Origin: Pleionea litopenaei
Lineage (GTDB): Bacteria; Pseudomonadota; Gammaproteobacteria; Enterobacterales; Kangiellaceae
DNA length: 64,000 bases
Direction of reading: 5' to 3'
NCBI RefSeq assembly: GCF_031198435.1
Contig: NZ_CP133548.1
Span: forward strand, 2,080,001-2,144,000
Shown: positions 1 to 64,000 of the stretch, piece by piece
Layout: every line of letters starts with the position of its first letter
How positions within the stretch are numbered: position 1 is the first letter of the stretch
Program-made: the position numbers and the translations under genes
The notes under the pieces: model-generated
The model's input: the letters and a program-made list of their open reading frames with translations, nothing else
What the model was told of the DNA's origin: nothing
Database searches by the model: none

Positions 1-152
1 TTCAAAAAAAGTTCAAAGCTGAGCAATTATAGAACAATATGGCTAATTAAGCGGCAGTAAAGGCGGATTTTTGTACTAACCCACTGCGCAAAAGCCATGC
101 GAAGCGTCTAGGCTTATAGTTAAATGAATTAGAAACTCAGAGCTTTTGCCCT

Positions 153-614
153 ATGGTAGTCACTCGACATCTATTAATAGTTGTCATCGTTACACTATTA
201 GTTGCGTGTTCCGAAGATCCCTCTTCGACCAACGCCGGATTGCCGGAACCTAAGATACCCATTCATAAGTTAGAAGAAGGAGAAGCCAAACGCCTAATAG
301 AAGAGTGCCTCGATAAATTAACACTCGATCAAGAAGAGTATTCCAATAAGATGGAAGGACAATTTGAAGCCATCAGTGAGCATACCGATGAATCTTATCG
401 AGGTCGCGTCCCCTCAAGTAGCTACGCATCGATGGAAAAGCGGCTCAAACAATTTGTACGATTTCGAACATTAAACTTAAGTTTTGCCTATTGGGGTTCG
501 GAGAGAACGCCCGAAGGGCATCTATCTCGCTATGTCTTGGTAAGGCACTGTCGAACCAACGGTCGAACCATCACAGATACGCTACGCTCAGGAAAAATTA
601 AACTCGCTCGCTGA
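153..614 (+). CDS. putative lipoprotein, function unknown
   Basis: A 153-residue protein I do not recognise. It begins with a short positively charged stretch, a hydrophobic segment (about residues 7-18) and a lipobox LVAC with Cys19, so it should be lipidated and held in the periplasm on the inner or outer membrane. The rest is hydrophilic, with Glu/Lys-rich helical stretches and two further cysteines (EECLDKL near the start, VRHCRTNG near the end) that could pair in the periplasm. The ribosome-binding site in front of the ATG is weak. It stands alone, 120 bases before the cyclophilin gene on the same strand, with no clear terminator between them. The lipoprotein call is well supported; no function can be given. 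Confidence 0.7.
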   Translation: MVVTRHLLIVVIVTLLVACSEDPSSTNAGLPEPKIPIHKLEEGEAKRLIEECLDKLTLDQEEYSNKMEGQFEAISEHTDESYRGRVPSSSYASMEKRLKQFVRFRTLNLSFAYWGSERTPEGHLSRYVLVRHCRTNGRTITDTLRSGKIKLAR

Positions 615-734
615 ACGATGTCTCCTTTTATCGGTCGAAGACTAGAGATTCAGCGATTGTCGGTAGATTTCTGAGACAGATTCGCTTAGTCTTTGCACCC
701 TTAATTTAAAACTAATAACTAAGCACCTATATAT

Positions 735-1514
735 ATGATGAAAAAACTAATTGCTGCGGTCATTTTGCCTTTTACTTTATCCGCACAGGCTACCGTTGTA
801 GAAATACAAACAAACTTAGGCACAATCGAAGTCAATCTATTTGATAATGCAACTCCAGAAACCGTGGAGAATTTCTTAGCCTATGTTAACAACGGATCAT
901 ATAACGGTTCTATTATGCATCGTTTAGAGCCAAACTTTGTATTACAAGGCGGCGGCTATGTTTATAACGGCAGTGATACCTTAACCGGCATCGAAACTGC
1001 GCCCCCAGTTGTTAATGAACCCGTCTACTCAAATGTTCGCGGAACCATTGCGATGGCGAAGCTGAGCGGCAACCCAGACAGCGCAACCGTTCAGTGGTTT
1101 ATCAATCTAGAAAATAACAGCGCAAACTTGGATGTTCAAAACGGTGGTTTCACAGTATTTGGGCAAGTCACCGCTGGAATGGATATTGTCGATACAATTG
1201 CTGCTTTTGATATCTTCAATTTTGGCGGCTCGCTCGGACAACTTCCGCTACGCGACTACACTGAAGAAGACTTTAATGGCGATCCAGACAACAACATTGA
1301 TCCTGTCACGCCAGACAGCACCAACTTTATCATTGTTGAAAATTTAGTCATCACCGATGCAACGGTAGATACAGCTAGTGGACTTAACCCCACTCCCAAC
1401 ACTTTAATCGATAACGTCAGTGAAGAGCCTTTCTCAGAATCGACTAAAACCGGTGCAATCCCCTTATCGGCATTGCTTTTATCTATTTTGGCTTTTTGGC
1501 GTCGTCGCGTTTAG
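735..1514 (+). CDS. secreted cyclophilin-type peptidyl-prolyl isomerase with C-terminal membrane anchor
   Basis: Cyclophilins catalyse cis-trans isomerisation of Xaa-Pro bonds and help fold exported proteins. The 259-residue product has an N-terminal signal peptide (MMKKLIAAVILPFTLSAQA) and a cyclophilin core with the family motifs MHRLEPNFVLQGGG (catalytic His-Arg), QWFINL and FTVFGQV. After the core, about 60 residues of Ser/Thr/Asn-rich linker lead to a hydrophobic segment (GAIPLSALLLSILAFW) ending in RRRV. That tail resembles a sorting/anchoring tail of the GlyGly-CTERM kind, although the glycine run is weak. Plain bacterial cyclophilins stop after the core at roughly 165-190 residues. 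Two adjacent ATGs (735, 738) are possible starts. The 3' end overlaps the convergent gene by about 32 bases. The family call is sure; the tail function is inferred. Confidence 0.9.
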   Translation: MMKKLIAAVILPFTLSAQATVVEIQTNLGTIEVNLFDNATPETVENFLAYVNNGSYNGSIMHRLEPNFVLQGGGYVYNGSDTLTGIETAPPVVNEPVYSNVRGTIAMAKLSGNPDSATVQWFINLENNSANLDVQNGGFTVFGQVTAGMDIVDTIAAFDIFNFGGSLGQLPLRDYTEEDFNGDPDNNIDPVTPDSTNFIIVENLVITDATVDTASGLNPTPNTLIDNVSEEPFSESTKTGAIPLSALLLSILAFWRRRV

Positions 1515-1974
1515 ACGCAGACTGCTCTTTATTGGCCATTGGGGCGTTTCGAATTCGCCCCAATGCCTTCTCTAGAACCCCTCGTGTTTTACCTGATACT
1601 TTACCTTCTGAATATTCTCGCTTGATCACCTGTTCAATCTGATCAACCAATTGGTCAATACTCACTTCTTCATCATCAGAGTCACGGTGTTGTTCAAATA
1701 GGTCAATTTTTCGCTCAGTACGGCGACCAAACGATAAAAGACGATCAAAGTGTTTTCGTTTTTGAGGATCACTCTCAAAGATGTCGACCAGGGTTACTAT
1801 GATTGAAAGCGGACTTAAAAGAATGTCGCGAATCGCATCTGCCGCCAGCTTCAGTTGAAAAACCCCAAGACGTTTCAAATGATACCAGTTCGATGGAGTC
1901 ATTGAACGATCAGAGCTTTCGCTGTCTTGTTGATGGGCTTTATTACCCTCTTCTTTCTCTGGGCTTTGTTTCAT
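1483..1974 (-). CDS. conserved hypothetical protein, about 163 residues
   Basis: I do not recognise a named family. The product has a charged, low-complexity N-terminus, a central amphipathic to hydrophobic segment (FQLKLAADAIRDILLSPLSI continuing through IIVTLVDIFES, about residues 40-70) that may sit on or in the membrane, then a charged helical part rich in Glu, Asp, Lys and Arg, ending in a basic tail (KRDDAKKPK). An ATG at 1974 is chosen; GTG codons at 1989 and 1986 would add five residues, and neither start has a convincing ribosome-binding site. The stop lies inside the end of the convergent cyclophilin gene. Good length, sensible composition and the position between two real genes support a genuine gene. 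Confidence 0.6.
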   Translation of the reverse strand: MKQSPEKEEGNKAHQQDSESSDRSMTPSNWYHLKRLGVFQLKLAADAIRDILLSPLSIIVTLVDIFESDPQKRKHFDRLLSFGRRTERKIDLFEQHRDSDDEEVSIDQLVDQIEQVIKREYSEGKVSGKTRGVLEKALGRIRNAPMANKEQSASKRDDAKKPK

Positions 1975-2366
1975 ACTGACTGACACCACTGATTATTCAA
2001 TATCTTTATCAATCATGATGCTCATTCAGAGCTGATCGATGTTTGGTTGGCAAATATATCAAAAACCAATCAGAAAGAAAGCATCCATTGGAGTCACTCG
2101 CTCATACCCCACTAAATATTTGCTCTAATTTCTTTCCTCAAATAAACGCATTTATCCCTTTAAAAACCGTCACTGAATGACTTAACCCGTTGAATTGACG
2201 CGTCTTAGTAATAAACGTCGCAATTCGATAAAAGCCTTTGCTCGATCATTCAAACCACTTGAACAACAATGGCTTCACTTGAGCAGCAAGGCATCTTGAC
2301 ACTCAAGGCATCAACCGAATTGTTGCTCGGGTTAAGAGCCAACAGAAGAATGGGAAAAGGAATAAC
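1975..2366. other. intergenic region with promoter of the RiPP cluster
   Basis: A 392-base stretch without a gene, between the divergent hypothetical gene and the ATP-grasp ligase gene. It holds the direct repeats and TTGACA box listed separately (2256-2301) and a ribosome-binding site AAGGA just before the ATG at 2367. A part of the region reads as an imperfect inverted repeat (GAGCAGCA near 2281 and TGTTGCTC near 2321). No RNA gene was seen. Confidence 0.6.
2256..2301 (+). promoter_or_regulatory. 20-bp-period direct repeat abutting a -35-like TTGACA
   Basis: Two near-identical copies lie head to tail: CACTTGAACAACAATGGC at 2256-2273 and CACTTGAGCAGCAAGGC at 2276-2292, a 20-base period (about two helical turns). 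The second copy ends four bases before TTGACA at 2296-2301. No good -10 sequence follows at 16-18 bases, as in many activator-dependent promoters. Direct repeats at two-turn spacing next to -35 are the usual layout for AraC-type activators. It sits 66-111 bases ahead of the ATP-grasp gene. The repeat is seen directly; its function is inferred. Confidence 0.45.
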
Positions 2367-3491
2367 ATGAGTAATAAATTATTAATACCAACGTATAGCG
2401 GAGATATTCATGCCGTTGCCGTGGAGCAAGCAATCCGTCAAAAAGGACACGATTGCTACCGCTGGCACGCTACGGACTTTCCCACTAAGCAATACATTAA
2501 CTATGTAAATGTTGGAACCCATTCAGACGCTACATACATCCTCTTAGATGAGCTTCAAGGTGAATTCAACATCGCGGACTTTGACACGGTTTGGCATCGC
2601 AGACCTTCTGAACCAGTATTACCAAAAGATCTGCATGAAGGCGATCGCATTCAAGCTCGACGCGAATCCATTGCTCTGGCCAAATCGATTTGGCATTTCG
2701 TTAATCCGAACGCTTTTTGGGTGAACCACTTTAATACCGTTTCTTACTCCGGCCTAAAACCACTGCAACTAAAAATTGCTAAACAGGTTGGCTTAAAGAT
2801 ACCCGATACCTTGATCAGTAATCAGCCAGAACAAATTCGTGAGTTTATCAAACTGCATCAAGGGAATCTTATTTACAAACCCCTAAATCAATTGGGTTGG
2901 ACTGGCGAAGATCGCTTCTATAGTGTTATTACCTCAAAAATATCCGAGGAAGATTTACCGAGCGATGAATACCTACGATTATCGCCAGGTATTTTTCAAC
3001 CCTATCAAGAAAAAGCCTACGAACTGAGAGTGACCTTTATGGGCAAGATGCCCATCGCAGCAAAGCTTCACTCTCAAGACAATGCAAGTACAGTGATTGA
3101 CTGGCGTACCTGCTCATATTCGAAAACAGAAATGACCGTAAGCCCTTACCAACTACCTGACAAGATTGTTGAGCAATGCTGGAAGCTCATGCAACAACTC
3201 GGCATAGTTTTTGGTTGCTTCGACTTTATTGTCACACCCGATCGCGAATATATCTTTTTAGAAGTCAATCCTATGGGCCAATTCTTGTGGGTCGAAGAGC
3301 TAAATCCCGACATTATGATGCTTGATGCATTTAGCGAATTCTTACTCGCTAAGACTGTCGATTTTCAATGGGCACCTTCGAAGTCATCCATAAGATATGA
3401 AGGCACACTTAAGCAAACTGCAAATAACTTAAACGCCGATGACCGAAACAGTCATCTAGAGCCAGAACGAACACTATTTCCAACAGATTAA
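2367..3491 (+). CDS. ATP-grasp ribosomal-peptide ligase (MvdC/MvdD-like, graspetide macrocyclase)
   Basis: A 374-residue ATP-grasp enzyme of the type that makes graspetides: it activates Asp/Glu side-chain carboxylates of a precursor peptide with ATP and joins them to Ser/Thr (ester) or Lys (amide) side chains. Visible landmarks: the N-terminal WHRRP segment (residues 76-80) common in this family, nucleotide-binding IYKPLNQLGW with Lys171, the YELRV strand (219-222) and the metal-binding residues Asp286, Glu299 and Asn301 in FGCFDF and FLEVNPMGQFLW. The length and NPxGQFLW motif match MvdC/MvdD-like ligases rather than RimK or glutathione synthetase. AAGGA precedes the ATG. It heads a same-strand run with a leader-core peptide, HlyD protein and C39 exporter, which supports the peptide-maturase reading. 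The ring topology cannot be told from sequence. Confidence 0.88.
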   Translation: MSNKLLIPTYSGDIHAVAVEQAIRQKGHDCYRWHATDFPTKQYINYVNVGTHSDATYILLDELQGEFNIADFDTVWHRRPSEPVLPKDLHEGDRIQARRESIALAKSIWHFVNPNAFWVNHFNTVSYSGLKPLQLKIAKQVGLKIPDTLISNQPEQIREFIKLHQGNLIYKPLNQLGWTGEDRFYSVITSKISEEDLPSDEYLRLSPGIFQPYQEKAYELRVTFMGKMPIAAKLHSQDNASTVIDWRTCSYSKTEMTVSPYQLPDKIVEQCWKLMQQLGIVFGCFDFIVTPDREYIFLEVNPMGQFLWVEELNPDIMMLDAFSEFLLAKTVDFQWAPSKSSIRYEGTLKQTANNLNADDRNSHLEPERTLFPTD

Positions 3492-3502
3492 AAAGAATTT
3501 GT

Positions 3503-3523
3503 CGGTTCTCGTATTGAGAGCCG
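3503..3523 (+). other. stem-loop upstream of the precursor gene
   Basis: CGGTTCTC (3503-3510) pairs with GAGAGCCG (3516-3523) across a five-base loop, with one G-U pair in an eight-base stem. It lies between the ligase stop and the precursor start, with no T-run after it. It could shape processing or stability of the precursor message. Confidence 0.4.
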
Positions 3524-3568
3524 GTAATAACCGCCAATAAGGCAAATTTAACTTTAAGGAGAAAACTT

Positions 3569-3748
3569 ATGTCTAACAAAACTGACAAACAAGAAAATCG
3601 CATTTTAGGTCGTATGGTTGCTCGAGAAATCAGCAATGAAGAACTTAAGCAGGTTTCTGGTGCTGCTTCTGGTGGTAGTGGCCATTCTTACAGCGGTCCA
3701 TTCCTACGTGGCCAAATCGACGATGCAAATCCTACTGATGATTTCTAG
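3569..3748 (+). CDS. graspetide-type RiPP precursor peptide with double-glycine-like leader (59 aa)
   Basis: A 59-codon gene with a strong ribosome-binding site (TAAGGAG, seven bases before the ATG). Leader, about residues 1-32: charged N-terminus, helix-like RILGRMVAREISNEELKQ and the ending ELKQVSGA, matching the EL..VSGG/GA pattern cut by C39 peptidases; cleavage is expected after Gly31-Ala32. Core, about 27 residues: Gly/Ser-rich ASGGSGHSYSGPFLRGQ, then acidic IDDANPTDDF. The core has four Asp (51, 52, 57, 58), several Ser and one Thr (56) but no Lys or Glu, so an ATP-grasp enzyme could make Ser/Thr-Asp esters but not Lys amides. It sits between the ligase and exporter genes, exactly where a precursor belongs. 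The core does not match the microviridin motif TxKYPSD. Ring pattern and bioactivity are unknown. Confidence 0.85.
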   Translation: MSNKTDKQENRILGRMVAREISNEELKQVSGAASGGSGHSYSGPFLRGQIDDANPTDDF

Positions 3749-3758
3749 TTGATTACAC

Positions 3759-3776
3759 GGGCGCCGAAAGGCGCCC
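3759..3776 (+). terminator. GC-rich GNRA hairpin after the precursor gene (attenuator or processing site)
   Basis: GGGCGCC (3759-3765), GAAA tetraloop, GGCGCCC (3770-3776): a perfect seven-base GC stem ten bases after the precursor stop. There is no following T-run, so it is more likely a partial terminator or 3' stabiliser giving more precursor than exporter transcript than a full stop. Confidence 0.5.
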
Positions 3777-3853
3777 ACACCCTTCGTTTGAACAGCTGTG
3801 TTTGAAGCAACTGCTTTAAATAAGCTTGCATCTGCTAATTTGGTTTATAACGC

Positions 3854-5098
3854 ATGAGTAACTTATTTCGCCAAGAAGCCATCGAATCTAAGACCGAACG
3901 CCTAATCGGCGAAGTCACTATTGCCTCTCAACCACGCTATAAACGTTTCACCCTTTTTACTTCAACGATTTTACTATTCGTCATTTTGATTGCTTATTCT
4001 ACTGAGTACTCTAAGGTCAAAACCGTTCAAGGCTATATTGAACCAACGTCAGGGGAAATAAAAATCTACGCGCCCATCGATGGACGCATTTCAAATATTT
4101 CCATCAGTGAAGACTCCTTGCTAGAAAAGGGGCAGCTCGTGGCAATCATTGACTCCATATACCATTCAAAAGATGTCAGTAATGTCGACCAATTCATTTC
4201 TGAAAAGTTATCTGCACAAAAGCAATACATCGAGCAACGAATCATCAACCAAGAACAGCTAAACATTGAAAAACGCATCATCATACAGAATCAGTTAGAT
4301 TCATTGCTTATTGAAATCGAGAAGTATGAAGAGAAAACATCGGTCGAAAAGCACTTACTCGATATGGCCGAAAAGAAAGTATCACAAGCCAAAAAGCTAC
4401 GCTCACTGAAACATATCTCTCTACAAGAATTTGAACAGATATCTGAAAAGCATGCTCAACAGCAACTCAGCCATATGAGCGCTCTGCTGGAGCTCCGAAC
4501 AAAGAAAAAACAAATGCAAACCATGAAAGGTGAGTTAAATCTTTTGAAAATAACGATGGCCTCTGAAATCAATCAACTAAAAGAAAAGCTCGCTGATATT
4601 AATATTCAGCAAGCTTCGATACAACGAGAGTCGACATCGAGTTTAATCAGTCCCATCGATGGTCGTGCTACTTCAATGAACATAAAACTGCACCAAGAAG
4701 TTAAACGAGGTGACCTACTGTTTACAGTTTATCCGTTAGAGCCAAAATATGAAGCGTCTATTCTTGTGCCTAGCCGGCTTTATGGTGACCTTAAATTGAA
4801 TCAAGAAATAATGATTAAATACTCAGCATTTCCCTTTAGGCGTTATGGCATTTATAAAGGCCGTATCAAAGAACTGCCTAAGACTATAACTCATCACCAA
4901 GACAACAGCAGCCCGGTTTATATTTCAGAGCCGTTTTACCGCGTTAAAGTGGCTATCAATGATCAGTCGTTAAGTTACAACAATGAAACATACCATTTAA
5001 CCTCAGGGTTGGTTTTTAACGCCGACATTGTTTTATCTAAACAACCATTAATAGAAGCTTTGTTGTTTCCAATATTCGAATCTTTGGACCAATCATGA
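3854..5098 (+). CDS. HlyD-family periplasmic adaptor of the peptide exporter
   Basis: A 414-residue membrane fusion protein. One N-terminal transmembrane helix (FTLFTSTILLFVILIAYS, about residues 31-50) is followed by a lipoyl-like barrel half (GEIKIYAPIDGRISNISISE), a long coiled coil (about 115-250, rich in Gln, Glu, Lys and Leu), the second half (SSLISPIDGRATSMNIKLHQ) and a C-terminal beta domain. This order is that of bacteriocin-type HlyD adaptors, which link an inner-membrane ABC exporter to an outer-membrane duct such as TolC. It ends in a four-base ATGA overlap with the C39 ABC transporter gene, so the two are translated together. No outer-membrane partner gene is near, so a general TolC elsewhere is assumed. 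The ribosome-binding site is weak. Confidence 0.9.
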   Translation: MSNLFRQEAIESKTERLIGEVTIASQPRYKRFTLFTSTILLFVILIAYSTEYSKVKTVQGYIEPTSGEIKIYAPIDGRISNISISEDSLLEKGQLVAIIDSIYHSKDVSNVDQFISEKLSAQKQYIEQRIINQEQLNIEKRIIIQNQLDSLLIEIEKYEEKTSVEKHLLDMAEKKVSQAKKLRSLKHISLQEFEQISEKHAQQQLSHMSALLELRTKKKQMQTMKGELNLLKITMASEINQLKEKLADINIQQASIQRESTSSLISPIDGRATSMNIKLHQEVKRGDLLFTVYPLEPKYEASILVPSRLYGDLKLNQEIMIKYSAFPFRRYGIYKGRIKELPKTITHHQDNSSPVYISEPFYRVKVAINDQSLSYNNETYHLTSGLVFNADIVLSKQPLIEALLFPIFESLDQS

Positions 5099-7203
5099 AC
5101 GCTCATTTGCCATCCCTCGCCTTTAAGAGAAAGAAGCAAGTATCACTTATTTTGCAGTCTGAAATGTCAGAGTGCTCCCTCGCTTGCTTAGCTATGGTTG
5201 CAGGATATTATGGGCACCAGGTTGATCTCAATAGCATGCGATTAAAGTTTCAAGTCACTTCGCGAGGCGCTACATTAGAAAGCCTGATCAGTAATGCTCA
5301 AACCCTCAACTTTGCCACTCGAGCGTTGCGACTTGAACCTGAGTTATTTGATCAACTCACGCTGCCCGCTATATTGCATTGGAACTTCAACCATTTTGTG
5401 GTTTTATCTGAGTGCAAAGATAATCAATTTACAATTTACGACCCTGCCGTCGGTAAGCGTCAGATTACATTTGAAACCTTGTCTAAAAGTTTTACCGGAA
5501 TAGCTCTGGAGTTAACTCCACTGCAAAACTTCGAGCAAATAAAAGATACGACTGAACTCAAAGTTTGGCAGCTTTGGTCTAAGGCCAATGGGCTCAAACG
5601 GTCTATAGCACAAATACTACTGCTTTCAGTGATCATACAACTCTGTTCAATGATTCTACCATTATTTATGCAGTTCTCGGTCGACAGCATTGTAATTTCA
5701 GAAGATATTAAATTGCTTTACGCGCTGGCGCTCGGCTTTTCCCTCTTTGCAGCTATTAAAGTCGGAACCGATTTACTCAGATCACATATCATTATCTATT
5801 TATCAAGTCATCTGTCCGTTCAGGTTGGTAATAATATTCTTAGCCATTTAATGTCATTGCCGCTTAAATGGTTTGAAAGTCGACACGTGGGTGATATTGT
5901 CTCTCGATTTTCATCTATTTATCCCATCAGAGACTTTATTTCTAAAGGTTTTGTCGAAGCCCTTGTCGATGGCACCATGGTTATCATTTCTTTAATTCTC
6001 ATGTTTATGTACAGCACAACTTTGGCCACCATTGTTCTTTCTGTAATTACTATTTATGCCATCGTTCGTTCAATCTTTTACACCCCGCTTAAAATCGCTC
6101 AAGAAGAGGAGCTTAGCGCAAAAGCAAAAGAAAATAGTAACTTTATGGAGACCATTAGAGCGGCTAAGACCATTAAGGCTTTCAGTAAAGAGGCGCAAAG
6201 ACAATCATTATGGCAAAGCTATTTTGTGTCAGCGACTAACTCACAAGTAAGATTATTAAAAGTCGATGTTGGCTTTAAAGCGGTGGTCGACGCTCTGCTA
6301 TCTTTAGAAAGTATTATTATTGTCGTAGTGGGAACACTGTTAGTCATTAATAACCAATTATCGATTGGGATGTTCTTTGCATTCTTTATTTACAAACAAC
6401 AATTTACGGATAAGTCTGTCACCTTAATTGAGAAATTTATTGAATTTAAGATGCTTAGACTGCACCTAGAAAGATTAAGCGACATTATTCTTTCAAAGCC
6501 CGAAAATATCGGTACCAAGGATTTATCCCGCGATCAATTCATACTGGGTCGAATTACAGTTAACGATCTTTCCTTTCAATTTAGTAAAAATGAACCTTTT
6601 GTATTCGCTCGTCTTAATTTCGATATTACCCCCGGTGAGTCTGTTGCGATCGTTGGGCCTTCGGGAGCAGGTAAGTCGACGCTGATGAAAATATTGATGG
6701 GTTTATTGGAACCTGTTAGTGGTGAAGTACTTTTAGATGGCATGAATGTGAAGACCATTGGAATCACTAATTATCGTCGTCAAATAGCGGCTGTTCAACA
6801 AGACGATGAACTGCTTTCTGGATCGTTAGCGGAGAACATTGCGTTTTTCTCAGACAAGATTGACTTTGAGCGAGTTCATCAATGCGCACAAATGGCTGCA
6901 ATTCATGATGACATCATGCAGATGCCAATGGGTTATAACACACTCGTAGGTGACATGGGTGCCGCATTGTCAGGCGGCCAGAAACAGCGCATTTTAATTG
7001 CGCGAGCGCTGTATCAACAGCCGAAAATATTATTGCTTGATGAGGCGACGTCGCATCTCGATGCTAAAACTGAGCGACTAGTGAACGAAGCAATAAAATC
7101 TCTCGCGATTACTCGAGTTTCTATCGCTCATCGCAAAGAAACCATTGAGTCAGCGGATCGCATTATTGATATTTCTCGCATTAACAATCCCTCGGCTCAC
7201 TAA
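5095..7203 (+). CDS. C39-peptidase-containing ABC transporter (PCAT), leader-cleaving exporter
   Basis: A 702-residue inner-membrane exporter that cuts double-glycine leaders and pumps out the released peptide. The N-terminal C39 peptidase (residues 15-135) keeps the full set: oxyanion Gln21, catalytic Cys27 in SEMSECSLACLAM, His100 in FNHFVVL and Asp116 in YDPA. A six-helix transmembrane domain follows (about 165-450), then an ABC ATPase with Walker A GPSGAGKST (about 521), signature LSGGQKQR (about 626) and Walker B ILLLDEATSHLD (about 646). An intact peptidase implies a double-glycine-type substrate, and the 59-residue precursor 1.3 kb upstream ends its leader in VSGA. The gene overlaps the HlyD gene by four bases. 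Only about 20 bases separate it from the convergent HTCS gene. Confidence 0.95.
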   Translation: MNAHLPSLAFKRKKQVSLILQSEMSECSLACLAMVAGYYGHQVDLNSMRLKFQVTSRGATLESLISNAQTLNFATRALRLEPELFDQLTLPAILHWNFNHFVVLSECKDNQFTIYDPAVGKRQITFETLSKSFTGIALELTPLQNFEQIKDTTELKVWQLWSKANGLKRSIAQILLLSVIIQLCSMILPLFMQFSVDSIVISEDIKLLYALALGFSLFAAIKVGTDLLRSHIIIYLSSHLSVQVGNNILSHLMSLPLKWFESRHVGDIVSRFSSIYPIRDFISKGFVEALVDGTMVIISLILMFMYSTTLATIVLSVITIYAIVRSIFYTPLKIAQEEELSAKAKENSNFMETIRAAKTIKAFSKEAQRQSLWQSYFVSATNSQVRLLKVDVGFKAVVDALLSLESIIIVVVGTLLVINNQLSIGMFFAFFIYKQQFTDKSVTLIEKFIEFKMLRLHLERLSDIILSKPENIGTKDLSRDQFILGRITVNDLSFQFSKNEPFVFARLNFDITPGESVAIVGPSGAGKSTLMKILMGLLEPVSGEVLLDGMNVKTIGITNYRRQIAAVQQDDELLSGSLAENIAFFSDKIDFERVHQCAQMAAIHDDIMQMPMGYNTLVGDMGAALSGGQKQRILIARALYQQPKILLLDEATSHLDAKTERLVNEAIKSLAITRVSIAHRKETIESADRIIDISRINNPSAH

Positions 7204-7224
7204 TGTACTACAAACCAATGATTT

Positions 7225-10200
7225 TTAGTTGCCCTGCACTTGCTTAGGCGTCTTTCCAAACTTTGCTTTAAAACAGCTAGAAAAATGTGGCACTGTTGAA
7301 AAACCACACTCAAAGGCAACAACTTTAATAAGATCGCCTTGCTCCAATCTTGAATGTGCTTTATTCAAACGAAAATGTCTAAGGTACTCATTCGGAGAAT
7401 AATCGATTAAACTTTTCAGCTTCCGTTGTAATTGTCTTTCGGAATAACCTAGCGTTAAAGCGAGTTTCGCCGCATTAAACTTGTTATCGCTGTAATGCTC
7501 GTCAATCGTTTCATCCAACTTACTCAAAAACCGTTGGTCAATTGAACTGATCTCAAATACATTGTCATCCGTGCCTTGAACATCAACATTTTGCTCAAGC
7601 GATTCAACACCTTCGCTAGACAGCCCCACTTGAACGGTTTGTTGGGCAAATCGGTGCCTTAGTATTTCTCGTATCGACAGCAGGTTATCTATCCGGAGTA
7701 ACAACTCATCTTCATCGAAAGGCTTAGTCAGGTATTCATCGACATTCTTTTGCCAACCTGTCACACGACTTTCTTTATCTCCTCTCGCGGTCAAGAGTAT
7801 GATCGGAATATGACTGGTTTTTTCATTGTTTTTTAAACTTTCACTGACGGCGAAACCATCCTGCTTAGGCATCATAACATCACTGATAATTAGGTCCGGT
7901 ATGTGCTCGCAAGCGAGTTCGATTCCTTCTGCCCCATTTTTTGCTGTGATACAGCGATAATTAGTGTTGACGGTTTCTTTTATGTACTCTCGCATATCAG
8001 CATTGTCTTCAATCACCAGAATCAATGCGCGATTATCATCATTTTCATCGACCGAAAAGTCGTTGAGGTTAGCGGCAACTTGAGAGCTTTGACCTTTAAG
8101 GGACTCTAGCTCTAACTCCACCGCTTCCGAACTCAATATTTCGCTTATCGCTCCTTCAATAGGCGCTTCGATTCTCGGCCAGGTCACTGTAAAAGTGCTA
8201 CCTTCGCCTAATTGGCTGGATAGTTCAATTGTGGCGTTATGTTGATCGAGTAACTCTTTGACCAAGGACAGGCCGATACCCGCACCGGTAATTGACTCGC
8301 TATTTTCATCATTGACACGCTCAAAGCGTTCAAAGATTAGCGACTGTTGTTCGCTTGGGATCCCAAGACCTGTATCTTCAACTAAAAATTCAAAAGATTC
8401 TCCTTTTCGGCAAAGTACCGTTCTTATCTCACCGTATTCAGGAGTGTATTTCAGAGCATTTGACAGTAGATTAAGAATTACTTTTTCGACTGACTCTTTT
8501 GTCGATAAGCACCAAATGTCATTTTCAAACTCGACTCGAAATTTTATATTTCTTAATAGACAAAGATCTTCAAAGGAGTCGGTAATAAATTTATACAACT
8601 GGCTAACCGGAACTGGCTTTCGCTTCATCGCTTTATTTACACGCAGCTTTTCTAAATAAATGAGCTGATCAACCATGCGCATCAAACGAAATGTATTTTT
8701 CTTAACTAAGGTTAATTTATTTTTTTTCTCGTTGTCAGGCTCTTGTTCCAGCAGTCTGGTAACTGGACCCAAAACTAACGTGAGTGGCGTTCTAAACTCG
8801 TGAGATACATTGGCGAACTCTCGATTTTTTGTTTGCAATAAATGCTCTACATTCTGCTTTTCTTCGGCTAGCTCTCTAGTTCGTAAATCTACCGCTTTTG
8901 CCAGCTGATTCGCGCGCATTTGTAGTCTTCTCGTTTTAAAATAATAAAATACCAAGACTATGATGATTGCTGAAAGTAAGTAACTAATTTTTGCGATATT
9001 ACTTAAATACCATGGAGGCAGTACTTCAATTGAAACTTGATTAAAGTCATTTAACCATCTTCCGCTAAGTGATGATGCATTCATTTGAAGTTGGTAATGG
9101 CCAATAGGCAATCGATTCAATACAATAGGTTCTCCAGTTTCAACTTCAACCCATTCATCAATGACGCCTGGTATTCGGTAACGCATTTTAAATGTGTTTG
9201 AAAATACATACTCATAACTTGAAAGGTTTATTTTTAATAAGGAATGAGAGTGATTTAGCTGTATTGATTTAAGCTCATCTAACTGAACACCCTGATAAGA
9301 TCCAATATAATCATAGCGATTGAGCTCTTCATGAAAGCTCAACCCCGAGACCGTTGGATTATTAATTTCTTTGGATATATCGAGGTTTTCAGGATAAAAC
9401 CAATATAGTCCGTCTGCTCCCGAAAAAACGATGAGCTCACCAGACTGAGAAATGCTCGCTCCCACTTCATAGCTAACATCCTCTAAACCAAAGTCTTCAC
9501 CAATTTTAAAAAAAGAGTGATCTGCCCAAAGATAAATGCCTTTTTCTGTGCCAGCCCAAATGCGACCTTGATTATCTTTTACAAAACTGTAAGACGATAT
9601 TGACGAGATCTTCTTGATATTTTCTAGTTCATATCGTTTATTGATAGTTGCAATATAGGTCCCTTTACCAATAATACTGAATAGGTAGTTTCGATTTTCT
9701 AATTCAGCAAAGGCATAAACGGTTCCTACATCACCGAGCTCACTGAATGACTGGAATGAACCATTTCTGCGATCAAATTTTACTAGCCCGAAATCGGTGC
9801 CTAGAATAAAAAAATCATCTAACGGAGTTATCGTTTGTATTCGATTGATTAATGCAGAGTTAGTACTTGAGTCTCTAAATACGTTAAACGCTCTACTTTT
9901 AGGATAAAACTCAATCAGACCTAACATTGAGGCTAGGTAGAGCTTTTCTCCCTCGAGATAAATATTATTAATATTGTTGAAGGCATAATCCTCTAACTTA
10001 TTACTATTAACGAGTGTAAGCTTTTTACCATTCCATTGATAAAGCCCCACACCAGCGGAGCCGACAAAAACATTGTCGCCATCACCTAATGCCAATGAAT
10101 ATACATTTTGAAACGATTTACGATAGCGTTCTGTTGTTAACAATGAACAAACACCTGATGCAACATCAATTTTGAATACACCGTCATTGAACGCACTAAT

Positions 10201-11250
10201 GAAAACCTGTTTATCTTTTTGCTTGGTAGCATAAATCCCTCGAGTCTTTACGCAAGATAGACTGTCGCTCTCGTAACTCAGGTGTTTGAAAATGGCTTGC
10301 TGTCGTTGAACCAACAACATTCCGTCACCTTGAGTGTGAATTCGCAGGGTAAATTCGTCCGCAATTTCGATTCGTTCAATTTTTGGTGGAGGGTCATTCC
10401 AAGTTTTTAGTTTAAGTTTTTCGCTAGGGTTTAGATTCTGAGCCTCAATGATTTTGCCTTGAAAGGTGCCAGCGTATAAATTCGACTGATCAATGGCGAA
10501 GGTGACAAATCGGTCATCTGCATCGCCAATATCGGATATGCTTAACTTTGCCTTATCTACTCCTAGCAAATAAATTTTTTCATTGGTAGCCACCCAGAGC
10601 GATTCTTGCTCGCATTGAATATCAACAATAACCTCTTTCCCAAACTGCTCAACTCTTTCAGCAACATGGCTTTGACTTGTCTTATTAATCTTGAGTAGCC
10701 CTTCTGATGTTGCAATAAATAATTGATCACTGTGGCAAGAAAGGACTCGATAAGCATATCCGGTAAAGCCTTTAGGAGGCGCGATGGTTTTGGTCAAAGA
10801 CAGTTGTTGTGTAAATACACGCGTTTCACCTAGACGATTAGTCACCCACCAGAGATCGCGATTAAAATGACTTCCGATAAAGTAATTGCCGAGCGCATTA
10901 CTATTCACTTTGTCGGTATAGGCTTGAGATGTTTGATCGGGTAAGTTAACTAAATTGATGCCCGCTTGCGTTGAAACTAACAATTGATGTTGATTAATTG
11001 TCAGGTCAGTGATTCGTAAATCGGTAAGATTATTATTTAAGCTATTCAGCGGTTTTAGTTGAACACCGTCGTAATAGTAAAGACCAGAATTCGCACCTAA
11101 CCAAAGCGCACCAACATCGTCGGACACGGCAGAAGTCGTAAATTCGGGACCGTGAGTAAATGATTGATTAATTCTTTTTGAAATTTCTCCATAGCCATTG
11201 CAACAGAACAATACTAGAGAAAACGCCAAATACTTAATTCTATGTAACAA
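7225..11250 (-). CDS. hybrid two-component sensor/AraC regulator (HTCS) with beta-propeller sensor
   Basis: A 1341-residue one-protein signalling system. Order: signal sequence; periplasmic two-component-regulator propeller repeats (about residues 30-650, many 'GVGLYQWNGKKL' and 'IWAGTEKGIYLW'-like blades); Y_Y_Y domain (about 680-755); transmembrane helix (about 763-785); HisKA with phospho-acceptor His in NVSHEFRTPLTL (about 816); HATPase (GTGLGIPSEQ and GAGIGLSLV motifs); receiver with phospho-acceptor Asp in LIISDVMMP (about 1123) and KPF Lys; AraC DNA-binding domain (about 1230-1341). It should sense an extracytoplasmic ligand and directly bind DNA. The start is TTG with AGGGA ahead. It follows, 71 bases downstream, a secreted CxxC protein gene on the same strand and faces the RiPP exporter convergently, so it could regulate that cluster; that link is inference. 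Confidence 0.93.
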   Translation of the reverse strand: MLHRIKYLAFSLVLFCCNGYGEISKRINQSFTHGPEFTTSAVSDDVGALWLGANSGLYYYDGVQLKPLNSLNNNLTDLRITDLTINQHQLLVSTQAGINLVNLPDQTSQAYTDKVNSNALGNYFIGSHFNRDLWWVTNRLGETRVFTQQLSLTKTIAPPKGFTGYAYRVLSCHSDQLFIATSEGLLKINKTSQSHVAERVEQFGKEVIVDIQCEQESLWVATNEKIYLLGVDKAKLSISDIGDADDRFVTFAIDQSNLYAGTFQGKIIEAQNLNPSEKLKLKTWNDPPPKIERIEIADEFTLRIHTQGDGMLLVQRQQAIFKHLSYESDSLSCVKTRGIYATKQKDKQVFISAFNDGVFKIDVASGVCSLLTTERYRKSFQNVYSLALGDGDNVFVGSAGVGLYQWNGKKLTLVNSNKLEDYAFNNINNIYLEGEKLYLASMLGLIEFYPKSRAFNVFRDSSTNSALINRIQTITPLDDFFILGTDFGLVKFDRRNGSFQSFSELGDVGTVYAFAELENRNYLFSIIGKGTYIATINKRYELENIKKISSISSYSFVKDNQGRIWAGTEKGIYLWADHSFFKIGEDFGLEDVSYEVGASISQSGELIVFSGADGLYWFYPENLDISKEINNPTVSGLSFHEELNRYDYIGSYQGVQLDELKSIQLNHSHSLLKINLSSYEYVFSNTFKMRYRIPGVIDEWVEVETGEPIVLNRLPIGHYQLQMNASSLSGRWLNDFNQVSIEVLPPWYLSNIAKISYLLSAIIIVLVFYYFKTRRLQMRANQLAKAVDLRTRELAEEKQNVEHLLQTKNREFANVSHEFRTPLTLVLGPVTRLLEQEPDNEKKNKLTLVKKNTFRLMRMVDQLIYLEKLRVNKAMKRKPVPVSQLYKFITDSFEDLCLLRNIKFRVEFENDIWCLSTKESVEKVILNLLSNALKYTPEYGEIRTVLCRKGESFEFLVEDTGLGIPSEQQSLIFERFERVNDENSESITGAGIGLSLVKELLDQHNATIELSSQLGEGSTFTVTWPRIEAPIEGAISEILSSEAVELELESLKGQSSQVAANLNDFSVDENDDNRALILVIEDNADMREYIKETVNTNYRCITAKNGAEGIELACEHIPDLIISDVMMPKQDGFAVSESLKNNEKTSHIPIILLTARGDKESRVTGWQKNVDEYLTKPFDEDELLLRIDNLLSIREILRHRFAQQTVQVGLSSEGVESLEQNVDVQGTDDNVFEISSIDQRFLSKLDETIDEHYSDNKFNAAKLALTLGYSERQLQRKLKSLIDYSPNEYLRHFRLNKAHSRLEQGDLIKVVAFECGFSTVPHFSSCFKAKFGKTPKQVQGN

Positions 11251-11280
11251 AAACGCAATCCCTTATTTACTGAACATCGA

Positions 11281-11306
11281 CTGAGCCTAACGTAAATTAG
11301 GCTCAG
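11281..11306 (-). other. perfect 10-bp intercistronic stem-loop
   Basis: CTGAGCCTAA (11281-11290) pairs perfectly with TTAGGCTCAG (11297-11306) across a six-base loop, between the CxxC protein gene and the HTCS gene downstream of it. No T-run follows on the minus strand, so it may stabilise or process the message, or only partly terminate it. Confidence 0.5.
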
Positions 11307-11320
11307 AAAAGATGTTTAAT

Positions 11321-12238
11321 CTACAGCTCTGGGTCGATTCCCTGTGGCGGATTCGAACGACAATTTCCAACAGTACATTGAGGTGGAATTCGCGGATCTC
11401 TTATCCATTCATCTTCTTTTGCTGAACTAGTCCGATAAAAACCGGCTAATATATTTCCGCTTGAGTCAGTTTGACGACAAAATACGTATTGAACACTTTT
11501 CGCACAAACAAAAAAGTCATCATAGGCTACTGTCGGAGATATTGAACTTCCTGTCACGGTCACCAAATTATCACTGCCTAATTGCGTTGTGTAAAGGACA
11601 TCCCACTGATAGCTATTGTCTGGTTTCTGAATGAGGGTCACGGCATAACCATCGTTAGTATTCACTCGAACGATCAACGACTTGTCGACGAAGAAAAACG
11701 GATCAAAGCTTGCGTTACCAACGGCTTGATTAATCGCACCTTGATAAGTACTCGCAAAGTTACTGCTATTCAACCATGTAATATTAGTGGTCGAGGTATC
11801 TAAAGTGACTTCAATGACATTCCTAGTAAACATGGTGTAGTCATTTGTGCTCATACTGCTTAGCTGAGAGATGTAATTGGAATAGGCCGTTTGGAAAGCA
11901 AGATCGACTGACTCAAGGGAGAAGGAGACCTCTTCAATGAACATAGGCTCATTCGGATTAGAGAAATCCATTCGACGTTGCACGGTTTTGCGAATTTGGC
12001 GAATTGAGCCAGCCGTAACATCACCAATGATACTTGAAGGATTAGCATCAACAACAATCATCAAGTTTGGGCTGCCAAAATAGTAGTGGTGCTGCTGTGC
12101 TAACTCGATGTAATCTGCATCAGAAACGCAGTCATAGCATGATGCATAGCGAACATTATCTTTAGTCACGAACGCTGATCCACTGCATGCACCAAACACA
12201 GCAACCATTAGCACCAGAGAACGAAATAAAATTTTCAT
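11321..12238 (-). CDS. secreted CxxC protein, putative periplasmic partner of the adjacent HTCS
   Basis: A 305-residue exported protein of no family I can name. A signal sequence covers about residues 1-22; FGAC at Cys18 could also be a non-ideal lipobox. The mature start carries CYDC (Cys34, Cys37), and more cysteines occur in DDFFVCAKS, YVFCRQT and QCTVGNC near the C-terminus, so several disulfides are likely. It is clearly a paralogue of the product of 23178-24113: both have an N-terminal CxxC followed by a D-D/G-D-Y/F motif, a central (F/I)(D/N)PF.FV block followed by a 'ND.Y.V..I' stretch, and similarly placed later cysteines. Both genes lie directly upstream of a propeller HTCS gene. 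A good AAGGA precedes the ATG. A role in ligand binding or tuning of the kinase is inferred from this repeated pairing only. Confidence 0.75.
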   Translation of the reverse strand: MKILFRSLVLMVAVFGACSGSAFVTKDNVRYASCYDCVSDADYIELAQQHHYYFGSPNLMIVVDANPSSIIGDVTAGSIRQIRKTVQRRMDFSNPNEPMFIEEVSFSLESVDLAFQTAYSNYISQLSSMSTNDYTMFTRNVIEVTLDTSTTNITWLNSSNFASTYQGAINQAVGNASFDPFFFVDKSLIVRVNTNDGYAVTLIQKPDNSYQWDVLYTTQLGSDNLVTVTGSSISPTVAYDDFFVCAKSVQYVFCRQTDSSGNILAGFYRTSSAKEDEWIRDPRIPPQCTVGNCRSNPPQGIDPEL

Positions 12239-12767
12239 AAATTAATCCTTAATATAGCTTTCCGCTGCACAAAATATCTCAGGCAGCGGTACATTAACAC
12301 AGTTATCCAGCGTAAATATTTACGCGATCACAAAACAACAAACTAACTCGCTTTTGTCGCAGTGAGTTGCGTAAAAATCATACGCCTTCACTAATAGGAA
12401 AATTCTCAGGCCGAACGCCTGATTGGAGCAGAAAAATGGAATGATTTTAGGTGAAAAACAGCAGCCCCATCCTTAGACATCAATTCACAATTCGCCGCTA
12501 TCCTTAGCGTAAAAATCATGGCTGCTGAACTCGGAATGCACTCTACCATCGCAAATTGAATTATCCACCTACTGCGCGTTATCAATATGCGCCATTTCCT
12601 TATTAATTTCCGACATTTATTGGTTTTTTCTTTTTTATTCAAAAGGTTATAAATCTCTGTAAATTATACATTCGGCATTCGATAAGCCCTTCTGGGGACT
12701 AAAAAAAATAAAAAAGCCGGGTTTTCACCCGGCCTCTTAAGGTACTTATTGAACTTAAGTAAGGGGG
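12239..12767. other. intergenic region between two minus-strand genes
   Basis: 529 bases without a supported gene. It holds the terminator of the downstream-facing hydrolase gene (12701-12733) at one end and presumably the promoter of the CxxC protein/HTCS pair at the other. A 78-codon minus-strand frame (12406-12642) is Lys/Arg-rich with no recognisable features and was not accepted. Confidence 0.6.
12701..12733 (-). terminator. rho-independent terminator of the PKD hydrolase gene
   Basis: On the minus strand GCCGGG (12733-12728) pairs with CCCGGC (12721-12716) around a six-base loop and is followed by a T-rich tract (complement of the A-run at 12701-12715). It lies 35 bases after the hydrolase stop codon. 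Confidence 0.85.
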
Positions 12768-15011
12768 TTACTCATTGTCATCATAAGAACCTGTCAGGGA
12801 AACGCCACTAAAGGCATTGTAAGCTCGCACCATGACGAACCATTGACCCGCTTGTGGCCCAGCCACGGTAACCGTCTCTTCATTTCCATAACGGTATGGT
12901 CGATAGTCGTACTCTGATTGAGTTGGCTTGGCACCATAACGAACATAAACATCGGCATCACCACTTCCACCGGTGATTACAAATTGCGCATTGAGAGCAT
13001 TGGCCGGAACATTCAATACAAAGTGCAGCTCTTGTCCGGTATCGGCGGCTAAATCGGTACGCGCCTGGCCATTTTGCAATTCATCGTCGGAAGCGTCAGT
13101 CACGACAACGGACTGGCTAACACTATCCGAGGCATTGTCGTCATCTGATACGGCGAGGGTTACGGTGTAGGTCCCAGCTTGCGAGTAGCGATGAGACGGA
13201 TTCGCGTCCGTTGACTGGCTGCCATCACCGAAGCTCCATAGCCGTGACACAATACTGCCATCACTATCGCTCGATTCATCAGTAAAACTCACTGACAAAC
13301 CGCTTGCACTCGAACTAAAGGCGGCGCGTGGTGCCATGTTATCGCCCGGTGTTTTGTAGGAGGCATTAAATTTCAGGCCACTGTAAGCACGGTAGCCACG
13401 GATCATGATGTACCAAGTACCAGCTTGTGGGGTCGCAATATCAACGACTTCGTCATTACCATTTTTATACGGACGGTAATCATACTGACTGGTCGTTGGT
13501 GCCGTGCCAAAGCGAATGTAAATGTCTGCATCACCACTGCCACCACTAATCGTGAAGTTTAGATCCGCCGCACCAGCCGGAACGTCCATAAAATAATTCA
13601 AGGCTTGATTTTGCGCTGCGGCTAAGTCGGTTAGCTCAGTTGGATTGGCTAACCCGCCTCCAGAAGTCATGGTAACCGCTTGCGTGACGCTATCGGTTAA
13701 ACCATCATCGTCGGTTACCGTTAAAGTTACGTTGTAGGTTCCAGGTGAGCCGTAAGTGTGCATCGGATTGGTCGCATTAGATCCATTGCCATCGCCAAAG
13801 TCCCAACTCCATTGCACGATAGAACCATCGCTATCGCTACTCGTATCGGTAAAAGCCGCGATAAATTGGTCAACTGAAAAGCTAAACGCGGCATTGGGCG
13901 CGATACCACCGTTAACGACAGTGACGCTTTTGTTGATGCTGCCCGTTAAGCCATCGTTATCGGTGACGGTCAAAGATACGTTATAAGTACCCGCACTTGA
14001 GTAGGTATGGCTCGGGCTAGCTAAAGCAGAACTGCTGCCATCACCAAAATCCCAAGCGTAACTATCAATTGAGCCATCAGCGTCTTGGCTTTGGTCGCTA
14101 AATTGCACAGACAACTCATTGGCACTGAACGCAAAGTCAGCTTGCGGAGGATAAGTAACCGCGCCTTGTTTGATCAATTCGCCATCTTCTGCAGCGATTA
14201 ATGCGGCGATTTTACTCCCGCCTGGGTAATAATCTGGGTTAATCGTTCCCGCGCTCATGTCCAGCGCCCAGTTGAGCGCAAAATCTTGTAGATACACGAC
14301 GTTGTAATCTTTTGGAGAGCCACATAGCCAGGTAATAATGCCACCGGTTGAGTCACCCTCGGCGTCGGTGTGCTTAGAATTATTGGTCAACTTGATTCCG
14401 ACAAATGCGCTGGTCAAATCATTTAACGGACCCACCGCATTATTGCTTGAATTGCAAGAGCTGGCGTTGGCCAAAATCGAATAAACCGGACGACCCGCAT
14501 TCACCATCGCTTGCATTGCATCGCCCATTCCATCATTGGCATCAACAGGATCGAGTAGAATTGCGCCAACTAACTGCTGATCACCTCGCTCCATCAAACG
14601 CGCGCCTAAATGCGTCACAAACAATGCACCAGCAGAATGGCCCGACAAGATTAATTGACTAGGTAATGGGTAATTATTGGGCGGCAAAGGCATCGAATCG
14701 ATCACCGCATCGGCCATGTCACTTGCTAAAGAAGGATTCCCACCCGTCACACTTGTATTCAACGTCAAGACTAAAAAGCCATTGTTCATTAACGTTGTCG
14801 CGAAGTGATCCATGTTGCTCTTATTACGTTGAAACCCATGCTGAAGGATTACCCAGGTGTCTGCTTGGCCATCTGGAATATACCAAGTTGCTTGCCGGTT
14901 TCCGGCCAGGTTAATCGATTGATTAATTTTCTCTGCTGCATATAAATGATTCTGGACAAACCCTGTAAAGAGTATGCCGAGCACAAATAGGTAACGTGCT
15001 GTATTTTTCAT
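12768..15011 (-). CDS. secreted alpha/beta hydrolase with three PKD and two PPC domains
   Basis: A large exported enzyme, about 747 residues. Signal peptide MKNTARYLFVLGILFTGFVQ...; an alpha/beta-hydrolase fold (about residues 25-285) with the oxyanion region LQHGFQRNKSN, nucleophile motif LSGHSAGA, LLDPVDA for the acid and a His in SKHTDAEG as the likely third catalytic residue; two PKD domains (WDFGDGSS and WDFGDGNG); a pre-peptidase C-terminal (PPC) domain (SGGSGDADIYIR); a third PKD (WSFGDGSQ); and a second PPC domain (TGGSGDADVYVR). PKD/PPC domains are typical of secreted enzymes of marine bacteria acting on polymers or surfaces. The substrate (ester, lipid or polyester) cannot be told. 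The ATG at 15011 has GGGGA upstream; ATG 15026 is possible. It is divergent from the TPR-HTCS gene, its likely regulator. Confidence 0.85.
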   Translation of the reverse strand: MKNTARYLFVLGILFTGFVQNHLYAAEKINQSINLAGNRQATWYIPDGQADTWVILQHGFQRNKSNMDHFATTLMNNGFLVLTLNTSVTGGNPSLASDMADAVIDSMPLPPNNYPLPSQLILSGHSAGALFVTHLGARLMERGDQQLVGAILLDPVDANDGMGDAMQAMVNAGRPVYSILANASSCNSSNNAVGPLNDLTSAFVGIKLTNNSKHTDAEGDSTGGIITWLCGSPKDYNVVYLQDFALNWALDMSAGTINPDYYPGGSKIAALIAAEDGELIKQGAVTYPPQADFAFSANELSVQFSDQSQDADGSIDSYAWDFGDGSSSALASPSHTYSSAGTYNVSLTVTDNDGLTGSINKSVTVVNGGIAPNAAFSFSVDQFIAAFTDTSSDSDGSIVQWSWDFGDGNGSNATNPMHTYGSPGTYNVTLTVTDDDGLTDSVTQAVTMTSGGGLANPTELTDLAAAQNQALNYFMDVPAGAADLNFTISGGSGDADIYIRFGTAPTTSQYDYRPYKNGNDEVVDIATPQAGTWYIMIRGYRAYSGLKFNASYKTPGDNMAPRAAFSSSASGLSVSFTDESSDSDGSIVSRLWSFGDGSQSTDANPSHRYSQAGTYTVTLAVSDDDNASDSVSQSVVVTDASDDELQNGQARTDLAADTGQELHFVLNVPANALNAQFVITGGSGDADVYVRYGAKPTQSEYDYRPYRYGNEETVTVAGPQAGQWFVMVRAYNAFSGVSLTGSYDDNE

Positions 15012-15469
15012 TATGTTGGTCCCCATGTTGCTTATTGTTATTTACACCTCAGTTGTCATGTTCAAGTAACCACAAGGGTGATTGGCTTGATTGATTTACC
15101 TGAGCTGTATTTGAAATTAACGAGCTTGGGGAAAACTTAACCGTTTATCGAGCAAATGGTTTGCTTAAAAGTCGCAATTAATTAGCGAAAAATCCTCTTA
15201 CTTAAAATATCTCTAACTGCATTAAATAGAAACGCAATGCTATTTTTACCACTAAAAAATCCTTGAGCTTGTATAGCGAATCCGCAATAAATAGTGATAT
15301 GCGATCTTTTGCTAAATAATTGCCACTTTTTAGCAAACACCGTGTGTCGCTTTACGTGATATTAGCGCCTACAACAACGAAAGATTTCAAAAACGAAATT
15401 TTAAAACAATAATGCATCCCCAGTTGTATAGCCAACTGAAAGGAATCATTTAATACCAATGAGTCATTC
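15012..15469. other. divergent intergenic region, hydrolase / TPR-HTCS
   Basis: 458 bases between two divergent genes, strongly AT-rich, with repeated 'TTAGCGAAAAA'/'TAGCGAATC'/'TTTTTAGCAAA'-like words but no clean symmetrical repeat. It presumably carries both promoters and an AraC-type operator. No gene or RNA was seen. Confidence 0.5.
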
Positions 15470-18400
15470 ATGGCAGCGAAGAAAATAGCTCTGAAAATAT
15501 CAAACCTTCTAATATGGATGAGTTTCTCACTATCTGCGAAGTTATTCGCCTATACTTCATTTAATGAGACCATTGCCATTGCTCAAAAACTGCAATATCA
15601 AGATCCTCATCAGGCGTTATTTTTACTCGAATCAACCCTTGCAAAGTCAAAAGAAGAGACGCTACACGATCGCTTCAATGCTCAATTTCTCATTGCCCAA
15701 TTACAATTCAAAACTGGCCAATATTTGGCAGCAGAGTCCACCATCGACCAACTCATTGCTGAATATCAACGGCACAAAGATCTCGCACCCTGGATCGCAC
15801 TATTGGCCATTCAGAAAAAGCTTCACTTACAAAAGCTTGAAGGGGTTGAGCAACTATTAGCATCTCATAGTGCTCGCTATAATCACCCAGAAGCATCACA
15901 GCTAAAGCTTTGGTACTTGTATATTGCCGGAAGTGTGAGTGTACGTAAAAACGATTATGACATAGCACTCAAAAGACTAATGCACGCCCTTGAACTGGCA
16001 CAATCGTTAGGCGACGTGAGTGTCGAACTTGGTATTTACCACCAACTGGTACAACTCTACTATCACATGGGTAATTACGATCATGCGCTGGAGTACAGCA
16101 ATCAAATGATCACGATTGCAAATGATAATGATGATGCCATGACCGAAGCGGCTGCATTGGCAAATAAAATGAATATTTACTACATGCTGGCGAATAAACA
16201 GTGGCATAAGGTTCAAAATGCAGACCCGGCCATTCAAGCTAAGGAACAACAAAAACTAGAGCACTATCGTCAACAAGGTGCTGTATTACAGCAGCAAGTC
16301 TTAACCCTTGCTCGGCGTGTTGGAGCTTATCGTGCGGAAGCTTGGGCTTTAGTTGTGCAGCAAAACCTAAGACTCAATGAAGACGATTTTCAAGGTACGG
16401 TTGATCTCGCTCTAAAAACCATCGAGTTAGCTGAAAAAAGAAATCTCGAGTATGAGAAAGCTGTTTCATACAACAATATGGCAATTGCCTATCGCTATCT
16501 AAACCAACACCAACAAGGCATCGACGCTTTAAAGAATGCTGAAAAGTTCTTTACAAAAACAGATAATCAACAATCGTTGCTTTGGATCTATGAAGACTAC
16601 GCCATCGCCTATCAACTGAATGGACAACCAGAAAAGGCGTTAGAGTATTACCAGCAATATCATAAAGCCTCTCTCGACCTCGTGAAGAAGACCAACAGTC
16701 AAGAAGTTTTAAAACTTCAAGAAGAATTTGCAACCAAAGAAAAAGCGCAAGAAATTGAACATTTGCATCAGAAGTCAGTACTTGCAGCCGAACGTTTAGA
16801 AACGGAAAGACTTGGCCGATGGCTACTCACCGTAATACTTATTGCCACCTTTGCGATCTTACTTATGCAATGGCATAAACGTAAGAAACTTAATCGATTG
16901 CTACAAAATGAAGCGGCCATGCGAAAAAAGATTAGTGAACTGAGCCAAGCGAAACAACGATTTTTCAATAATATTTCTCATGAGTTTAGAACCGCATTGA
17001 CCCTATCGATTGGTCCACTCAAACAAATTCAATCGGCCAACGAAAATCTACCCGCATTTGAAAGAGAAGCCATCGAGTGCGCATTAGAAAACAATTTACA
17101 TATGATGACTTTGCTAGGTGATGTGGTTAACATTGAGCAACTTGATCATGCCCAGCTGCCACAAAATGCAACATGGTTAAACCTACATTCTGAAATCAAT
17201 CAGTGCTTGCATCGATTTCAATTAAGACTCAAAGATAACTGCATTCAGGTCGATCAACTGCAACTCTCTAAAGACTATGAAGTTTTTTTTGACCGAGGGC
17301 ACTTAGAGAAAATCATAGCGAATGTCTTATCGAATGCTGTAAAGTTTGCTTATACGAATTCATGCTTACGAATTTCAAGTTATCTTTCAGATAACTTTTT
17401 AACGCTCTCGATTGAAGACCAAGGCGCTGGAATTTCAGAAGCCGAGCTGCCCCATATATTTGAACGATTTTATCAAGGAAAGTCTTCCGAAAGCCAAAGT
17501 ACACCTGGCACTGGCGTTGGGCTATCGCTCGTTAAAGAGCTTATGGACGCACATCAATGCCTTGTCAATATATCGAGCCGAGAAGAGCATGGTACTCGAG
17601 TTAATTTGGCATTCCCATTAACCATTGCTCGACCAATCAATCAACAACATTTATCAAAAATCACTTCGGTTCCAGCGCAAAAATCTGTTGCAATAGAATC
17701 ATTGGTCACGCAGGATGCTTCACAAGCTAGCTCTTCAAATTTCAATAATCTGGCGAAGGATACACATCGACAAAAACCGCCTCTACAAAACTTATCAGAA
17801 CGAGACTTGCCAGAACGAGACTTGCCAGAACGAGACTTACTAGAACAAGACCTACCAAAACAAGATTTGTTCGAGAGAAATCTACTCGAGAAAAGCCATA
17901 ATTCAAATAATGACCAACAACAAAAGGTTATTTTAGTCATTGATGACCACCATAAAATAAGAGCCTATATCAAAACAATACTTCAAGATACTTATCACAT
18001 TATCGAAGCAGAAAATGGCGCTATAGGCTTAGAGCTTGCTGAAAAAATGCAGCCCGACCTAATCATCTCAGATATTATGATGCCAGAGATGAATGGCTTT
18101 GAAATGCTTAAAAACCTCCGTTCAAACAAACAGCTTGCCCATCTTTCGCTCATCTTGCTCACGGCATTGGGAGACAAAGAAAATATAATTGCCGGCTTGG
18201 AGCAAGGCGCTGACGATTACCTAACCAAGCCATTTGATAGCGACCAGCTCAAAGCGAAAGTATTCAGTATTCTAAATCAGAAACAACGACTATCAGAAGC
18301 TTTATTGCAACAGTTTCGCTCAAGCTCTAAATTACAAGCGAAAGATCAGTCACTGGTTAAACACGTTTCATCTCAGGAATCTGAACGATGTAAGAAATTA

Positions 18401-18712
18401 GAACGTTTAATTTCTCAAAATTTGGGACAATGGGAATTCGATGTTGAACAGATGTTTACTGAGCTAAACATGACTCGAAGCACCTTGTTTCGATACACGA
18501 AACGAGTATACGGATGTTCTCCAAAAAGCTTATTGAGAAAGAGACGACTAGAAACTGCGTATGAAATGTTGCAAGAAAACAATGGCACAGTAAGTGAGGT
18601 AGCCTATGCGGTTGGCTTTCAAAGCCTTTCAACTTTTAGTAGAGCGTTTAGAGAGCGTTATCAAATCCCGCCGACAAAAATACAAAAAGAAGTAAGCGCA
18701 ACGGAAATTTAA
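15470..18712 (+). CDS. hybrid sensor kinase/AraC regulator with TPR sensor region
   Basis: A 1080-residue HTCS-like protein whose input is a tetratricopeptide array instead of a propeller. Order: signal/anchor segment (about 1-27); TPR helices (about 30-420, for example 'YLAAESTIDQLIAEYQ', 'GNYDHALEYSNQMITIA', 'GQPEKALEYYQQYHKA'); coiled coil; transmembrane helix LLTVILIATFAILLMQW (about 449-467); HisKA with NNISHEFRTALTL (His about 503; Ala replaces the usual Pro after RT); HATPase (EDQGAGISE, GTGVGLSLV); a linker with six ERDLP-like pentapeptides; receiver with IISDIMMP (Asp about 866) and KPFD; AraC domain (about 985-1080). The sensor may read protein or peptide partners through its TPRs. 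It is divergent from the secreted PKD hydrolase, which it may control. Confidence 0.92.
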   Translation: MAAKKIALKISNLLIWMSFSLSAKLFAYTSFNETIAIAQKLQYQDPHQALFLLESTLAKSKEETLHDRFNAQFLIAQLQFKTGQYLAAESTIDQLIAEYQRHKDLAPWIALLAIQKKLHLQKLEGVEQLLASHSARYNHPEASQLKLWYLYIAGSVSVRKNDYDIALKRLMHALELAQSLGDVSVELGIYHQLVQLYYHMGNYDHALEYSNQMITIANDNDDAMTEAAALANKMNIYYMLANKQWHKVQNADPAIQAKEQQKLEHYRQQGAVLQQQVLTLARRVGAYRAEAWALVVQQNLRLNEDDFQGTVDLALKTIELAEKRNLEYEKAVSYNNMAIAYRYLNQHQQGIDALKNAEKFFTKTDNQQSLLWIYEDYAIAYQLNGQPEKALEYYQQYHKASLDLVKKTNSQEVLKLQEEFATKEKAQEIEHLHQKSVLAAERLETERLGRWLLTVILIATFAILLMQWHKRKKLNRLLQNEAAMRKKISELSQAKQRFFNNISHEFRTALTLSIGPLKQIQSANENLPAFEREAIECALENNLHMMTLLGDVVNIEQLDHAQLPQNATWLNLHSEINQCLHRFQLRLKDNCIQVDQLQLSKDYEVFFDRGHLEKIIANVLSNAVKFAYTNSCLRISSYLSDNFLTLSIEDQGAGISEAELPHIFERFYQGKSSESQSTPGTGVGLSLVKELMDAHQCLVNISSREEHGTRVNLAFPLTIARPINQQHLSKITSVPAQKSVAIESLVTQDASQASSSNFNNLAKDTHRQKPPLQNLSERDLPERDLPERDLLEQDLPKQDLFERNLLEKSHNSNNDQQQKVILVIDDHHKIRAYIKTILQDTYHIIEAENGAIGLELAEKMQPDLIISDIMMPEMNGFEMLKNLRSNKQLAHLSLILLTALGDKENIIAGLEQGADDYLTKPFDSDQLKAKVFSILNQKQRLSEALLQQFRSSSKLQAKDQSLVKHVSSQESERCKKLERLISQNLGQWEFDVEQMFTELNMTRSTLFRYTKRVYGCSPKSLLRKRRLETAYEMLQENNGTVSEVAYAVGFQSLSTFSRAFRERYQIPPTKIQKEVSATEI
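17798..17887 (+). repeat. six tandem 15-bp repeats coding for ERDLP-like pentapeptides
   Basis: The unit GAACGAGACTTGCCA occurs twice identically (17798-17812, 17813-17827) and then four times in diverged form up to 17887, coding for ERDLP, ERDLP, ERDLL, EQDLP, KQDLF and ERNLL. The repeats lie in frame in the linker between the kinase and receiver domains of the TPR-HTCS protein, so copy-number change would lengthen or shorten the linker without breaking the frame. Confidence 0.85.
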
Positions 18713-19007
18713 CCACAACATGCGCTTGTTAAATGGCATAACCACCGAATGTACTGATTGTAAATGCAACGTACTTTGCGCCCGTTGACTGCATAGTAAG
18801 CAAAGCCATTGAATTTTTCTTCAATAAAAACAAAAAGATAACATTTGGCTCGCTTTCTATGTGGAAAGTATATACTCCAATAATGTCATCTCCGATGTAC
18901 AGAAGCACCTAAATTAAAACTTCAAGCACCTATGTCAAAATTTAATGCGCCTGCCACGTTCAAAATTATTGATGCACAATAGGGTTTTAACTCATCCACA
19001 TTAATGT

Positions 19008-22000
19008 CTAAACATAATCACCGGGCGACTTCCCTGTGTATTTTTTAAACTCTTGACTAAAGTATGAGTGTGATGAAAAACCAACTTCAAAAGAAACAAC
19101 GGAAGGTTTTTCGCCATTTCTCAACATGACCATGGCCTTTTCAATTCTAAATTGTTTAATCAGCTCGTTTGGGGTAATCCCCATAAGAGCTTTCAATTTA
19201 CGGCGAAGCTGTCGGTCACTCATAAATAACTGTTGCGCTAACCAATCAACATTTAGCTTATCGTCACTGAATGATTCTGCCAAGAGCGATTTGATTTTTT
19301 CAATAAACTGAGAGTCTCTCTCAGAGACGGCTGACGCTTCATCAATGGATGAATCGGTGGATGACTCTATAGTTGAATCACTGACTTGAAGAGCGGGACT
19401 AAAAGCGGCTTTCGTATAATAACTTTGAAGTTTGGCTCTTAAATTTAAGAGACTTTTGATTCGTACGATAATTTCGTCATCATCAAACGGCTTAGTTAAA
19501 TACTCATCTGCAAGTAATTCCCAGCTCTGAATTCGACTATCTTTGTCCACTCGAGCGGTTAACATCAACACCGGTATATGACTGGTGGTTTCTTCTGACT
19601 TTAACGTTTTACAAACTTGATGACCACTCAAACCGGGCATCATGACATCACTCACAATAATATCAGGCACCAAATTCTTAGCGATCTTTATCCCTTCTTC
19701 GCCATTCGTGGCCGTTACACATTGAAATTGCTCGCCAATAACTTGAGCAATGTAGTATCGCATGCCAGGATCGTCTTCAATAACCAACACAACGGGAGAG
19801 TCATCATCAAGTGTTGACGTATCAAACTGAAAGCTTTCGCCGACAACTTGTCGCTCAGGGTTAAGGTCTTCCCCTAAAGAGAATACCTCACTTTTAGAAT
19901 GATGCTGTTCATCAGGCGATCTTTGTAAATTTGACGCTTCCGATAAGTTTGACCAAGTCTGCTTTTGCTTATTCTCGATCACACATGGTATCGATAGACT
20001 GAATTTTGTCCCTTCACCCAGTTTACTCTGTAGCTTAACAGTCCCGCCATGAGCGTTAACAATTTCTTGTACGACCGATAGCCCTACACCACTCCCTTGA
20101 GCAATTAAACTTCCATTTTCAGCTCGCTTAAACTTTTCGAAGACACGATTCAAAATTTCTTTCGGCATTCCAATACCAGTGTCTGATACTTGAATGTTTA
20201 ACACGTCTCCAGACGCCGTAATACTTAGATCGATACTACCGCCTTCTCGATTGTACTTGATCGCATTAGACAATAGATTTGATATGATTTTTTCTATCGA
20301 ATCGTGCAAAACATTGACACATATTCCAGTTTCAACATGTGAGCGGAACACTAATCCTGCAGATTGCGCCGCATACTCATAAGCATAAACAATATCTTCT
20401 ACGATGCCATCGAGTAAATAAAACTGTTTAGGCAAAGCTTTATTGACCTTTAGCTTTTCAATTTCAAGAAGCTCGTCGACTAATTTCAATAAGCGTTCTG
20501 CATTGGTTTGAATTAGCTTTAAAGACGTTTTTTGCTCTTCACTAACGTGCGTTAAAAGCCTTTTAACCGGGCCAAGAATCAAAGTTAACGGTGTTCGAAA
20601 CTCATGCGAAATATTAATAAACTCATTGTTCTTTTGTTGCAATAGCTTCTCGACAATCGACTTTTGTACCGCGAGCTCTTTTGTGCGAAGCCTCACGGCC
20701 ACTTCAAGATCTGCCGCTCGCTTAAGTAACGATCTTGAACGATAGCGGAATATAACGAGAGGCGTAACAACAATTAGTAGAATGTAAGCGATCTTTGCCC
20801 AGAAACTCAGCCACCAAGGAGGCGCAACATTTAAAGTAATCGAAGTCACTTTATTACTCCACTGTCCTGAAGCGTCTGTTGCATTGATAATTAACTGAAA
20901 ACTGCCCGAAGGCAAATTGGAAAAACTCGCGGTTCGAGAGCCCCTGGGTGTTTCTAGCCACTGCTCATGATAGCCACTTAATTTATATCGATAGCGAGTG
21001 TTATTTCCAGATAGATAATTTAAAGCAGAGAATTCAAAACCAACGAATTTATCTAAATAACTTAGTTCAATGTTGTTTGACAACCCAATCGACAGGCCTT
21101 GAGTATATCGAGAAACCTCTTGGGTGTTGACAATGCTGTTATCAATAAAAAATTCCGTTATGACTGGAGAGTAAGATAATAGCGCTCGCTCTTCTGGCTT
21201 ACTCGTTATTACATTAAATCCATTCAATCCTGCAAAGTAGATTTTATTCTTGAGCAAATTAACCGTACTGGTTGTCGAAAACTCATTGGCTTGAAGCCCT
21301 TGCTCTACGGAATAGTTAGTGATCAATTGAGAGTTTAAGCTTAAATTAAAGACACCTTGATTAGTGCTCGCCCAAATGTTCTGCAAATAATCCTGTTCGA
21401 TGGCATATACGGTGTTATTTGGCAGGCCTTGTTGTTGCGTATAATGTTGTACATTATCTTGATTGTAATCATACAAACCATCTCCGCCAGTACCAATCAA
21501 TAAGTGACTCGAGTCAGTGTAATAAAATCGATAAATCGGCGAAGTAATTTCCAAAAGTGCCTTTGGTATTTTTTCTAAATCGACTTTACCTGTGTGTGTA
21601 TTAAGCCGAGTTAGTCCATGCTGAGTACCTATCCAGAGATACGGACTGTTCGGTTGTTTTAGTAAATTGAAAATCTGAGGTATACGTTCACTTCCGGCTA
21701 TCATCAACTTACTGAAATGCGTAAATTTATGTGAACGCATATCAAACTTTGCCAAACCACCCTGCGTTCCTAACCATAAGCTTTCCCCTTCTTTTTCAAT
21801 CGAGAATACATCCAGGTTGAGCAAGCCATCCTCTGGTAAATTCGCATTAGCAAATAGATTAAACTTAACTCCGTCAAAATGAAGCAAGCCTAAACCAGCC
21901 GTGCCAAACCACCATTCATGGTCACTTCCTTGTTGCATACTGACAATAGATTTCAAAGCTTGATTGACCAATGGCAGAGTATGCCGATCAAAGACTTCAC

Positions 22001-23165
22001 AGTGTTGAGTCTTTAAGTTGATTTTGTGAAGTCCCTTGCCCCAAACCGCAACCCATAAGTTATCATTCGCATCTCTTGTTAATGAATAGATAGCATTACC
22101 CGATAGGCACTCAGGTAAGTTATTGTCGGCGATATAATGCTCGACCATTTGTTCATTAAATTGAGTAAACGAAGCACCCGCACGATCGGTTCCCACCCAC
22201 AAGATACCTTGAGCATCCACGTAGGAAAAATTCACCGTACTATCAGGCAAATGGTACTGAGAATTCTTCAAAAATCCAGTTTTCGATATTTGTCGGCTCG
22301 GAAAGTCTAGCTCGATTAATCCATCAAAGGTCGAAAGTAGAACTTGATTTTTTTCGGTTACGGTTATCGATCGCACTCGTTCGTCTTTTACTTGTGGGTA
22401 TAAAGCTTCGGAAAAAACTCGCTCACTCTCGTTGCGTTTGACGTTGTGCGAATAAAGTCCTTCGTAAGTAGCGATCAATATATTTGACCGATACAACGCA
22501 ATACTTTCAACAGGATGACGATCTTTTTCTTTATCTCCCGCGGCCCAACCAGAGACCAACTGAAAATTCTCTTCAGAGTCATCTAATACCCATAACCCTG
22601 TTCGAGACGCTAGCCAAATCGTATGTTCATTTCCTACTATCACCTGATTAATATGAACGATACCCGACTCATCATTAACAGGAAATTCAGAAAGCGTCTT
22701 AGTTTCTTGATTCAGCAGAAGTACTTTGCCAACATTAGTCGCAAACCATAGGTTTCCACGTCCATCTTCAGTTACCGATGTCACATGCTGACGGTTTTGA
22801 TGGTCTTCTAGCGTTTCAATGTAGGTAAAACTATCTGTTTTAGCGGAGTAAGTTAGCGGTCCAGCACTAGAGATAGCGATAAGTTCACCGCTGCTTGTCG
22901 TCAGCAAATCTTTGATCAAATTGCCAACAGCACCATCACTTTGCGGCTGCTGAAGATAAGTTCGAACCTGATGGCCATCAAAGCGGTTTAAACCATCTTT
23001 CGTTCCCAGCCAAATAAAACCCTGCGAGTCTTGAGAAATATCAGTCACAGAAACTTGCGACAACTGGGTGTGTAAATGGCGAAAATGCATGACCGGCTCT
23101 AGACCACTGACCAATGGCCAGTAGCTAACTAGAAGCAATAGAATTAATCGAGTGATCAGCCGCAA
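19008..23165 (-). CDS. hybrid two-component sensor/AraC regulator (HTCS) with beta-propeller sensor
   Basis: A 1385-residue HTCS of the same design as the protein at 7225-11250: signal sequence (MRLITRLILLLLVSYWPLVSG); periplasmic propeller repeats (about 25-690; blades such as GFIWLGTKDGLNRFDG, ESLWLGTQGGLAKFD, LWIGTQHGLTRLN); Y_Y_Y domain (about 715-795); transmembrane helix (about 800-820); HisKA with NISHEFRTPLTL (His about 855); HATPase (SDTGIGMP, GSGVGLSVV); receiver with IIVSDVMMP (Asp about 1173) and KPFDD; AraC domain in the last 100 residues (VSFEVGFSSHSYFSQEFKKY). Start is TTG, 12 bases after the stop of the paralogous CxxC protein gene, so the pair is co-transcribed. Ligand and targets are unknown; the divergent propeller-protein gene at 24771 is one candidate target. 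Confidence 0.93.
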   Translation of the reverse strand: MRLITRLILLLLVSYWPLVSGLEPVMHFRHLHTQLSQVSVTDISQDSQGFIWLGTKDGLNRFDGHQVRTYLQQPQSDGAVGNLIKDLLTTSSGELIAISSAGPLTYSAKTDSFTYIETLEDHQNRQHVTSVTEDGRGNLWFATNVGKVLLLNQETKTLSEFPVNDESGIVHINQVIVGNEHTIWLASRTGLWVLDDSEENFQLVSGWAAGDKEKDRHPVESIALYRSNILIATYEGLYSHNVKRNESERVFSEALYPQVKDERVRSITVTEKNQVLLSTFDGLIELDFPSRQISKTGFLKNSQYHLPDSTVNFSYVDAQGILWVGTDRAGASFTQFNEQMVEHYIADNNLPECLSGNAIYSLTRDANDNLWVAVWGKGLHKINLKTQHCEVFDRHTLPLVNQALKSIVSMQQGSDHEWWFGTAGLGLLHFDGVKFNLFANANLPEDGLLNLDVFSIEKEGESLWLGTQGGLAKFDMRSHKFTHFSKLMIAGSERIPQIFNLLKQPNSPYLWIGTQHGLTRLNTHTGKVDLEKIPKALLEITSPIYRFYYTDSSHLLIGTGGDGLYDYNQDNVQHYTQQQGLPNNTVYAIEQDYLQNIWASTNQGVFNLSLNSQLITNYSVEQGLQANEFSTTSTVNLLKNKIYFAGLNGFNVITSKPEERALLSYSPVITEFFIDNSIVNTQEVSRYTQGLSIGLSNNIELSYLDKFVGFEFSALNYLSGNNTRYRYKLSGYHEQWLETPRGSRTASFSNLPSGSFQLIINATDASGQWSNKVTSITLNVAPPWWLSFWAKIAYILLIVVTPLVIFRYRSRSLLKRAADLEVAVRLRTKELAVQKSIVEKLLQQKNNEFINISHEFRTPLTLILGPVKRLLTHVSEEQKTSLKLIQTNAERLLKLVDELLEIEKLKVNKALPKQFYLLDGIVEDIVYAYEYAAQSAGLVFRSHVETGICVNVLHDSIEKIISNLLSNAIKYNREGGSIDLSITASGDVLNIQVSDTGIGMPKEILNRVFEKFKRAENGSLIAQGSGVGLSVVQEIVNAHGGTVKLQSKLGEGTKFSLSIPCVIENKQKQTWSNLSEASNLQRSPDEQHHSKSEVFSLGEDLNPERQVVGESFQFDTSTLDDDSPVVLVIEDDPGMRYYIAQVIGEQFQCVTATNGEEGIKIAKNLVPDIIVSDVMMPGLSGHQVCKTLKSEETTSHIPVLMLTARVDKDSRIQSWELLADEYLTKPFDDDEIIVRIKSLLNLRAKLQSYYTKAAFSPALQVSDSTIESSTDSSIDEASAVSERDSQFIEKIKSLLAESFSDDKLNVDWLAQQLFMSDRQLRRKLKALMGITPNELIKQFRIEKAMVMLRNGEKPSVVSFEVGFSSHSYFSQEFKKYTGKSPGDYV

Positions 23166-23177
23166 AAGATTCGATTC

Positions 23178-24113
23178 TTAAGGTTGACTGCCATTACCAG
23201 CCTGACACGTCGTTGAGCCTGCGGGGCAACCTCCTGTCGGTGGCGGACAATTTATTTTACACCCGTCGGAATAAATAACCTCTGCAACTGCCCTAGCAAA
23301 TATTCCTCCATAAGCTTGATTATCCGAATCTACAGCACGACAGGTCTCTCCATAACCAGTCGCTAAACACAAGTGATTGGCGTTAACTAAATTTAAAAGG
23401 TTGAGCTGGTTGCCACTCTCATCCAAGTAGGCATTGTCATCCTTTATATAAAATACTTGCCACGTACGAGACTCGTCTAAGTTCGTATCCGCAATCATCA
23501 CAACAAAGTAATCATCGTTAGACTCCAACTCTACCGCTAAAGGTGTGTTAACAAAATGAAACGGGTTGATATAACTAAGGCCTAGTCGAGCTTCAATCAA
23601 TGTACTTGCTTGTTCGTAAAAGCTACCATTGCCCGACCAATCAACGTTGGTTTTTCCTAGATAAAGTTTGTTCCATGTTCCCGTAATCGACTCCGTAAAA
23701 CCCAGGTAAGGATCAAACACATACATGTCTTCAAATTTTTGATTATTGTTTAAAAACATCGAATAGGCTTCTTCCGTATATAGGCTATTCGGACGCACCA
23801 CAGCGGACATTACCGTTTCGGTACCTCTCTGTCTCCCCCGTGGTCCATTAATCACTCGCGACTGCCAACTAACACGTACCGTTTTAACACGATTGATGAC
23901 CGAGTTTACCAAGACGTAATTTTTATGAATTCCGCTGATTGGAATATCTTCAGAATAGGGGTAGTTATTTTCAAAATGTAGCCGCGCCTTGTTAATAAAG
24001 TCACCATCATTACTGCAACCGCTGCACTGCATATAATAAGTATCATCAAGGTAAACATCGGCTTGCAAACAGGCTACCCAAGCCAATAGAAGTAAAATTA
24101 AAATCTTTTTCAT
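23178..24113 (-). CDS. secreted CxxC protein, paralogue of the 11321-12238 product
   Basis: About 311 residues. Signal peptide MKKILILLLLAWVACLQA; mature start with CSGC in YYMQCSGCSNDGDFINKA, which aligns with YASCYDCVSDADYIELA of the other copy; central SYINPFHFVNTPLAVELESN (compare SFDPFFFVDKSLIVRVNTN); later cysteines in NHLCLATGYGETCRAV and a Cys-rich C-terminus (DGCKINCPPP, GGCPAGSTTC). The ATG at 24113 has AGAGGG just ahead, so the longer TTG start at 24128 is not preferred. It is the first gene of a two-gene unit with the propeller HTCS only 12 bases downstream. An extracytoplasmic, disulfide-containing ligand-binding or signalling partner for that kinase is the best guess; no named family is recognised. 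Confidence 0.75.
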   Translation of the reverse strand: MKKILILLLLAWVACLQADVYLDDTYYMQCSGCSNDGDFINKARLHFENNYPYSEDIPISGIHKNYVLVNSVINRVKTVRVSWQSRVINGPRGRQRGTETVMSAVVRPNSLYTEEAYSMFLNNNQKFEDMYVFDPYLGFTESITGTWNKLYLGKTNVDWSGNGSFYEQASTLIEARLGLSYINPFHFVNTPLAVELESNDDYFVVMIADTNLDESRTWQVFYIKDDNAYLDESGNQLNLLNLVNANHLCLATGYGETCRAVDSDNQAYGGIFARAVAEVIYSDGCKINCPPPTGGCPAGSTTCQAGNGSQP

Positions 24114-24770
24114 AGCATCCCTCTGCAAAAACTTTCCATAGCAATTAATTCTTCAATCGCGATTTAAGCGCAAATATAACACTTTGAAATAGTGACTTCA
24201 TGATCAACTGTTCAGTCTGTGAAATAGTTACATTCGAAGGGAAGTTTCTGAGGGCTAAGCTTTCACAAAACCCTCAGAAGGGGCGTCACGATCCATCGCG
24301 ACAAAAACAACCTAAGTGGAAGTTGATTCGGTCGATGCTGGATGTCCTTACCTAAAAATTAAATGCGTTCCTTCGTTAAATGATTGCGCATCAACCGTCG
24401 AGATGCAGTCTAGTGTGTTTCGTCAAATAACCCTATCAATTGCCGGCCAAGCGTTATCAATAAACGGACAATAAAAATTAAAGCTAAATATATCAACATG
24501 TTAGAAACAACCAAAAGTCGTCTGTGAACCAAAACACATTGTTAACCGATCGCTTTCTTGCCGTTTCTTCGTTGATCACTGACAAACCATCTGTTTATTT
24601 TTTGTACGAACAATAATACATAAATCTCTATTCCTTATATTTAGTTCACCTTCTTTATTTTCCATATTGCCTAACACTAACGCCGACGTTAATCTGCCGC
24701 CGCTAATAATTTAATTTGGATAAAGAGTTAGCGTTCATCATGATTAATTTTAATTTAAGGAGAAAACACC
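24114..24770. other. 657-base divergent intergenic region
   Basis: A long AT-rich region between the CxxC/HTCS operon and the secreted propeller gene. It carries a perfect 9-bp inverted repeat (24246-24279), a small TAACG/CGTTA dyad (24678-24691) and, before 24771, the ribosome-binding site TAAGGAG. No open frame with coding character was seen; the length leaves room for a small RNA that I cannot recognise. Confidence 0.5.
24246..24279. promoter_or_regulatory. perfect 9-bp inverted repeat, possible operator or hairpin
   Basis: TTCTGAGGG (24246-24254) and CCCTCAGAA (24271-24279) are exact reverse complements separated by 16 bases. The site is about 130 bases upstream of the CxxC/HTCS operon and 490 bases upstream of the propeller gene. 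It could be a regulator-binding site or a hairpin in a leader transcript. Confidence 0.4.
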
Positions 24771-25976
24771 ATGACACTTCGCGCCTTTATAAGCGGGATT
24801 TTTCTGTGCTCTATAAGCTTTTTTAACCCAGCATTTGCTGACATAGTTGCAAATGGTTCTGAGCAACAAGTGAACCAGAACAGTTCAGGAAACCAATATT
24901 TTCCCAAATCATCGGCGGATGCCAATGGCAACTATATCGTCAGCTATAATGAGTCGCTTGGCGGCTTAAACAACGCTTACATCAATTTGTATAACAGCAG
25001 CGGAACCCTACTGACTCAAATGACCTTTAACGGTGGCAGCTCTTCATTTGGCGTCAATGATGTCGCTATGAATCAGTATGGCCAATTTGCAGCCGTTTTC
25101 ACCGACGCTGATAACGCCTATGTGCAACTTTTCAATGCGGATACAAGCCCTCGATTTGGCCAGTTTATTCGACTCAACAGTGACCAAAACTTACGCTACT
25201 TTGGTGACAGCATTGCAATTAATGACAGCGGTGATGTCACCGTGACTTGGCGTGGACAGAACCGAACACAATACAAAATTGATTTGTTCGCCCGCCAACT
25301 GCAATTTGCTGGCTACTGGGTAAGCCCTCAATTGAAACTTAGTAACGAGCCTTCCACAGGAATCATTTATCAGCTATCGGACGTCGCGATGCAAAATAAC
25401 GGTGATTTTGTATTGGCTTGGAGTGGTTTAGCGAGCAATAAAATGCGCGTATACAAAAAAGACTTTTATCGTGGGGGTGCGGTAAAGCGAAGCTCTCGAA
25501 AAGTCTATGACACGACCAGTGTTCATGTTCAAGGCAGCGTTGAAGTCGCCATGAACCAAGCTAACGGTGATTATTATTTAACCTGGTCACAACTCAATAC
25601 AGGTTACGGAGCAGGTAACTATTGGCGCGTTTTTACTCGCAAATATCGCGCAAGTGGCTCATCAACCGGTGGACTTATTCAAGTGAATCAGGCGACCTCT
25701 ATGTGGCAACCTAACTTCAACTCATTGTTTGATGATAATGGCTTGCTAGTCACATGGAGTAGCTACTTAACCAGTGATTACGACATCTATGCTCGCGCAT
25801 TTAATCTTGATGGCAGTGAACAGTCTTCGACCATTCAGTTAAATAACTACACCAATCGCAATCAAGACTTTCCACAAGTCATTCGACTCAATGGCAACAA
25901 CATAGTCGTTTCTTGGGTCAGTTATGAACAAGATGGTGATAGCAACGGTATTTTCAGTCGTGCCTTTATTGATTAG
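24771..25976 (+). CDS. secreted seven-repeat beta-propeller-like protein
   Basis: A 401-residue exported protein (signal peptide to about residue 23, ending SFFNPAFA). Seven copies of a short motif like VAMNQNGDFVLAW recur about every 50 residues: SSADANGNYIVSYNE, VAMNQYGQFAAVFTD, IAINDSGDVTVTWRG, VAMQNNGDFVLAWSG, VAMNQANGDYYLTWS, LFDDNGLLVTWSS and IRLNGNNIVVSWVS. Seven repeats with alternating beta residues suggest a seven-bladed propeller, probably for binding at the cell surface or outside the cell. No catalytic residues are recognisable. TAAGGAG precedes the ATG, a strong terminator follows, and the gene stands alone. It is divergent from the second CxxC/HTCS module, so it may be a target of that system (inference). 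Confidence 0.75.
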   Translation: MTLRAFISGIFLCSISFFNPAFADIVANGSEQQVNQNSSGNQYFPKSSADANGNYIVSYNESLGGLNNAYINLYNSSGTLLTQMTFNGGSSSFGVNDVAMNQYGQFAAVFTDADNAYVQLFNADTSPRFGQFIRLNSDQNLRYFGDSIAINDSGDVTVTWRGQNRTQYKIDLFARQLQFAGYWVSPQLKLSNEPSTGIIYQLSDVAMQNNGDFVLAWSGLASNKMRVYKKDFYRGGAVKRSSRKVYDTTSVHVQGSVEVAMNQANGDYYLTWSQLNTGYGAGNYWRVFTRKYRASGSSTGGLIQVNQATSMWQPNFNSLFDDNGLLVTWSSYLTSDYDIYARAFNLDGSEQSSTIQLNNYTNRNQDFPQVIRLNGNNIVVSWVSYEQDGDSNGIFSRAFID

Positions 25977-26073
25977 TAACGATCTTCCTATAGTAACGAT
26001 CAAGTAAATGCACGACGACCAACCTAGTGACTGACGAAAAAATACGATTGGAATATTTTTCGAAGGTGACAGC

Positions 26074-26098
26074 AAGGCGAGTTTAACTCGCCTTTTTT
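26074..26098 (+). terminator. rho-independent terminator of the propeller gene
   Basis: AAGGCGAGT (26074-26082), loop TTA, ACTCGCCTT (26086-26094), followed by TTTT. It lies about 100 bases after the propeller-protein stop codon. Confidence 0.85.
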
Positions 26099-26143
26099 AT
26101 TTATCTGGCTTTTTTTTTAACTGGCTTTTTTGTTTATCTCGAC

Positions 26144-26644
26144 CTAGAGCCTCTCTAACTCTTCCGTGGTTGTGATGAACTTATCCTGTTCACTGACAGT
26201 CGGTACCCGACAAACATCCCTACGCCCAAAAATCGCGTAGCGACGCTTGGCAACCCACGAGTAGATAGCATCTCGCAAGAAACGTGGAATAATGTTAAGT
26301 ACTCCCATCAAAAACCACAGTCCAGATAAGTCTTTGCAGATTTCAAGCGCAGCGTTGGTTCGGTAAAAAGCTTCACCATTTTTAATTAAAAGGAAAGTAT
26401 CGACTCCAACATTAGCAGCGTCATAACTTTGGATAATGGCCTGCCCAACCTCACTTTGCATCGACGCAAATTTAAATCGATTATGATGATCACGTTTGAT
26501 AATAAAGTTAACGGAACCATTACAAAGATTACATAGGCCGTCAAAGACAATGATCTGGGTTACTGTTTTTGAGTTTTCTTCTTTCAAAATCAATCGATTC
26601 ACGTTCGGTGCAGTACATTTAAAAAAAGCGCGGTCAATAACCAA
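26144..26644 (-). CDS. DCC-family (DUF393) thiol-disulfide oxidoreductase-like protein
   Basis: The core IIVFDGLCNLCNGSVNFIIKRD is the hallmark of the DCC/DUF393 family, named for the conserved Asp-x-x-Cys-x-x-Cys. These small cytoplasmic proteins are thought to have a thioredoxin-like redox role, but no reaction is firmly assigned. The family also shows the later FASMQSEVGQ and RDAIYSWVAKRRYAIFGRRD blocks, both present here with the C-terminal Cys of the usual RxxxxG..D.C motif (DVCRVP). The frame opens at a TTG (26644) that gives an N-terminus about 25 residues longer than usual; an internal TTG may be the true start, and no clear ribosome-binding site decides it. It lies downstream of tyrS on the same strand after a 60-base gap. 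Confidence 0.82.
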   Translation of the reverse strand: MVIDRAFFKCTAPNVNRLILKEENSKTVTQIIVFDGLCNLCNGSVNFIIKRDHHNRFKFASMQSEVGQAIIQSYDAANVGVDTFLLIKNGEAFYRTNAALEICKDLSGLWFLMGVLNIIPRFLRDAIYSWVAKRRYAIFGRRDVCRVPTVSEQDKFITTTEELERL

Positions 26645-26705
26645 CGCTTTTTAATCATACTCTTGAGTTCACCAACAACCGCTAAAGAATTTGGCCACTG
26701 AGTGA

Positions 26706-27902
26706 CTAGCCAATAGTTACCTTGGCAATTTTCTTTTTACCGGCTTGGATTAAATAACTGCCCGCGCTCAACATTAATGATGGTTCGACTACCTGCCAAT
26801 CGACTTTAACGCGACCGTTTTTCAGCATATCTTTCGCCTGCGCTGAATTATTAGCTAAGTCAGCTTGGTTAATCACTCTTCCAATCGGCAGTTGAGCGGC
26901 ACCTTCAAGATCGATTGTAACCTCTGGGCAGTCTGCTGGTACTTCGCCTTCTTTTATTATGTTCCCAGCACCTTTATGTGCATTTGCTGCCGCTTCTTCA
27001 CCATGAAAACGTTCGACGATCTCTTTTGCGAGTTCAATTTTAACATCGCGAGGATTAGCTCCTTGCTCAACATTTTTCTTCAAGGTTTCTATCTCACCAA
27101 GCGGCCGGAAAGATAACAACTCAAAGTAGCGCCACATTAGACTATCTGGAATCGAAACCAACTTTTGATACATTTCTCCCGGTGCATCAGTGATCCCAAT
27201 ATAGTTACCCAGTGATTTGGACATTTTCTGAACGCCATCGAGCCCTTCAAGCAACGGCATGGTAATGACGACTTGAGGTTTCTGACCATAATCTTTTTGT
27301 AACTCACGACCCATCAATAGGTTAAATTTTTGGTCCGTACCGCCAAGCTCAATATCACATTCGAGAGCGACCGAGTCATAACCTTGAACCAATGGGTACA
27401 TAAACTCATGAATCGCGATAGACTGATTGGCTGAATAACGCTTTTTAAAATCATCACGTTCTAGCATGCGAGCAACCGTCTGGTGAGAAGCCAGCTTGAG
27501 CATTCCTGCAGCGCCCAACTTCTCACACCACTCGGAGTTAAACGCGACTCGGGTTTTTTCTGGATCCAAAATTTTGAAAATTTGTTCTTTGTAGGTTTTA
27601 GCATTGTCAGCAATTTGCTCGGGTGTTAGCGGCGGTCGGGTCGCGCTTTTTCCTGTTGGATCACCTATCATGCCGGTGAAATCGCCGATCAAAAAGACAA
27701 CTTCGTGACCGAGCAACTGAAACTGGCGCATTTTGTTAATTAAAACGGTATGCCCCAAGTGCAAATCCGGCGCCGTCGGATCAAAACCCGCTTTAATACG
27801 TAGCGTTTTGCCCGATTCCACCAAAGCATTCAGTTCTTCTTCAACGAGAACTTCGTCAGCCCCGCGCTTAATCTCTTCAAGAGCGTTAATACTTGCGCTC
27901 AT
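26706..27902 (-). CDS. tyrS: tyrosyl-tRNA synthetase
   Basis: A class I aminoacyl-tRNA synthetase that charges tRNA-Tyr with tyrosine. The 398-residue product has the HIGH-type signature [13 protein letters not shown] (about residue 47), the GGTDQKFN substrate-binding loop, the KMSKSLGNY motif (about 230) and a C-terminal S4-like RNA-binding domain ([32 protein letters not shown]). The length and KMSKS form match the TyrZ-like subgroup common in gammaproteobacteria. GGAGAG precedes the ATG. It is divergent from the M23 peptidase gene across a 336-base region. Confidence 0.97.
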
Positions 27903-28238
27903 TGTGCTCTCCTAACTAGCTTTCTCGCCAACCTACTTACCTTCTTTCGCTGTCATGTTCGCCAATCATCAAAATTTTTACGAATGATTTTGCAATCTTT
28001 CCTGACAATTCAGGTCTAGACTCCACATAGCGAGATAATTTAGGTTAAACTGTTATCTAAAATGGTTAATTGACTTCACGACGTTACTTGGCAGCTCATT
28101 GATGACAAATTAAACACGATTGTCAATAATTAACAATGATCGCCTCGAACAAACATTGCCCAATTAATTCTGGTGCGACATTTTAGCCGGAAGTCAGTAA
28201 AAGTTGTATGCCCTTTGGGACAGTATTTATAAAAATAT
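27903..28238. other. divergent promoter region, tyrS / M23 peptidase
   Basis: 336 bases with no gene. A near-perfect dyad ATTGTCAA-TAA-TTAACAAT (28119-28137, one mismatch) sits about 100 bases before the peptidase start and may bind a regulator. No T-box-like leader for tyrS is evident. Confidence 0.45.
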
Positions 28239-29675
28239 ATGATTAAGCAGGACTATAAAGCCAAATCTTCTAGAGCCAGTCGGGCTGGAATATCGATTCT
28301 TCATCGAATAAGACTCCGATGGGGCGAAATCACCGCGGTTTCGGTGGGTGTATTTTTGCTAGCGTTAGCACTCTCGTCAGGTGATGAAGACGTCGTGCCG
28401 CCGGTCAAACCTATTCAAGGCGAAATCAACCTGAATACGCCTGAACCATCAGAAACCGTCGTTAGCTCAGAGCCCTCCAGTAAACAAGCTCGCTATGAAT
28501 TACCACTGCAATGGCAAGAGCCGAAAGGCGATGTGGAAGCACTCAGCCCGAGTGACGAAACCACCCCTGAAACCTTATCAAAACAACGCTCTGTCGATAT
28601 TAAATCTGGCGATACTCTATCCGCTATTTTTCAATCGCAAGGGTTTAGTGCGCGAGATGTATACCGGGTAACCCAAGATCCCTTGGCAGAGAAAACCTTG
28701 CGCAGCATTCGGCCAGGAAAAACTCTCTTATTTGAAACCGATCATCAGCAACAATTGATCGGCCTTTACTACGAAATCGCCGTTAATGAAACGCTTCAAA
28801 TAAAGAAGCAAGGAGAGAACTTTGTCGCTGAAATCAAAAAGCGACCAATCGAGATTCGCCAAGCCTTTGCTTCTGGCGTCATCAATGACTCATTATTTGC
28901 TGCAGGTAAAGATGCCGGATTAAGTGACAGTCTGATCGTTAAACTAGCGAATATTTTTGGATGGGACATCGACTTTGTATTAGATGTGCGAAAAAACGAC
29001 AGCTTTGCCATGATTTACGAAACCAAATTCCTTGATGGTGAGTATATTGGTGAAGGTGAAATCGTCGCCGCGCAGTTCATTAATCAAGGTGAGGTCTTTC
29101 AAGCCGTTCGCTACGTCGATAGCCAAGGCAATGATAATTTCTTTACCCCAGAAGGTAAAAGCATGCGTAAAGCATTTTTGCGCGCCCCGGTTAACTTTCT
29201 TTACATCAGCTCTAATTTTAAACCTCGTCGTTTCCACCCCATTTTAAAGCGCTGGAAGGCACACCGAGGTATTGACTATCGAGCCCCAACCGGCACGCCT
29301 ATTTTAGCAGCGGGTGACGGTAAGGTCATTGCTTCATCGAGCAATAAATACAATGGTAAATACGTTTTTATTCAGCACGGCAATAACATCGTCACTAAAT
29401 ACCTTCATATGTCACGGCGCGCGGTTAGTAATGGTAAGCGCGTTAAGCAAGGACAAGTGATAGGGTATGTCGGTGCGACCGGATTAGCGGAAGCCCCGCA
29501 TCTGCATTACGAGTTTCTAGTGGGCGGTGTCCATCGGAATCCACGGACCGTCAAGCTACCCGAGGCCTTGCCTGTAGCTAAATCGGAACGTGAACGGTTT
29601 AAACAACAAACCCAGTCGCTCTTAGCAAGTTTAGAGTCGTATCAAAAATTTCAAACCACTGCGGTGGGTCAATAA
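28239..29675 (+). CDS. M23-family murein endopeptidase, MepM-like
   Basis: A 478-residue membrane-anchored peptidoglycan endopeptidase of the LytM/M23 class, which cuts peptide cross-links to let the cell wall grow. A basic N-terminus and one transmembrane helix (TAVSVGVFLLALALSS, about residues 33-48) place it in the periplasm. A LysM/OapA-like segment (VDIKSGDTLSAIFQSQG, about 124-140) should bind glycan. The M23 domain (about 315-430) has the metal ligands in HRGIDYRAPTGTP (His and Asp, near 341) and HLHYEF (near 421), so it looks active. The order 'OapA-like plus M23' and length fit MepM. The anmK gene follows after 13 bases on the same strand, making a cell-wall operon. Confidence 0.92.
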   Translation: MIKQDYKAKSSRASRAGISILHRIRLRWGEITAVSVGVFLLALALSSGDEDVVPPVKPIQGEINLNTPEPSETVVSSEPSSKQARYELPLQWQEPKGDVEALSPSDETTPETLSKQRSVDIKSGDTLSAIFQSQGFSARDVYRVTQDPLAEKTLRSIRPGKTLLFETDHQQQLIGLYYEIAVNETLQIKKQGENFVAEIKKRPIEIRQAFASGVINDSLFAAGKDAGLSDSLIVKLANIFGWDIDFVLDVRKNDSFAMIYETKFLDGEYIGEGEIVAAQFINQGEVFQAVRYVDSQGNDNFFTPEGKSMRKAFLRAPVNFLYISSNFKPRRFHPILKRWKAHRGIDYRAPTGTPILAAGDGKVIASSSNKYNGKYVFIQHGNNIVTKYLHMSRRAVSNGKRVKQGQVIGYVGATGLAEAPHLHYEFLVGGVHRNPRTVKLPEALPVAKSERERFKQQTQSLLASLESYQKFQTTAVGQ

Positions 29676-29688
29676 ACGGGACATAAGC

Positions 29689-30810
29689 ATGCAGGATATT
29701 TATATAGGGTTGATTTCTGGAACATCTGCCGATGGAATCGACGCTATCGTTCTCGCCTTTGAAGATGACAAAACAACGGCTTTAGCAGCCAATACTTTCG
29801 AGTATCCCGATACGGTCCGAGAAGAAATACTACACTTGTCACAGCCGGCAGCCGATCACGCAGCCCAGAGGATCGATCGACTTGGGCATTTAGACAATCA
29901 GATCGGCCAACTTTTTGCCGCCGCTGCAACGGCTATCTGTCAGCACGCCGACATAGACATCGCTCAAGTCTCCGGCATTGGAAGTCATGGGCAAACTTTA
30001 CGACACCGCCCACAAGGGCTCAACCGCTTCTCATTACAAGTCGGAGACCCTAACATTATCGCATTGAATACTGGTCGCCCTGTCGTCGCCGACTTTCGCC
30101 GCATGGACATGGCAGCAAAAGGACAAGGAGCGCCGCTGGTTCCTTTATTTCATCAATGGCTAATGCCCTCCGATAAAGACAACCAAGTCATCTTAAATCT
30201 CGGTGGAATAGCTAACATCACTTGGTTACCCAAAAACCGAGGAGCCGTTCAAGGATTCGATACAGGTCCTGCATCCGCTTTAATGGATTACTGGATACAA
30301 CATCACCAAGAACAAAAGTTTGATGAAAACGGTCAATGGGCTCAAAGCGGTAAAGTGCATGAAGAACTGTTAAAGCACATGCTCGCCGACCCTTACTTTA
30401 AGATGGGAGCCCCGAAAAGTACTGGGCGTGAATATTTTGATGCCAAATGGCTACAACAAAAGCTTAAAGGCGCAGATCCGGTAAGCGCGGTGGACGTTCA
30501 AGCCAGTTTGTGTGAGTTAACGGCCATAACCATTGTTGAAGGCATTTCACGACTCCCTGGCAGCTGTGACAACTTATTAGTGTGCGGAGGAGGCTTTCAC
30601 AATGAGTATTTGATGGCGCGTATTAAACATCATTTGCCCAAACAAACCAAAATCGGTGGCTTGAGTCACCAAGGCATCGACAGCGACTTTATTGAAGCTG
30701 CGACCTTTGCTTGGCTAGCTAGACAACGTATCAAAGGCGAAAGACTTGACTATACGAGCGTGACTGGTGCCGACCGACCTTTACTCTTAGGCGGTATTTA
30801 CCAAGCTTAA
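29689..30810 (+). CDS. anmK: anhydro-N-acetylmuramic acid kinase
   Basis: AnmK phosphorylates and opens 1,6-anhydro-MurNAc, released by lytic transglycosylases, to MurNAc-6-phosphate, a cytoplasmic step of murein recycling. The 373-residue product begins with YIGLISGTSADGIDAIVLAF, the family phosphate-binding signature, and has SGIGSHGQTLRHRP, FDTGPASALMD and the C-terminal CGGGFHNEYLM motif. Length is typical. It follows the M23 endopeptidase gene by 13 bases, so murein cleavage and murein recycling are probably co-expressed. The downstream erpA gene is convergent. Confidence 0.97.
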   Translation: MQDIYIGLISGTSADGIDAIVLAFEDDKTTALAANTFEYPDTVREEILHLSQPAADHAAQRIDRLGHLDNQIGQLFAAAATAICQHADIDIAQVSGIGSHGQTLRHRPQGLNRFSLQVGDPNIIALNTGRPVVADFRRMDMAAKGQGAPLVPLFHQWLMPSDKDNQVILNLGGIANITWLPKNRGAVQGFDTGPASALMDYWIQHHQEQKFDENGQWAQSGKVHEELLKHMLADPYFKMGAPKSTGREYFDAKWLQQKLKGADPVSAVDVQASLCELTAITIVEGISRLPGSCDNLLVCGGGFHNEYLMARIKHHLPKQTKIGGLSHQGIDSDFIEAATFAWLARQRIKGERLDYTSVTGADRPLLLGGIYQA

Positions 30811-30848
30811 AACGTTTAACTCTCAAATAATGAAGGTGTAACGGACCC

Positions 30849-31235
30849 TTAAATCGAGAAGGAAGCACCGCATCCACAGGTTGCGGTTGCATTGGGGTTA
30901 TTCACAACAAATCGTGCACCCTCAAGACCATCAATGTAGTCTACGGTCGACCCGGCCAAATACTGAATAGATAAAGGATCGACCAAGAGTACCATACCGT
31001 CTTTTTCTATTTGGGTGTCTTCATCCGACAGGTAATCATCGAATTTAAATCCATATTGAAACCCAGAACAGCCACCACCGGTCACATACACCCTAAGTCG
31101 CAATGACTGATTATCTTCATCTTCAAGCAACTCTTTGACTTTTGAGCTGGCTGCAGAGGTAACCTCTAGCAAAGCAGGAATAGCCTCACTTACGTCAGCA
31201 TTACTTGTGTTTATGGAATCAGTTGGTTCAGACAT
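30849..31235 (-). CDS. erpA: iron-sulfur cluster insertion protein ErpA
   Basis: An A-type Fe-S carrier that delivers clusters to target enzymes such as IspG. The family block [17 protein letters not shown]...[20 protein letters not shown] and the C-terminal [10 protein letters not shown] give the three conserved cysteines (GGGC and CGCG). The N-terminus is about 18 residues longer than E. coli ErpA and is acidic and Ser-rich. The ATG at 31235 is preferred to the TTG at 31247, which lacks a ribosome-binding site; GAGTG lies before the ATG. Directly upstream is an array of 16-bp tandem repeats, an unusual promoter/leader setting for this housekeeping gene. Confidence 0.95.
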
Positions 31236-31247
31236 CGAATCACTCAA

Positions 31248-31359
31248 TTTTAAGATAGTCTTATTTCAAGACAGTGCGGTTTCAAGATAGTACCTTTTCA
31301 AAACAGTACCTTTTTAAAACAGTACCTTTTCAAAACAATATCATTTTAATAAAAATATT
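31248..31359. repeat. 16-bp tandem repeat array upstream of erpA (six to seven units)
   Basis: Units begin at 31248, 31264, 31280, 31296, 31312, 31328 and 31344 and follow the consensus TTTCAARAYAGTACCT; units 3-5 are nearly identical and the outer ones decay. The array starts 12 bases before the erpA ATG (minus strand), so it occupies its leader and promoter. No coding reading fits. Confidence 0.85.
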
Positions 31360-31377
31360 ACGGATATTCCGAAGAGA

Positions 31378-31404
31378 GACGTACCCAGATCTACTCGGTA
31401 CGTC
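31378..31404. other. perfect 8-bp inverted repeat between bactofilin and erpA
   Basis: GACGTACC (31378-31385) and GGTACGTC (31397-31404) are exact reverse complements with an 11-base spacer. The site is about 70 bases past the bactofilin stop and upstream of erpA. It could be a terminator stem without a good T-run or an operator. Confidence 0.4.
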
Positions 31405-31472
31405 GATTCACCCATTATCTCAAGCTTTATTGGTGCCCTTCAAGCCCTTTTCAAGCCTTGAAACCAATGATT

Positions 31473-31985
31473 CTAAGAAACACTCGATGGTGTTTTTACC
31501 GCTTCACTTGCATCGCTGGCCTCAGAAGAGGTTGCTGACCGCTCTGAAGGCTTGGCTTTCGTCGTCGAAGCCGCTTTGTCTCGTGGTTTATCATGGTTGA
31601 GTAGCTTTTGTTCACGATGCACCAGCTTACCGTTAACTTCGGCACCCATCGACATTTCAATCAGCTTGTAATAAACATCGCCTTCAACATGCGCAGAGCT
31701 TTCTAGCTCGACATGCTCACTGGCGTATACGTCGCCTTTAACACGGCCAAGAATAACCACATGCGGAACATCCACTTGCCCTTCGACAACGCCGTGCTTA
31801 CCAATGGTTAACAACGACATTTCACTTTCGTCGGCAGCAATATCTCCAACCACATGACCATCGATGTACAACACGCCTTTAAACTGGATATTTCCAGTAA
31901 TTTTCGTATCACGGGTAATTAAAGTATCTGCTGCCCCAGCTTTTGCTCGAACCTTGCTGTTATTTTTCTTACTTTTGCCAAACAT
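31473..31985 (-). CDS. bactofilin
   Basis: A 170-residue bactofilin, a cytoskeletal protein that polymerises without nucleotide and organises cell-wall enzymes at the membrane. The central DUF583 domain (about residues 20-125) shows the right-handed beta-helix rhythm: ITGNIQFKGVLYIDGHVVGDI, LLTIGKHGVVEGQVDVPHVVILGRVKGDVYASEHVELESSA split over successive turns. Basic N-terminal (MFGKSKKNNSK) and disordered Ser/Lys-rich C-terminal tails are usual. Bactofilin genes are often near M23 peptidase genes; here one lies 1.8 kb away beyond anmK and erpA. The DUF6776-like gene lies upstream on the same strand, about 100 bases away, and may share the transcript. Confidence 0.95.
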   Translation of the reverse strand: MFGKSKKNNSKVRAKAGAADTLITRDTKITGNIQFKGVLYIDGHVVGDIAADESEMSLLTIGKHGVVEGQVDVPHVVILGRVKGDVYASEHVELESSAHVEGDVYYKLIEMSMGAEVNGKLVHREQKLLNHDKPRDKAASTTKAKPSERSATSSEASDASEAVKTPSSVS

Positions 31986-32083
31986 AGCGTCGTTTACCTT
32001 TTAAAAGTAGCCTCGAAAATGGCGCCACTGTAACACTGATTAACACCGACTCTCATGGAGCTACATCACACTTCATACGTAAT

Positions 32084-32782
32084 TTAAATTGTCCAATCAA
32101 ATTCGCGCGTAACTTCTTGCGCGTTGCGGCCTGAGGTTTTAGCTAATACCACCACTTTGCGCGGTGTGAAACCATTTGGCAAGGAGAACTCACCAGAAAG
32201 ATTCTGAAAATACTTAAACGTAAAGCGTAAGTCACTGTCCGATAGCTCACTTAGCTCGGTAATATCATACGTTTTAGCTTCACCATTTAACGTGCCCGAT
32301 ACGGTTATTTTGGTGTCGCCTTTCAGAAAAATGGTGTGAGTCTTTACTTGCGTCAAAGCCAGCTGAAAAGAGACTTTATCGGTAGTTTGAAGCGGCTTTA
32401 ACGTGAGAGAAGCAATTTGCAATCCTTTCAAATCTAGCTCTGGTGCCATAATACCGCGATAAAAAGACAGCTCCGTCTCTAGTTCATCGATGGTTTGTTG
32501 TAAGCGACTGATGGTATCCATAATTTCTTCGCTCGCTTGCGCGTCGACTTGTGCTGCACTTTGCAGAACAATATTCGTTTGCTCTAACTCCCCTATTCGC
32601 TCTTCGTACTCTTCGACTTGCCGTAACAACACGCTGCGCTCTTCTTCAAGTTCAAGCCTAGCTTGTCGACTGTCAGCACGACCGATAAAAAATACCGCGA
32701 TCACCACCGCCAAGAAAACCAGCGCCCACAAAATATACCAAGTAGCACCACGCCGTTTGGTTACGATCAGTTCAGAGGTCAT
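32084..32782 (-). CDS. membrane-anchored coiled-coil protein, DUF6776-like
   Basis: A 232-residue protein with an N-terminal transmembrane helix (YILWALVFLAVVIAVFFIGR, about 16-35), a coiled coil (about 40-105, LELEEERSVLLRQVEEYEER...), and a C-terminal beta-rich domain (about 120-232) ending EVTREFDWTI. This layout matches the proteobacterial family DUF6776, of unknown function, usually next to bactofilin, as here. The topology predicts a periplasmic C-terminal domain, so with bactofilin it could link the cytoplasmic scaffold to the cell wall, but that is inference. The ATG is 187 bases from the divergent ClC gene. Confidence 0.85.
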   Translation of the reverse strand: MTSELIVTKRRGATWYILWALVFLAVVIAVFFIGRADSRQARLELEEERSVLLRQVEEYEERIGELEQTNIVLQSAAQVDAQASEEIMDTISRLQQTIDELETELSFYRGIMAPELDLKGLQIASLTLKPLQTTDKVSFQLALTQVKTHTIFLKGDTKITVSGTLNGEAKTYDITELSELSDSDLRFTFKYFQNLSGEFSLPNGFTPRKVVVLAKTSGRNAQEVTREFDWTI

Positions 32783-32969
32783 AATCTAGATACATCTTTC
32801 CATTACTTTTCCCGTCTAAGATCCGGGAATAACATATTAAACTTCTGTCGATTTGCGAAATTCTACTCTACAAATCAATGCGTTACCTACTATAATGAAT
32901 CGCAGAAGCATTCCTCAAGTAAAACTTGTGATTGCCACAAAATAATACCAAAAGGGCATTGGCTAACGC

Positions 32970-34721
32970 ATGTCATTCATTGACTCTTTAAGACTTCGGC
33001 TCGGTTCTGTAGATTCACTGCTATTGCTAGCGCTGGTGGGACTTGCCAGTGGTATTTTGGCAGGCGCATCGAATATTTTATTTCGATTATTTACCGAGAG
33101 TGGCATCGTCTTGTGGCATCCTAAAACCGAGGCCGGAGACTTTGAAGGGTTACCCTGGGAGCTTCGTCTTGGTATGCCAATCATCGGTGGTCTGTTAGTC
33201 GGCGTTTTCTTACAAAAATTATCCAAGCATCGTCGTTCCGTGGGCGTGGGTCACGTTCTCGAGCGTATGGCTTTTCACCAAGGCTACCTGTCGCTAAAAA
33301 ATGCCTTTGTGCAGTTCTTTGTTGGTGGCTTGTCACTGGCGTCTGGTATGTCGGTTGGTCGTGAAGGCCCAGGCGTACATTTAGGCGCCGCAAGTGCCAG
33401 TTGGCTTGGCCAAAAACTAAAATTACCCAATAACAGCATTCGAACATTGGTGGGTTGTGGCTCTGCCGCGGCAATCAGTGCCAGCTTCAACACACCCTTA
33501 GCGGGCGTTATTTTCGCGATGGAAGTAATCATGATGGAGTACACCATCAGCAGCTTCATCCCGATCATACTGGCATCGGTTATGGGTGCCGTTCTCTCGC
33601 GCATGGTCTTCGGTCATGCTGTCGCCTTTGATGTTCCTTCACTTGAGCTCACATCATTGTGGGAAATGCCCTACTTTTTGCTCATGGGTGTGATCATTGG
33701 TTGCTTCGCATCGTTGTTCATTGCTTCAACCACTGCCGTTACGCGTAAGACTTTCCATTGGCCAGTCTGGATAAAATGCAGTTTATCGGGCGTTGCGGTT
33801 GGCCTTATTGCCATTGGAATACCCCAAGTCATGGGCATCGGTTACGACTCGGTGAATGCTAGTTTGCACGGTGAGTATGGGCTAATGCTGCTGGTCTTGT
33901 GTTTGGTTGCGAAGTTTTTTGCGACGGTTGCCTGTTCTGGCATGTCGATGCCTGGAGGGGTCATTGGACCATCGTTTTTTATGGGGGCGATGGCCGGAGC
34001 AATCATTGGCTTTATTGGTAACTTATTTTTTCCAGAGCATGCCTCTTCCTATCCGTTTTACGCCATGGTCGGCATGGCCACCATGATGAGTGCGGTACTG
34101 CAAGCTCCGCTGGCAGCGCTCATGGCTTTACTCGAATTAACCTCGAACCCTGGCATTATCTTACCAGGGATGTTCTCGGTGGTTGTCGCCAACCTCATGG
34201 TCTCACAAGTGTTCAAGCAACAGTCGATCTTTCATAGCTTAATGAAAGCGAAAGGTATGGAGTTTAAATTTAACCCGCTTACCCAGTTCTTGCGTCGAGT
34301 AGCCGTCGCCGGGGCAATGGACCGATCCGTCGCTGTGCATGACCGCAATATTCGATTGTTAGATGTCGCGCAAATATTAGAAAACCAACCTCGCTGGATT
34401 CTAATTCGAGAAGATAATGTTCCCGTGTACTTAATGTCGGGTAATGATCTTGCTCGTTTTATGGTGGAGCTCGAAAGCCGAGAAGAGCCGATGCCCGATA
34501 GCCTCGATCTCCTCAAAATACCGGCGGAACGGCAAAACGTTTCAGCCGTCTATTTACAAGCAACACTCGAAGAAGTTCTCGACAGCCTTGAGCGCGATAA
34601 TACCGACGCGGCTTATGTGTTTCGAACAACGGCTCCGCTCACCGAAAAAATCTACGGTGTCGTAACACGCAAACGATTAGAGTCTTATTACACTTACAAA
34701 CCTATAAAAAAATCGAGCTAA
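32970..34721 (+). CDS. ClC-family chloride channel/transporter with CBS domain pair
   Basis: A 583-residue ClC protein moving chloride, probably in exchange for protons. It has about ten to twelve hydrophobic helices and the filter motifs GREGPGVHLG (gating Glu about residue 131) and GGVIGPSFFMG; the first filter motif, normally GSGIP, is replaced by SVGVGHV, as in some bacterial ClC subgroups. The last 140 residues form a CBS pair (NIRLLDVAQILENQPRWILI and NVSAVYLQATLEEVLDSLER), a regulatory nucleotide-binding module. The hemJ gene begins two bases after the stop, so both are probably on one transcript. The exact ion and direction are not resolvable from sequence. Confidence 0.93.
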   Translation: MSFIDSLRLRLGSVDSLLLLALVGLASGILAGASNILFRLFTESGIVLWHPKTEAGDFEGLPWELRLGMPIIGGLLVGVFLQKLSKHRRSVGVGHVLERMAFHQGYLSLKNAFVQFFVGGLSLASGMSVGREGPGVHLGAASASWLGQKLKLPNNSIRTLVGCGSAAAISASFNTPLAGVIFAMEVIMMEYTISSFIPIILASVMGAVLSRMVFGHAVAFDVPSLELTSLWEMPYFLLMGVIIGCFASLFIASTTAVTRKTFHWPVWIKCSLSGVAVGLIAIGIPQVMGIGYDSVNASLHGEYGLMLLVLCLVAKFFATVACSGMSMPGGVIGPSFFMGAMAGAIIGFIGNLFFPEHASSYPFYAMVGMATMMSAVLQAPLAALMALLELTSNPGIILPGMFSVVVANLMVSQVFKQQSIFHSLMKAKGMEFKFNPLTQFLRRVAVAGAMDRSVAVHDRNIRLLDVAQILENQPRWILIREDNVPVYLMSGNDLARFMVELESREEPMPDSLDLLKIPAERQNVSAVYLQATLEEVLDSLERDNTDAAYVFRTTAPLTEKIYGVVTRKRLESYYTYKPIKKSS

Positions 34722-34723
34722 AC

Positions 34724-35146
34724 ATGTATTTTTGGGCAAAAGCGCTCCACATAATTTTTATGGTCTGCTGGTTTGCAGGGCTGTTTTATCTACCTCGAAT
34801 TTTCGTCAATATTCAATTAACTGAGTCCGATGAGGTGAAGCGGCATTTGAATGTGATGGCACGAAAACTGTACCGCTTTACCACGCCATTTATGATCCTA
34901 ACGATCATCTTCGGCGGGTGGATGACCTATCTCAATTGGGATTACCTTGCTACAGCGGGCTGGTTTCACGCCAAAATGACGTTAGTATTGCTGCTGATTG
35001 GATACCACTTCAGCTGCGGCTTTTACCGCCAGCAGCTAGCCGCAGGCACTTGCAATAAGTCTCATGTGTTTTTTCGGTTCTATAACGAGGCTCCAGTACT
35101 GGTGCTTTTTGCAGCGGTCATACTGGCCGTTGTTAAACCGTTTTAA
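34724..35146 (+). CDS. hemJ: protoporphyrinogen IX oxidase HemJ
   Basis: HemJ is the heme-dependent integral membrane enzyme that oxidises protoporphyrinogen IX to protoporphyrin IX, replacing HemG/HemY in many bacteria. The 140-residue product has four hydrophobic helices, the N-terminal WAKALHIIFMVCWFAGLFYLPR with the conserved His, and FHAKMTLVLLLIGYHF with the conserved Lys. Length and motifs fit UPF0093/HemJ. It follows the ClC gene by two bases. The heme gene hemL is 1.2 kb downstream, beyond pyrB, so this is a partly clustered heme region. Confidence 0.93.
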   Translation: MYFWAKALHIIFMVCWFAGLFYLPRIFVNIQLTESDEVKRHLNVMARKLYRFTTPFMILTIIFGGWMTYLNWDYLATAGWFHAKMTLVLLLIGYHFSCGFYRQQLAAGTCNKSHVFFRFYNEAPVLVLFAAVILAVVKPF

Positions 35147-35224
35147 CAGCAGCAGACATTGCTAAGAAAACAGCTTAAAATAGCGGTGTTTTTAAACGCT
35201 CTGCACTTTGTTTAAGGAATACCA

Positions 35225-36247
35225 GTGATTCTAAAAGGCCAACACGTACTTTCGGTTAAAGATTTCAACCTCGAATTAATTAACGACTTGTTTCAAGTAG
35301 CTGACCAAATGCGTCCCTACGCTGGGCGACAAAAGGTGACCCGCGTATTAGAGGGAGCTATTTTGGGCAACATGTTCTTCGAGCCTAGCACGCGTACGCG
35401 CGTGAGCTTTGGCTGCGCATTTAACCTGCTGGGTGGCGAAGTACGCGAGACCACCGGCCTTTCTTCCTCTGCGCTGGCCAAGGGCGAATCACTTTACGAC
35501 ACCGCACAAGTGCTGTCTGGCTACTCCGACATCATCTGCATGCGCCACCCAGATGCGGGTTCTGCCGCAGAGTTTGCCATTGGGAGTCGTGTTCCGGTGA
35601 TTAATGGTGGTGATGGCCCAAATGAGCATCCTACGCAAGCGCTACTCGACCTTTACACGATTCAAAAAGAGCTCGCCACGCAAGGTAAAAGCATCCAAGA
35701 TCTGAGCCTAACCATGCTCGGTGACTTGAAACATGGTCGTACCGTTCATTCCTTGTGCCAATTATTATCGCTCTACCGAGGCTTAAAAATTCAATTGGTT
35801 TCGCCGCAAGCGTTAGCCATGCCAACCGAATACGTTGATATGCTTGAAAATGCGGGTCATCAAGTACAAATAAGCGACAAGTTAGACGACGGCTTGCCAT
35901 CGGCTAATGTTATTTATCAAACTCGAATTCAAGAAGAACGCTTCGCAACCCAAGCCGAAGCCAATCGATATCGCGGATATTTTCGACTCAATAAACAAGT
36001 CTACTTTGAGCACTGCCAGCCGAAGGCTGTCATTATGCATCCTCTTCCTAGAGACTCTCGCAACGACGCCAACGAACTCGACAACGACTTAAATTTCGAA
36101 CCAGGTCTGGCGATATTTCGCCAAACTGACAACGGCATTTTAGTCCGAATGGCTTTGTTTGCGTGTATCTTGGGCGTTGAAGACCAACTGTCTAAATACG
36201 AACGAGCGGTCAATTGGTTCCCGGGCTTGAATTCAGTAAAATCTTAA
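35225..36247 (+). CDS. pyrB: aspartate carbamoyltransferase catalytic chain
   Basis: Catalyses carbamoyl phosphate plus aspartate to carbamoyl aspartate, the committed step of pyrimidine synthesis. Motifs: carbamoyl-phosphate loop FFEPSTRTRVSF, GESLYDTAQVLSGYSD, HPTQALLDLYT, GDLKHGRTVHSL and HPLPRDSRND. At 340 residues it is longer than the E. coli chain, and no regulatory pyrI gene or inactive dihydroorotase gene follows. The start is GTG with TAAGGA five to seven bases ahead. A C-terminal extension (LSKYERAVNWFPGLNSVKS) is not part of the E. coli fold. It is transcribed in line with hemJ and hemL. Confidence 0.95.
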   Translation: MILKGQHVLSVKDFNLELINDLFQVADQMRPYAGRQKVTRVLEGAILGNMFFEPSTRTRVSFGCAFNLLGGEVRETTGLSSSALAKGESLYDTAQVLSGYSDIICMRHPDAGSAAEFAIGSRVPVINGGDGPNEHPTQALLDLYTIQKELATQGKSIQDLSLTMLGDLKHGRTVHSLCQLLSLYRGLKIQLVSPQALAMPTEYVDMLENAGHQVQISDKLDDGLPSANVIYQTRIQEERFATQAEANRYRGYFRLNKQVYFEHCQPKAVIMHPLPRDSRNDANELDNDLNFEPGLAIFRQTDNGILVRMALFACILGVEDQLSKYERAVNWFPGLNSVKS

Positions 36248-36295
36248 AACAACGTTTTACACCCCGACATTAACACTCAACAAAAGCAAACAATT

Positions 36296-37570
36296 ATGAC
36301 TGAATCTCTTATTGCACAAGCCGCTCACTATATCCCTGGTGGCGTTAACTCTCCTGTTCGCGCATTCAATGGTGTTGGTGGCGATCCGGTATTTATCGCA
36401 CGCGCCGACGGAGCTAAGGTTTTCGACACTGAGCAGAAAGCTTACGTCGATTATGTGCTGTCGTGGGGACCAATGATTCACGGGCATAATCATCCTGAAA
36501 TCCGTCAAGCCGTCATTGATGCTGCAGCCAATGGGTTGAGTTTTGGCGCACCCACGGAAATTGAAATTGCGATGGCTCAAGCGGTTTGCGACTTGATCCC
36601 GAGTATTGAGCAAGTCAGAATGGTCAATTCGGGTACCGAAGCGACCATGTCGGCCATCCGCCTCGCACGAGGATTCACAGGTAAAGATAAAATTATTAAG
36701 TTTGAAGGATGCTACCACGGTCATGCCGACTGCTTATTGGTCAAAGCCGGAAGCGGCATGCTGACGTTAGGTGAGCCGACATCGCCTGGCGTGCCTGCTG
36801 ACTTTGCAAAGCATACATTAACGGCGACCTTCAATGACCTAGACAGTGTTCATCAATTGCTAGCGCAGTATGGAGACGATGTCGCCGCCATAATCCTAGA
36901 GCCGATCGCTGGCAACATGAACTGCATTCCTCCTGCCGAAGGCTTCTTACAAGGCTTACGAGAGTTATGCAATAACCATAAAGCACTGCTCATTTTTGAT
37001 GAAGTGATGTGTGGTTTTCGAGTCGGTCCAGGATCGGCACAACAGCTCTACAATGTAACGCCAGACTTAACCACGCTAGGAAAAGTCATTGGTGGTGGAA
37101 TGCCGGTGGGCGCTTTCGGTGGGCGCCGCGATGTCATGCAGCATTTAGCCCCAGCAGGCCCCGTCTATCAAGCAGGAACACTCTCGGGTAATCCGGTTGC
37201 GATGAGCGCTGGACTAGCCTCTTTAAAACTTATGCAGCAGCCAAGCTTCTTCGATTCAATTTATCAGTACACCGACAACTTGGTACAAGGTCTTCAGTCA
37301 CTCGCCGATCAAGCCGGGATTCCTTTTACGACCAACCATGTGGGCAGTATGTTCGGCCTGTTTTTTACTCAAGAGAAAAAAGTCGAACGTTTTAGTCAGG
37401 TGGCAGAGGGCGATCTTGAGCGGTTTAAACGCTTCTTCCATCTCATGCTCGATGCAGGAGTCTACTTAGCCCCATCCGCTTTTGAAGCGGGATTCATCTC
37501 AAAAGCTCATAATGAAGACGACTTAAGCTTTACATTAGACGCCGCAAAACGCGCTTTTCAACAATTGTAA
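36296..37570 (+). CDS. hemL: glutamate-1-semialdehyde 2,1-aminomutase
   Basis: A PLP enzyme that isomerises glutamate-1-semialdehyde to 5-aminolevulinate in the C5 route to heme. The 424-residue product has [12 protein letters not shown] at the start, [42 protein letters not shown] and the PLP-lysine motif [18 protein letters not shown]. Length is typical. It lies 48 bases after pyrB on the same strand and may be co-transcribed. A hairpin (37599-37627) follows the stop. Confidence 0.97.
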
Positions 37571-37598
37571 TTAGCGCTCTTTTAGCGATATCGGCCTA

Positions 37599-37627
37599 CG
37601 CAGCCTACTCACTCTAAGTGGGCTGCG
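37599..37627 (+). terminator. probable terminator after hemL
   Basis: CGCAGCC (37599-37605) pairs with GGCTGCG (37621-37627), with an inner CACT/AGTG stem and a short bulge, then a T/A-rich tail. The T-run is weak. Confidence 0.45.
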
Positions 37628-37726
37628 ACTTATTTAAGGTACTCATTGATGACTCAGATCAATTGTGAATCTTAGCGAGTTGAGCTATACCTATTAGACC
37701 GATAAAACTAATAACCATGGCACTGA

Positions 37727-38965
37727 ATGAATTTCAAAGCCCGTATCTATCTTGCTGTTGCGCTGCTTCTTATTAACAATATTGCACTGTTCAGTGGCCT
37801 GATTTTCTATTCTGACAACACACCTTGGTTACTGCTCATTGGCAGCGCTATTTTGTTGATTGCCATGCTGGGCTTAGCTTTTTATTACTTTCGCACTAAG
37901 TACTCACACTTTGAACGTATCGCGACCATTCTCGATAACATCACATCGGGCAAGTCATCACTCACAGAACGAGTCACTATTTCAGGTATCAACGAATTCA
38001 GCGCCTTAGCCGTACACCTCAATAAAATGTTAAACAATATGCAAAACCTGCTCATGGATGTCGGTCAAGTTGCTCAATTGGTTAACAACAAAATTAAAGA
38101 CGCCGAGAAGGAAATTTCTGGTCTTACTGGCAATACCCAAACCAGCTACCACCTGAGCCGCTTAACAATCAAATCGGTAAAAGAAGTTTCATTGATGAGT
38201 GCCGAAATTGCACAAAACTCTGACTCCGCGGCTAGCGCGGTGAGTGTTGCCCATCAAGCAAGTACCAATGGGCATAAACTGATGACCAACACGTCAGAAA
38301 TTGCCGTTGAAATGGGTCAACAGATGAATGCGTTGAAAGAGCAAATGAGTGGCTTCAGCGAAAAGAGCCAATCCATGCTTAATATGGTCGACATGATTAA
38401 GACCATAACCGATCAAACCAACTTACTGGCACTCAATGCAGCCATTGAAGCGGCACGGGCAGGTGAAGCTGGGCGAGGTTTCGCAGTCGTTGCCGACGAG
38501 GTCAGAAATTTAGCCGCAAAAACCCAACAATCGGCTGAGGCCATTACTCGCGAGCTTAGTGAAAATCGCGACTTGAATGCTCGGCTGATGCAGCAAATCG
38601 ATCAGGCAGCCACGACTACTTTTACCATGCTCGACAGCCTCAAAGATACTCAAGACTCGATGAAACAAGTGGTCACGAGCATTGACACCATCAATGAAAT
38701 GGCTCGCGAAATAGCCAATGCATCGCAACATCAAGCCGACGCGACGCAAAATATTACGACCATCGGCGAGACAATTGAACGTCTCTCTGGTGATACCAAC
38801 AGCAAAATTCGCCAGTTAATTGAGCATATGCAGGGCTTAATGGTTTACTCTGGCTCGCTGGACGAGCAAGTTCAACAATTTCGCAAAGTCACCAATGAAC
38901 TCGAAAATAAAGAGACCCCGGCAACGGACTCATCAAACTCCAGTGCCGATATCGAGCTGTTCTAG
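37727..38965 (+). CDS. methyl-accepting chemotaxis-like protein with minimal periplasmic part
   Basis: A 412-residue transducer. Two transmembrane helices lie close together (about residues 5-27 and 33-55) with only a few residues between them, so there is no periplasmic sensor domain. A HAMP-like stretch ([20 protein letters not shown], about 65-90) precedes a long signalling coil with the conserved tip [43 protein letters not shown], which binds CheW/CheA. It could sense membrane state, an intracellular signal or a partner protein. It stands alone on the strand between hemL and an SDR gene; no other chemotaxis gene is in the window. Confidence 0.92.
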
Positions 38966-39179
38966 CCTGAACTTACCAATCAACAATTAGAAACGAGCAT
39001 CTCCGCGGATCAGCGACCATCCTCTTTACATTGTCCGTACAACTCATTCACAATGCCGCATCACTTTAATTCGCGATTGCTTAGTTTTTTCGTTGCTTCA
39101 GTCAACAACTAGGTAAAAGCAGTTAAACCATTCAAATTTTGAATATAAATCTGCAACTTTAAACAATGGATCCAAGCTC

Positions 39180-39971
39180 ATGATGAATTTACAGCTTACC
39201 GGAAAACATGCACTTGTCTGTGGTAGCAGCCAAGGTATTGGTCGCGCTATCGCTTTGCAGCTCGCTCAGCAGGGAGCCAGCATTACCTTACTTGCGCGAA
39301 ATAAAGACAAACTTGAGCAGGTATTGAGTGAATTAGACTCCGCTGCAGGACAACAACATCAACTATTGGTCGCTGACTTTTCTGACACAAACCAAGTTAA
39401 ACGGGTCATTGACGAGCACATTCATCAAGGCAATCAGTATCAAATTTTGATCAACAATACTGGCGGACCCGCGCCTGGACCTGCTCATTTAGCAGAAAGC
39501 GATGCCTTCGTAGCGGCATTTTCACAGCACTTAATTAATAATCACAATCTATTACAAGCGTGTTTACCTGGAATGCGGCAAGCCCAATACGGCCGCATCA
39601 TTAATGTGATTTCGACCTCGGTTAAACAACCCTTAACCAACTTAGGTGTCTCTAACACCGTTCGTGGAGCCGTGGCTAATTGGGCTAAAACGTTAGCCAA
39701 TGAACTAGGCCCTGATAACATCACCGTTAACAATGTATTGCCCGGCGCGACCAATACCGTACGTTTAGAGGCCATCATCGAGAACAAAGCTAAAAAGCTG
39801 AATAAAAGCATCGACGAAGTTACCGCAATGGAGCAATCGATCATTCCTCTACGTCGCTTCGGAGAAGCAAGCGAGTTTGCCAACGCCGTCGGTTTTCTTG
39901 CCTCGCCGGCTGCGGCTTACATCAGCGGTGTCAATCTTCCCGTCGACGGTGGCCGTACGACCTGCTTATAA
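39180..39971 (+). CDS. atypical short-chain dehydrogenase/reductase (catalytic Tyr/Lys replaced)
   Basis: A 263-residue Rossmann-fold SDR. The cofactor motif is normal (CGSSQGIGRAIALQLAQQGA), as are the INNTGGP segment and the C-terminal SGVNLPVDGG. The usual Ser remains (VISTS), but where the family has Tyr-x-x-x-Lys the protein reads GVSNTVRGAV, so Ser stands for Tyr and Arg for Lys. Either it uses another mechanism or it binds nucleotide without typical SDR catalysis. A group of 'NTxR' SDRs with this change exists, but I know no assigned reaction. The aldehyde dehydrogenase gene begins 14 bases downstream, so the two act together. Two ATGs (39180, 39183) are possible starts. Confidence 0.88.
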   Translation: MMNLQLTGKHALVCGSSQGIGRAIALQLAQQGASITLLARNKDKLEQVLSELDSAAGQQHQLLVADFSDTNQVKRVIDEHIHQGNQYQILINNTGGPAPGPAHLAESDAFVAAFSQHLINNHNLLQACLPGMRQAQYGRIINVISTSVKQPLTNLGVSNTVRGAVANWAKTLANELGPDNITVNNVLPGATNTVRLEAIIENKAKKLNKSIDEVTAMEQSIIPLRRFGEASEFANAVGFLASPAAAYISGVNLPVDGGRTTCL

Positions 39972-39984
39972 AAGAGAACTGGTT

Positions 39985-41433
39985 ATGGAAATGCTACAAA
40001 ATTATATTAATGGCGAATTGCTTCCGCCAGCCTCTGGTGCTTATTTAGATAACCCAGAGCCGGCCACGGGAAAAGTTTATTCGAGCATCCCAGATTCTGA
40101 CCAACGCGATCTTGATGCTGCCATTAAAGCAGCGCAAAAGGCGCTGCCTCAATGGCGTGATATGCCACTCGAGGAGCGTGCTCAATGGCTATTAAAGTTG
40201 GCCGACGCCGTTGCGGAAGCCAGTGAAACCTTGGCTCGGGCAGAAGCCATTGATAATGGAAAGCCCATCGCCTTTGCTCGCACGGTCGACAGTTATCGAG
40301 CAGCAGCCAATTTACGCTTTTTCGCGAATGCCTGTACTCAGTTTTCTAGCGAAAGTCACAGCATGGGCAATGAAGCGATTAATTATACGTTGCGCGATCC
40401 TATCGGTGTGGTTGCGACCATTTCTCCTTGGAACTTACCTCTGTATTTGTTCACTTGGAAAATAGCACCAGCATTAGCCGCAGGGAATACGGTGATCGCT
40501 AAGCCATCAGAGATTACGCCAATGACGGCTTACCTATTCGCTAAGTTGTGCCAAGAGATAGAATTTCCTGCCGGTGTCATCAATATATTGCATGGACGTG
40601 GCCCAAGCATCGGCCAAGCAATCGTCGAGCATCCAGCGATTAAAGCGATTAGCTTTACTGGCGGCACTGCCACAGGCAAACACCTCGCTGCAACGGCAGC
40701 GCCCATGTTTAAAAAGCTCTCGCTAGAGCTTGGCGGAAAAAATCCTACATTGGTTTTTGCCGACTGCGACTTTGAAACGACCCTCGATAATGTGGTGCGC
40801 GCGGCTTTTGCCAATCAAGGTCAAATTTGTTTGTGCGGCTCAAGAATTTATATTGAACGACCCATTTACGATCGCTTTAAAAAAGCCTTTGTCGAGCGTG
40901 TCAAAGCGATGCAGCTTGGTGACCCGTTAGAAGAATCGACGCAACTCGGGGCGTTAGTCTCTAAGGCTCATATGGAAAAAGTATTGGGATACATCGATCT
41001 CGCCAAGCAAGAAGGTGGAAATATCTTGTGTGGTGGCAACCGTCATCAACTGTCTGGTCGCTGCGCCGATGGCTACTTTGTTGAACCGACGGTCATCGAA
41101 AACTTACCTTTGAATTGTCGCACCAATCAAGAAGAAATTTTTGGTCCCATATGCACCCTTCAACCGTTTGATACAGATGCCGAAGCGCTATCTTTCGCCA
41201 ATGGTACAGAGTATGGCTTGGCGACATCTGTCTGGAGCCAGAACATTAACCGCTGCCATCAACTTGCCAAACAACTCGACTTTGGCATCGTTTGGATCAA
41301 CACCTGGTTAATGCGTGATTTACGAACACCGTTTGGGGGAATGAAAGCCTCGGGTGTCGGCCGTGAAGGCGGCTTAGAAGCCCTGCGCTTTTTTACTGAA
41401 CCGAAAAACGTCTGCATTAAGTACTCGATTTAA
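39985..41433 (+). CDS. 2-aminomuconic 6-semialdehyde dehydrogenase-type aldehyde dehydrogenase
   Basis: An NAD-dependent aldehyde dehydrogenase, 482 residues from the ATG at 39985; a longer open frame starts inside the SDR gene and is not used. Motifs: ISPWNLPLYLFTWKIAPALAAGN, SFTGGTATGK, catalytic Glu in LELGGKNP and catalytic Cys in NQGQICLCGSR. The WNLPLYL.TWKIAP, ANQGQICLC and INTWLMRDLRTPFGG blocks resemble animal ALDH8A1 and bacterial 2-aminomuconic or 2-hydroxymuconic semialdehyde dehydrogenases from memory. With the kynurenine operon at 55 kb, oxidation of 2-aminomuconic semialdehyde to 2-aminomuconate is the likely job. Paired with the atypical SDR 14 bases upstream. Confidence 0.88.
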   Translation: MEMLQNYINGELLPPASGAYLDNPEPATGKVYSSIPDSDQRDLDAAIKAAQKALPQWRDMPLEERAQWLLKLADAVAEASETLARAEAIDNGKPIAFARTVDSYRAAANLRFFANACTQFSSESHSMGNEAINYTLRDPIGVVATISPWNLPLYLFTWKIAPALAAGNTVIAKPSEITPMTAYLFAKLCQEIEFPAGVINILHGRGPSIGQAIVEHPAIKAISFTGGTATGKHLAATAAPMFKKLSLELGGKNPTLVFADCDFETTLDNVVRAAFANQGQICLCGSRIYIERPIYDRFKKAFVERVKAMQLGDPLEESTQLGALVSKAHMEKVLGYIDLAKQEGGNILCGGNRHQLSGRCADGYFVEPTVIENLPLNCRTNQEEIFGPICTLQPFDTDAEALSFANGTEYGLATSVWSQNINRCHQLAKQLDFGIVWINTWLMRDLRTPFGGMKASGVGREGGLEALRFFTEPKNVCIKYSI

Positions 41434-41484
41434 AAAGCATATTCTTCATCAATAAAGAGAGAGCCTCTCATCGATAAAAAACGT

Positions 41485-41517
41485 TTTCCCCATCGAATGA
41501 AACAATCGATGGGGAAA
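41485..41517 (-). terminator. probable terminator between the convergent dehydrogenase and DUF885 genes
   Basis: TTTCCCCATCGA (41485-41496) pairs perfectly with TCGATGGGGAAA (41506-41517) across a nine-base loop. On the minus strand a T-run follows a few bases later (complement of 41475-41480), so it best serves the DUF885 gene, but the stem may work both ways. Confidence 0.65.
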
Positions 41518-41550
41518 CTCTAATAGCCTGCCGCGAAGCCTATGTTGGAT

Positions 41551-43461
41551 TTATTGGCTTTTCTCAGCCACCCAGCGTTGCACTTTATCTTCAAGTACCA
41601 ACATAGGTACCGCGCCGCCTAGTAATACTAAGTCATGAAACTCAGCCAAATCGAACTTGTCTCCTAACTCTTTCTTAGCCTGATCGCGAAGTTCAAGAAT
41701 TTTTAACATGCCCATTTTGTAACCCAGCGCTTGTCCCGGCCAAGCCATGTAGCGCTCAATCTCGGCAACCACATCTGAACGGGCGGTGCCGGTTGTTTCT
41801 GCCATGTATTCAATGGCTTGTTCACGAGTCCAACGTTTGTGATGCAAGCCAGTATCAACAACTAAGCGCACGGCTCGAAACAGCTCTGCTTGTAATCGTC
41901 CTAAGTCACTAAACGGATCTTGCTCATACAAACCAATCTCTTTCGCTACCAACTCGGAGTACAATGCCCAACCTTCAACATAAGCATTGTACGGAGCGAT
42001 TCGACGTAAAAATGGGAGATCGTCTTGCGCTAGGTTGAGTGCCACTTGCCAATGATGGCCAGGGTTCGCTTCATGGTAAGTGAGCGTTTTCAAGCTGAAT
42101 TTTGGATTGGCTTTCATATCTCGCAAGTTGATCCAATAGATGCCTGGTTTTGAGCCATCAACCGCTGGGGGAGTGTATTGTCCGCCAGGAGCACCGTCTT
42201 GGATGTCTTTAGGAAACGCTCGAACCTCTACTTCGTAGGGTGGTTTGGTACGGAATAATGGCGCCATTTTTTCGTTGATTTCGGCGATGTAGCCATTCAA
42301 ATCAGCGAGTAATTGAGCACGCCCTTGTTCAGAGTCTTCGTATAAAAATCGCGACTCTTCATTCAACTGGGCCATTCGAGCACCGACACTGCCTTTCTTG
42401 TAGCCGAGAGGACGTAAAATTGCATCCATTTCTTTACTGATACGAGCGACTTCGTCGAGCCCTTTCTGGTGAATCACTTCGGCGCTCAATTCACTGTCAC
42501 CCAGTTGTTGAATAGCATCTTGGTAGTAAGCAGCTCCATTCGGCTGCGCCCAAATACCAGCGTCGTCTCGCGCGCTATCAAGTTGCTTCCGCGTGAGTTC
42601 GGCGATGGACTGATAGGCAGGATAAACCACCTCTTCGACTTGTCGCTTGGCTTCGGCAATCAACGCGTCGCGCTTGTCTTGAGGAATCGATTCAATGCGA
42701 CTAACTTTGGCGATAAAATTTTCTACCAATGGATGCTCCGAGGGTACCGGTGCTAAAAAGTTATCGAAGTAGCGAACCGCGCCTTTCAAAACAACTTTAG
42801 GCGGAACCCAGTCTCTCGCAATATCCGCTTTAAATTTCGCTTCAACACTCCCAACAAACTCATCAAAATTGGCTAATCGTGCAATGTAATCAAGTGCTTG
42901 TTGCTCGTCGGTGATCGCTTGATCACTTTGCATGGTTCTTGGCGTATCGATTAGAGGACCATTGATTTGGTTAACAATAAAAGGGGACAGCCCCATCCAA
43001 ACATCAATGTAACCTACTGGAAAATCTTGATGTCCCGCGTAGTAACGAATGATATTCGCCATCACTCGCTGATCATCACGTTGCTCGGGTGACATACCCT
43101 CGCTACTTGCCTGCTTGATATCCATCGACAGCTTTCGTAATTTTTCACGTAACTGCTGCTCAGCCTCTGGAGTAAAGCTCTCTAGCTGATTATTGTGGTA
43201 ATACCCGGTGTCTTCTTGTTGCAACCCATACAGAGTTGCTGACAAAGGACGGTGCTCAAACAATACTTGTTTTGCTTGCGCGTATAACTGAGGTAATTGT
43301 TCGTTGGAAACTGTCGGCACTGTCGCAGCCGAGGCCTGAGCCTCCGACGATTTCGCTGCTTGCTGTGCATCTGTTTTATCGGAATCAGAGTCGCCACAAG
43401 CGGTTAGAATTAAACCCGCCATGACCATGGCTAACGGGGCAACCGATTTTCTTCCTAACAT
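41551..43461 (-). CDS. DUF885-family lipoprotein, putative metallopeptidase
   Basis: A 636-residue exported lipoprotein (lipobox LTAC, Cys22) of the DUF885 family, thought to be zinc carboxy- or dipeptidases. A zinc-binding motif HEANPGHHWQVAL lies near residue 470, and the YHEA.PGHH pattern, EGWALYSE (a second Glu ligand) and the end ...PGQALGYKMGMLKILELR are family hallmarks. After the lipobox comes a Ser/Asp/Ala-rich linker, then the all-helical peptidase. The protein likely digests peptides in the periplasm. AAGGAA precedes the ATG. It stands alone, with a terminator behind. Exact substrate is unknown. Confidence 0.93.
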   Translation of the reverse strand: MLGRKSVAPLAMVMAGLILTACGDSDSDKTDAQQAAKSSEAQASAATVPTVSNEQLPQLYAQAKQVLFEHRPLSATLYGLQQEDTGYYHNNQLESFTPEAEQQLREKLRKLSMDIKQASSEGMSPEQRDDQRVMANIIRYYAGHQDFPVGYIDVWMGLSPFIVNQINGPLIDTPRTMQSDQAITDEQQALDYIARLANFDEFVGSVEAKFKADIARDWVPPKVVLKGAVRYFDNFLAPVPSEHPLVENFIAKVSRIESIPQDKRDALIAEAKRQVEEVVYPAYQSIAELTRKQLDSARDDAGIWAQPNGAAYYQDAIQQLGDSELSAEVIHQKGLDEVARISKEMDAILRPLGYKKGSVGARMAQLNEESRFLYEDSEQGRAQLLADLNGYIAEINEKMAPLFRTKPPYEVEVRAFPKDIQDGAPGGQYTPPAVDGSKPGIYWINLRDMKANPKFSLKTLTYHEANPGHHWQVALNLAQDDLPFLRRIAPYNAYVEGWALYSELVAKEIGLYEQDPFSDLGRLQAELFRAVRLVVDTGLHHKRWTREQAIEYMAETTGTARSDVVAEIERYMAWPGQALGYKMGMLKILELRDQAKKELGDKFDLAEFHDLVLLGGAVPMLVLEDKVQRWVAEKSQ

Positions 43462-43709
43462 GTCAAGTTCCTTGCTATTAGTTGTCTACTTTTCGAGTGC
43501 TTTTATGCATTCAAAGTTCATCCATAATGTGACTCACCAGACTAAACTTCGAATAGGTTATGCGCACACTCTAACACTGGTTGAGATAACAGAAAACTTG
43601 ATTATTGCGGTGGTTAGCCAAATTAGCAAAGGCTGTTAAGTTTTGCTCGGCTCAATTTACTCATGGTAAACTCATGTAAAGTATAAAAAATTAGACAACA
43701 GGATTGCTT

Positions 43710-44192
43710 ATGCCCTCTTTCGATATAATCACTGAAATCGAAGCTACTGAAATTCGTAATGCGGTTGAAAACTCAAATAGAGAACTTGATACGCGATACG
43801 ATTTTAAAAATGTCGAGGCAAAATTTGAATTCAAAGACGACTCGGTCAAAGTCGTGTGTGAAAGCGACTTTCAAGTACAACAAATGATGGAAATTTTAAG
43901 AAATAATTGTACCAAACGAAAAATCGACCCACGCAGTTTAAAAAGTGGCGATATTCAACATGTAGGCAAATCTTATTTCAAAGAAGTCTCTTTTATTCAA
44001 GGCATTGATAAAGACGTGGCCAAAAAGCTCGTCAAACTCATCAAAGACTCAAAAATTAAAGTACAGCCTTCCATTCAAGGCGACAAAGTTCGCGTCACGG
44101 GAAAGAAACGCGACGATTTACAAGCCGCCATGGCGGTGGTGCGTGAAGCCGAGCTGGACCAACCTTTCCAATTTGACAACTTTCGTGACTAG
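43710..44192 (+). CDS. yajQ: YajQ family nucleotide-binding protein
   Basis: A 160-residue member of the YajQ/UPF0234 family, small cytoplasmic proteins with two ferredoxin-like domains; some members bind cyclic-di-GMP and act with transcription factors. The start [34 protein letters not shown] and the end [30 protein letters not shown] are nearly invariant family segments. The ATG at 43710 with CAGGAT ahead is preferred to a TTG six bases upstream. It is transcribed in line with rimK, 70 bases downstream. Confidence 0.96.
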
Positions 44193-44262
44193 GTGCCACG
44201 CTTAATAGGCATTTTTAATTAAGCATTGAGCTACTAACAACCATACGGTTTAGGACTAACTT

Positions 44263-45168
44263 ATGCGAATTGCTATTTTATCGCGCAATGAAAAACTCTA
44301 CTCCACACGACGTTTGAAAGAAGCCGGTGAAGCGCTCGGACATACGGTAGACATCATTGACACATTGCACTGCTACATGGATATAACCAGTAGCCGACCC
44401 GCCGTGCGCTATTACGGTGAAGCTTTACCGAAATACGACGCAATCATTCCGCGTATTGGCGCATCAGTAACCTTTTACGGCACGGCCGTGGTACGCCAAT
44501 TTGAAATGATGGGAACCTTCTCCATCAATGAATCGGTGGCCATCAGTCGTTCACGAGACAAATTGCGCTCTTTGCAGCTGTTGTCTCGCAAGGGGATTGG
44601 CTTGCCTCGAACAGGCTTTGCTCGCTACCCTGACAAAATTGACGACTTATTAAAAAATGTCGGTGGAGCACCTGTGGTGATTAAATTACTCGAAGGTACT
44701 CAAGGTATCGGCGTCGTACTCGCTGAAACTCGAAAAGCGGCCGAGAGTATTATCGAAGCCTTTATGGGATTGAAAGCGAATATTCTCGTTCAAGAGTACA
44801 TTAAAGAAGCCGGAGGTGCTGATATACGCTGTCTGGTCATCGGAGATAAAGTCGTCGCGGCCATGAAGCGTCAAGCGGCACCAGGAGAGTTCCGCTCCAA
44901 CCTACACCGAGGAGGCAGCGCAGAGCTCATCAAGTTGACGCCAACTGAGCGAAAAACCGCAGTTCAAGCAGCACGAGCCATGGGATTGAATGTCTGTGGT
45001 GTCGATATTTTACGTGCCAATAGTGGTCCCGTGGTTATGGAAGTCAACTCATCCCCTGGCTTAGAAGGGATAGAAACGGCTACAGGCAAAGACGTGGCCA
45101 AGTTAATTTTCGAGTTCATCGAAAAGTCAGCGAAACCAAACAGCACCCGAACGAAAGGGAAAGGTTAG
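44263..45168 (+). CDS. rimK: ribosomal protein S6 modification glutamate ligase RimK
   Basis: An ATP-grasp ligase that adds glutamate residues to the C-terminus of ribosomal protein S6 and can make free poly-glutamate. The 301-residue product starts [22 protein letters not shown] and has the conserved [68 protein letters not shown] and metal-binding [14 protein letters not shown]. Length is exact for the family. Two genes follow closely on the same strand: a desuccinylase/aspartoacylase-family protein and a retropepsin-like protease, an arrangement reminiscent of the rim operon of pseudomonads. Confidence 0.96.
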
Positions 45169-45194
45169 TCAACTTTTCAGAGTAGATATTAAAT

Positions 45195-46241
45195 ATGAGC
45201 CGAGACGCTTTGGTCATAGCCGAACAACGGATACTTCCGGGTGAAACTCGAAAGCTAGAGATTCCCATTGTTCGTTTATACACAGATACGAGTATGTTTT
45301 TACCTGTGTACATTAAACACGGTAAAAAACCTGGGCCAACTTTGTTTGTTAGTGCAGCCATTCACGGCGATGAGCTCAATGGCATCGAAATCATTAGCCG
45401 GCTAATTAACAGTAAAAGTGTCAAAAATTTGCGCGGTACACTGATCGCAGTGCCTCTGGTCAATGCTTACGGCGTACTGAATCTTGATCGCTACCTTCCT
45501 GACCGACGGGATTTAAACCGAAGCTTTCCGGGCAGTAAAAAGGGTTCACTGGCCAGCCGACTCGCTCATATATTCATGACGGAAATCGTCCAGCAGTGTG
45601 ACTACGGAATTGACTTACACACGGGTGCCATCCATCGCAGCAACTTACCGCAAATTCGCGCGAATTTAGACGATAAAGAAACGCTTTCTATGGCACAAGC
45701 GTTCGGCGCTCCAGTATTAATTAATTCCAACCTTCGCGATGGCTCGTTGCGCGAAAGTGCCAATGAACTGGGCATTCCTATTTTATTGTATGAAGCCGGT
45801 GAAGCGTTACGCTTCGATGAAGTCAGTATTCGAGCAGGGTACCGAGGGATTATTAATGTCATGCGTCATCTCGAAATGCTAAGTAAACGAAGCAGCAAAA
45901 AACCACCCATAAAGCCATTTATTGCCCGAGAAAGTGGATGGGTCCGAGCACCCGATAGCGGATTTGTTATGCATCAACGGGAACTTGGCGATTTCGTCAA
46001 CAAAGGTGATGTGCTTGCCGTTATCAAGGACCCGTTTGGTGACGTCATTGATAACATTAAGTCACACACCGCCGGAATTATTATTGGCAAGCAGAATATT
46101 CCGCTGGTACACGAAGGTGAGGCGGTATACCACATTGCTTATGTTAATAAGGCTCAAGAGTCGGTGGTCGAACACATCGAACGCTTTCATAACAACCTAG
46201 GTTCAACGGACCTACCTAGCGAGCCATTGCTTGATCGATAG
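45195..46241 (+). CDS. succinylglutamate desuccinylase/aspartoacylase family zinc enzyme
   Basis: A 348-residue zinc carboxypeptidase-like deacylase. Zinc ligands are visible in AAIHGDELNGIE (His, Glu) and DLHTGAIH (second His); RDLNRSFPGSKKG gives the substrate-binding Arg/Asn pair; Glu in YEAGEALR is the probable general base. A C-terminal barrel-sandwich part (RAPDSGFVMHQRELGDFVNKGDVLAVIKDPFG) follows. Such proteins hydrolyse an amide on an acidic amino acid. In the rimK operon, 27 bases after rimK, a role in trimming or recycling glutamylated or acylated products is plausible but inferred. Confidence 0.9.
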   Translation: MSRDALVIAEQRILPGETRKLEIPIVRLYTDTSMFLPVYIKHGKKPGPTLFVSAAIHGDELNGIEIISRLINSKSVKNLRGTLIAVPLVNAYGVLNLDRYLPDRRDLNRSFPGSKKGSLASRLAHIFMTEIVQQCDYGIDLHTGAIHRSNLPQIRANLDDKETLSMAQAFGAPVLINSNLRDGSLRESANELGIPILLYEAGEALRFDEVSIRAGYRGIINVMRHLEMLSKRSSKKPPIKPFIARESGWVRAPDSGFVMHQRELGDFVNKGDVLAVIKDPFGDVIDNIKSHTAGIIIGKQNIPLVHEGEAVYHIAYVNKAQESVVEHIERFHNNLGSTDLPSEPLLDR

Positions 46242-46253
46242 AGGAAACGTGTT

Positions 46254-46691
46254 ATGCCGAAACAGACTGTTGGTGTTATTGAGCGCTGTCACTTACCAGA
46301 ACTAGAAATTACCGACCTTCATGTGCGTGTCGATACGGGGGCCAAAACCTCATCGTTGCATGTCGACAACATTCAAGAATTCGATAAAGGCAAAGATTTA
46401 TGGGTGAGCTTTGACATACATCCAGATTATCATCACGTCGATGTTATTGTGCGCCGTCAGGCTAAAGTAAAAGCCATTCGAACCATCAAAAGTTCAAATG
46501 CGACGAAAGAAAACCGCTACGTTATCGATACTGACATCGTTATGGGAACCGAGCGTTGGACCATTGAGTTAACATTGACCGATCGCTCAGGAATGACATA
46601 CTTAATGCTACTGGGTCGCGAGGCCATGATCGGCCGCTTAGTTGTCGACCCAGAGCTAGAGTATGTTCTTAAACCGCAATCGCTGAGTTAA
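46254..46691 (+). CDS. retropepsin-like ATP-dependent zinc protease family protein (RimB-like)
   Basis: A 145-residue protein of the family called 'ATP-dependent zinc protease', in fact with a retroviral-aspartic-protease-like fold: VRVDTGAKTSSLH contains the DTGA catalytic motif, and MLLGREAM the matching strand. In pseudomonads the RimK-associated member RimB affects RimK activity. Here it is the third gene of the rimK operon, 12 bases after the deacylase. It ends in a four-base overlap with the convergent maoP gene. Confidence 0.92.
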   Translation: MPKQTVGVIERCHLPELEITDLHVRVDTGAKTSSLHVDNIQEFDKGKDLWVSFDIHPDYHHVDVIVRRQAKVKAIRTIKSSNATKENRYVIDTDIVMGTERWTIELTLTDRSGMTYLMLLGREAMIGRLVVDPELEYVLKPQSLS

Positions 46692-47059
46692 GCTTCGACG
46701 GCTTCTTCGAAGTCGTCATCAACTTCGTCGTCATCGGCTTCAAACTCAATATCAGCTTCGTCGGCTAAACGCCTTGTGGTCAACCACACAGGAGCGCGAT
46801 TACACCGCTGTAAATATTTTAACCAAGCTTTCTCAGCTAAACTACTTGCAGGGGTTTTTCCCGCCATCACATCTAAAAAGTGCTGATCGTCGTCATTTGC
46901 ATCACCGACCATACCGGCCGACAGGGCACGAAATAATACCCCATGACTCTCTAACACCTTCACTTCATCAAATGTGAAGTCTCCAGACCTTGAAAAGCCG
47001 TAAGGGAAGTGCTTGTCATCAAAAAATCGACGATTTACAAAAAATTCTCGTGATTGCAT
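46688..47059 (-). CDS. maoP: macrodomain Ori organisation protein MaoP (DUF413)
   Basis: A 123-residue DUF413 protein. The block FFVNRRFFDDKHFPYGFSRSGDFTFDEVKVLESHG corresponds to the start of E. coli MaoP ([20 protein letters not shown]), which with the maoS site keeps the Ori macrodomain organised. The C-terminus here ends in an acidic tail (EFEADDDEVDDDFEEAVEA) like the acidic end of MaoP. The ATG at 47059 has GGAGAA ahead and is preferred to a TTG at 47065. An hdfR-like LysR gene lies 550 bases away, the same neighbourhood as in enterobacteria, with one small secreted-protein gene in between. Confidence 0.93.
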   Translation of the reverse strand: MQSREFFVNRRFFDDKHFPYGFSRSGDFTFDEVKVLESHGVLFRALSAGMVGDANDDDQHFLDVMAGKTPASSLAEKAWLKYLQRCNRAPVWLTTRRLADEADIEFEADDDEVDDDFEEAVEA

Positions 47060-47158
47060 TGCCAAGTTCTCCGTGTGGTCATTTCTGCGCTTTGTAACAA
47101 AATTAACGACAAATGTTTAACAAATACTTTCTATCGTTAAGATAAATTAATTTAATGA

Positions 47159-47518
47159 CTACTGAGCCAAGCCCTGCAACGCAGCAATCGCTTCACGACT
47201 GGCACAACGATCGAACATTGCATCAAACTGTTCTTCTCCGGCTTCTTGAGCTTCGTCGATACAGCGACTTTCAATCGCTTCGGCATCTTCATCACTCAAA
47301 GGACTGTCTGAGTCGAACATTTTGCCTGCTAAAGCTTGACCGCACTGCTCAACCATTTTGGTTAAGCCGCTGCTCTCTAGTCCAACTTTACTGCCCGTAT
47401 TTTGACAAACAATTTTGACCAAATCATGACCATCATCATTTGCTTCAACCATGCTGGTCACTGACGACGCAGACAATAACGCAAATGTAGATAATGCACT
47501 GATTACTAAGGCTTTCAT
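47159..47518 (-). CDS. small secreted cysteine-containing protein, unknown function
   Basis: A 119-residue protein with a clear signal peptide (MKALVISALSTFALLSASSVTSMVEA). The mature part is acidic and helical with four cysteines (KIVCQNTG, VEQCGQAL, ESRCIDEA, DRCASREA), probably in two disulfides. I do not recognise a family. GGAGAG precedes the ATG. It lies upstream of maoP on the same strand and divergent from the hdfR-like gene. Confidence 0.75.
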   Translation of the reverse strand: MKALVISALSTFALLSASSVTSMVEANDDGHDLVKIVCQNTGSKVGLESSGLTKMVEQCGQALAGKMFDSDSPLSDEDAEAIESRCIDEAQEAGEEQFDAMFDRCASREAIAALQGLAQ

Positions 47519-47610
47519 GGAAACTCTCCAAATGATTAATTTGCGTTGGAATATAGGAGCAAAGCTAGGTAAGATAAAACGAAATAAATTGCTCTTATCG
47601 AGAAATAAAA

Positions 47611-48459
47611 TTGTACAATCTCGACATTAGTCTGCTGCGCACTTTTTTAGAAGTGAACAAAACGCGTCATTTCGGCAAAACCGCTGAAAACCTATACCTA
47701 ACGCAATCGGCGGTCAGTGCGCGGATAAAGCAACTTGAAGACCTACTGGGCGTGCCATTGTTTCGGCGTTTTCGTAACAATATTCAATTAACGCCACAAG
47801 GCGAACGATTAATTCATCATGCTGAGCAAATACTGAATGCTTGGACCCAAGCCGTTCAAGAGGTTTCATTACCCGAGTCTTCCTCGCAACTTGTATTAGG
47901 CGCGCCGCAATCACTTTGGGAAGCAAAATTATCAATACTGCCAATACGACTGTTTGAGGCCATCGAAGATATACACACACGAACGGAATCTCTCGACACC
48001 AAAACCATTTTGCGTCGCTTACAAGAGAGAACCATCGATTTTGGCTTTATATTTGATCACTCGAAAGTCGATGAATTGGTCACCGAGCAATTAACCTCAA
48101 TTGATTTACGACTTTACTCTTCATTTAACGATAAGTCGTTTGCAGATATCGAAGAAAATCAGTACGTCATGGTTGACTGGGGACAAAGCTTTTCTGCTTT
48201 ACACGCAAAACATCTGCCGCATATTCGCTCCCCAAAGCTGCATGCCAGTGATTGGTTGATGGCTGTTGAGTACCTAAATCAAATTGGAGGCTATGCGTTT
48301 TTGCCAACGAGTTTAGTTGAGTGTAATGAATACCCCTTATATCCGGTTAAAGAGGCTCCTTCAATGCAACGTGAAGTCTATTTGTGTTACCACACAAGTT
48401 TAAGCCGACTGGATGATTTTTCAGATATTTTAGCCGTCATTAAAGCGTCGTTAAATTAA
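47611..48459 (+). CDS. hdfR: LysR-family regulator, HdfR-like
   Basis: A 282-residue LysR-type regulator with an N-terminal winged helix (LLRTFLEVNKTRHFGKTAENLYLTQSAVSARIKQLEDLLGVPLF split across the motif, residues 7-50) very like E. coli HdfR, which represses flhDC, and a C-terminal effector-binding domain. The frame starts at TTG 47611; no ATG or GTG lies upstream before a stop, and the TTG matches the family start, so it is used. Its nearness to maoP supports the HdfR assignment. Confidence 0.85.
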   Translation: MYNLDISLLRTFLEVNKTRHFGKTAENLYLTQSAVSARIKQLEDLLGVPLFRRFRNNIQLTPQGERLIHHAEQILNAWTQAVQEVSLPESSSQLVLGAPQSLWEAKLSILPIRLFEAIEDIHTRTESLDTKTILRRLQERTIDFGFIFDHSKVDELVTEQLTSIDLRLYSSFNDKSFADIEENQYVMVDWGQSFSALHAKHLPHIRSPKLHASDWLMAVEYLNQIGGYAFLPTSLVECNEYPLYPVKEAPSMQREVYLCYHTSLSRLDDFSDILAVIKASLN

Positions 48460-48475
48460 CGTTTACGAGTTTCCG

Positions 48476-49486
48476 TTACAAACGCTCTAGTTCTCGCTTC
48501 ACTTTAATGATGGCATTTTCAATCGTTTCTAGCTTATTGGTGAGTCTTTGCCCACGGCTAGACTCGCCACCCTCTTTTGCCAATAACGACTCTATTCTTT
48601 GACGCTTTTGTTGTAAAACTTCTAGCGTATCGGAGTAATTTGCTTTATCAAAAAGCAAATCATCAATGTTATCGGCAATCGCTTCTTCGATGTCTTGATT
48701 TTCACGCTTCGCTTGCGGGATGACGGCGGCATCACCTATCGCACGAGTATTCATAAAATTGGGTGATACGATTTCAATCTTTTGTAAGTGCAATTGGTCG
48801 ATAACATCTGCGTGCAATTTAGATTTAACCGTGACATAACTGTCTAAGTTAGTAACCAACGCATTCAATGAATAAAGAACGCTGAAGTCGAGCAACTTTT
48901 TTACTTCTAGGTAGGCACTGTCAATATCATTTAATTTTGCCGCCGCTAAGGTGGCTTGCTCAACTAAATGTCGCGGAACATCATAACCTAGCGACACTTC
49001 AACACTGACAAATACACCGCTTTTCGGGAAGACTTTGACCGGGTGTGTTACTAAGTAAATATTTGGTAAAAAAATCAGACCACGATCAAAGGTCTGAACT
49101 TCAATATTTAACAAGGTTCGACTGGCTACTTTACCGGTAATGTCATTCACAGAAATAAAATCACCGCTTTTAAAGTTTCGCGTGATCTTCAACATGATCC
49201 CCGCAAGCGTATTACCCAATAACGACGTCGACGACAGAGCAATGGCACCGGATATAACAATACCGATGAGCCCAAGAATTTGCCCTTTAAGTTCTCCACT
49301 GATTGGCGATGCGGCGATGAGAGCAATAACCACTAACACAATAAATAAGTTTATGGTTAACTGCCGATAATATTTATTGGAAGGATCCTTGGCAATTTTA
49401 CGGCGAAACGTCCACTCTAAGATACTCAATAAGAGTAACGAAATACCAGTAACACTGATTAACGGATAAAACTCAACAATCGACAT
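48476..49486 (-). CDS. MscS-family mechanosensitive channel
   Basis: A 336-residue small-conductance channel-like protein. Three or so transmembrane helices lie in the first 110 residues; the pore-lining TM3 is Gly/Ala-rich (IGIVISGAIALSSTSLLGNTLAGIML). It is followed by the beta domain (FKSGDFISVNDITGKVASRTLLNIEVQTFDRGLIFLPN) and a C-terminal alpha/beta part ending in a coiled coil (ETIENAIIKVKRELERL). It would release solutes on osmotic down-shock. The gene ends 17 bases from the convergent hdfR gene. Confidence 0.9.
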   Translation of the reverse strand: MSIVEFYPLISVTGISLLLLSILEWTFRRKIAKDPSNKYYRQLTINLFIVLVVIALIAASPISGELKGQILGLIGIVISGAIALSSTSLLGNTLAGIMLKITRNFKSGDFISVNDITGKVASRTLLNIEVQTFDRGLIFLPNIYLVTHPVKVFPKSGVFVSVEVSLGYDVPRHLVEQATLAAAKLNDIDSAYLEVKKLLDFSVLYSLNALVTNLDSYVTVKSKLHADVIDQLHLQKIEIVSPNFMNTRAIGDAAVIPQAKRENQDIEEAIADNIDDLLFDKANYSDTLEVLQQKRQRIESLLAKEGGESSRGQRLTNKLETIENAIIKVKRELERL

Positions 49487-49689
49487 GCCCGCGTCTCATT
49501 CCTTGGTTCCACTAAAAGAGAATATAAACTTATTTCAAAAAGCGGATTTAGTAGTAAAAGCCCATCACCAGACGATTTCACGCAAAGTTCATCGGCTAGG
49601 CTTTAATATCATAAAGGTAACTGAAAGCTTTGTCGAAAATGTCTATCAGCGTGGGCGATGCAGAGCAGCAAAGCCCACCTAAGCAAAGG

Positions 49690-50016
49690 TTACTTCGTTA
49701 ACTTTACGGCGGTACCATAAGCCAGCAATTCCGCCGCGCCTTGCGCCATAAGACTGGTTGAAAAGCGAACACCGACGATGGCGTCAGCGCCCATACTGCG
49801 CGCCTCTTCTACCATTCGATCCAGTGCTTGTTCTCGACTCTCAGCCAATAGTTTGGTGTATTCATGCACTTCACCACCAACAATTCCACGTAGGCCCGCT
49901 AGGATATCTCGCCCAATATGACGCGCCCGAATAGTATTACCTCGAACTAACCCTAGGGTACTCTCAATAGTGTAACCAGGAACTTCATCCGAAGTTGCAA
50001 TCAATATATGACTCAT
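49690..50016 (-). CDS. YbjQ/UPF0145 family protein
   Basis: A 108-residue member of the YbjQ/UPF0145 family, small proteins assembling into pentamers; the biochemical role is unknown and an old 'heavy-metal-binding' label is weakly supported. Typical blocks: VPGYTIESTLGLVRGNTIRARH, GGEVHEYTKLLAESREQALDRM and GADAIVGVRFSTSL. Its ATG overlaps the stop of the anti-sigma-like gene by one base (TAATG), so it is the last gene of the sigma-factor operon. Confidence 0.93.
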   Translation of the reverse strand: MSHILIATSDEVPGYTIESTLGLVRGNTIRARHIGRDILAGLRGIVGGEVHEYTKLLAESREQALDRMVEEARSMGADAIVGVRFSTSLMAQGAAELLAYGTAVKLTK

Positions 50017-50456
50017 TATAAATCGACTCCTTTGTAACGATCTGTTTTACGCGCAATCCACCGTTGTCGCAATACACTCAAAAATAAAAACGCAATGCCT
50101 CCATAAAACGCACTGACCAATAATTTAATCCATAAACTCGTTTGATCATTCATAAAAAATTGATAAACAACAATGGCCAGAACGACCGATAGGCTGCCAA
50201 TTAAAAGTAGCCAACCGATCCAAGCGCTACTGGTAGCGGTTTTATCCGTCATTAGTCTTTGCAGTTCTTTTTCACTCATGGTTTGTTTCTCCATTGATGC
50301 AATACCTTGCTTCATTGTCTTTAAGTCATCGTACATAGCTCGACACGATAAGCAGTTTTGAATGTGCAAGTGAACTCTTTGCGATTGTTGTTGAGTCAAC
50401 TCGCCATCAAGATACCCAGACAGTAGTTCTTGCATTTCATCACAAGTTTGATTCAT
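50016..50456 (-). CDS. anti-sigma factor-like zinc-finger membrane protein
   Basis: A 146-residue protein. The N-terminal zinc-finger anti-sigma domain has Cys in TCDEM and HLHIQNCLSCRAMY (the H-x3-C-x2-C pattern), expected to hold the partner ECF sigma factor. Two hydrophobic helices follow (SAWIGWLLLIGSLSVVLAIVVY and LWIKLLVSAFYGGIAFLFLSVL), so it is anchored in the inner membrane with almost no periplasmic domain. It lies 23 bases after the sigma gene and overlaps the YbjQ gene by one base. Release probably senses membrane or redox state through the zinc site (inference). Confidence 0.88.
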   Translation of the reverse strand: MNQTCDEMQELLSGYLDGELTQQQSQRVHLHIQNCLSCRAMYDDLKTMKQGIASMEKQTMSEKELQRLMTDKTATSSAWIGWLLLIGSLSVVLAIVVYQFFMNDQTSLWIKLLVSAFYGGIAFLFLSVLRQRWIARKTDRYKGVDL

Positions 50457-50479
50457 TGAATTACCTACTCTATTTTCAA

Positions 50480-51010
50480 CTATTGGTCTTCATCTAGCGC
50501 TAACATAGTTTCTCGCAGAGCCAGCCTCGCTCGATGCAAACGCGACATTACCGTTCCTGCTTCTATGTCTAATATGTTCGCGATTTCCGCATAGCTAAAC
50601 CCTTGCCAATCTTTTAACAGTAAAATATCTCTGTGTTCTGCAGAAATCGAACCAAGCGCTGTATGCAATAAAACGTATTGTTGCTGCTGTATCATTGATT
50701 GTTGAGGATCAGCAAAGTCACTGGTTAACTCGGGAATAACTTTACCTGAGAGCTCAATATCACTCAGCGATTCGCTTGCGCGAATTTTCAACGCTCTAAG
50801 ACGATCAATGGCTTTATTTCGAACCACTCTAAACAGCAGCAATCGAAACTCATGCGAGTCACTGGGTAAACGAGCTTGCTTTAGCAACGAATAACAGGCA
50901 TCTTGCATAACGTCACTGGCATCATCTCGATTACGTAACATGTGCATGGCCATGGCAAATGCCCCTGGTGAATGTTGTTGAATATATTGGTTAAACAACG
51001 CCTTTCTCAT
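50480..51010 (-). CDS. ECF-type RNA polymerase sigma factor
   Basis: A 176-residue extracytoplasmic-function sigma factor with only regions 2 (about residues 10-80: DDASDVMQDACYSLLKQARL, LLFRVVRNKAIDRLR) and 4 (about 115-165: ISAEHRDILLLKDWQGFSYAEIANILDIEAGTVMSRLHRAR split by helix-turn-helix). It should direct polymerase to a dedicated promoter set, held back by the zinc-finger protein encoded next. It is first in a three-gene operon with the anti-sigma and YbjQ genes. It probably controls its own promoter, but I could not pick a confident copy upstream. Confidence 0.94.
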   Translation of the reverse strand: MRKALFNQYIQQHSPGAFAMAMHMLRNRDDASDVMQDACYSLLKQARLPSDSHEFRLLLFRVVRNKAIDRLRALKIRASESLSDIELSGKVIPELTSDFADPQQSMIQQQQYVLLHTALGSISAEHRDILLLKDWQGFSYAEIANILDIEAGTVMSRLHRARLALRETMLALDEDQ

Positions 51011-51166
51011 TTTCCACTCTGTTTAATAGGTACAACGACATAAAACTAAAAATATTCCATCATCAAACACGTTTTTTTAAGATTATGCTAGTATAACGCG
51101 CTTAAACGACGGGGAATTCCGGCAATCATACGGTTTCGATACCTAACCTTAGGAACTAAAACTTCA

Positions 51167-51508
51167 ATGACGATCTATTTATTAGGCAGCTTGCTTTTGA
51201 TTCCTGTGCTGCTGTTAGCAGCCCCACCCGCAATATTTGAACAAAAAGGTCGCCGCGATATCGCTTTCTATTACCTATTGGCGATGGAGGCTGTTCAATT
51301 AACTATCGTGATTATGTACTGGAGCAAGCCTTCAGTAGCGGCTTTTTGGGTACAAGCATTGGTTGGACTTTCATTAAGTCTCAGCGCGCTTTATTTAGGT
51401 TTGGCAAAGAAACTACCCACTTGGAGTTTAACTTTACTCATCCTACTCGCTTTCAACGGTGGGCTAATCTATTTAACCTTGCCTTGGTTAGACTCAGTGA
51501 CAACATAA
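51167..51508 (+). CDS. small four-helix integral membrane protein, unknown
   Basis: A 113-residue protein made of four hydrophobic segments (about residues 2-20, 30-50, 58-80 and 86-108) with short loops, including QKGRRDIAFYYLL. No family is recognised. It stands alone, divergent from the sigma operon and convergent with the BPSS1780-like gene 15 bases away. Length and composition support a real gene; no function can be offered. Confidence 0.65.
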   Translation: MTIYLLGSLLLIPVLLLAAPPAIFEQKGRRDIAFYYLLAMEAVQLTIVIMYWSKPSVAAFWVQALVGLSLSLSALYLGLAKKLPTWSLTLLILLAFNGGLIYLTLPWLDSVTT

Positions 51509-51523
51509 CGAGTTAAAGCGGTA

Positions 51524-52315
51524 TTACGCTTCAATCGTTCCTTCGCTTGTCGGACTATAAATAAAGATATCTCGATAAGCTGCGTATATTGACGCTAGGT
51601 AAATGGGTAATATGGCAAGCAGTGCTATACCAAACGTAAATACCACCAGGACCCCTAAGCTCATCAAAATCAGCGCATAAAATAATAGTGTAGGCACATT
51701 GCGAAGGCACGCTATAGCGCTAAGTTGCACCGCTTGAGTAACGGAAAGCCCGTGAACAATGATCAAGCCCGGCGCAAACATCAATAATATTTTCACCGGC
51801 ATAAGTATCAGTAATACTTGCATCATTAAACTGACCAATTGAGTTTGATCATTTAATAACGATTGGGCTTCAGCTGACGGTTCGCTACGCGGAATGAGTA
51901 GCTCCCAATACACATCACTAAACACGAATAAACTCGCTAGCAAGTCGATAACCATAACCAATATAGAAAGAAAAACCAGCGACCTAAGTTGCCGAGAAAA
52001 TCCGGCAAAAAGAAAATTCTGATTAAATTTAGCACCTAGGTGCTGAGCGTGACACCCTAAAAACAGCCCAGCTACAAACACTTGTGACAAAAAGGCATCC
52101 ATCACAAGGCCGACCACCGGCACCAAGCGCGACAACAAGATAATGACAAACCACAACACCATGGTCATTGCCCAAGGACCAGGCGCGAGACGAAACAGCT
52201 CCGTACCTCGATTAACCCACTGCAGCGCATTCCCAATTCCGACCTGTCTAGGAAACTGCAACTTAGTCGGCGAATGATTACTTGGTGAAGATGAGCTTGA
52301 TGGTTGTTCAGTCAT
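51524..52315 (-). CDS. BPSS1780-like integral membrane protein
   Basis: A 263-residue membrane protein. A Ser-rich cytoplasmic N-terminus is followed by an amphipathic segment (VGIGNALQWVNRGTELFRLAPGPW) and five or six transmembrane helices. The pattern of a 'GW..GW/F..F...P..W' start and paired helices matches the BPSS1780 family (function unknown), an assignment from memory. Upstream, in its probable promoter, lie repeated ATRTC..RRTAACA words and a 12-bp palindrome. Confidence 0.7.
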   Translation of the reverse strand: MTEQPSSSSSPSNHSPTKLQFPRQVGIGNALQWVNRGTELFRLAPGPWAMTMVLWFVIILLSRLVPVVGLVMDAFLSQVFVAGLFLGCHAQHLGAKFNQNFLFAGFSRQLRSLVFLSILVMVIDLLASLFVFSDVYWELLIPRSEPSAEAQSLLNDQTQLVSLMMQVLLILMPVKILLMFAPGLIIVHGLSVTQAVQLSAIACLRNVPTLLFYALILMSLGVLVVFTFGIALLAILPIYLASIYAAYRDIFIYSPTSEGTIEA

Positions 52316-52719
52316 AGTTTGATTTAATGGGTTTGCGTTCAGTTATGTCGAAGTAACAACAATTAAGCCTAGCTAGGCGTCATATCTAGGTAACACGAGT
52401 TATATCAAGATAACATCAGGCTTTCACAACTGTCTTGAGTTACTTACGACGATTCGACGCACATTGTCCCACAAAAAAAGCATAGGGCTCAATCTTGAAA
52501 TGCCATCGAGCCCTCTTCGCTCAAAACCTAGATCGATAATTCTCACATGAAAAGCGAATATAGCTCTAAAACATTGCTGAGCTAAAAACCACACTTATAA
52601 TGCATAATAGTCATGTACAGATTCTTTTTAAGCAGCCCGAGGCTGTGCAAACGGAAGTTGTTCGCAACGTCGAATACACAATGGAATCGTTAACTTAGCA
52701 AATGAGCCAAGGACCTTCT
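52316..52719. other. divergent intergenic region with repeats
   Basis: 404 bases between the BPSS1780-like gene and the GNAT gene. The part next to the former holds the operator-like words described separately (52345-52415); the rest shows only AT-rich sequence and the ribosome-binding site AAGGA (52709-52713) for the GNAT start. A 5' extension of the GNAT frame to 52702 is open but the ribosome-binding site favours 52720. Confidence 0.5.
52345..52415. promoter_or_regulatory. three ATRTC..RRTAACA words and a 12-bp palindrome (operator cluster)
   Basis: ATGTCGAAGTAACA (52345-52358), ATATCTAGGTAACA (52382-52395) and ATATCAAGATAACA (52402-52415) share one pattern; the last two are exactly 20 bases apart. 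Between the first and second lies a perfect palindrome GCCTAGCTAGGC (52367-52378). The cluster starts 30 bases upstream of the BPSS1780-like gene. The sequences are seen; a regulator is inferred. Confidence 0.4.
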
Positions 52720-53142
52720 ATGCATACTCTACTCGTCGAGAAAGAGGCCCAAATTGAACAGGCGGCCGATTTACTCCTGCACTTACGAACCGACTACAAT
52801 CGCTCACAGCTTATTCAACAGATTAAACAACAACAAACGAAAGGTTATCAACTAGCCATAACTTATGATGCGTTAAACGCAGTTTGCGTCGCGGGTTTCG
52901 TTATCAGTGAAAAGCTTGCATGGAAGAAGCACTTATACGTGGATGACCTTGTCAGTGAACCAACTCATAGAAGTAAAGGCGCGGGAGCCGCAATGATCCA
53001 ATGGTTGAAAGACTATGCTAGCGCACAGGGCTGCCAACAACTTCATTTAGACTCTGGTGTTGTGAAGTTTGCAGCCCATAAGTTCTATCTTCGAGAGGGC
53101 TTTCGCATTGCCAGTCATCACTTTTCAATCATCGAGTTGTAA
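52720..53142 (+). CDS. GNAT-family N-acetyltransferase
   Basis: A 140-residue GCN5-related acetyltransferase. The acetyl-CoA motif is seen in HLYVDDLVSEPTHRSKGAGAAMIQWLKDYA (R-x-x-G-x-G/A form), with the C-terminal LHLDSGVVKFAAHKFYLREGF segment typical of the fold. Substrate is unknown. The ATG at 52720 with AAGGA six bases ahead is preferred to ATG 52702. It stands alone; a repeat tract follows its stop. Confidence 0.88.
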   Translation: MHTLLVEKEAQIEQAADLLLHLRTDYNRSQLIQQIKQQQTKGYQLAITYDALNAVCVAGFVISEKLAWKKHLYVDDLVSEPTHRSKGAGAAMIQWLKDYASAQGCQQLHLDSGVVKFAAHKFYLREGFRIASHHFSIIEL

Positions 53143-53172
53143 TGCCGCGCACGGGTTGCAAGCGGGTACTTT

Positions 53173-53252
53173 CAATGATGAATCACTGCAACGATGAGTC
53201 TCAACAACGATCAGTCTCAACAACGATCAGTCCCAACAACAAAGAATCTCTG
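53173..53252. repeat. 16-bp tandem repeats after the GNAT gene (five units)
   Basis: Units start at 53173, 53189, 53205, 53221 and 53237; units 2-4 follow CAACGATCAGTCTCAA with one or two changes, the outer units are decayed. The tract fills the space between the GNAT stop and the end of the convergent glycosyltransferase gene. Confidence 0.75.
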
Positions 53253-53278
53253 CATCGATTAAAAACGGCTTCTGTGAG

Positions 53279-54667
53279 TTATTGCAATGGCGAGGTAGAA
53301 ATACCCGCACGCTGCCACTTTTGCCAGCGCAATTCTTGACGAGTCACCAATCGCTTAATACTTCGGCACAATGCTTGAAACTCAACGACATCAACCAAAT
53401 AAAACATCAGCCAAGAAACAGGCGCTAGCGCCAATAAGTTGAGGTGAAACTTTGCTTTGCTATCCAGCATGACTTGAATGGTTACCAGAGAGGTCAAAAA
53501 CAAGACCACAAAAACCAAAGGTAAAAAGTCAAAGGCATAAATGGTGTAACCGTAGAAGAAGGCCAATAAGGGACCTTCTAATAACAACAGAAACTCCGAA
53601 TAAACCGCTAGCGGTAATACGAAAAAGCTTAAGTAGCGATTATGGTGGCTTTGTACACTGTAAAACAGTTCAGAGTGCTTGAAAAAGGTTAATATGCGAC
53701 CGAATTTCCAACGCAAGCGCTGTCGGCATAAGCCTTTGAAGTCTGCAGGACCTTCTGTATAAACCACTGCGTCAGCAGCATATCGCGTCGCATATCCGTG
53801 GTTCAATAAACGAACAGACAGTTCTATATCTTCCGTAATAATCGATTCATCAAACCCACCAACCGCTTCAATGGCCGTTTTTCGGTAAGCGGCCGCAGCT
53901 CCACCGATAATGTAGACTGATTTGAAAACATCATCGGTACGCTTGAAGAAAAAGCCATACAAATATTCAAGCTGTTGCATCAACTCAAGGGGTTTATTGC
54001 GGTTTCCTACGATCACATTTCCCGCGACCGCGGCCACTGAATCATCAGTAAACCGGTCAACCATACGTCGGATTGCGTAGGCATCCATGACGCTGTCTGC
54101 GTCTATTGTCATAATGATTTCGCCATTGGCCACTTGCAAAGCTTGATTCATTGCTCGAGCTTTACCACCGTTTTTCAATTTCAAATATTGTATCGGTGGA
54201 TGTCCTTTGGTCTTCGCGCACACTTTGTGGTTAGCAATAAAACGAGTGACTAATTGATGCGTTGAGTCGGTAGAACCGTCGTTGACGACAACGACTTCAA
54301 AATTGGCGTACTTAGCCGCGATGACAGACTCGATGGTTTTGATAATTCCAACTTCTTCATTCCATGCAGGAATAATGACCGATACGCGAGGTAATATTTT
54401 CGACGTCCGTCTCTGATACCGTAAACGATCGACAATGCCGTACCAAGGCGCTACCAACAACTGAACCGCCATCTTTAAGAAGAGTGGGATCAGTAAACAG
54501 AAGATAAACAATCGCAAATTACCCAAAGCCTCAAACTCTCGGTAGGCATAATTTAACGCGGCATAGAACACAGCACCCGTCAGTGTATAGAGCACTAACA
54601 GGACCAATGCACTTTGCAGGTGCGATGCGCCTTTTTGTTGTAGATATACCTTCCAGTCGCGTTTCAC
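53279..54667 (-). CDS. processive family 2 glycosyltransferase, membrane (PgaC/cellulose-synthase-like)
   Basis: A 462-residue inner-membrane glycosyltransferase that would polymerise a beta-linked polysaccharide from a nucleotide sugar. N-terminal helices, then the GT-A domain with VVNDGSTDST, DAD in MTIDADSVMDAYAIRRM, TEDIELSVRL (catalytic Asp context) and QRLRWKFG (the QxxRW motif), then four C-terminal helices. The family call is firm; the sugar is not known and no pga/bcs partner genes are near. A GTG at 54667 with GAGGA five bases ahead is chosen over the TTG at 54679. It stands alone on the minus strand and is divergent from the kynurenine operon. Confidence 0.9.
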   Translation of the reverse strand: MKRDWKVYLQQKGASHLQSALVLLVLYTLTGAVFYAALNYAYREFEALGNLRLFIFCLLIPLFLKMAVQLLVAPWYGIVDRLRYQRRTSKILPRVSVIIPAWNEEVGIIKTIESVIAAKYANFEVVVVNDGSTDSTHQLVTRFIANHKVCAKTKGHPPIQYLKLKNGGKARAMNQALQVANGEIIMTIDADSVMDAYAIRRMVDRFTDDSVAAVAGNVIVGNRNKPLELMQQLEYLYGFFFKRTDDVFKSVYIIGGAAAAYRKTAIEAVGGFDESIITEDIELSVRLLNHGYATRYAADAVVYTEGPADFKGLCRQRLRWKFGRILTFFKHSELFYSVQSHHNRYLSFFVLPLAVYSEFLLLLEGPLLAFFYGYTIYAFDFLPLVFVVLFLTSLVTIQVMLDSKAKFHLNLLALAPVSWLMFYLVDVVEFQALCRSIKRLVTRQELRWQKWQRAGISTSPLQ

Positions 54668-55055
54668 GGCTTTCCTCAAGGGTTAACTGTTTAAAATTAA
54701 TACAGTCATTAATCTTGGTGCCGATTATACCTTTAAGGTTATTTTAAAGAAGATAGCTTTAAGACCTTTTTGAACTAGCTCACACTAATTCGTGTTTTTT
54801 TCCTGCCGTCCATTAAATACTTCGCAATTTTGACTATTTACAAATATCCCAATTTCATCGTATAACTGCGTATTATGAGCACTTTTACCAAACACACATC
54901 CTCCGGAGCGATATTTGCTAGCCGCAATGGCTGCAAAAGCGTATTACTCTGACTTCCGCAATCAGGCAATGACCTGTGCCAGGCTCTATACTAGCCTCTC
55001 TATTCTTAAGTATTTGCACCAAAATTGAACAATTCAGTCAAGCGAGGAGCTTACT
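54668..55055. other. divergent intergenic region upstream of the kynurenine operon
   Basis: 388 bases between the glycosyltransferase gene and the kynurenine operon. A possible sigma-70 promoter for the operon is TTTACA (54837-54842), 18 bases, TATAAC (54861-54866), which would give a leader of about 180 bases. No known riboswitch or leader peptide was recognised in it. A GAGGAG ribosome-binding site precedes 55056. Confidence 0.45.
54837..54866 (+). promoter_or_regulatory. candidate sigma-70 promoter of the kynurenine operon
   Basis: TTTACA (54837-54842) and TATAAC (54861-54866) are 18 bases apart and both are close to consensus. Transcription would start near 54873. It is the best-looking match in the region; others cannot be excluded. 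Confidence 0.35.
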
Positions 55056-55502
55056 ATGACATCTGAAAACCATCGCGAGCGCTTTGATTCCAACAAAGCC
55101 CCTGAGCCTGTTGGGTTATATCCGCACGCTCGACGTGTCGGCAATCTACTCTTTCTTTCCGGCGTTGGTCCAAGACAACGAGGAAGTAAAGACATTCCAG
55201 GCGTGACATTGGATGATGCAGGAAACATTGTCGATTATGATATCGCAACTCAATGTCGTAGCGTTTTCGATAATGTTCGTTGGATTCTAGAAGAGTCTGG
55301 ATCGAGCTGGGATCGACTCGTCGATGTTCAAGTATTTCTTACCAATATGAAAGATGACTTTAAAGCTTACAATGAAGTCTATGCCGACTACTTTAAAGAT
55401 GTTCAACCTTGTCGGACAACTGTCGAAATCAACGCCTTACCTACCCCAATCGCCATAGAATTAAAATGCATTGCAACGATAGGCGATGAATATACTTACT
55501 AA
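55056..55502 (+). CDS. 2-aminomuconate deaminase (RidA family)
   Basis: A 148-residue RidA/YjgF-fold protein. The N-terminus [30 protein letters not shown] and the end [12 protein letters not shown] match the branch annotated as 2-aminomuconate deaminase (AmnD/NbaF-like), which hydrolyses 2-aminomuconate to 4-oxalocrotonate and ammonia. That fits its place as first gene of the kynurenine operon. A good GAGGAG precedes the ATG. It is longer than plain RidA (about 128 residues), with the conserved Arg and Glu of the fold present ([11 protein letters not shown]). The role rests on context plus family. Confidence 0.88.
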
Positions 55503-55525
55503 CTTATTTAATTAAGGAGAATCCA

Positions 55526-56056
55526 ATGAGCGCTCCTATGCAAGTCATCAATTTTCAACAGTGGATTGATGATAACCGCGATAAATTAAAGCCGCCCGTT
55601 TGTAACAAAGAAGTTTATCGTCATGGTGATATGATCATTATGGTCGTGGGTGGTCCAAACGGACGCAAAGACTTTCACTATAATGAAGGTCCCGAGTTCT
55701 TTTACCAACTCGAAGGTGAGATGTTATTACGCACGCAACAAGATGGTAAAGTTGTTGAATATCCGATCAAAGCTGGCGAAGTATTTTTATTGCCGCCGAA
55801 AGTTCCCCATTCACCCGTTCGCTTTGCGAACTCGATTGGGTTAGTGGTTGAGCAAGTTCGTCGCCCAGAAGATACCGATGGACTGATGTGGTTTTGTGAA
55901 AACTGTAACCACAAACTATACCAAGAATATTTTCCATTACGTGACATTGAAAATGATTTCGGTGCTGTATTTAATCGTTTTTTAAGTAGTGAAGAATTAC
56001 GTACTTGCGATCAATGCAAAACCACTATGCCACATAATAAATATGAGTTTGAATAA
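55526..56056 (+). CDS. 3-hydroxyanthranilate 3,4-dioxygenase
   Basis: A non-heme iron cupin dioxygenase that opens 3-hydroxyanthranilate to 2-amino-3-carboxymuconate semialdehyde. Iron ligands are visible in [16 protein letters not shown] (His, Glu) and VPHSPVR (second His). The C-terminus has the bacterial rubredoxin-like iron site with two CxxC pairs, CENCNH and CDQCKT. The 176-residue length is typical of the bacterial HaaO/NbaC type. An AAGGAG precedes the ATG, and the gene overlaps the formamidase start by one base (TAATG). Confidence 0.96.
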
Positions 56057-56880
56057 TGAAAATGCGCTTGTCGGTGGAAGGTCATGACTATCGCGTTGAT
56101 ATGTCTGCCGCAATTAACATAGCTATTCCGCTTAGTTTTGACCAAGCTCAACCAAACCACTTTGGTGCGGAGTACGCATCAGCTGAGGTTCTTCAAGACG
56201 GTGAATTTATTGGCGATACCACACTAGGTGGAAGCTGCAATGTGCGACGACTGCATATAACACCACACTGCAATGGCACTCATACCGAGTCAGTTTCACA
56301 TATTGTGAATCAACCCATTGCCGTTGGACAGTTAGCACAATCTTTATTGCCAGCTACCCTAATAACAGTAATACCATCGTTAGCCAAAGATACTTTCGAT
56401 TCATACACTCATGCTCTAACAGATAACGATAAAGTGATTTCGAAAAGTGCGCTAGTCACTGAGCTTTCGAGCATTGACTCACCTTGGGTTGAGGCACTCA
56501 TCGTAAGAACGTTACCGAATGAAGAAGTAAAAAAGACGTTAACTTACAATAACGATAATCAGCCGCCATTCTTTACTCATGACGCTATCGACTACTTAAT
56601 TGAAAAAGGCGTTAAACATTTAATCGTCGATTTTCCCTCTATCGATAAAATGTATGATCACGGATTACTGAGTAATCATCGTCGATTTTGGAATGTCGCA
56701 ATTGGCATACATGCAATCACTGAACACACGCGTATTGACCAAACCATTACCGAACTCGCATTTATAGCCAATGACGTTAACGATGGTCACTACTTGTTAA
56801 GCTTGAACATTGCACCCTTTGAAACCGATGCCGCACCGAGCCGGCCAGTGCTTTACCCAATGGAGTTATTAAATGACTGA
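56056..56880 (+). CDS. kynurenine formamidase-like cyclase-family protein
   Basis: A 274-residue member of the KynB/cyclase family of metal-dependent amidohydrolases, expected to hydrolyse N-formylkynurenine to kynurenine plus formate. The metal motif here reads HCNGTHTESVSHI: compared with the canonical HxGTHxDxPxH, the Asp is Glu and the Pro is Val, but the histidines and the GTH remain. It is also longer than standard KynB (about 210 residues). The operon position, between the dioxygenase and kynureninase, with a one-base overlap before and an eight-base overlap after, strongly supports the formamidase role, although the variant motif leaves room for another substrate. Confidence 0.82.
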   Translation: MKMRLSVEGHDYRVDMSAAINIAIPLSFDQAQPNHFGAEYASAEVLQDGEFIGDTTLGGSCNVRRLHITPHCNGTHTESVSHIVNQPIAVGQLAQSLLPATLITVIPSLAKDTFDSYTHALTDNDKVISKSALVTELSSIDSPWVEALIVRTLPNEEVKKTLTYNNDNQPPFFTHDAIDYLIEKGVKHLIVDFPSIDKMYDHGLLSNHRRFWNVAIGIHAITEHTRIDQTITELAFIANDVNDGHYLLSLNIAPFETDAAPSRPVLYPMELLND

Positions 56881-58195
56881 CCAACCTTCTCCTCTAGCTA
56901 ATTTCGAAAACTCGCTTGCTTTTGCAAAGACGCTAGATAAGCATGATCCTTTGGCAGACATGCGCAATCAATTTCATATCCCTCAGCATCAAGGTAAAGA
57001 TGAAATTTACTTTTGTGGAAACTCTCTCGGGTTACAACCTAAAAGAACAGCAGAATATTTAAATTATGAATTGTCGCAATGGCAGAAGTTGGGAGTAAAA
57101 GGTCACTTTTCAGGCGACTTTCCGTGGATGCCTTATCATGAGTTCTTAACCGAAGGCTTTTCTGAGTTGGTTGGCGCGGTACCCAGCGAAGTGGTTGCAA
57201 TGAACTCTTTAACCGCTAACTTACATTTTATGATGGTTAGTTTTTATCGCCCCGATCAAAAACGAAATAAAATTCTGATCGAAGATCACGCATTCCCATC
57301 GGACCATTATGCCGTTGAATCACAAATAAAGTTTCATGGCTTTGATCCCAAAGAGTCGATGCTACTCGTTAAGCCGAGAAACGGTGAACATGTACTTCGA
57401 ACGGAAGATATAATTGCAACGATAGAAGCTCACGCTGATGAACTGGCGTTAATTTTATTGCCGGGTGTTCAATACTACACGGGGCAAGTACTCGATATGG
57501 CAGCCATTACCGCAGCCGGTCACAAAGCTGGTTGCAAGGTTGGCTTCGATTTGGCGCACGCTTGCGGCAATGTTCCCATGCAACTGCACCAATGGGGCGT
57601 GGATTTTGCCTGTTGGTGTACTTACAAATACCTGAATTCTGGCGCTGGTTCAGTGGCCGGATGTTTTGTCCATGAGCGGCATCACACTGACAAAACGATT
57701 CCACGTTTTGCCGGTTGGTGGGGACACAACAAAGAAACACGTTTTAAAATGGATAATCAATTTGATCCAATCGAGAGTGTAGAAGCTTGGCAATTATCAA
57801 ACCCTCCCATTTTATCCCTTGCAGCTATTCGAGCATCACTAGATACCATAAAAAGTGCTGGTGGCATTGACGCTCTCCATCAGAAGTCACTTCGCTTAAC
57901 TGGTTACTTACGCTACTTACTCAATGACCAGCTAAAAGATGATGTCGACATTCTTACTCCTGAAGAACCTGGCGCACATGGCTGTCAATTGAGCCTCGCA
58001 GTTAACACTCATGGTCTCGACGGTAAAATGGTTTTCAATCGTATAGAGGAAGCCGGTGTTACTGGTGACTGGCGTTACCCCAATGTTATAAGAGTTGCAC
58101 CTGTTCCTTTGTATAATCGTTACGAAGACTGTTATCGCTTTGTTCAAATTTTAAAGCAAAGTTTGCAACAAGAAGGAGACGCCAGTGAACAATAA
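56873..58195 (+). CDS. kynU: kynureninase
   Basis: A PLP enzyme that cleaves kynurenine or 3-hydroxykynurenine to anthranilate or 3-hydroxyanthranilate plus alanine. The 440-residue product has YFCGNSLGLQPKRTAEY, DHAFPSDHYAVESQI, GFDLAHACGNVPMQLHQW and the PLP-lysine motif CWCTYKYLNSGAGSVAG. Length is close to eukaryote-like kynureninases (about 465) rather than shorter bacterial ones. With the monooxygenase next to it, 3-hydroxykynurenine is the likely substrate. Its start overlaps the formamidase by eight bases and its end overlaps the monooxygenase by eleven. Confidence 0.97.
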   Translation: MTDQPSPLANFENSLAFAKTLDKHDPLADMRNQFHIPQHQGKDEIYFCGNSLGLQPKRTAEYLNYELSQWQKLGVKGHFSGDFPWMPYHEFLTEGFSELVGAVPSEVVAMNSLTANLHFMMVSFYRPDQKRNKILIEDHAFPSDHYAVESQIKFHGFDPKESMLLVKPRNGEHVLRTEDIIATIEAHADELALILLPGVQYYTGQVLDMAAITAAGHKAGCKVGFDLAHACGNVPMQLHQWGVDFACWCTYKYLNSGAGSVAGCFVHERHHTDKTIPRFAGWWGHNKETRFKMDNQFDPIESVEAWQLSNPPILSLAAIRASLDTIKSAGGIDALHQKSLRLTGYLRYLLNDQLKDDVDILTPEEPGAHGCQLSLAVNTHGLDGKMVFNRIEEAGVTGDWRYPNVIRVAPVPLYNRYEDCYRFVQILKQSLQQEGDASEQ

Positions 58196-59552
58196 TATCA
58201 CTCCCTCTATCACCCTGGTCGGTGGTGGCTTGGTTGGAAGTTTATCGGCTCTTCTTTTAGCCCAGAGAGGGTTTCAAGTTGACGTTTATGAGCGTCGCGC
58301 TGACATGCGTTTAGCCGATATTTCGGCCGGACGTTCGATCAACTTAGCACTCGCCAACCGAGGCATTTTTCCATTACAGCAAGCGGGCTTAATGGAGCAG
58401 GTAAAACCTTTGTTAACCGAGATGAAAGGACGGATGATTCACGATACCAATGGCGATTGTCACCTTCATCCTTATGGACAAAAAGCGCATGAAGTCATCT
58501 ATTCTGTTTCACGCGGCGACCTCAATAAATTATGCCTAGACGCTGCCGAGGCGACCGGAAAAGTTCGTTTCTTCTTTAATCAAAGATGCACCAAAGTCGA
58601 CTTCGCAACCAACACTATCGAATTAGAACACAGCGAAACGGGTTCCATCAGTGAAACAACATTTACTCGGATACTCGGTACAGATGGTAGTGCATCGGCG
58701 GTTCGCGAAGCGATACACCAAAACACCTCGAATTATCACAAGATAGAACCTCTCGGGCACAGTTATAAAGAGCTTACCATTCCTCCATCAACCAACGGCG
58801 ACTTTCAAATGGAGCCTTACGCATTACATATATGGCCGCGCGGTGGTTTTATGGTTATAGCATTACCTAACCGAGACAAAAGTTTTACCGTCACTTTATT
58901 TATGCCCAATACTGGCCCTGTAAGCTTCGAGTCCATTGATAGTGAGAGCAAAGTAAAGAGCTTTTTCGAAAAAGAGTTTCCCGATGCCATTCCTTTACTT
59001 CCTAATTTGATGGAAGAGTTTTTTCAAAATCCAACCGGGCACTTAGCGACGGTTCGTTGCAGCCCATGGCATTATAAAGATCGAGCTTTGTTGCTTGGTG
59101 ATGCAGCACATGCCATCGTACCCTTTCATGGACAAGGTATGAACTGCGGTTTTGAAGACGCATGGGAATTGATTGAGCAAATCGATAAACATGAGAATGA
59201 CTGGGAAGCCATATTCAAAGATACGGCTGAAGCGCGTTTTGACAATGGCAATGCTATCGCAGATATGGCCATTGAAAATTACATAGAAATGCGAGACTCG
59301 GTTAATGATCCCGTTTTTATTCTAAAGAAGAGTTTATCTTTCGAACTAGAAAAGCGTTTTCCAAACCACTTTGTACCGCGCTACTCGATGGTTATGTTTC
59401 ATCGTTTGCCTTATGCCGAGGCTTATCGACGAGGAAAAATTCAAAGTATTATTTTAGATGAATTAGTTTCAAATATTTCTACTCTTGAAGACGTTGATAT
59501 GAGTCTTGCAGAAACCTTAGTGAAAGCGAAACTCAACCCGATTGCTCTTTAA
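58185..59552 (+). CDS. kmo: kynurenine 3-monooxygenase
   Basis: An FAD-dependent aromatic hydroxylase that makes 3-hydroxykynurenine from kynurenine with NADPH and oxygen. The 455-residue product has the dinucleotide fold VGGGLVGSLSALLLAQRGFQVDVYERR, the SRGDLNKLCLDAAE segment, RILGTDGSASAVR and the second FAD motif LLGDAAHAIVPFHGQGMNCGFEDAW. The start is GTG with AAGGAG six bases ahead, inside the kynureninase end. It is the last gene of the operon, followed by a terminator hairpin. Kynureninase plus monooxygenase shows a eukaryote-like route through 3-hydroxyanthranilate. Confidence 0.97.
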   Translation: MNNNITPSITLVGGGLVGSLSALLLAQRGFQVDVYERRADMRLADISAGRSINLALANRGIFPLQQAGLMEQVKPLLTEMKGRMIHDTNGDCHLHPYGQKAHEVIYSVSRGDLNKLCLDAAEATGKVRFFFNQRCTKVDFATNTIELEHSETGSISETTFTRILGTDGSASAVREAIHQNTSNYHKIEPLGHSYKELTIPPSTNGDFQMEPYALHIWPRGGFMVIALPNRDKSFTVTLFMPNTGPVSFESIDSESKVKSFFEKEFPDAIPLLPNLMEEFFQNPTGHLATVRCSPWHYKDRALLLGDAAHAIVPFHGQGMNCGFEDAWELIEQIDKHENDWEAIFKDTAEARFDNGNAIADMAIENYIEMRDSVNDPVFILKKSLSFELEKRFPNHFVPRYSMVMFHRLPYAEAYRRGKIQSIILDELVSNISTLEDVDMSLAETLVKAKLNPIAL

Positions 59553-59569
59553 CAAGAACAATCAAAATG

Positions 59570-59593
59570 GGGACATGCTTTTCTGTCCCTTTT
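59570..59593 (+). terminator. rho-independent terminator of the kynurenine operon
   Basis: GGGACA (59570-59575) pairs with TGTCCC (59584-59589) around an eight-base loop and TTTT follows, 18 bases after the kmo stop codon. Confidence 0.65.
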
Positions 59594-59604
59594 AAACGCT
59601 CATA

Positions 59605-60012
59605 CTAAACACTTGAAATATTCCGAAGCACGCGACTGCGTATTTCGACGAGTTCATCTTCGGAATAAGGCTTTGCAGGTGCAGCGCCCCAAACAGGCCC
59701 TGGCCATGCAACGTCTTGTTTATTTCTTGCTACAACATGCACATGCAACTGCCGCACAATATTTCCAAGTGCCCCAATGTTTATTTTTTCTGGTTTAAAC
59801 TCTTCATTCAGTAGCTTAGAAACCATCGCTACTTCTTTCCACAATTCACCTTGCTGTTGATTAGAGAGTTCAAAAACCTCTTGAATATCAGCAACTCTTG
59901 GAACCAAAATTAGCCAAGGGTATTGCTGATCGTTCATCAACAATAGCTGACTTAATGCCAAATCGGTTAAGAGTACACAGTCATTTTTCAGTCGTTGGTC
60001 CAATGAAAACAT
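59605..60012 (-). CDS. HIT-family protein
   Basis: A 135-residue histidine-triad-superfamily protein, a nucleotide-binding hydrolase or transferase. The motif reads QLHVHVVARN: the first His of HxHxHxx is Gln, with two His kept, a form found in a proteobacterial HIT subgroup. The PWLILVPRVADIQEVFEL segment and the C-terminal WPGPVWG are also typical. The substrate is unknown. It lies between the convergent kynurenine operon and the PBP1b gene on the same strand, after a T-rich 144-base gap. Confidence 0.9.
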   Translation of the reverse strand: MFSLDQRLKNDCVLLTDLALSQLLLMNDQQYPWLILVPRVADIQEVFELSNQQQGELWKEVAMVSKLLNEEFKPEKINIGALGNIVRQLHVHVVARNKQDVAWPGPVWGAAPAKPYSEDELVEIRSRVLRNISSV

Positions 60013-60156
60013 CGAGTTCTTCCACGTATTTTTCTTATTGATTATATTTTTATTTCTTGTTTTGTTTCTTGTTTTCTTACTATTTTATTGTCAACTGAAT
60101 AGATATTTCGAGCGACTCCAGTAAAAATACAATGCCTTCACAACCAGGTCAATACG

Positions 60157-62340
60157 CTAATCACACAAGGAATAGTCTTGTGGTACAGCGCCAGCGATAA
60201 AGGGTAAACAATCGCCAAACCATCCTTCTTTAGCCAGTACAATCCCAGCTGGCGGCTGCAGATTTAAAGACGTAGTTTCAACTTGACGAATAAAGTCGCC
60301 CCAGACTCGCATCGCACCGGTTGACCCAGTCAATAACATAGACTCGTTTGAGTCCATGCCAAGCCAACTGACTGCAACATAATTAGCACTGAAGCCAGCA
60401 AACCAACTATCTTTCAAATCATCCGTGGTTCCTGTTTTACCAGCAACGTTAAGCCCCTGAAGTTGCGTATTTAATTGTTCTGCAGTCCCTTCACTAACAA
60501 CCTTTTGTAGCGATTGGTTAACTAAGTAAATCGCTTCGGGAGCAATCACTTGTTCCGCAGTATTACCATAACGATCAAGTAGACTTCCATCAGGAGCGGT
60601 GACACTCGAGATAACGCTCGACTCAACTTTTAGTCCTTGTGTGGCTAAGACTTGATAAAGTTTTAGTAGCTCATAGGGCGACATCTCTTGAGCTCCCAAT
60701 GCTAGCGAAGGAAAGGCTTTCAATTGCCGGCGAAAGCCAGCATCGTAAAGAAGACTAATAATGCTTTCTAACCCAACGTCGAGCGCTAGGCGTGCGGTTG
60801 ATAAGTTGTAAGAGTTAACCAATGCTTCTTGCAAGGAGACATCGCCATGCTCTTTTTTATCATAGTTCTGTGGTTTCCACAGCGATCCATCACTCGCCGT
60901 TAATGAAAAAGCACGATCATTGATTTTTGATGTTAAGGAATATTTCGACGCGCGTTGAAGAGCAGTCAGATAGACAAAAGGTTTGATGGCCGATCCCGTC
61001 TGCCGATAAGCGTCAATGGCACGATTAAAGCCATCATAGTTCGGATTTCTATCGCCTACTATAGCTAAAATATCACCACTAAAACGGCTACTGACAATCA
61101 TTGCGCCTTGCAGTTCATCTGGCACTGAAGGATATTCTCGAGTGATCCATGCGACTCGGTTTTTAAGCGCTTGCTCTGCTGCATTTTGCACTTGTGGATC
61201 GATCGTCGTATAGACTGATAAGTCATCATGATTTAACTGATCAACCGTATAATGTTGCTTTAACTGACGACCGACCATACCAATCACCGCTGGCATACTC
61301 GATGTTTGACTCGACGCTTTCGCCACGACTTGCAAACTGCGCTGTTTAGCGCTAGACAGTTCTTCTTCGGTTATGTGATTATGCGCTTGTAGTTGCTCAA
61401 GAATTAAATTTCGACGAGCCAGTGCTCTTTCGCCATGTCGACGAGGGTCATAATAACTAGGTCCTCGCACTAAAGCGACCAAGGTGGCAACTTGAGAAAG
61501 GTTGAGCTGACTAATATCACGATCAAAATAAAACCGACTCGCTTTAGCAAACCCATGTATTGCTCTTCCACCATCTTGACCTAAATACACTTCATTGATG
61601 TAGGCTTGTAAAATTTCATCTTTCGAATAACGCCATTCAAGGGTTAGCGCCATTATTGCCTCACGTCCTTTGCGCCACAACGTTCGTTCGTTGGTGAGAA
61701 AGTAGTTTTTGACGAGCTGTTGAGTTAACGTACTACCACCTTGTGTAATCTTTCCGGCACTGACATTTTGAGTAAGTGCTCGAGCAATACCTTTGAACGA
61801 AATACCAATATGGTCAAAAAACTCTCTATCTTCAGAAACCAGTAAGGCTTCTACTAAGTTCAAGGGTAACTTATCTAAAGTCACTAACTCCCTATCTTCA
61901 TTGACTAAAGGATTCACTCGCCCGATAAACTTTGGCTCAAGTCGAATACTATTTATGCCTTTCTCGCCGTCCAACACTCTTGATTTAATAACCTGACCAT
62001 TGTCAATTTTCAAACTGATTTTGCGAGCCGGATAAAAGCCATCAGAATAATTAAATCCTCGAATATAGATAATAAAATCACTACCATAGTGTTCGAACTG
62101 TCCTGGCTCTAACGCTTTTATCGCGGTTCGATAATTCAATAATTTCAGTTCCATCAAGAGTTGCTTTTGGGTGATCGAAGAACCCTCAATCAAAGATAAG
62201 GAGCGAGAAAATACTTTCGCAGGAACTAACCATCGATTATTATCGAATTTCTCTTTTATTTCTGCGTCGCTATAAATGACTAGGCCGATAAAAAATACCA
62301 AGCCAACTAAGAATAGACGTAATATTATTTTCTTTATCAT
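60157..62340 (-). CDS. mrcB: penicillin-binding protein 1B (bifunctional)
   Basis: A class A penicillin-binding protein, 727 residues, that both polymerises and cross-links peptidoglycan. A short cytoplasmic N-terminus and one transmembrane helix (about 8-25); UvrB-domain-2-like region (about 40-135: LLMELKLLNYRTAIKALEPGQFEHYGSDFIIYIRGF split) typical of PBP1b; glycosyltransferase family 51 domain with SEDREFFDHIGISFKGIARAL and GGSTLTQQLVKNYFL; transpeptidase domain with active-site Ser in TGSAIKPFVYL, an S-x-N box (VNSYNLSTARLALD) and KTGTTDD. It is a little shorter than E. coli PBP1b (844). No LpoB partner is in the window. Downstream on the strand is the HIT gene. Confidence 0.95.
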   Translation of the reverse strand: MIKKIILRLFLVGLVFFIGLVIYSDAEIKEKFDNNRWLVPAKVFSRSLSLIEGSSITQKQLLMELKLLNYRTAIKALEPGQFEHYGSDFIIYIRGFNYSDGFYPARKISLKIDNGQVIKSRVLDGEKGINSIRLEPKFIGRVNPLVNEDRELVTLDKLPLNLVEALLVSEDREFFDHIGISFKGIARALTQNVSAGKITQGGSTLTQQLVKNYFLTNERTLWRKGREAIMALTLEWRYSKDEILQAYINEVYLGQDGGRAIHGFAKASRFYFDRDISQLNLSQVATLVALVRGPSYYDPRRHGERALARRNLILEQLQAHNHITEEELSSAKQRSLQVVAKASSQTSSMPAVIGMVGRQLKQHYTVDQLNHDDLSVYTTIDPQVQNAAEQALKNRVAWITREYPSVPDELQGAMIVSSRFSGDILAIVGDRNPNYDGFNRAIDAYRQTGSAIKPFVYLTALQRASKYSLTSKINDRAFSLTASDGSLWKPQNYDKKEHGDVSLQEALVNSYNLSTARLALDVGLESIISLLYDAGFRRQLKAFPSLALGAQEMSPYELLKLYQVLATQGLKVESSVISSVTAPDGSLLDRYGNTAEQVIAPEAIYLVNQSLQKVVSEGTAEQLNTQLQGLNVAGKTGTTDDLKDSWFAGFSANYVAVSWLGMDSNESMLLTGSTGAMRVWGDFIRQVETTSLNLQPPAGIVLAKEGWFGDCLPFIAGAVPQDYSLCD

Positions 62341-62555
62341 TTATTATAAAAATCTCTTTTGTTAATTCTTAGTGTATCGAGAAATTAAGTTTAGATTCTC
62401 AATAGTTAGAATTAGAGTCATTGCCATTTACAACTCTATTCGCTAATCTAAAAAATGTTTTTCATTAACGTGTTAGTTTTCTATAGACTAAAACCCGATT
62501 AAATCGTTTCACTTAAATTAATAAAATTATAACGACTCAAAACGGAGCCTCCTCT

Positions 62556-63131
62556 ATGAAACTTGCCAATCGAGGGCATCACCGGTTATTTTTCGCACTC
62601 GACTTCGAGGACGACTTTAAACAACAATTGCATAGCTGGAGCATTAATCAGCCCATCGATGGCCGTAGAGTTGAACTTAACAACTTGCATTTAACGTTAT
62701 TATTTTTGGGTAGCATCAAAAACCATCAAGTCTATGACATCATTGACAACGTCGAACTTCCTGAAATACCCACCTTTGACATCAGTGTACAAAAAACTGG
62801 TTATTTTCCAAAGCAAGAAATATTATTTTGTGAAATTTCTGAAGGAGAACAAGAAGTAATGCATATTTCTAGAGTTTTGAGCAACTCCATGCAACAGCTC
62901 AAAAGCCATCGAGAGAAGAAGCGCTTTGTTCCTCATATAACCCTTGCTCGAGATGCAAAACCTCCGGTTGACTTTCCTATCACCCCTACCCTGAGCACTC
63001 GCATCGACCGTTTTTGTTTGATGGAGTCAATTCAAGTTAAAAGCGGCATGCATTACGAAACGGTAGAGTCATGGCCACTAAAAACCATGAGCGAAAAAGA
63101 GATTATTCTAGGACGCTCTCTCGACGGTTAA
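62556..63131 (+). CDS. thpR: RNA 2',3'-cyclic phosphodiesterase
   Basis: A 191-residue 2H-phosphoesterase that opens RNA 2',3'-cyclic phosphates (also known for 2'-5' RNA ligase activity). The two HxT motifs are in NLHLTLLFLG and VPHITLARD, and the RHRLFFAL-like start (HHRLFFALDF) and C-terminal YETVESWPL are family features. Length is typical. Its ATG follows a GGAG at close spacing. It ends in a bidirectional terminator shared with the DUF945 gene. Confidence 0.93.
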   Translation: MKLANRGHHRLFFALDFEDDFKQQLHSWSINQPIDGRRVELNNLHLTLLFLGSIKNHQVYDIIDNVELPEIPTFDISVQKTGYFPKQEILFCEISEGEQEVMHISRVLSNSMQQLKSHREKKRFVPHITLARDAKPPVDFPITPTLSTRIDRFCLMESIQVKSGMHYETVESWPLKTMSEKEIILGRSLDG

Positions 63132-63151
63132 CGTCACCTTTTCAAGACAAA

Positions 63152-63179
63152 AAAAAGGAGAGCCTAAGCTCTCCTTTTT
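63152..63179. terminator. bidirectional rho-independent terminator
   Basis: AAAAAGGAGAGC (63152-63163), loop CTAA, GCTCTCCTTTTT (63168-63179): a perfect 12-base stem with A-run before and T-run after, between two convergent genes. Confidence 0.92.
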
Positions 63180-63192
63180 AATCGCAATCGCG

Positions 63193-64000
63193 TTACATTC
63201 CTGGCATACCTTGCATTGGTTTACCATTTACGAGAGGCTGACCGTTTTGAAAGGTTGCTTCTACTCGTAAGGTTCCATTGTCTCGTACCACAAAGTTCAT
63301 TTGCTCATACTGTTGAACCATTGGGCTCAAACCACGATTGGCAAAAAATGCTTCCGGTGCTTCAGCATTTAATTTGGCATCAACGGCAGCAATCATCGCC
63401 ATAGGCATTTGAGGATCAACTTTGTCTTTATCTACATTCACTGCTAATTGTGCTTTGATTGGACCATCGGTAGTAACAACTTGCGTATCTTTTAGCTCAA
63501 TGCTCGGACCTTTTTGTACCAAAGTCATCATTAAAGCAGATAGCTCAGCGTTGTAGCCTGACGTGTCTAACCCTTCCATCACGGCTGCTTGCATTTTCTG
63601 AGTGACGGCTGAAATCTGTTGCAATGTATCTAGATCTAGATTTCTAAAATACAGATTCATAGTTGTATCGGTAAAGGTTTCATTCGCCACAGCGACTTTA
63701 CCTGTTTTCATTTCCATAGAGATATCCATGGCTTGCTTGTCACTTCCGGTAAGTGCTGTAGCTGCTTTCATGTACATATCTTCAAATAAGAAGGCTTCTG
63801 GTCCTTTATTCATTTCTACTTTACCAAGTTTGTAAACGCCGTATCCTTCATACAAACCTGTTCCCGCTAACAAATCACCTGAAATAAGGGTTTGTTTCGA
63901 GTCAAACTCCATATTGTCAATCATGAAATTACCACGGCCGTCATTGAAACTCATGCCAGGCCAGTTTCCACTCGCATCAAGTTGCTTGAATCCTAAGTCA
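63193..64000 (-). CDS. DUF945/YdgA-family protein, C-terminal part (runs off the window)
   Basis: The frame is open to the window edge (reading upstream of the Met at 63954 continues as DLGFKQLDASGNWPG), so this is the C-terminal 269 or so residues of a longer protein. The alternation 'GNFMIDNMEFDSKQTL...GTGLYEGYGVYKLGKVEM' and 'LELKDTQVVTTDGPIKAQLAVNVDK'-like beta repeats, and the end TFQNGQPLVNGKPMQGMPGM, match DUF945 (YdgA-like), exported proteins of about 450-500 residues and unknown function. The final NGQPLVNGKPM is a hallmark. Periplasmic or outer-membrane-facing localisation is expected, but the signal sequence is outside the window. Confidence 0.85.
   Translation of the reverse strand, partial: DLGFKQLDASGNWPGMSFNDGRGNFMIDNMEFDSKQTLISGDLLAGTGLYEGYGVYKLGKVEMNKGPEAFLFEDMYMKAATALTGSDKQAMDISMEMKTGKVAVANETFTDTTMNLYFRNLDLDTLQQISAVTQKMQAAVMEGLDTSGYNAELSALMMTLVQKGPSIELKDTQVVTTDGPIKAQLAVNVDKDKVDPQMPMAMIAAVDAKLNAEAPEAFFANRGLSPMVQQYEQMNFVVRDNGTLRVEATFQNGQPLVNGKPMQGMPGM

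What the first reader, a model, noticed from the sequence alone, without database searches (positions are those of the whole stretch)
2256..7203. Compact graspetide-like RiPP cluster with a C39-peptidase exporter
Seen: an MvdC/MvdD-like ATP-grasp gene, a 59-codon precursor gene, an HlyD gene and a C39 ABC exporter gene with all catalytic residues, in one run on one strand. Known: MvdC/MvdD-like ligases make omega-ester or omega-amide rings, and PCATs cut double-glycine leaders. Inference: a single ligase forms Ser/Thr-Asp macrolactones on the core, then the PCAT removes the leader during export. The core does not fit the microviridin, plesiocin or thuringinin motifs as I know them, and no SPASM partner, acetyltransferase or second ligase is present, so this may be an undescribed graspetide group.
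Basis: partly seen in the sequence, partly recalled or inferred. Interest (0 to 1): 0.88.

Follow-up and report, generated by a model that had tools for sequence, protein, structure and literature searches.

The report
Divergent graspetide cluster with C39 exporter
This is a real four-gene bacterial recipe for a small ring-tied peptide that is clipped and exported by its own transporter; it belongs to a known class (graspetides), in a branch dominated by Legionella, but its peptide core has a pattern of its own.

Summary

It is not a new kind of system. C39 exporters are the commonest companion of these ligases (PMC8939145). At the network cut-off used in print, the ligase joins a mostly Legionella clade; a Legionella graspetide, Gra-7 (group 8), lost three waters per precursor in E. 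coli (PMC9576775).

Distinctive: best ligase identity about 45%; precursor behind the ligase; no HEAT-repeat gene (present in 54 of 85 loci); the core lacks the D-x3-D-x3-D and Thr/Ser ladders common among relatives and has four Ser, then four Asp, no Lys, no Cys. Best reading: one ligase makes two to four Ser-Asp esters, then the PCAT cuts after Gly-Ala and exports. Ring number and activity are unproven.

The parts
2367..3491 (+). graspetide-synthetase-type ATP-grasp ligase, 374 aa
   Evidence: ATPgraspMvdD Pfam hit; TIGR04185/04187/04184 at 203/197/195 bits, all below their curated cut-offs; AlphaFold2 model pLDDT 88.7, pTM 0.89, nine best rows are graspetide synthetases
3569..3748 (+). precursor peptide gene, 59 aa, strong AAGGAG ribosome-binding site
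   Evidence: leave-one-out leader HMM E 5.5e-9; sequence
3569..3664 (+). leader, residues 1-32: RILGRMVARE motif, then double-glycine-type EISNEELKQVSGA
   Evidence: alignment A2: R11 and G31 invariant in 18 of 18 rows
3665..3745 (+). predicted 27-residue core: Ser at 2, 5, 8, 10; Asp at 19, 20, 25, 26; Thr 24; no Lys, no Cys
   Evidence: positions; core boundary inferred from the double-glycine spacing
3759..3776 (+). G+C hairpin (7-bp stem, GAAA loop) directly behind the precursor; possible 3'-end stabiliser or attenuator
   Evidence: fold of 3735-3800: -21 kcal/mol, z -2.87, 1 of 200 shuffles as stable
3854..5098 (+). HlyD-family periplasmic adaptor, 414 aa
5095..7203 (+). PCAT: C39 peptidase + ABC exporter, 702 aa; C39 domain about 5143-5520
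   Evidence: best NCBIfam NHLM_micro_ABC1, 506 bits, below cut-off 853; full-length match to PCAT1 4ry2; C39 domain to 6mpz, E 3.5e-23
1990..7224 (.). segment present here and missing between the same neighbours in two same-genus genomes
   Evidence: L151 and L152 gene orders

Best explanation
A graspetide biosynthetic module. The ligase binds the N-terminal RILGRMVARE segment of the precursor leader, uses ATP to phosphorylate Asp side chains near the C-terminus of the core, and joins them to Ser hydroxyls near its N-terminus, giving two to four omega-ester rings. Because the four Ser all precede the four Asp, with the loop GPFLRGQI between, the most likely shape is a stem-loop with nested cross-links. 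The PCAT peptidase then cuts after Gly-Ala (residue 32) and, with HlyD and an outer-membrane channel encoded elsewhere, exports the 27-residue product. Shown here: the genes, fold, conserved residues, leader conservation, absence of the cluster at the same site in two relatives. Inferred: leader binding, ester formation, nested topology, cut site, export. Likely role: a secreted protease inhibitor or inter-bacterial peptide; the loop Arg makes a trypsin-like protease a first target to test (guess).
Against: No chemistry is shown for this ligase or a close relative; best ligase identity is about 45%. The core lacks the D-x3-D-x3-D found in 50 of 97 family cores and the [ST]x2-3[ST]x3[TS]G found in 37 of 97, so donors and acceptors cannot be read from a conserved pattern; segregation of Ser before Asp in this one core has chance 0.014. 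The ligase misses the curated cut-offs of the three MvdC/MvdD/SAV_5884-type NCBIfam models. Relatives often carry a HEAT-repeat gene that is absent here; if it is a needed partner, this cluster may behave differently or be defective. I did not compare the actual L. pneumophila Gra-7 ligase.
Confidence: 0.85

Rival explanations
1. The ligase and exporter are real but the cluster is degenerate or silent: the core has drifted after loss of the HEAT-type partner and is no longer ring-closed.
For: Core lacks the ladder motifs of many relatives; HEAT-repeat gene absent from the cluster and no match in the own genome with one query (no positive control); no promoter- or terminator-like signal above chance.
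Against: All four frames are intact with conserved active-site residues; 31 of 85 family loci lack the HEAT gene, several with intact HlyD and PCAT (L036, L039, L052, L069, L090, L104, L105), so absence is normal outside the Legionella part of the tree.
Confidence: 0.1
2. The ATP-grasp enzyme makes a different bond, such as adding amino acids to the peptide end or side chain (RimK-like) rather than closing rings.
Against: RimK family model scores 18.8 bits against 203 for MvdC; all nine rows above RimK are ring-closing synthetases; cores of the family pair donors and acceptors.
Confidence: 0.03
3. The product is cut elsewhere: after the second small-residue pair (ASGG, residue 36) rather than after Gly-Ala 32, giving a 23-residue core with three Ser.
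For: A Gly-Gly pair does follow at residues 35-36.
Against: Spacing of the double-glycine leader (Leu at -7, Val at -4) fits Gly-Ala 31-32; relatives show the same register.
Confidence: 0.1

Closest known systems
Gra-7 graspetide of Legionella pneumophila, group 8 (PMC9576775; section 11 and passages read)
   Same: Gammaproteobacterial, one ATP-grasp, double-glycine precursors cut by a C39 domain; Carter et al. (PMC13097080, section 7 read) report high co-occurrence of group 8 with NHLM-type exporters; the window's ligase joins the Legionella-rich component of my network at scores 70, 75, 80
   Different: Two precursors there, one here; I did not see the Gra-7 sequences, so identity of group 8 with this clade is inference; ring positions unknown in both
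Legionella-type loci fetched here (for example L025, L072, L085, L091)
   Same: Leader R-h-[LMF]-[AGS]-...-A/S plus double glycine; ligase, HlyD, PCAT
   Different: They have precursor(s) before the ligase, a HEAT-repeat gene between ligase and HlyD, and mostly T-x3-T-x3-[TS]G...D-x3-D-x3-D cores
Non-Legionella relatives L031, L036, L044, L052/L069, L104, L105, L124
   Same: RIL[AG]Rx2A leader type, no HEAT gene; L031 and L124 also have the precursor directly behind the ligase
   Different: Each has a different short core, several rich in Cys; none resembles the window core; L124 has a Tiki/ChaN-like gene next door
OEP6-1 and amycolimiditide (PMC12291112, introduction read)
   Same: Stem-loop graspetides with three and four nested ester cross-links, the topology proposed here
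   Different: Different ligase families; amycolimiditide also carries an aspartimide, and no methyltransferase gene lies in this cluster
Microviridin MdnC/MdnB
   Same: Fold and active-site columns; a Nostoc microviridin locus also has a PCAT and an HlyD gene
   Different: Two ligases, PFFARFL leader and TxKYPSDW-type core (recalled) there; none here; tree places MvdC/MvdD outside the 89-row clade with the window

Membership tests
Graspetide synthetase (ligase family) | MvdD-type pre-ATP-grasp domain plus ATP-grasp fold | tested here: met
Graspetide synthetase (ligase family) | Conserved ATP/Mg and core-binding residues | tested here: met
   Invariant K131, K171, E219, R221, D286, E299, N301 and others in 41 of 41 rows; aligned with MdnC, MdnB, AMdnB, CdnC; their catalytic roles are recalled
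MvdC or MvdD equivalog (microviridin ligases) | Score over the curated cut-off | tested here: not met
   202.8 against 425 and 195.1 against 475 bits; outside their branch in the tree
Graspetide (RiPP class) | Side-chain ester or amide rings installed on the precursor | not testable with these tools
   needs mass spectrometry
Graspetide (RiPP class) | Precursor with leader and core holding donors and acceptors beside the ligase | tested here: met
Legionella-rich (group-8-like) clade | Ligase joins the clade at alignment score 70 | tested here: met
   component of 77 of 100 rows at 70, 68 at 75, 67 at 80; 89-row clade, support 100/99, window at its unresolved base
Legionella-rich (group-8-like) clade | Core with T/S ladder and D-x3-D-x3-D | tested here: not met
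   window core has neither; not universal: 50 of 97 and 37 of 97 cores
Legionella-rich (group-8-like) clade | HEAT-repeat periplasmic gene between ligase and HlyD | tested here: not met
   absent from the window; present in 54 of 85 loci
Published group 8 | Published group assignment of the ligase and core motif | tested here: inconclusive
   Gra-7 sequences and the group motif lists were not available to me
Plesiocin (group 2) and microviridin cores | TTxxxxEE repeats; TxKYPSDW-type core (both recalled) | tested here: not met
   window core ASGGSGHSYSGPFLRGQIDDANPTDDF
PCAT substrate and exporter | Double-glycine leader; C39 Cys/His/Asp; ABC motifs | tested here: met
   cleavage itself not testable here

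The most novel reading that the evidence does not exclude
The window's cluster is the first seen example of a separate core type in this ligase clade: an all-ester stem-loop with three or four nested Ser-Asp rungs and an exposed FLR loop that inhibits a trypsin-like protease. More broadly, this clade reads one conserved leader (RhLxRxxA plus double glycine) while its cores change almost completely from lineage to lineage, so ring pattern is set by the core rather than by the ligase subfamily.
Probability: 0.3. Interest if true: 0.55.

Novelty: new variant of a known kind. Interest (0 to 1): 0.37.

Why it matters
If the ligase closes Ser-Asp rings on this core without any partner gene, it is a minimal two-gene (plus exporter) system, useful for testing how one ligase clade copes with cores that share almost nothing. 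The comparison also links a HEAT-repeat periplasmic gene to the Legionella part of the clade, where D-x3-D-x3-D cores occur (33 of 54 loci with the gene, 4 of 31 without; relatedness not corrected for), a partner or immunity candidate that the open papers I read do not discuss. For the field at large this is one more predicted graspetide among the more than 20,000 counted in PMC13097080.

Tried and rejected
Unusual-architecture claim: rejected, since C39 exporter and HlyD rank first and fourth among companions of ATP-grasp ligases (PMC8939145, Table 1), and a Nostoc microviridin locus has both. Cyclophilin upstream (735-1514) as a rosaritide-style partner: rejected; rosaritide's partner is PpiC-type, this one is cyclophilin-type, lies beyond an opposite-strand gene, and stays with that gene where the cluster is absent. 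Foreign base composition: not seen; G+C 0.38-0.42 inside, 0.36-0.45 within 5 kb outside. Promoter and terminator scans: at chance, 13 found against 12.4 expected, 5 against 4.9. Rfam: no match in 1-12000. Repeats at the edges that would mark a transposon: none convincing. Phage origin: two phage records and two IMG/VR contigs hold distant ligases, about 29-30% identical. First scan of genome contigs with the window ligase alone found nothing; the second, with alignment A1, found 284 relatives, of which the tool kept 80; I dropped L035, L053, L055 as duplicates of L023, L024, L025. First parsing of cores kept only 32 of 101 and was replaced; three frames (L103, L039, L090) stayed unparsed. Tree: window position inside the 89-row clade is unresolved and several branches are long. 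HEAT gene search in the own genome was empty but had no positive control. Novelty in print was searched; supplements could not be opened, and Ramesh 2021 and Choi and Link 2023 are not held. Reading of papers: PMC8939145 abstract, sections 5-7 and passages; PMC13097080 abstract, sections 5, 7, 8 and passages; PMC9576775 section 11 and passages; PMC12291112 section 5 and passages; PMC10885120 passages.
Full report
Observation. The window carries, on the + strand, an ATP-grasp ligase (2367-3491), a 59-aa precursor (3569-3748), an HlyD adaptor (3854-5098) and a peptidase-containing ABC exporter (5095-7203). HlyD and exporter overlap by four bases. The precursor has a clear AAGGAG site and is followed by a 7-bp G+C hairpin with a GAAA loop (3759-3776; -21 kcal/mol for 3735-3800, z -2.87), which may protect the precursor message or damp read-through into the exporter genes (inference). 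The own genome (4.42 Mb, three contigs, unnamed) has one such ligase.

Relatives. Of 99 near genomes 6 including the own one had a ligase at E 1e-10; of 369 class genomes 7 including the own at 1e-30; of 394 order genomes 12 including the own at 1e-40 with the alignment A1. A scan of about 85,000 species genomes with A1 found 284 relatives; the 80 kept are mostly Legionella and other Legionellales, with Lysobacter, Oxalobacteraceae, Nitrosomonas, Microbulbifer, Azospirillum, Bradyrhizobium, Myxococcota, Acidobacteriota and others. In a 100-row tree 89 rows form a clade (support 100/99) apart from Nostoc MvdC/MvdD, a Streptomyces TgmB, a plesiocin-like ligase and a further family of the order; the window sits at its unresolved base with a long branch. 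In an all-against-all network the window's best score is 85.8 (L031, 40.9% identity; L032 45.1%), and it shares the large component with Legionella at 70, 75 and 80. PMC13097080 used 70 to draw its groups. By that yardstick the window's ligase belongs to a described group, most likely group 8, to which PMC9576775 assigns Gra-7 of Legionella pneumophila; I could not compare Gra-7 itself, so this last link is inference.

The precursor. A leader HMM from 69 precursors with the window left out gives the window ORF 30.8 bits, E 5.5e-9, the next of 495 ORFs E 2. Six double-glycine precursors of other systems score 1.9-13.9 bits with the same model, so about half of the window's score is beyond the generic motif. 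With only the N-terminal half, the result depends on the model: E 2.5, third place, with an 83-row mostly Legionella model; E 5.4e-4, first place, with 17 non-Legionella 13-mers, two of them one residue out of register. Iterated over 86 loci the leader family has 101 frames at E under 0.01 in 72 loci. Arg 11 and Gly 31 are invariant and Ala 18 nearly so in an 18-row alignment. No further copy exists in the own genome: the only other match, E 0.39, is the precursor of a lanthipeptide cluster.

The cores. Of 101 frames 98 could be parsed, giving 97 unique cores, median 29 residues. D-x3-D-x3-D is in 50 of 97 (mean 0.99, at most 4, in 500 shuffles); [ST]x2-3[ST]x3[TS]G in 37 of 97 (mean 3.1, at most 9). 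96 of 97 hold a donor and an acceptor, and S/T lie on average before D/E in 92 of 96. So relatives look like stem-loop graspetides with a donor strand followed by an acceptor strand. These counts do not correct for relatedness. The window core, ASGGSGHSYSGPFLRGQIDDANPTDDF, shares the order (four Ser, loop, four Asp; chance 0.014 by shuffling) but not the spacing. Without Lys only esters are possible.

Architecture. In 51 loci with at least 3.5 kb before and 4.5 kb after the ligase, HlyD and PCAT were both found on the same strand in 31, of which 24 also have a HEAT-repeat gene; 10 of the 51 had none of the three by my homology thresholds. The HEAT gene (HEAT_2 over its cut-off in L023, L025, L024; below it in L026; no HEAT hit in L007, which is recognised by similarity) is found in 54 of 85 loci and is missing from the window. 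Loci with it more often have D-x3-D-x3-D cores (33 of 54) than loci without (4 of 31). Most parsed precursors lie before the ligase (88 of 97 precursor positions counted); in the window, L031, L074 and L124 the precursor directly follows it.

Mobility. In same-genus genomes G003 and G001 the hybrid histidine kinase and the 168-aa protein that flank the cluster here are direct neighbours (110 and 520 bases apart), with the cyclophilin gene beyond. G004's contig ends near the site, next to an IS200-like transposase gene, and G002 has the 168-aa gene elsewhere. None of G001-G004 has a ligase of this clade at 1e-40. Gain in this lineage is therefore more likely than repeated loss, but base composition gives no sign of recent transfer.

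Mechanism. Published graspetide synthetases phosphorylate an Asp or Glu carboxylate and let a Ser, Thr or Lys side chain attack it (PMC13097080, introduction). Gra-7 shows that one ATP-grasp with double-glycine precursors yields three dehydrations, and that a C39 domain removes the leader of one of the two precursors (the other was not cut). I transfer this to the window: two to four Ser-Asp esters, nested stem-loop as in OEP6-1 (three) or amycolimiditide (four) (PMC12291112), leader cut after Gly-Ala 32, export through PCAT and HlyD. Product activity is a guess; rosaritide, another PCAT-linked graspetide, showed no growth inhibition in a small panel.

Verdict. What is new is the orphan core and the compact, HEAT-free, ligase-first layout. 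New variant of a known kind; interest moderate.

Noticed in passing
G000:C1 about 2796700-2803400 (L154:3700-10359, - strand): A second PCAT + HlyD set in the own genome, with an 897-aa class III lanthipeptide synthetase (RamC_N, kinase, LANC_like) and a double-glycine precursor; a similar set in same-genus G004 (L155).
   Followed up: partly
L013:6104-7364 (same-genus G001): A plesiocin-like precursor with four TT[ML]A[LI]GEE repeats beside a distant ATP-grasp ligase; an HlyD + PCAT pair lies nearby on the other strand.
   Followed up: no
L009, L010, L011, L125, L126: Another ATP-grasp RiPP-like family in the order: precursors of the type KLFAFKv...ARDGVxTAGC...C, followed by the ligase, genes of about 290, 170 and 185 aa and an ABC protein.
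   Followed up: no
for example L025:6065-7126 (-), L007:8103-9146 (+): HEAT-repeat, apparently secreted protein with a VDxYG start, between ligase and HlyD in 54 of 85 family loci; partner or immunity candidate.
   Followed up: partly
L058, L061, L062, L064, L067, L077, L083, L098 and others: A second core type in Legionellales, often in tandem with the ladder type: roughly IPTxxxTGxxxxPD...D.
   Followed up: no
window 7225-12238 and 19008-24128: Two copies of a pair: hybrid histidine kinase with AraC-type end (30% identical to each other) and a 305-aa secreted-protein gene (24% identical).
   Followed up: no
KF114876.1 (Leptospira phage record), MT835913.1, IMG/VR L160 and L161: MvdD-like ATP-grasp genes in phage or viral-contig records, about 29-30% identical to the window ligase.
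   Followed up: no
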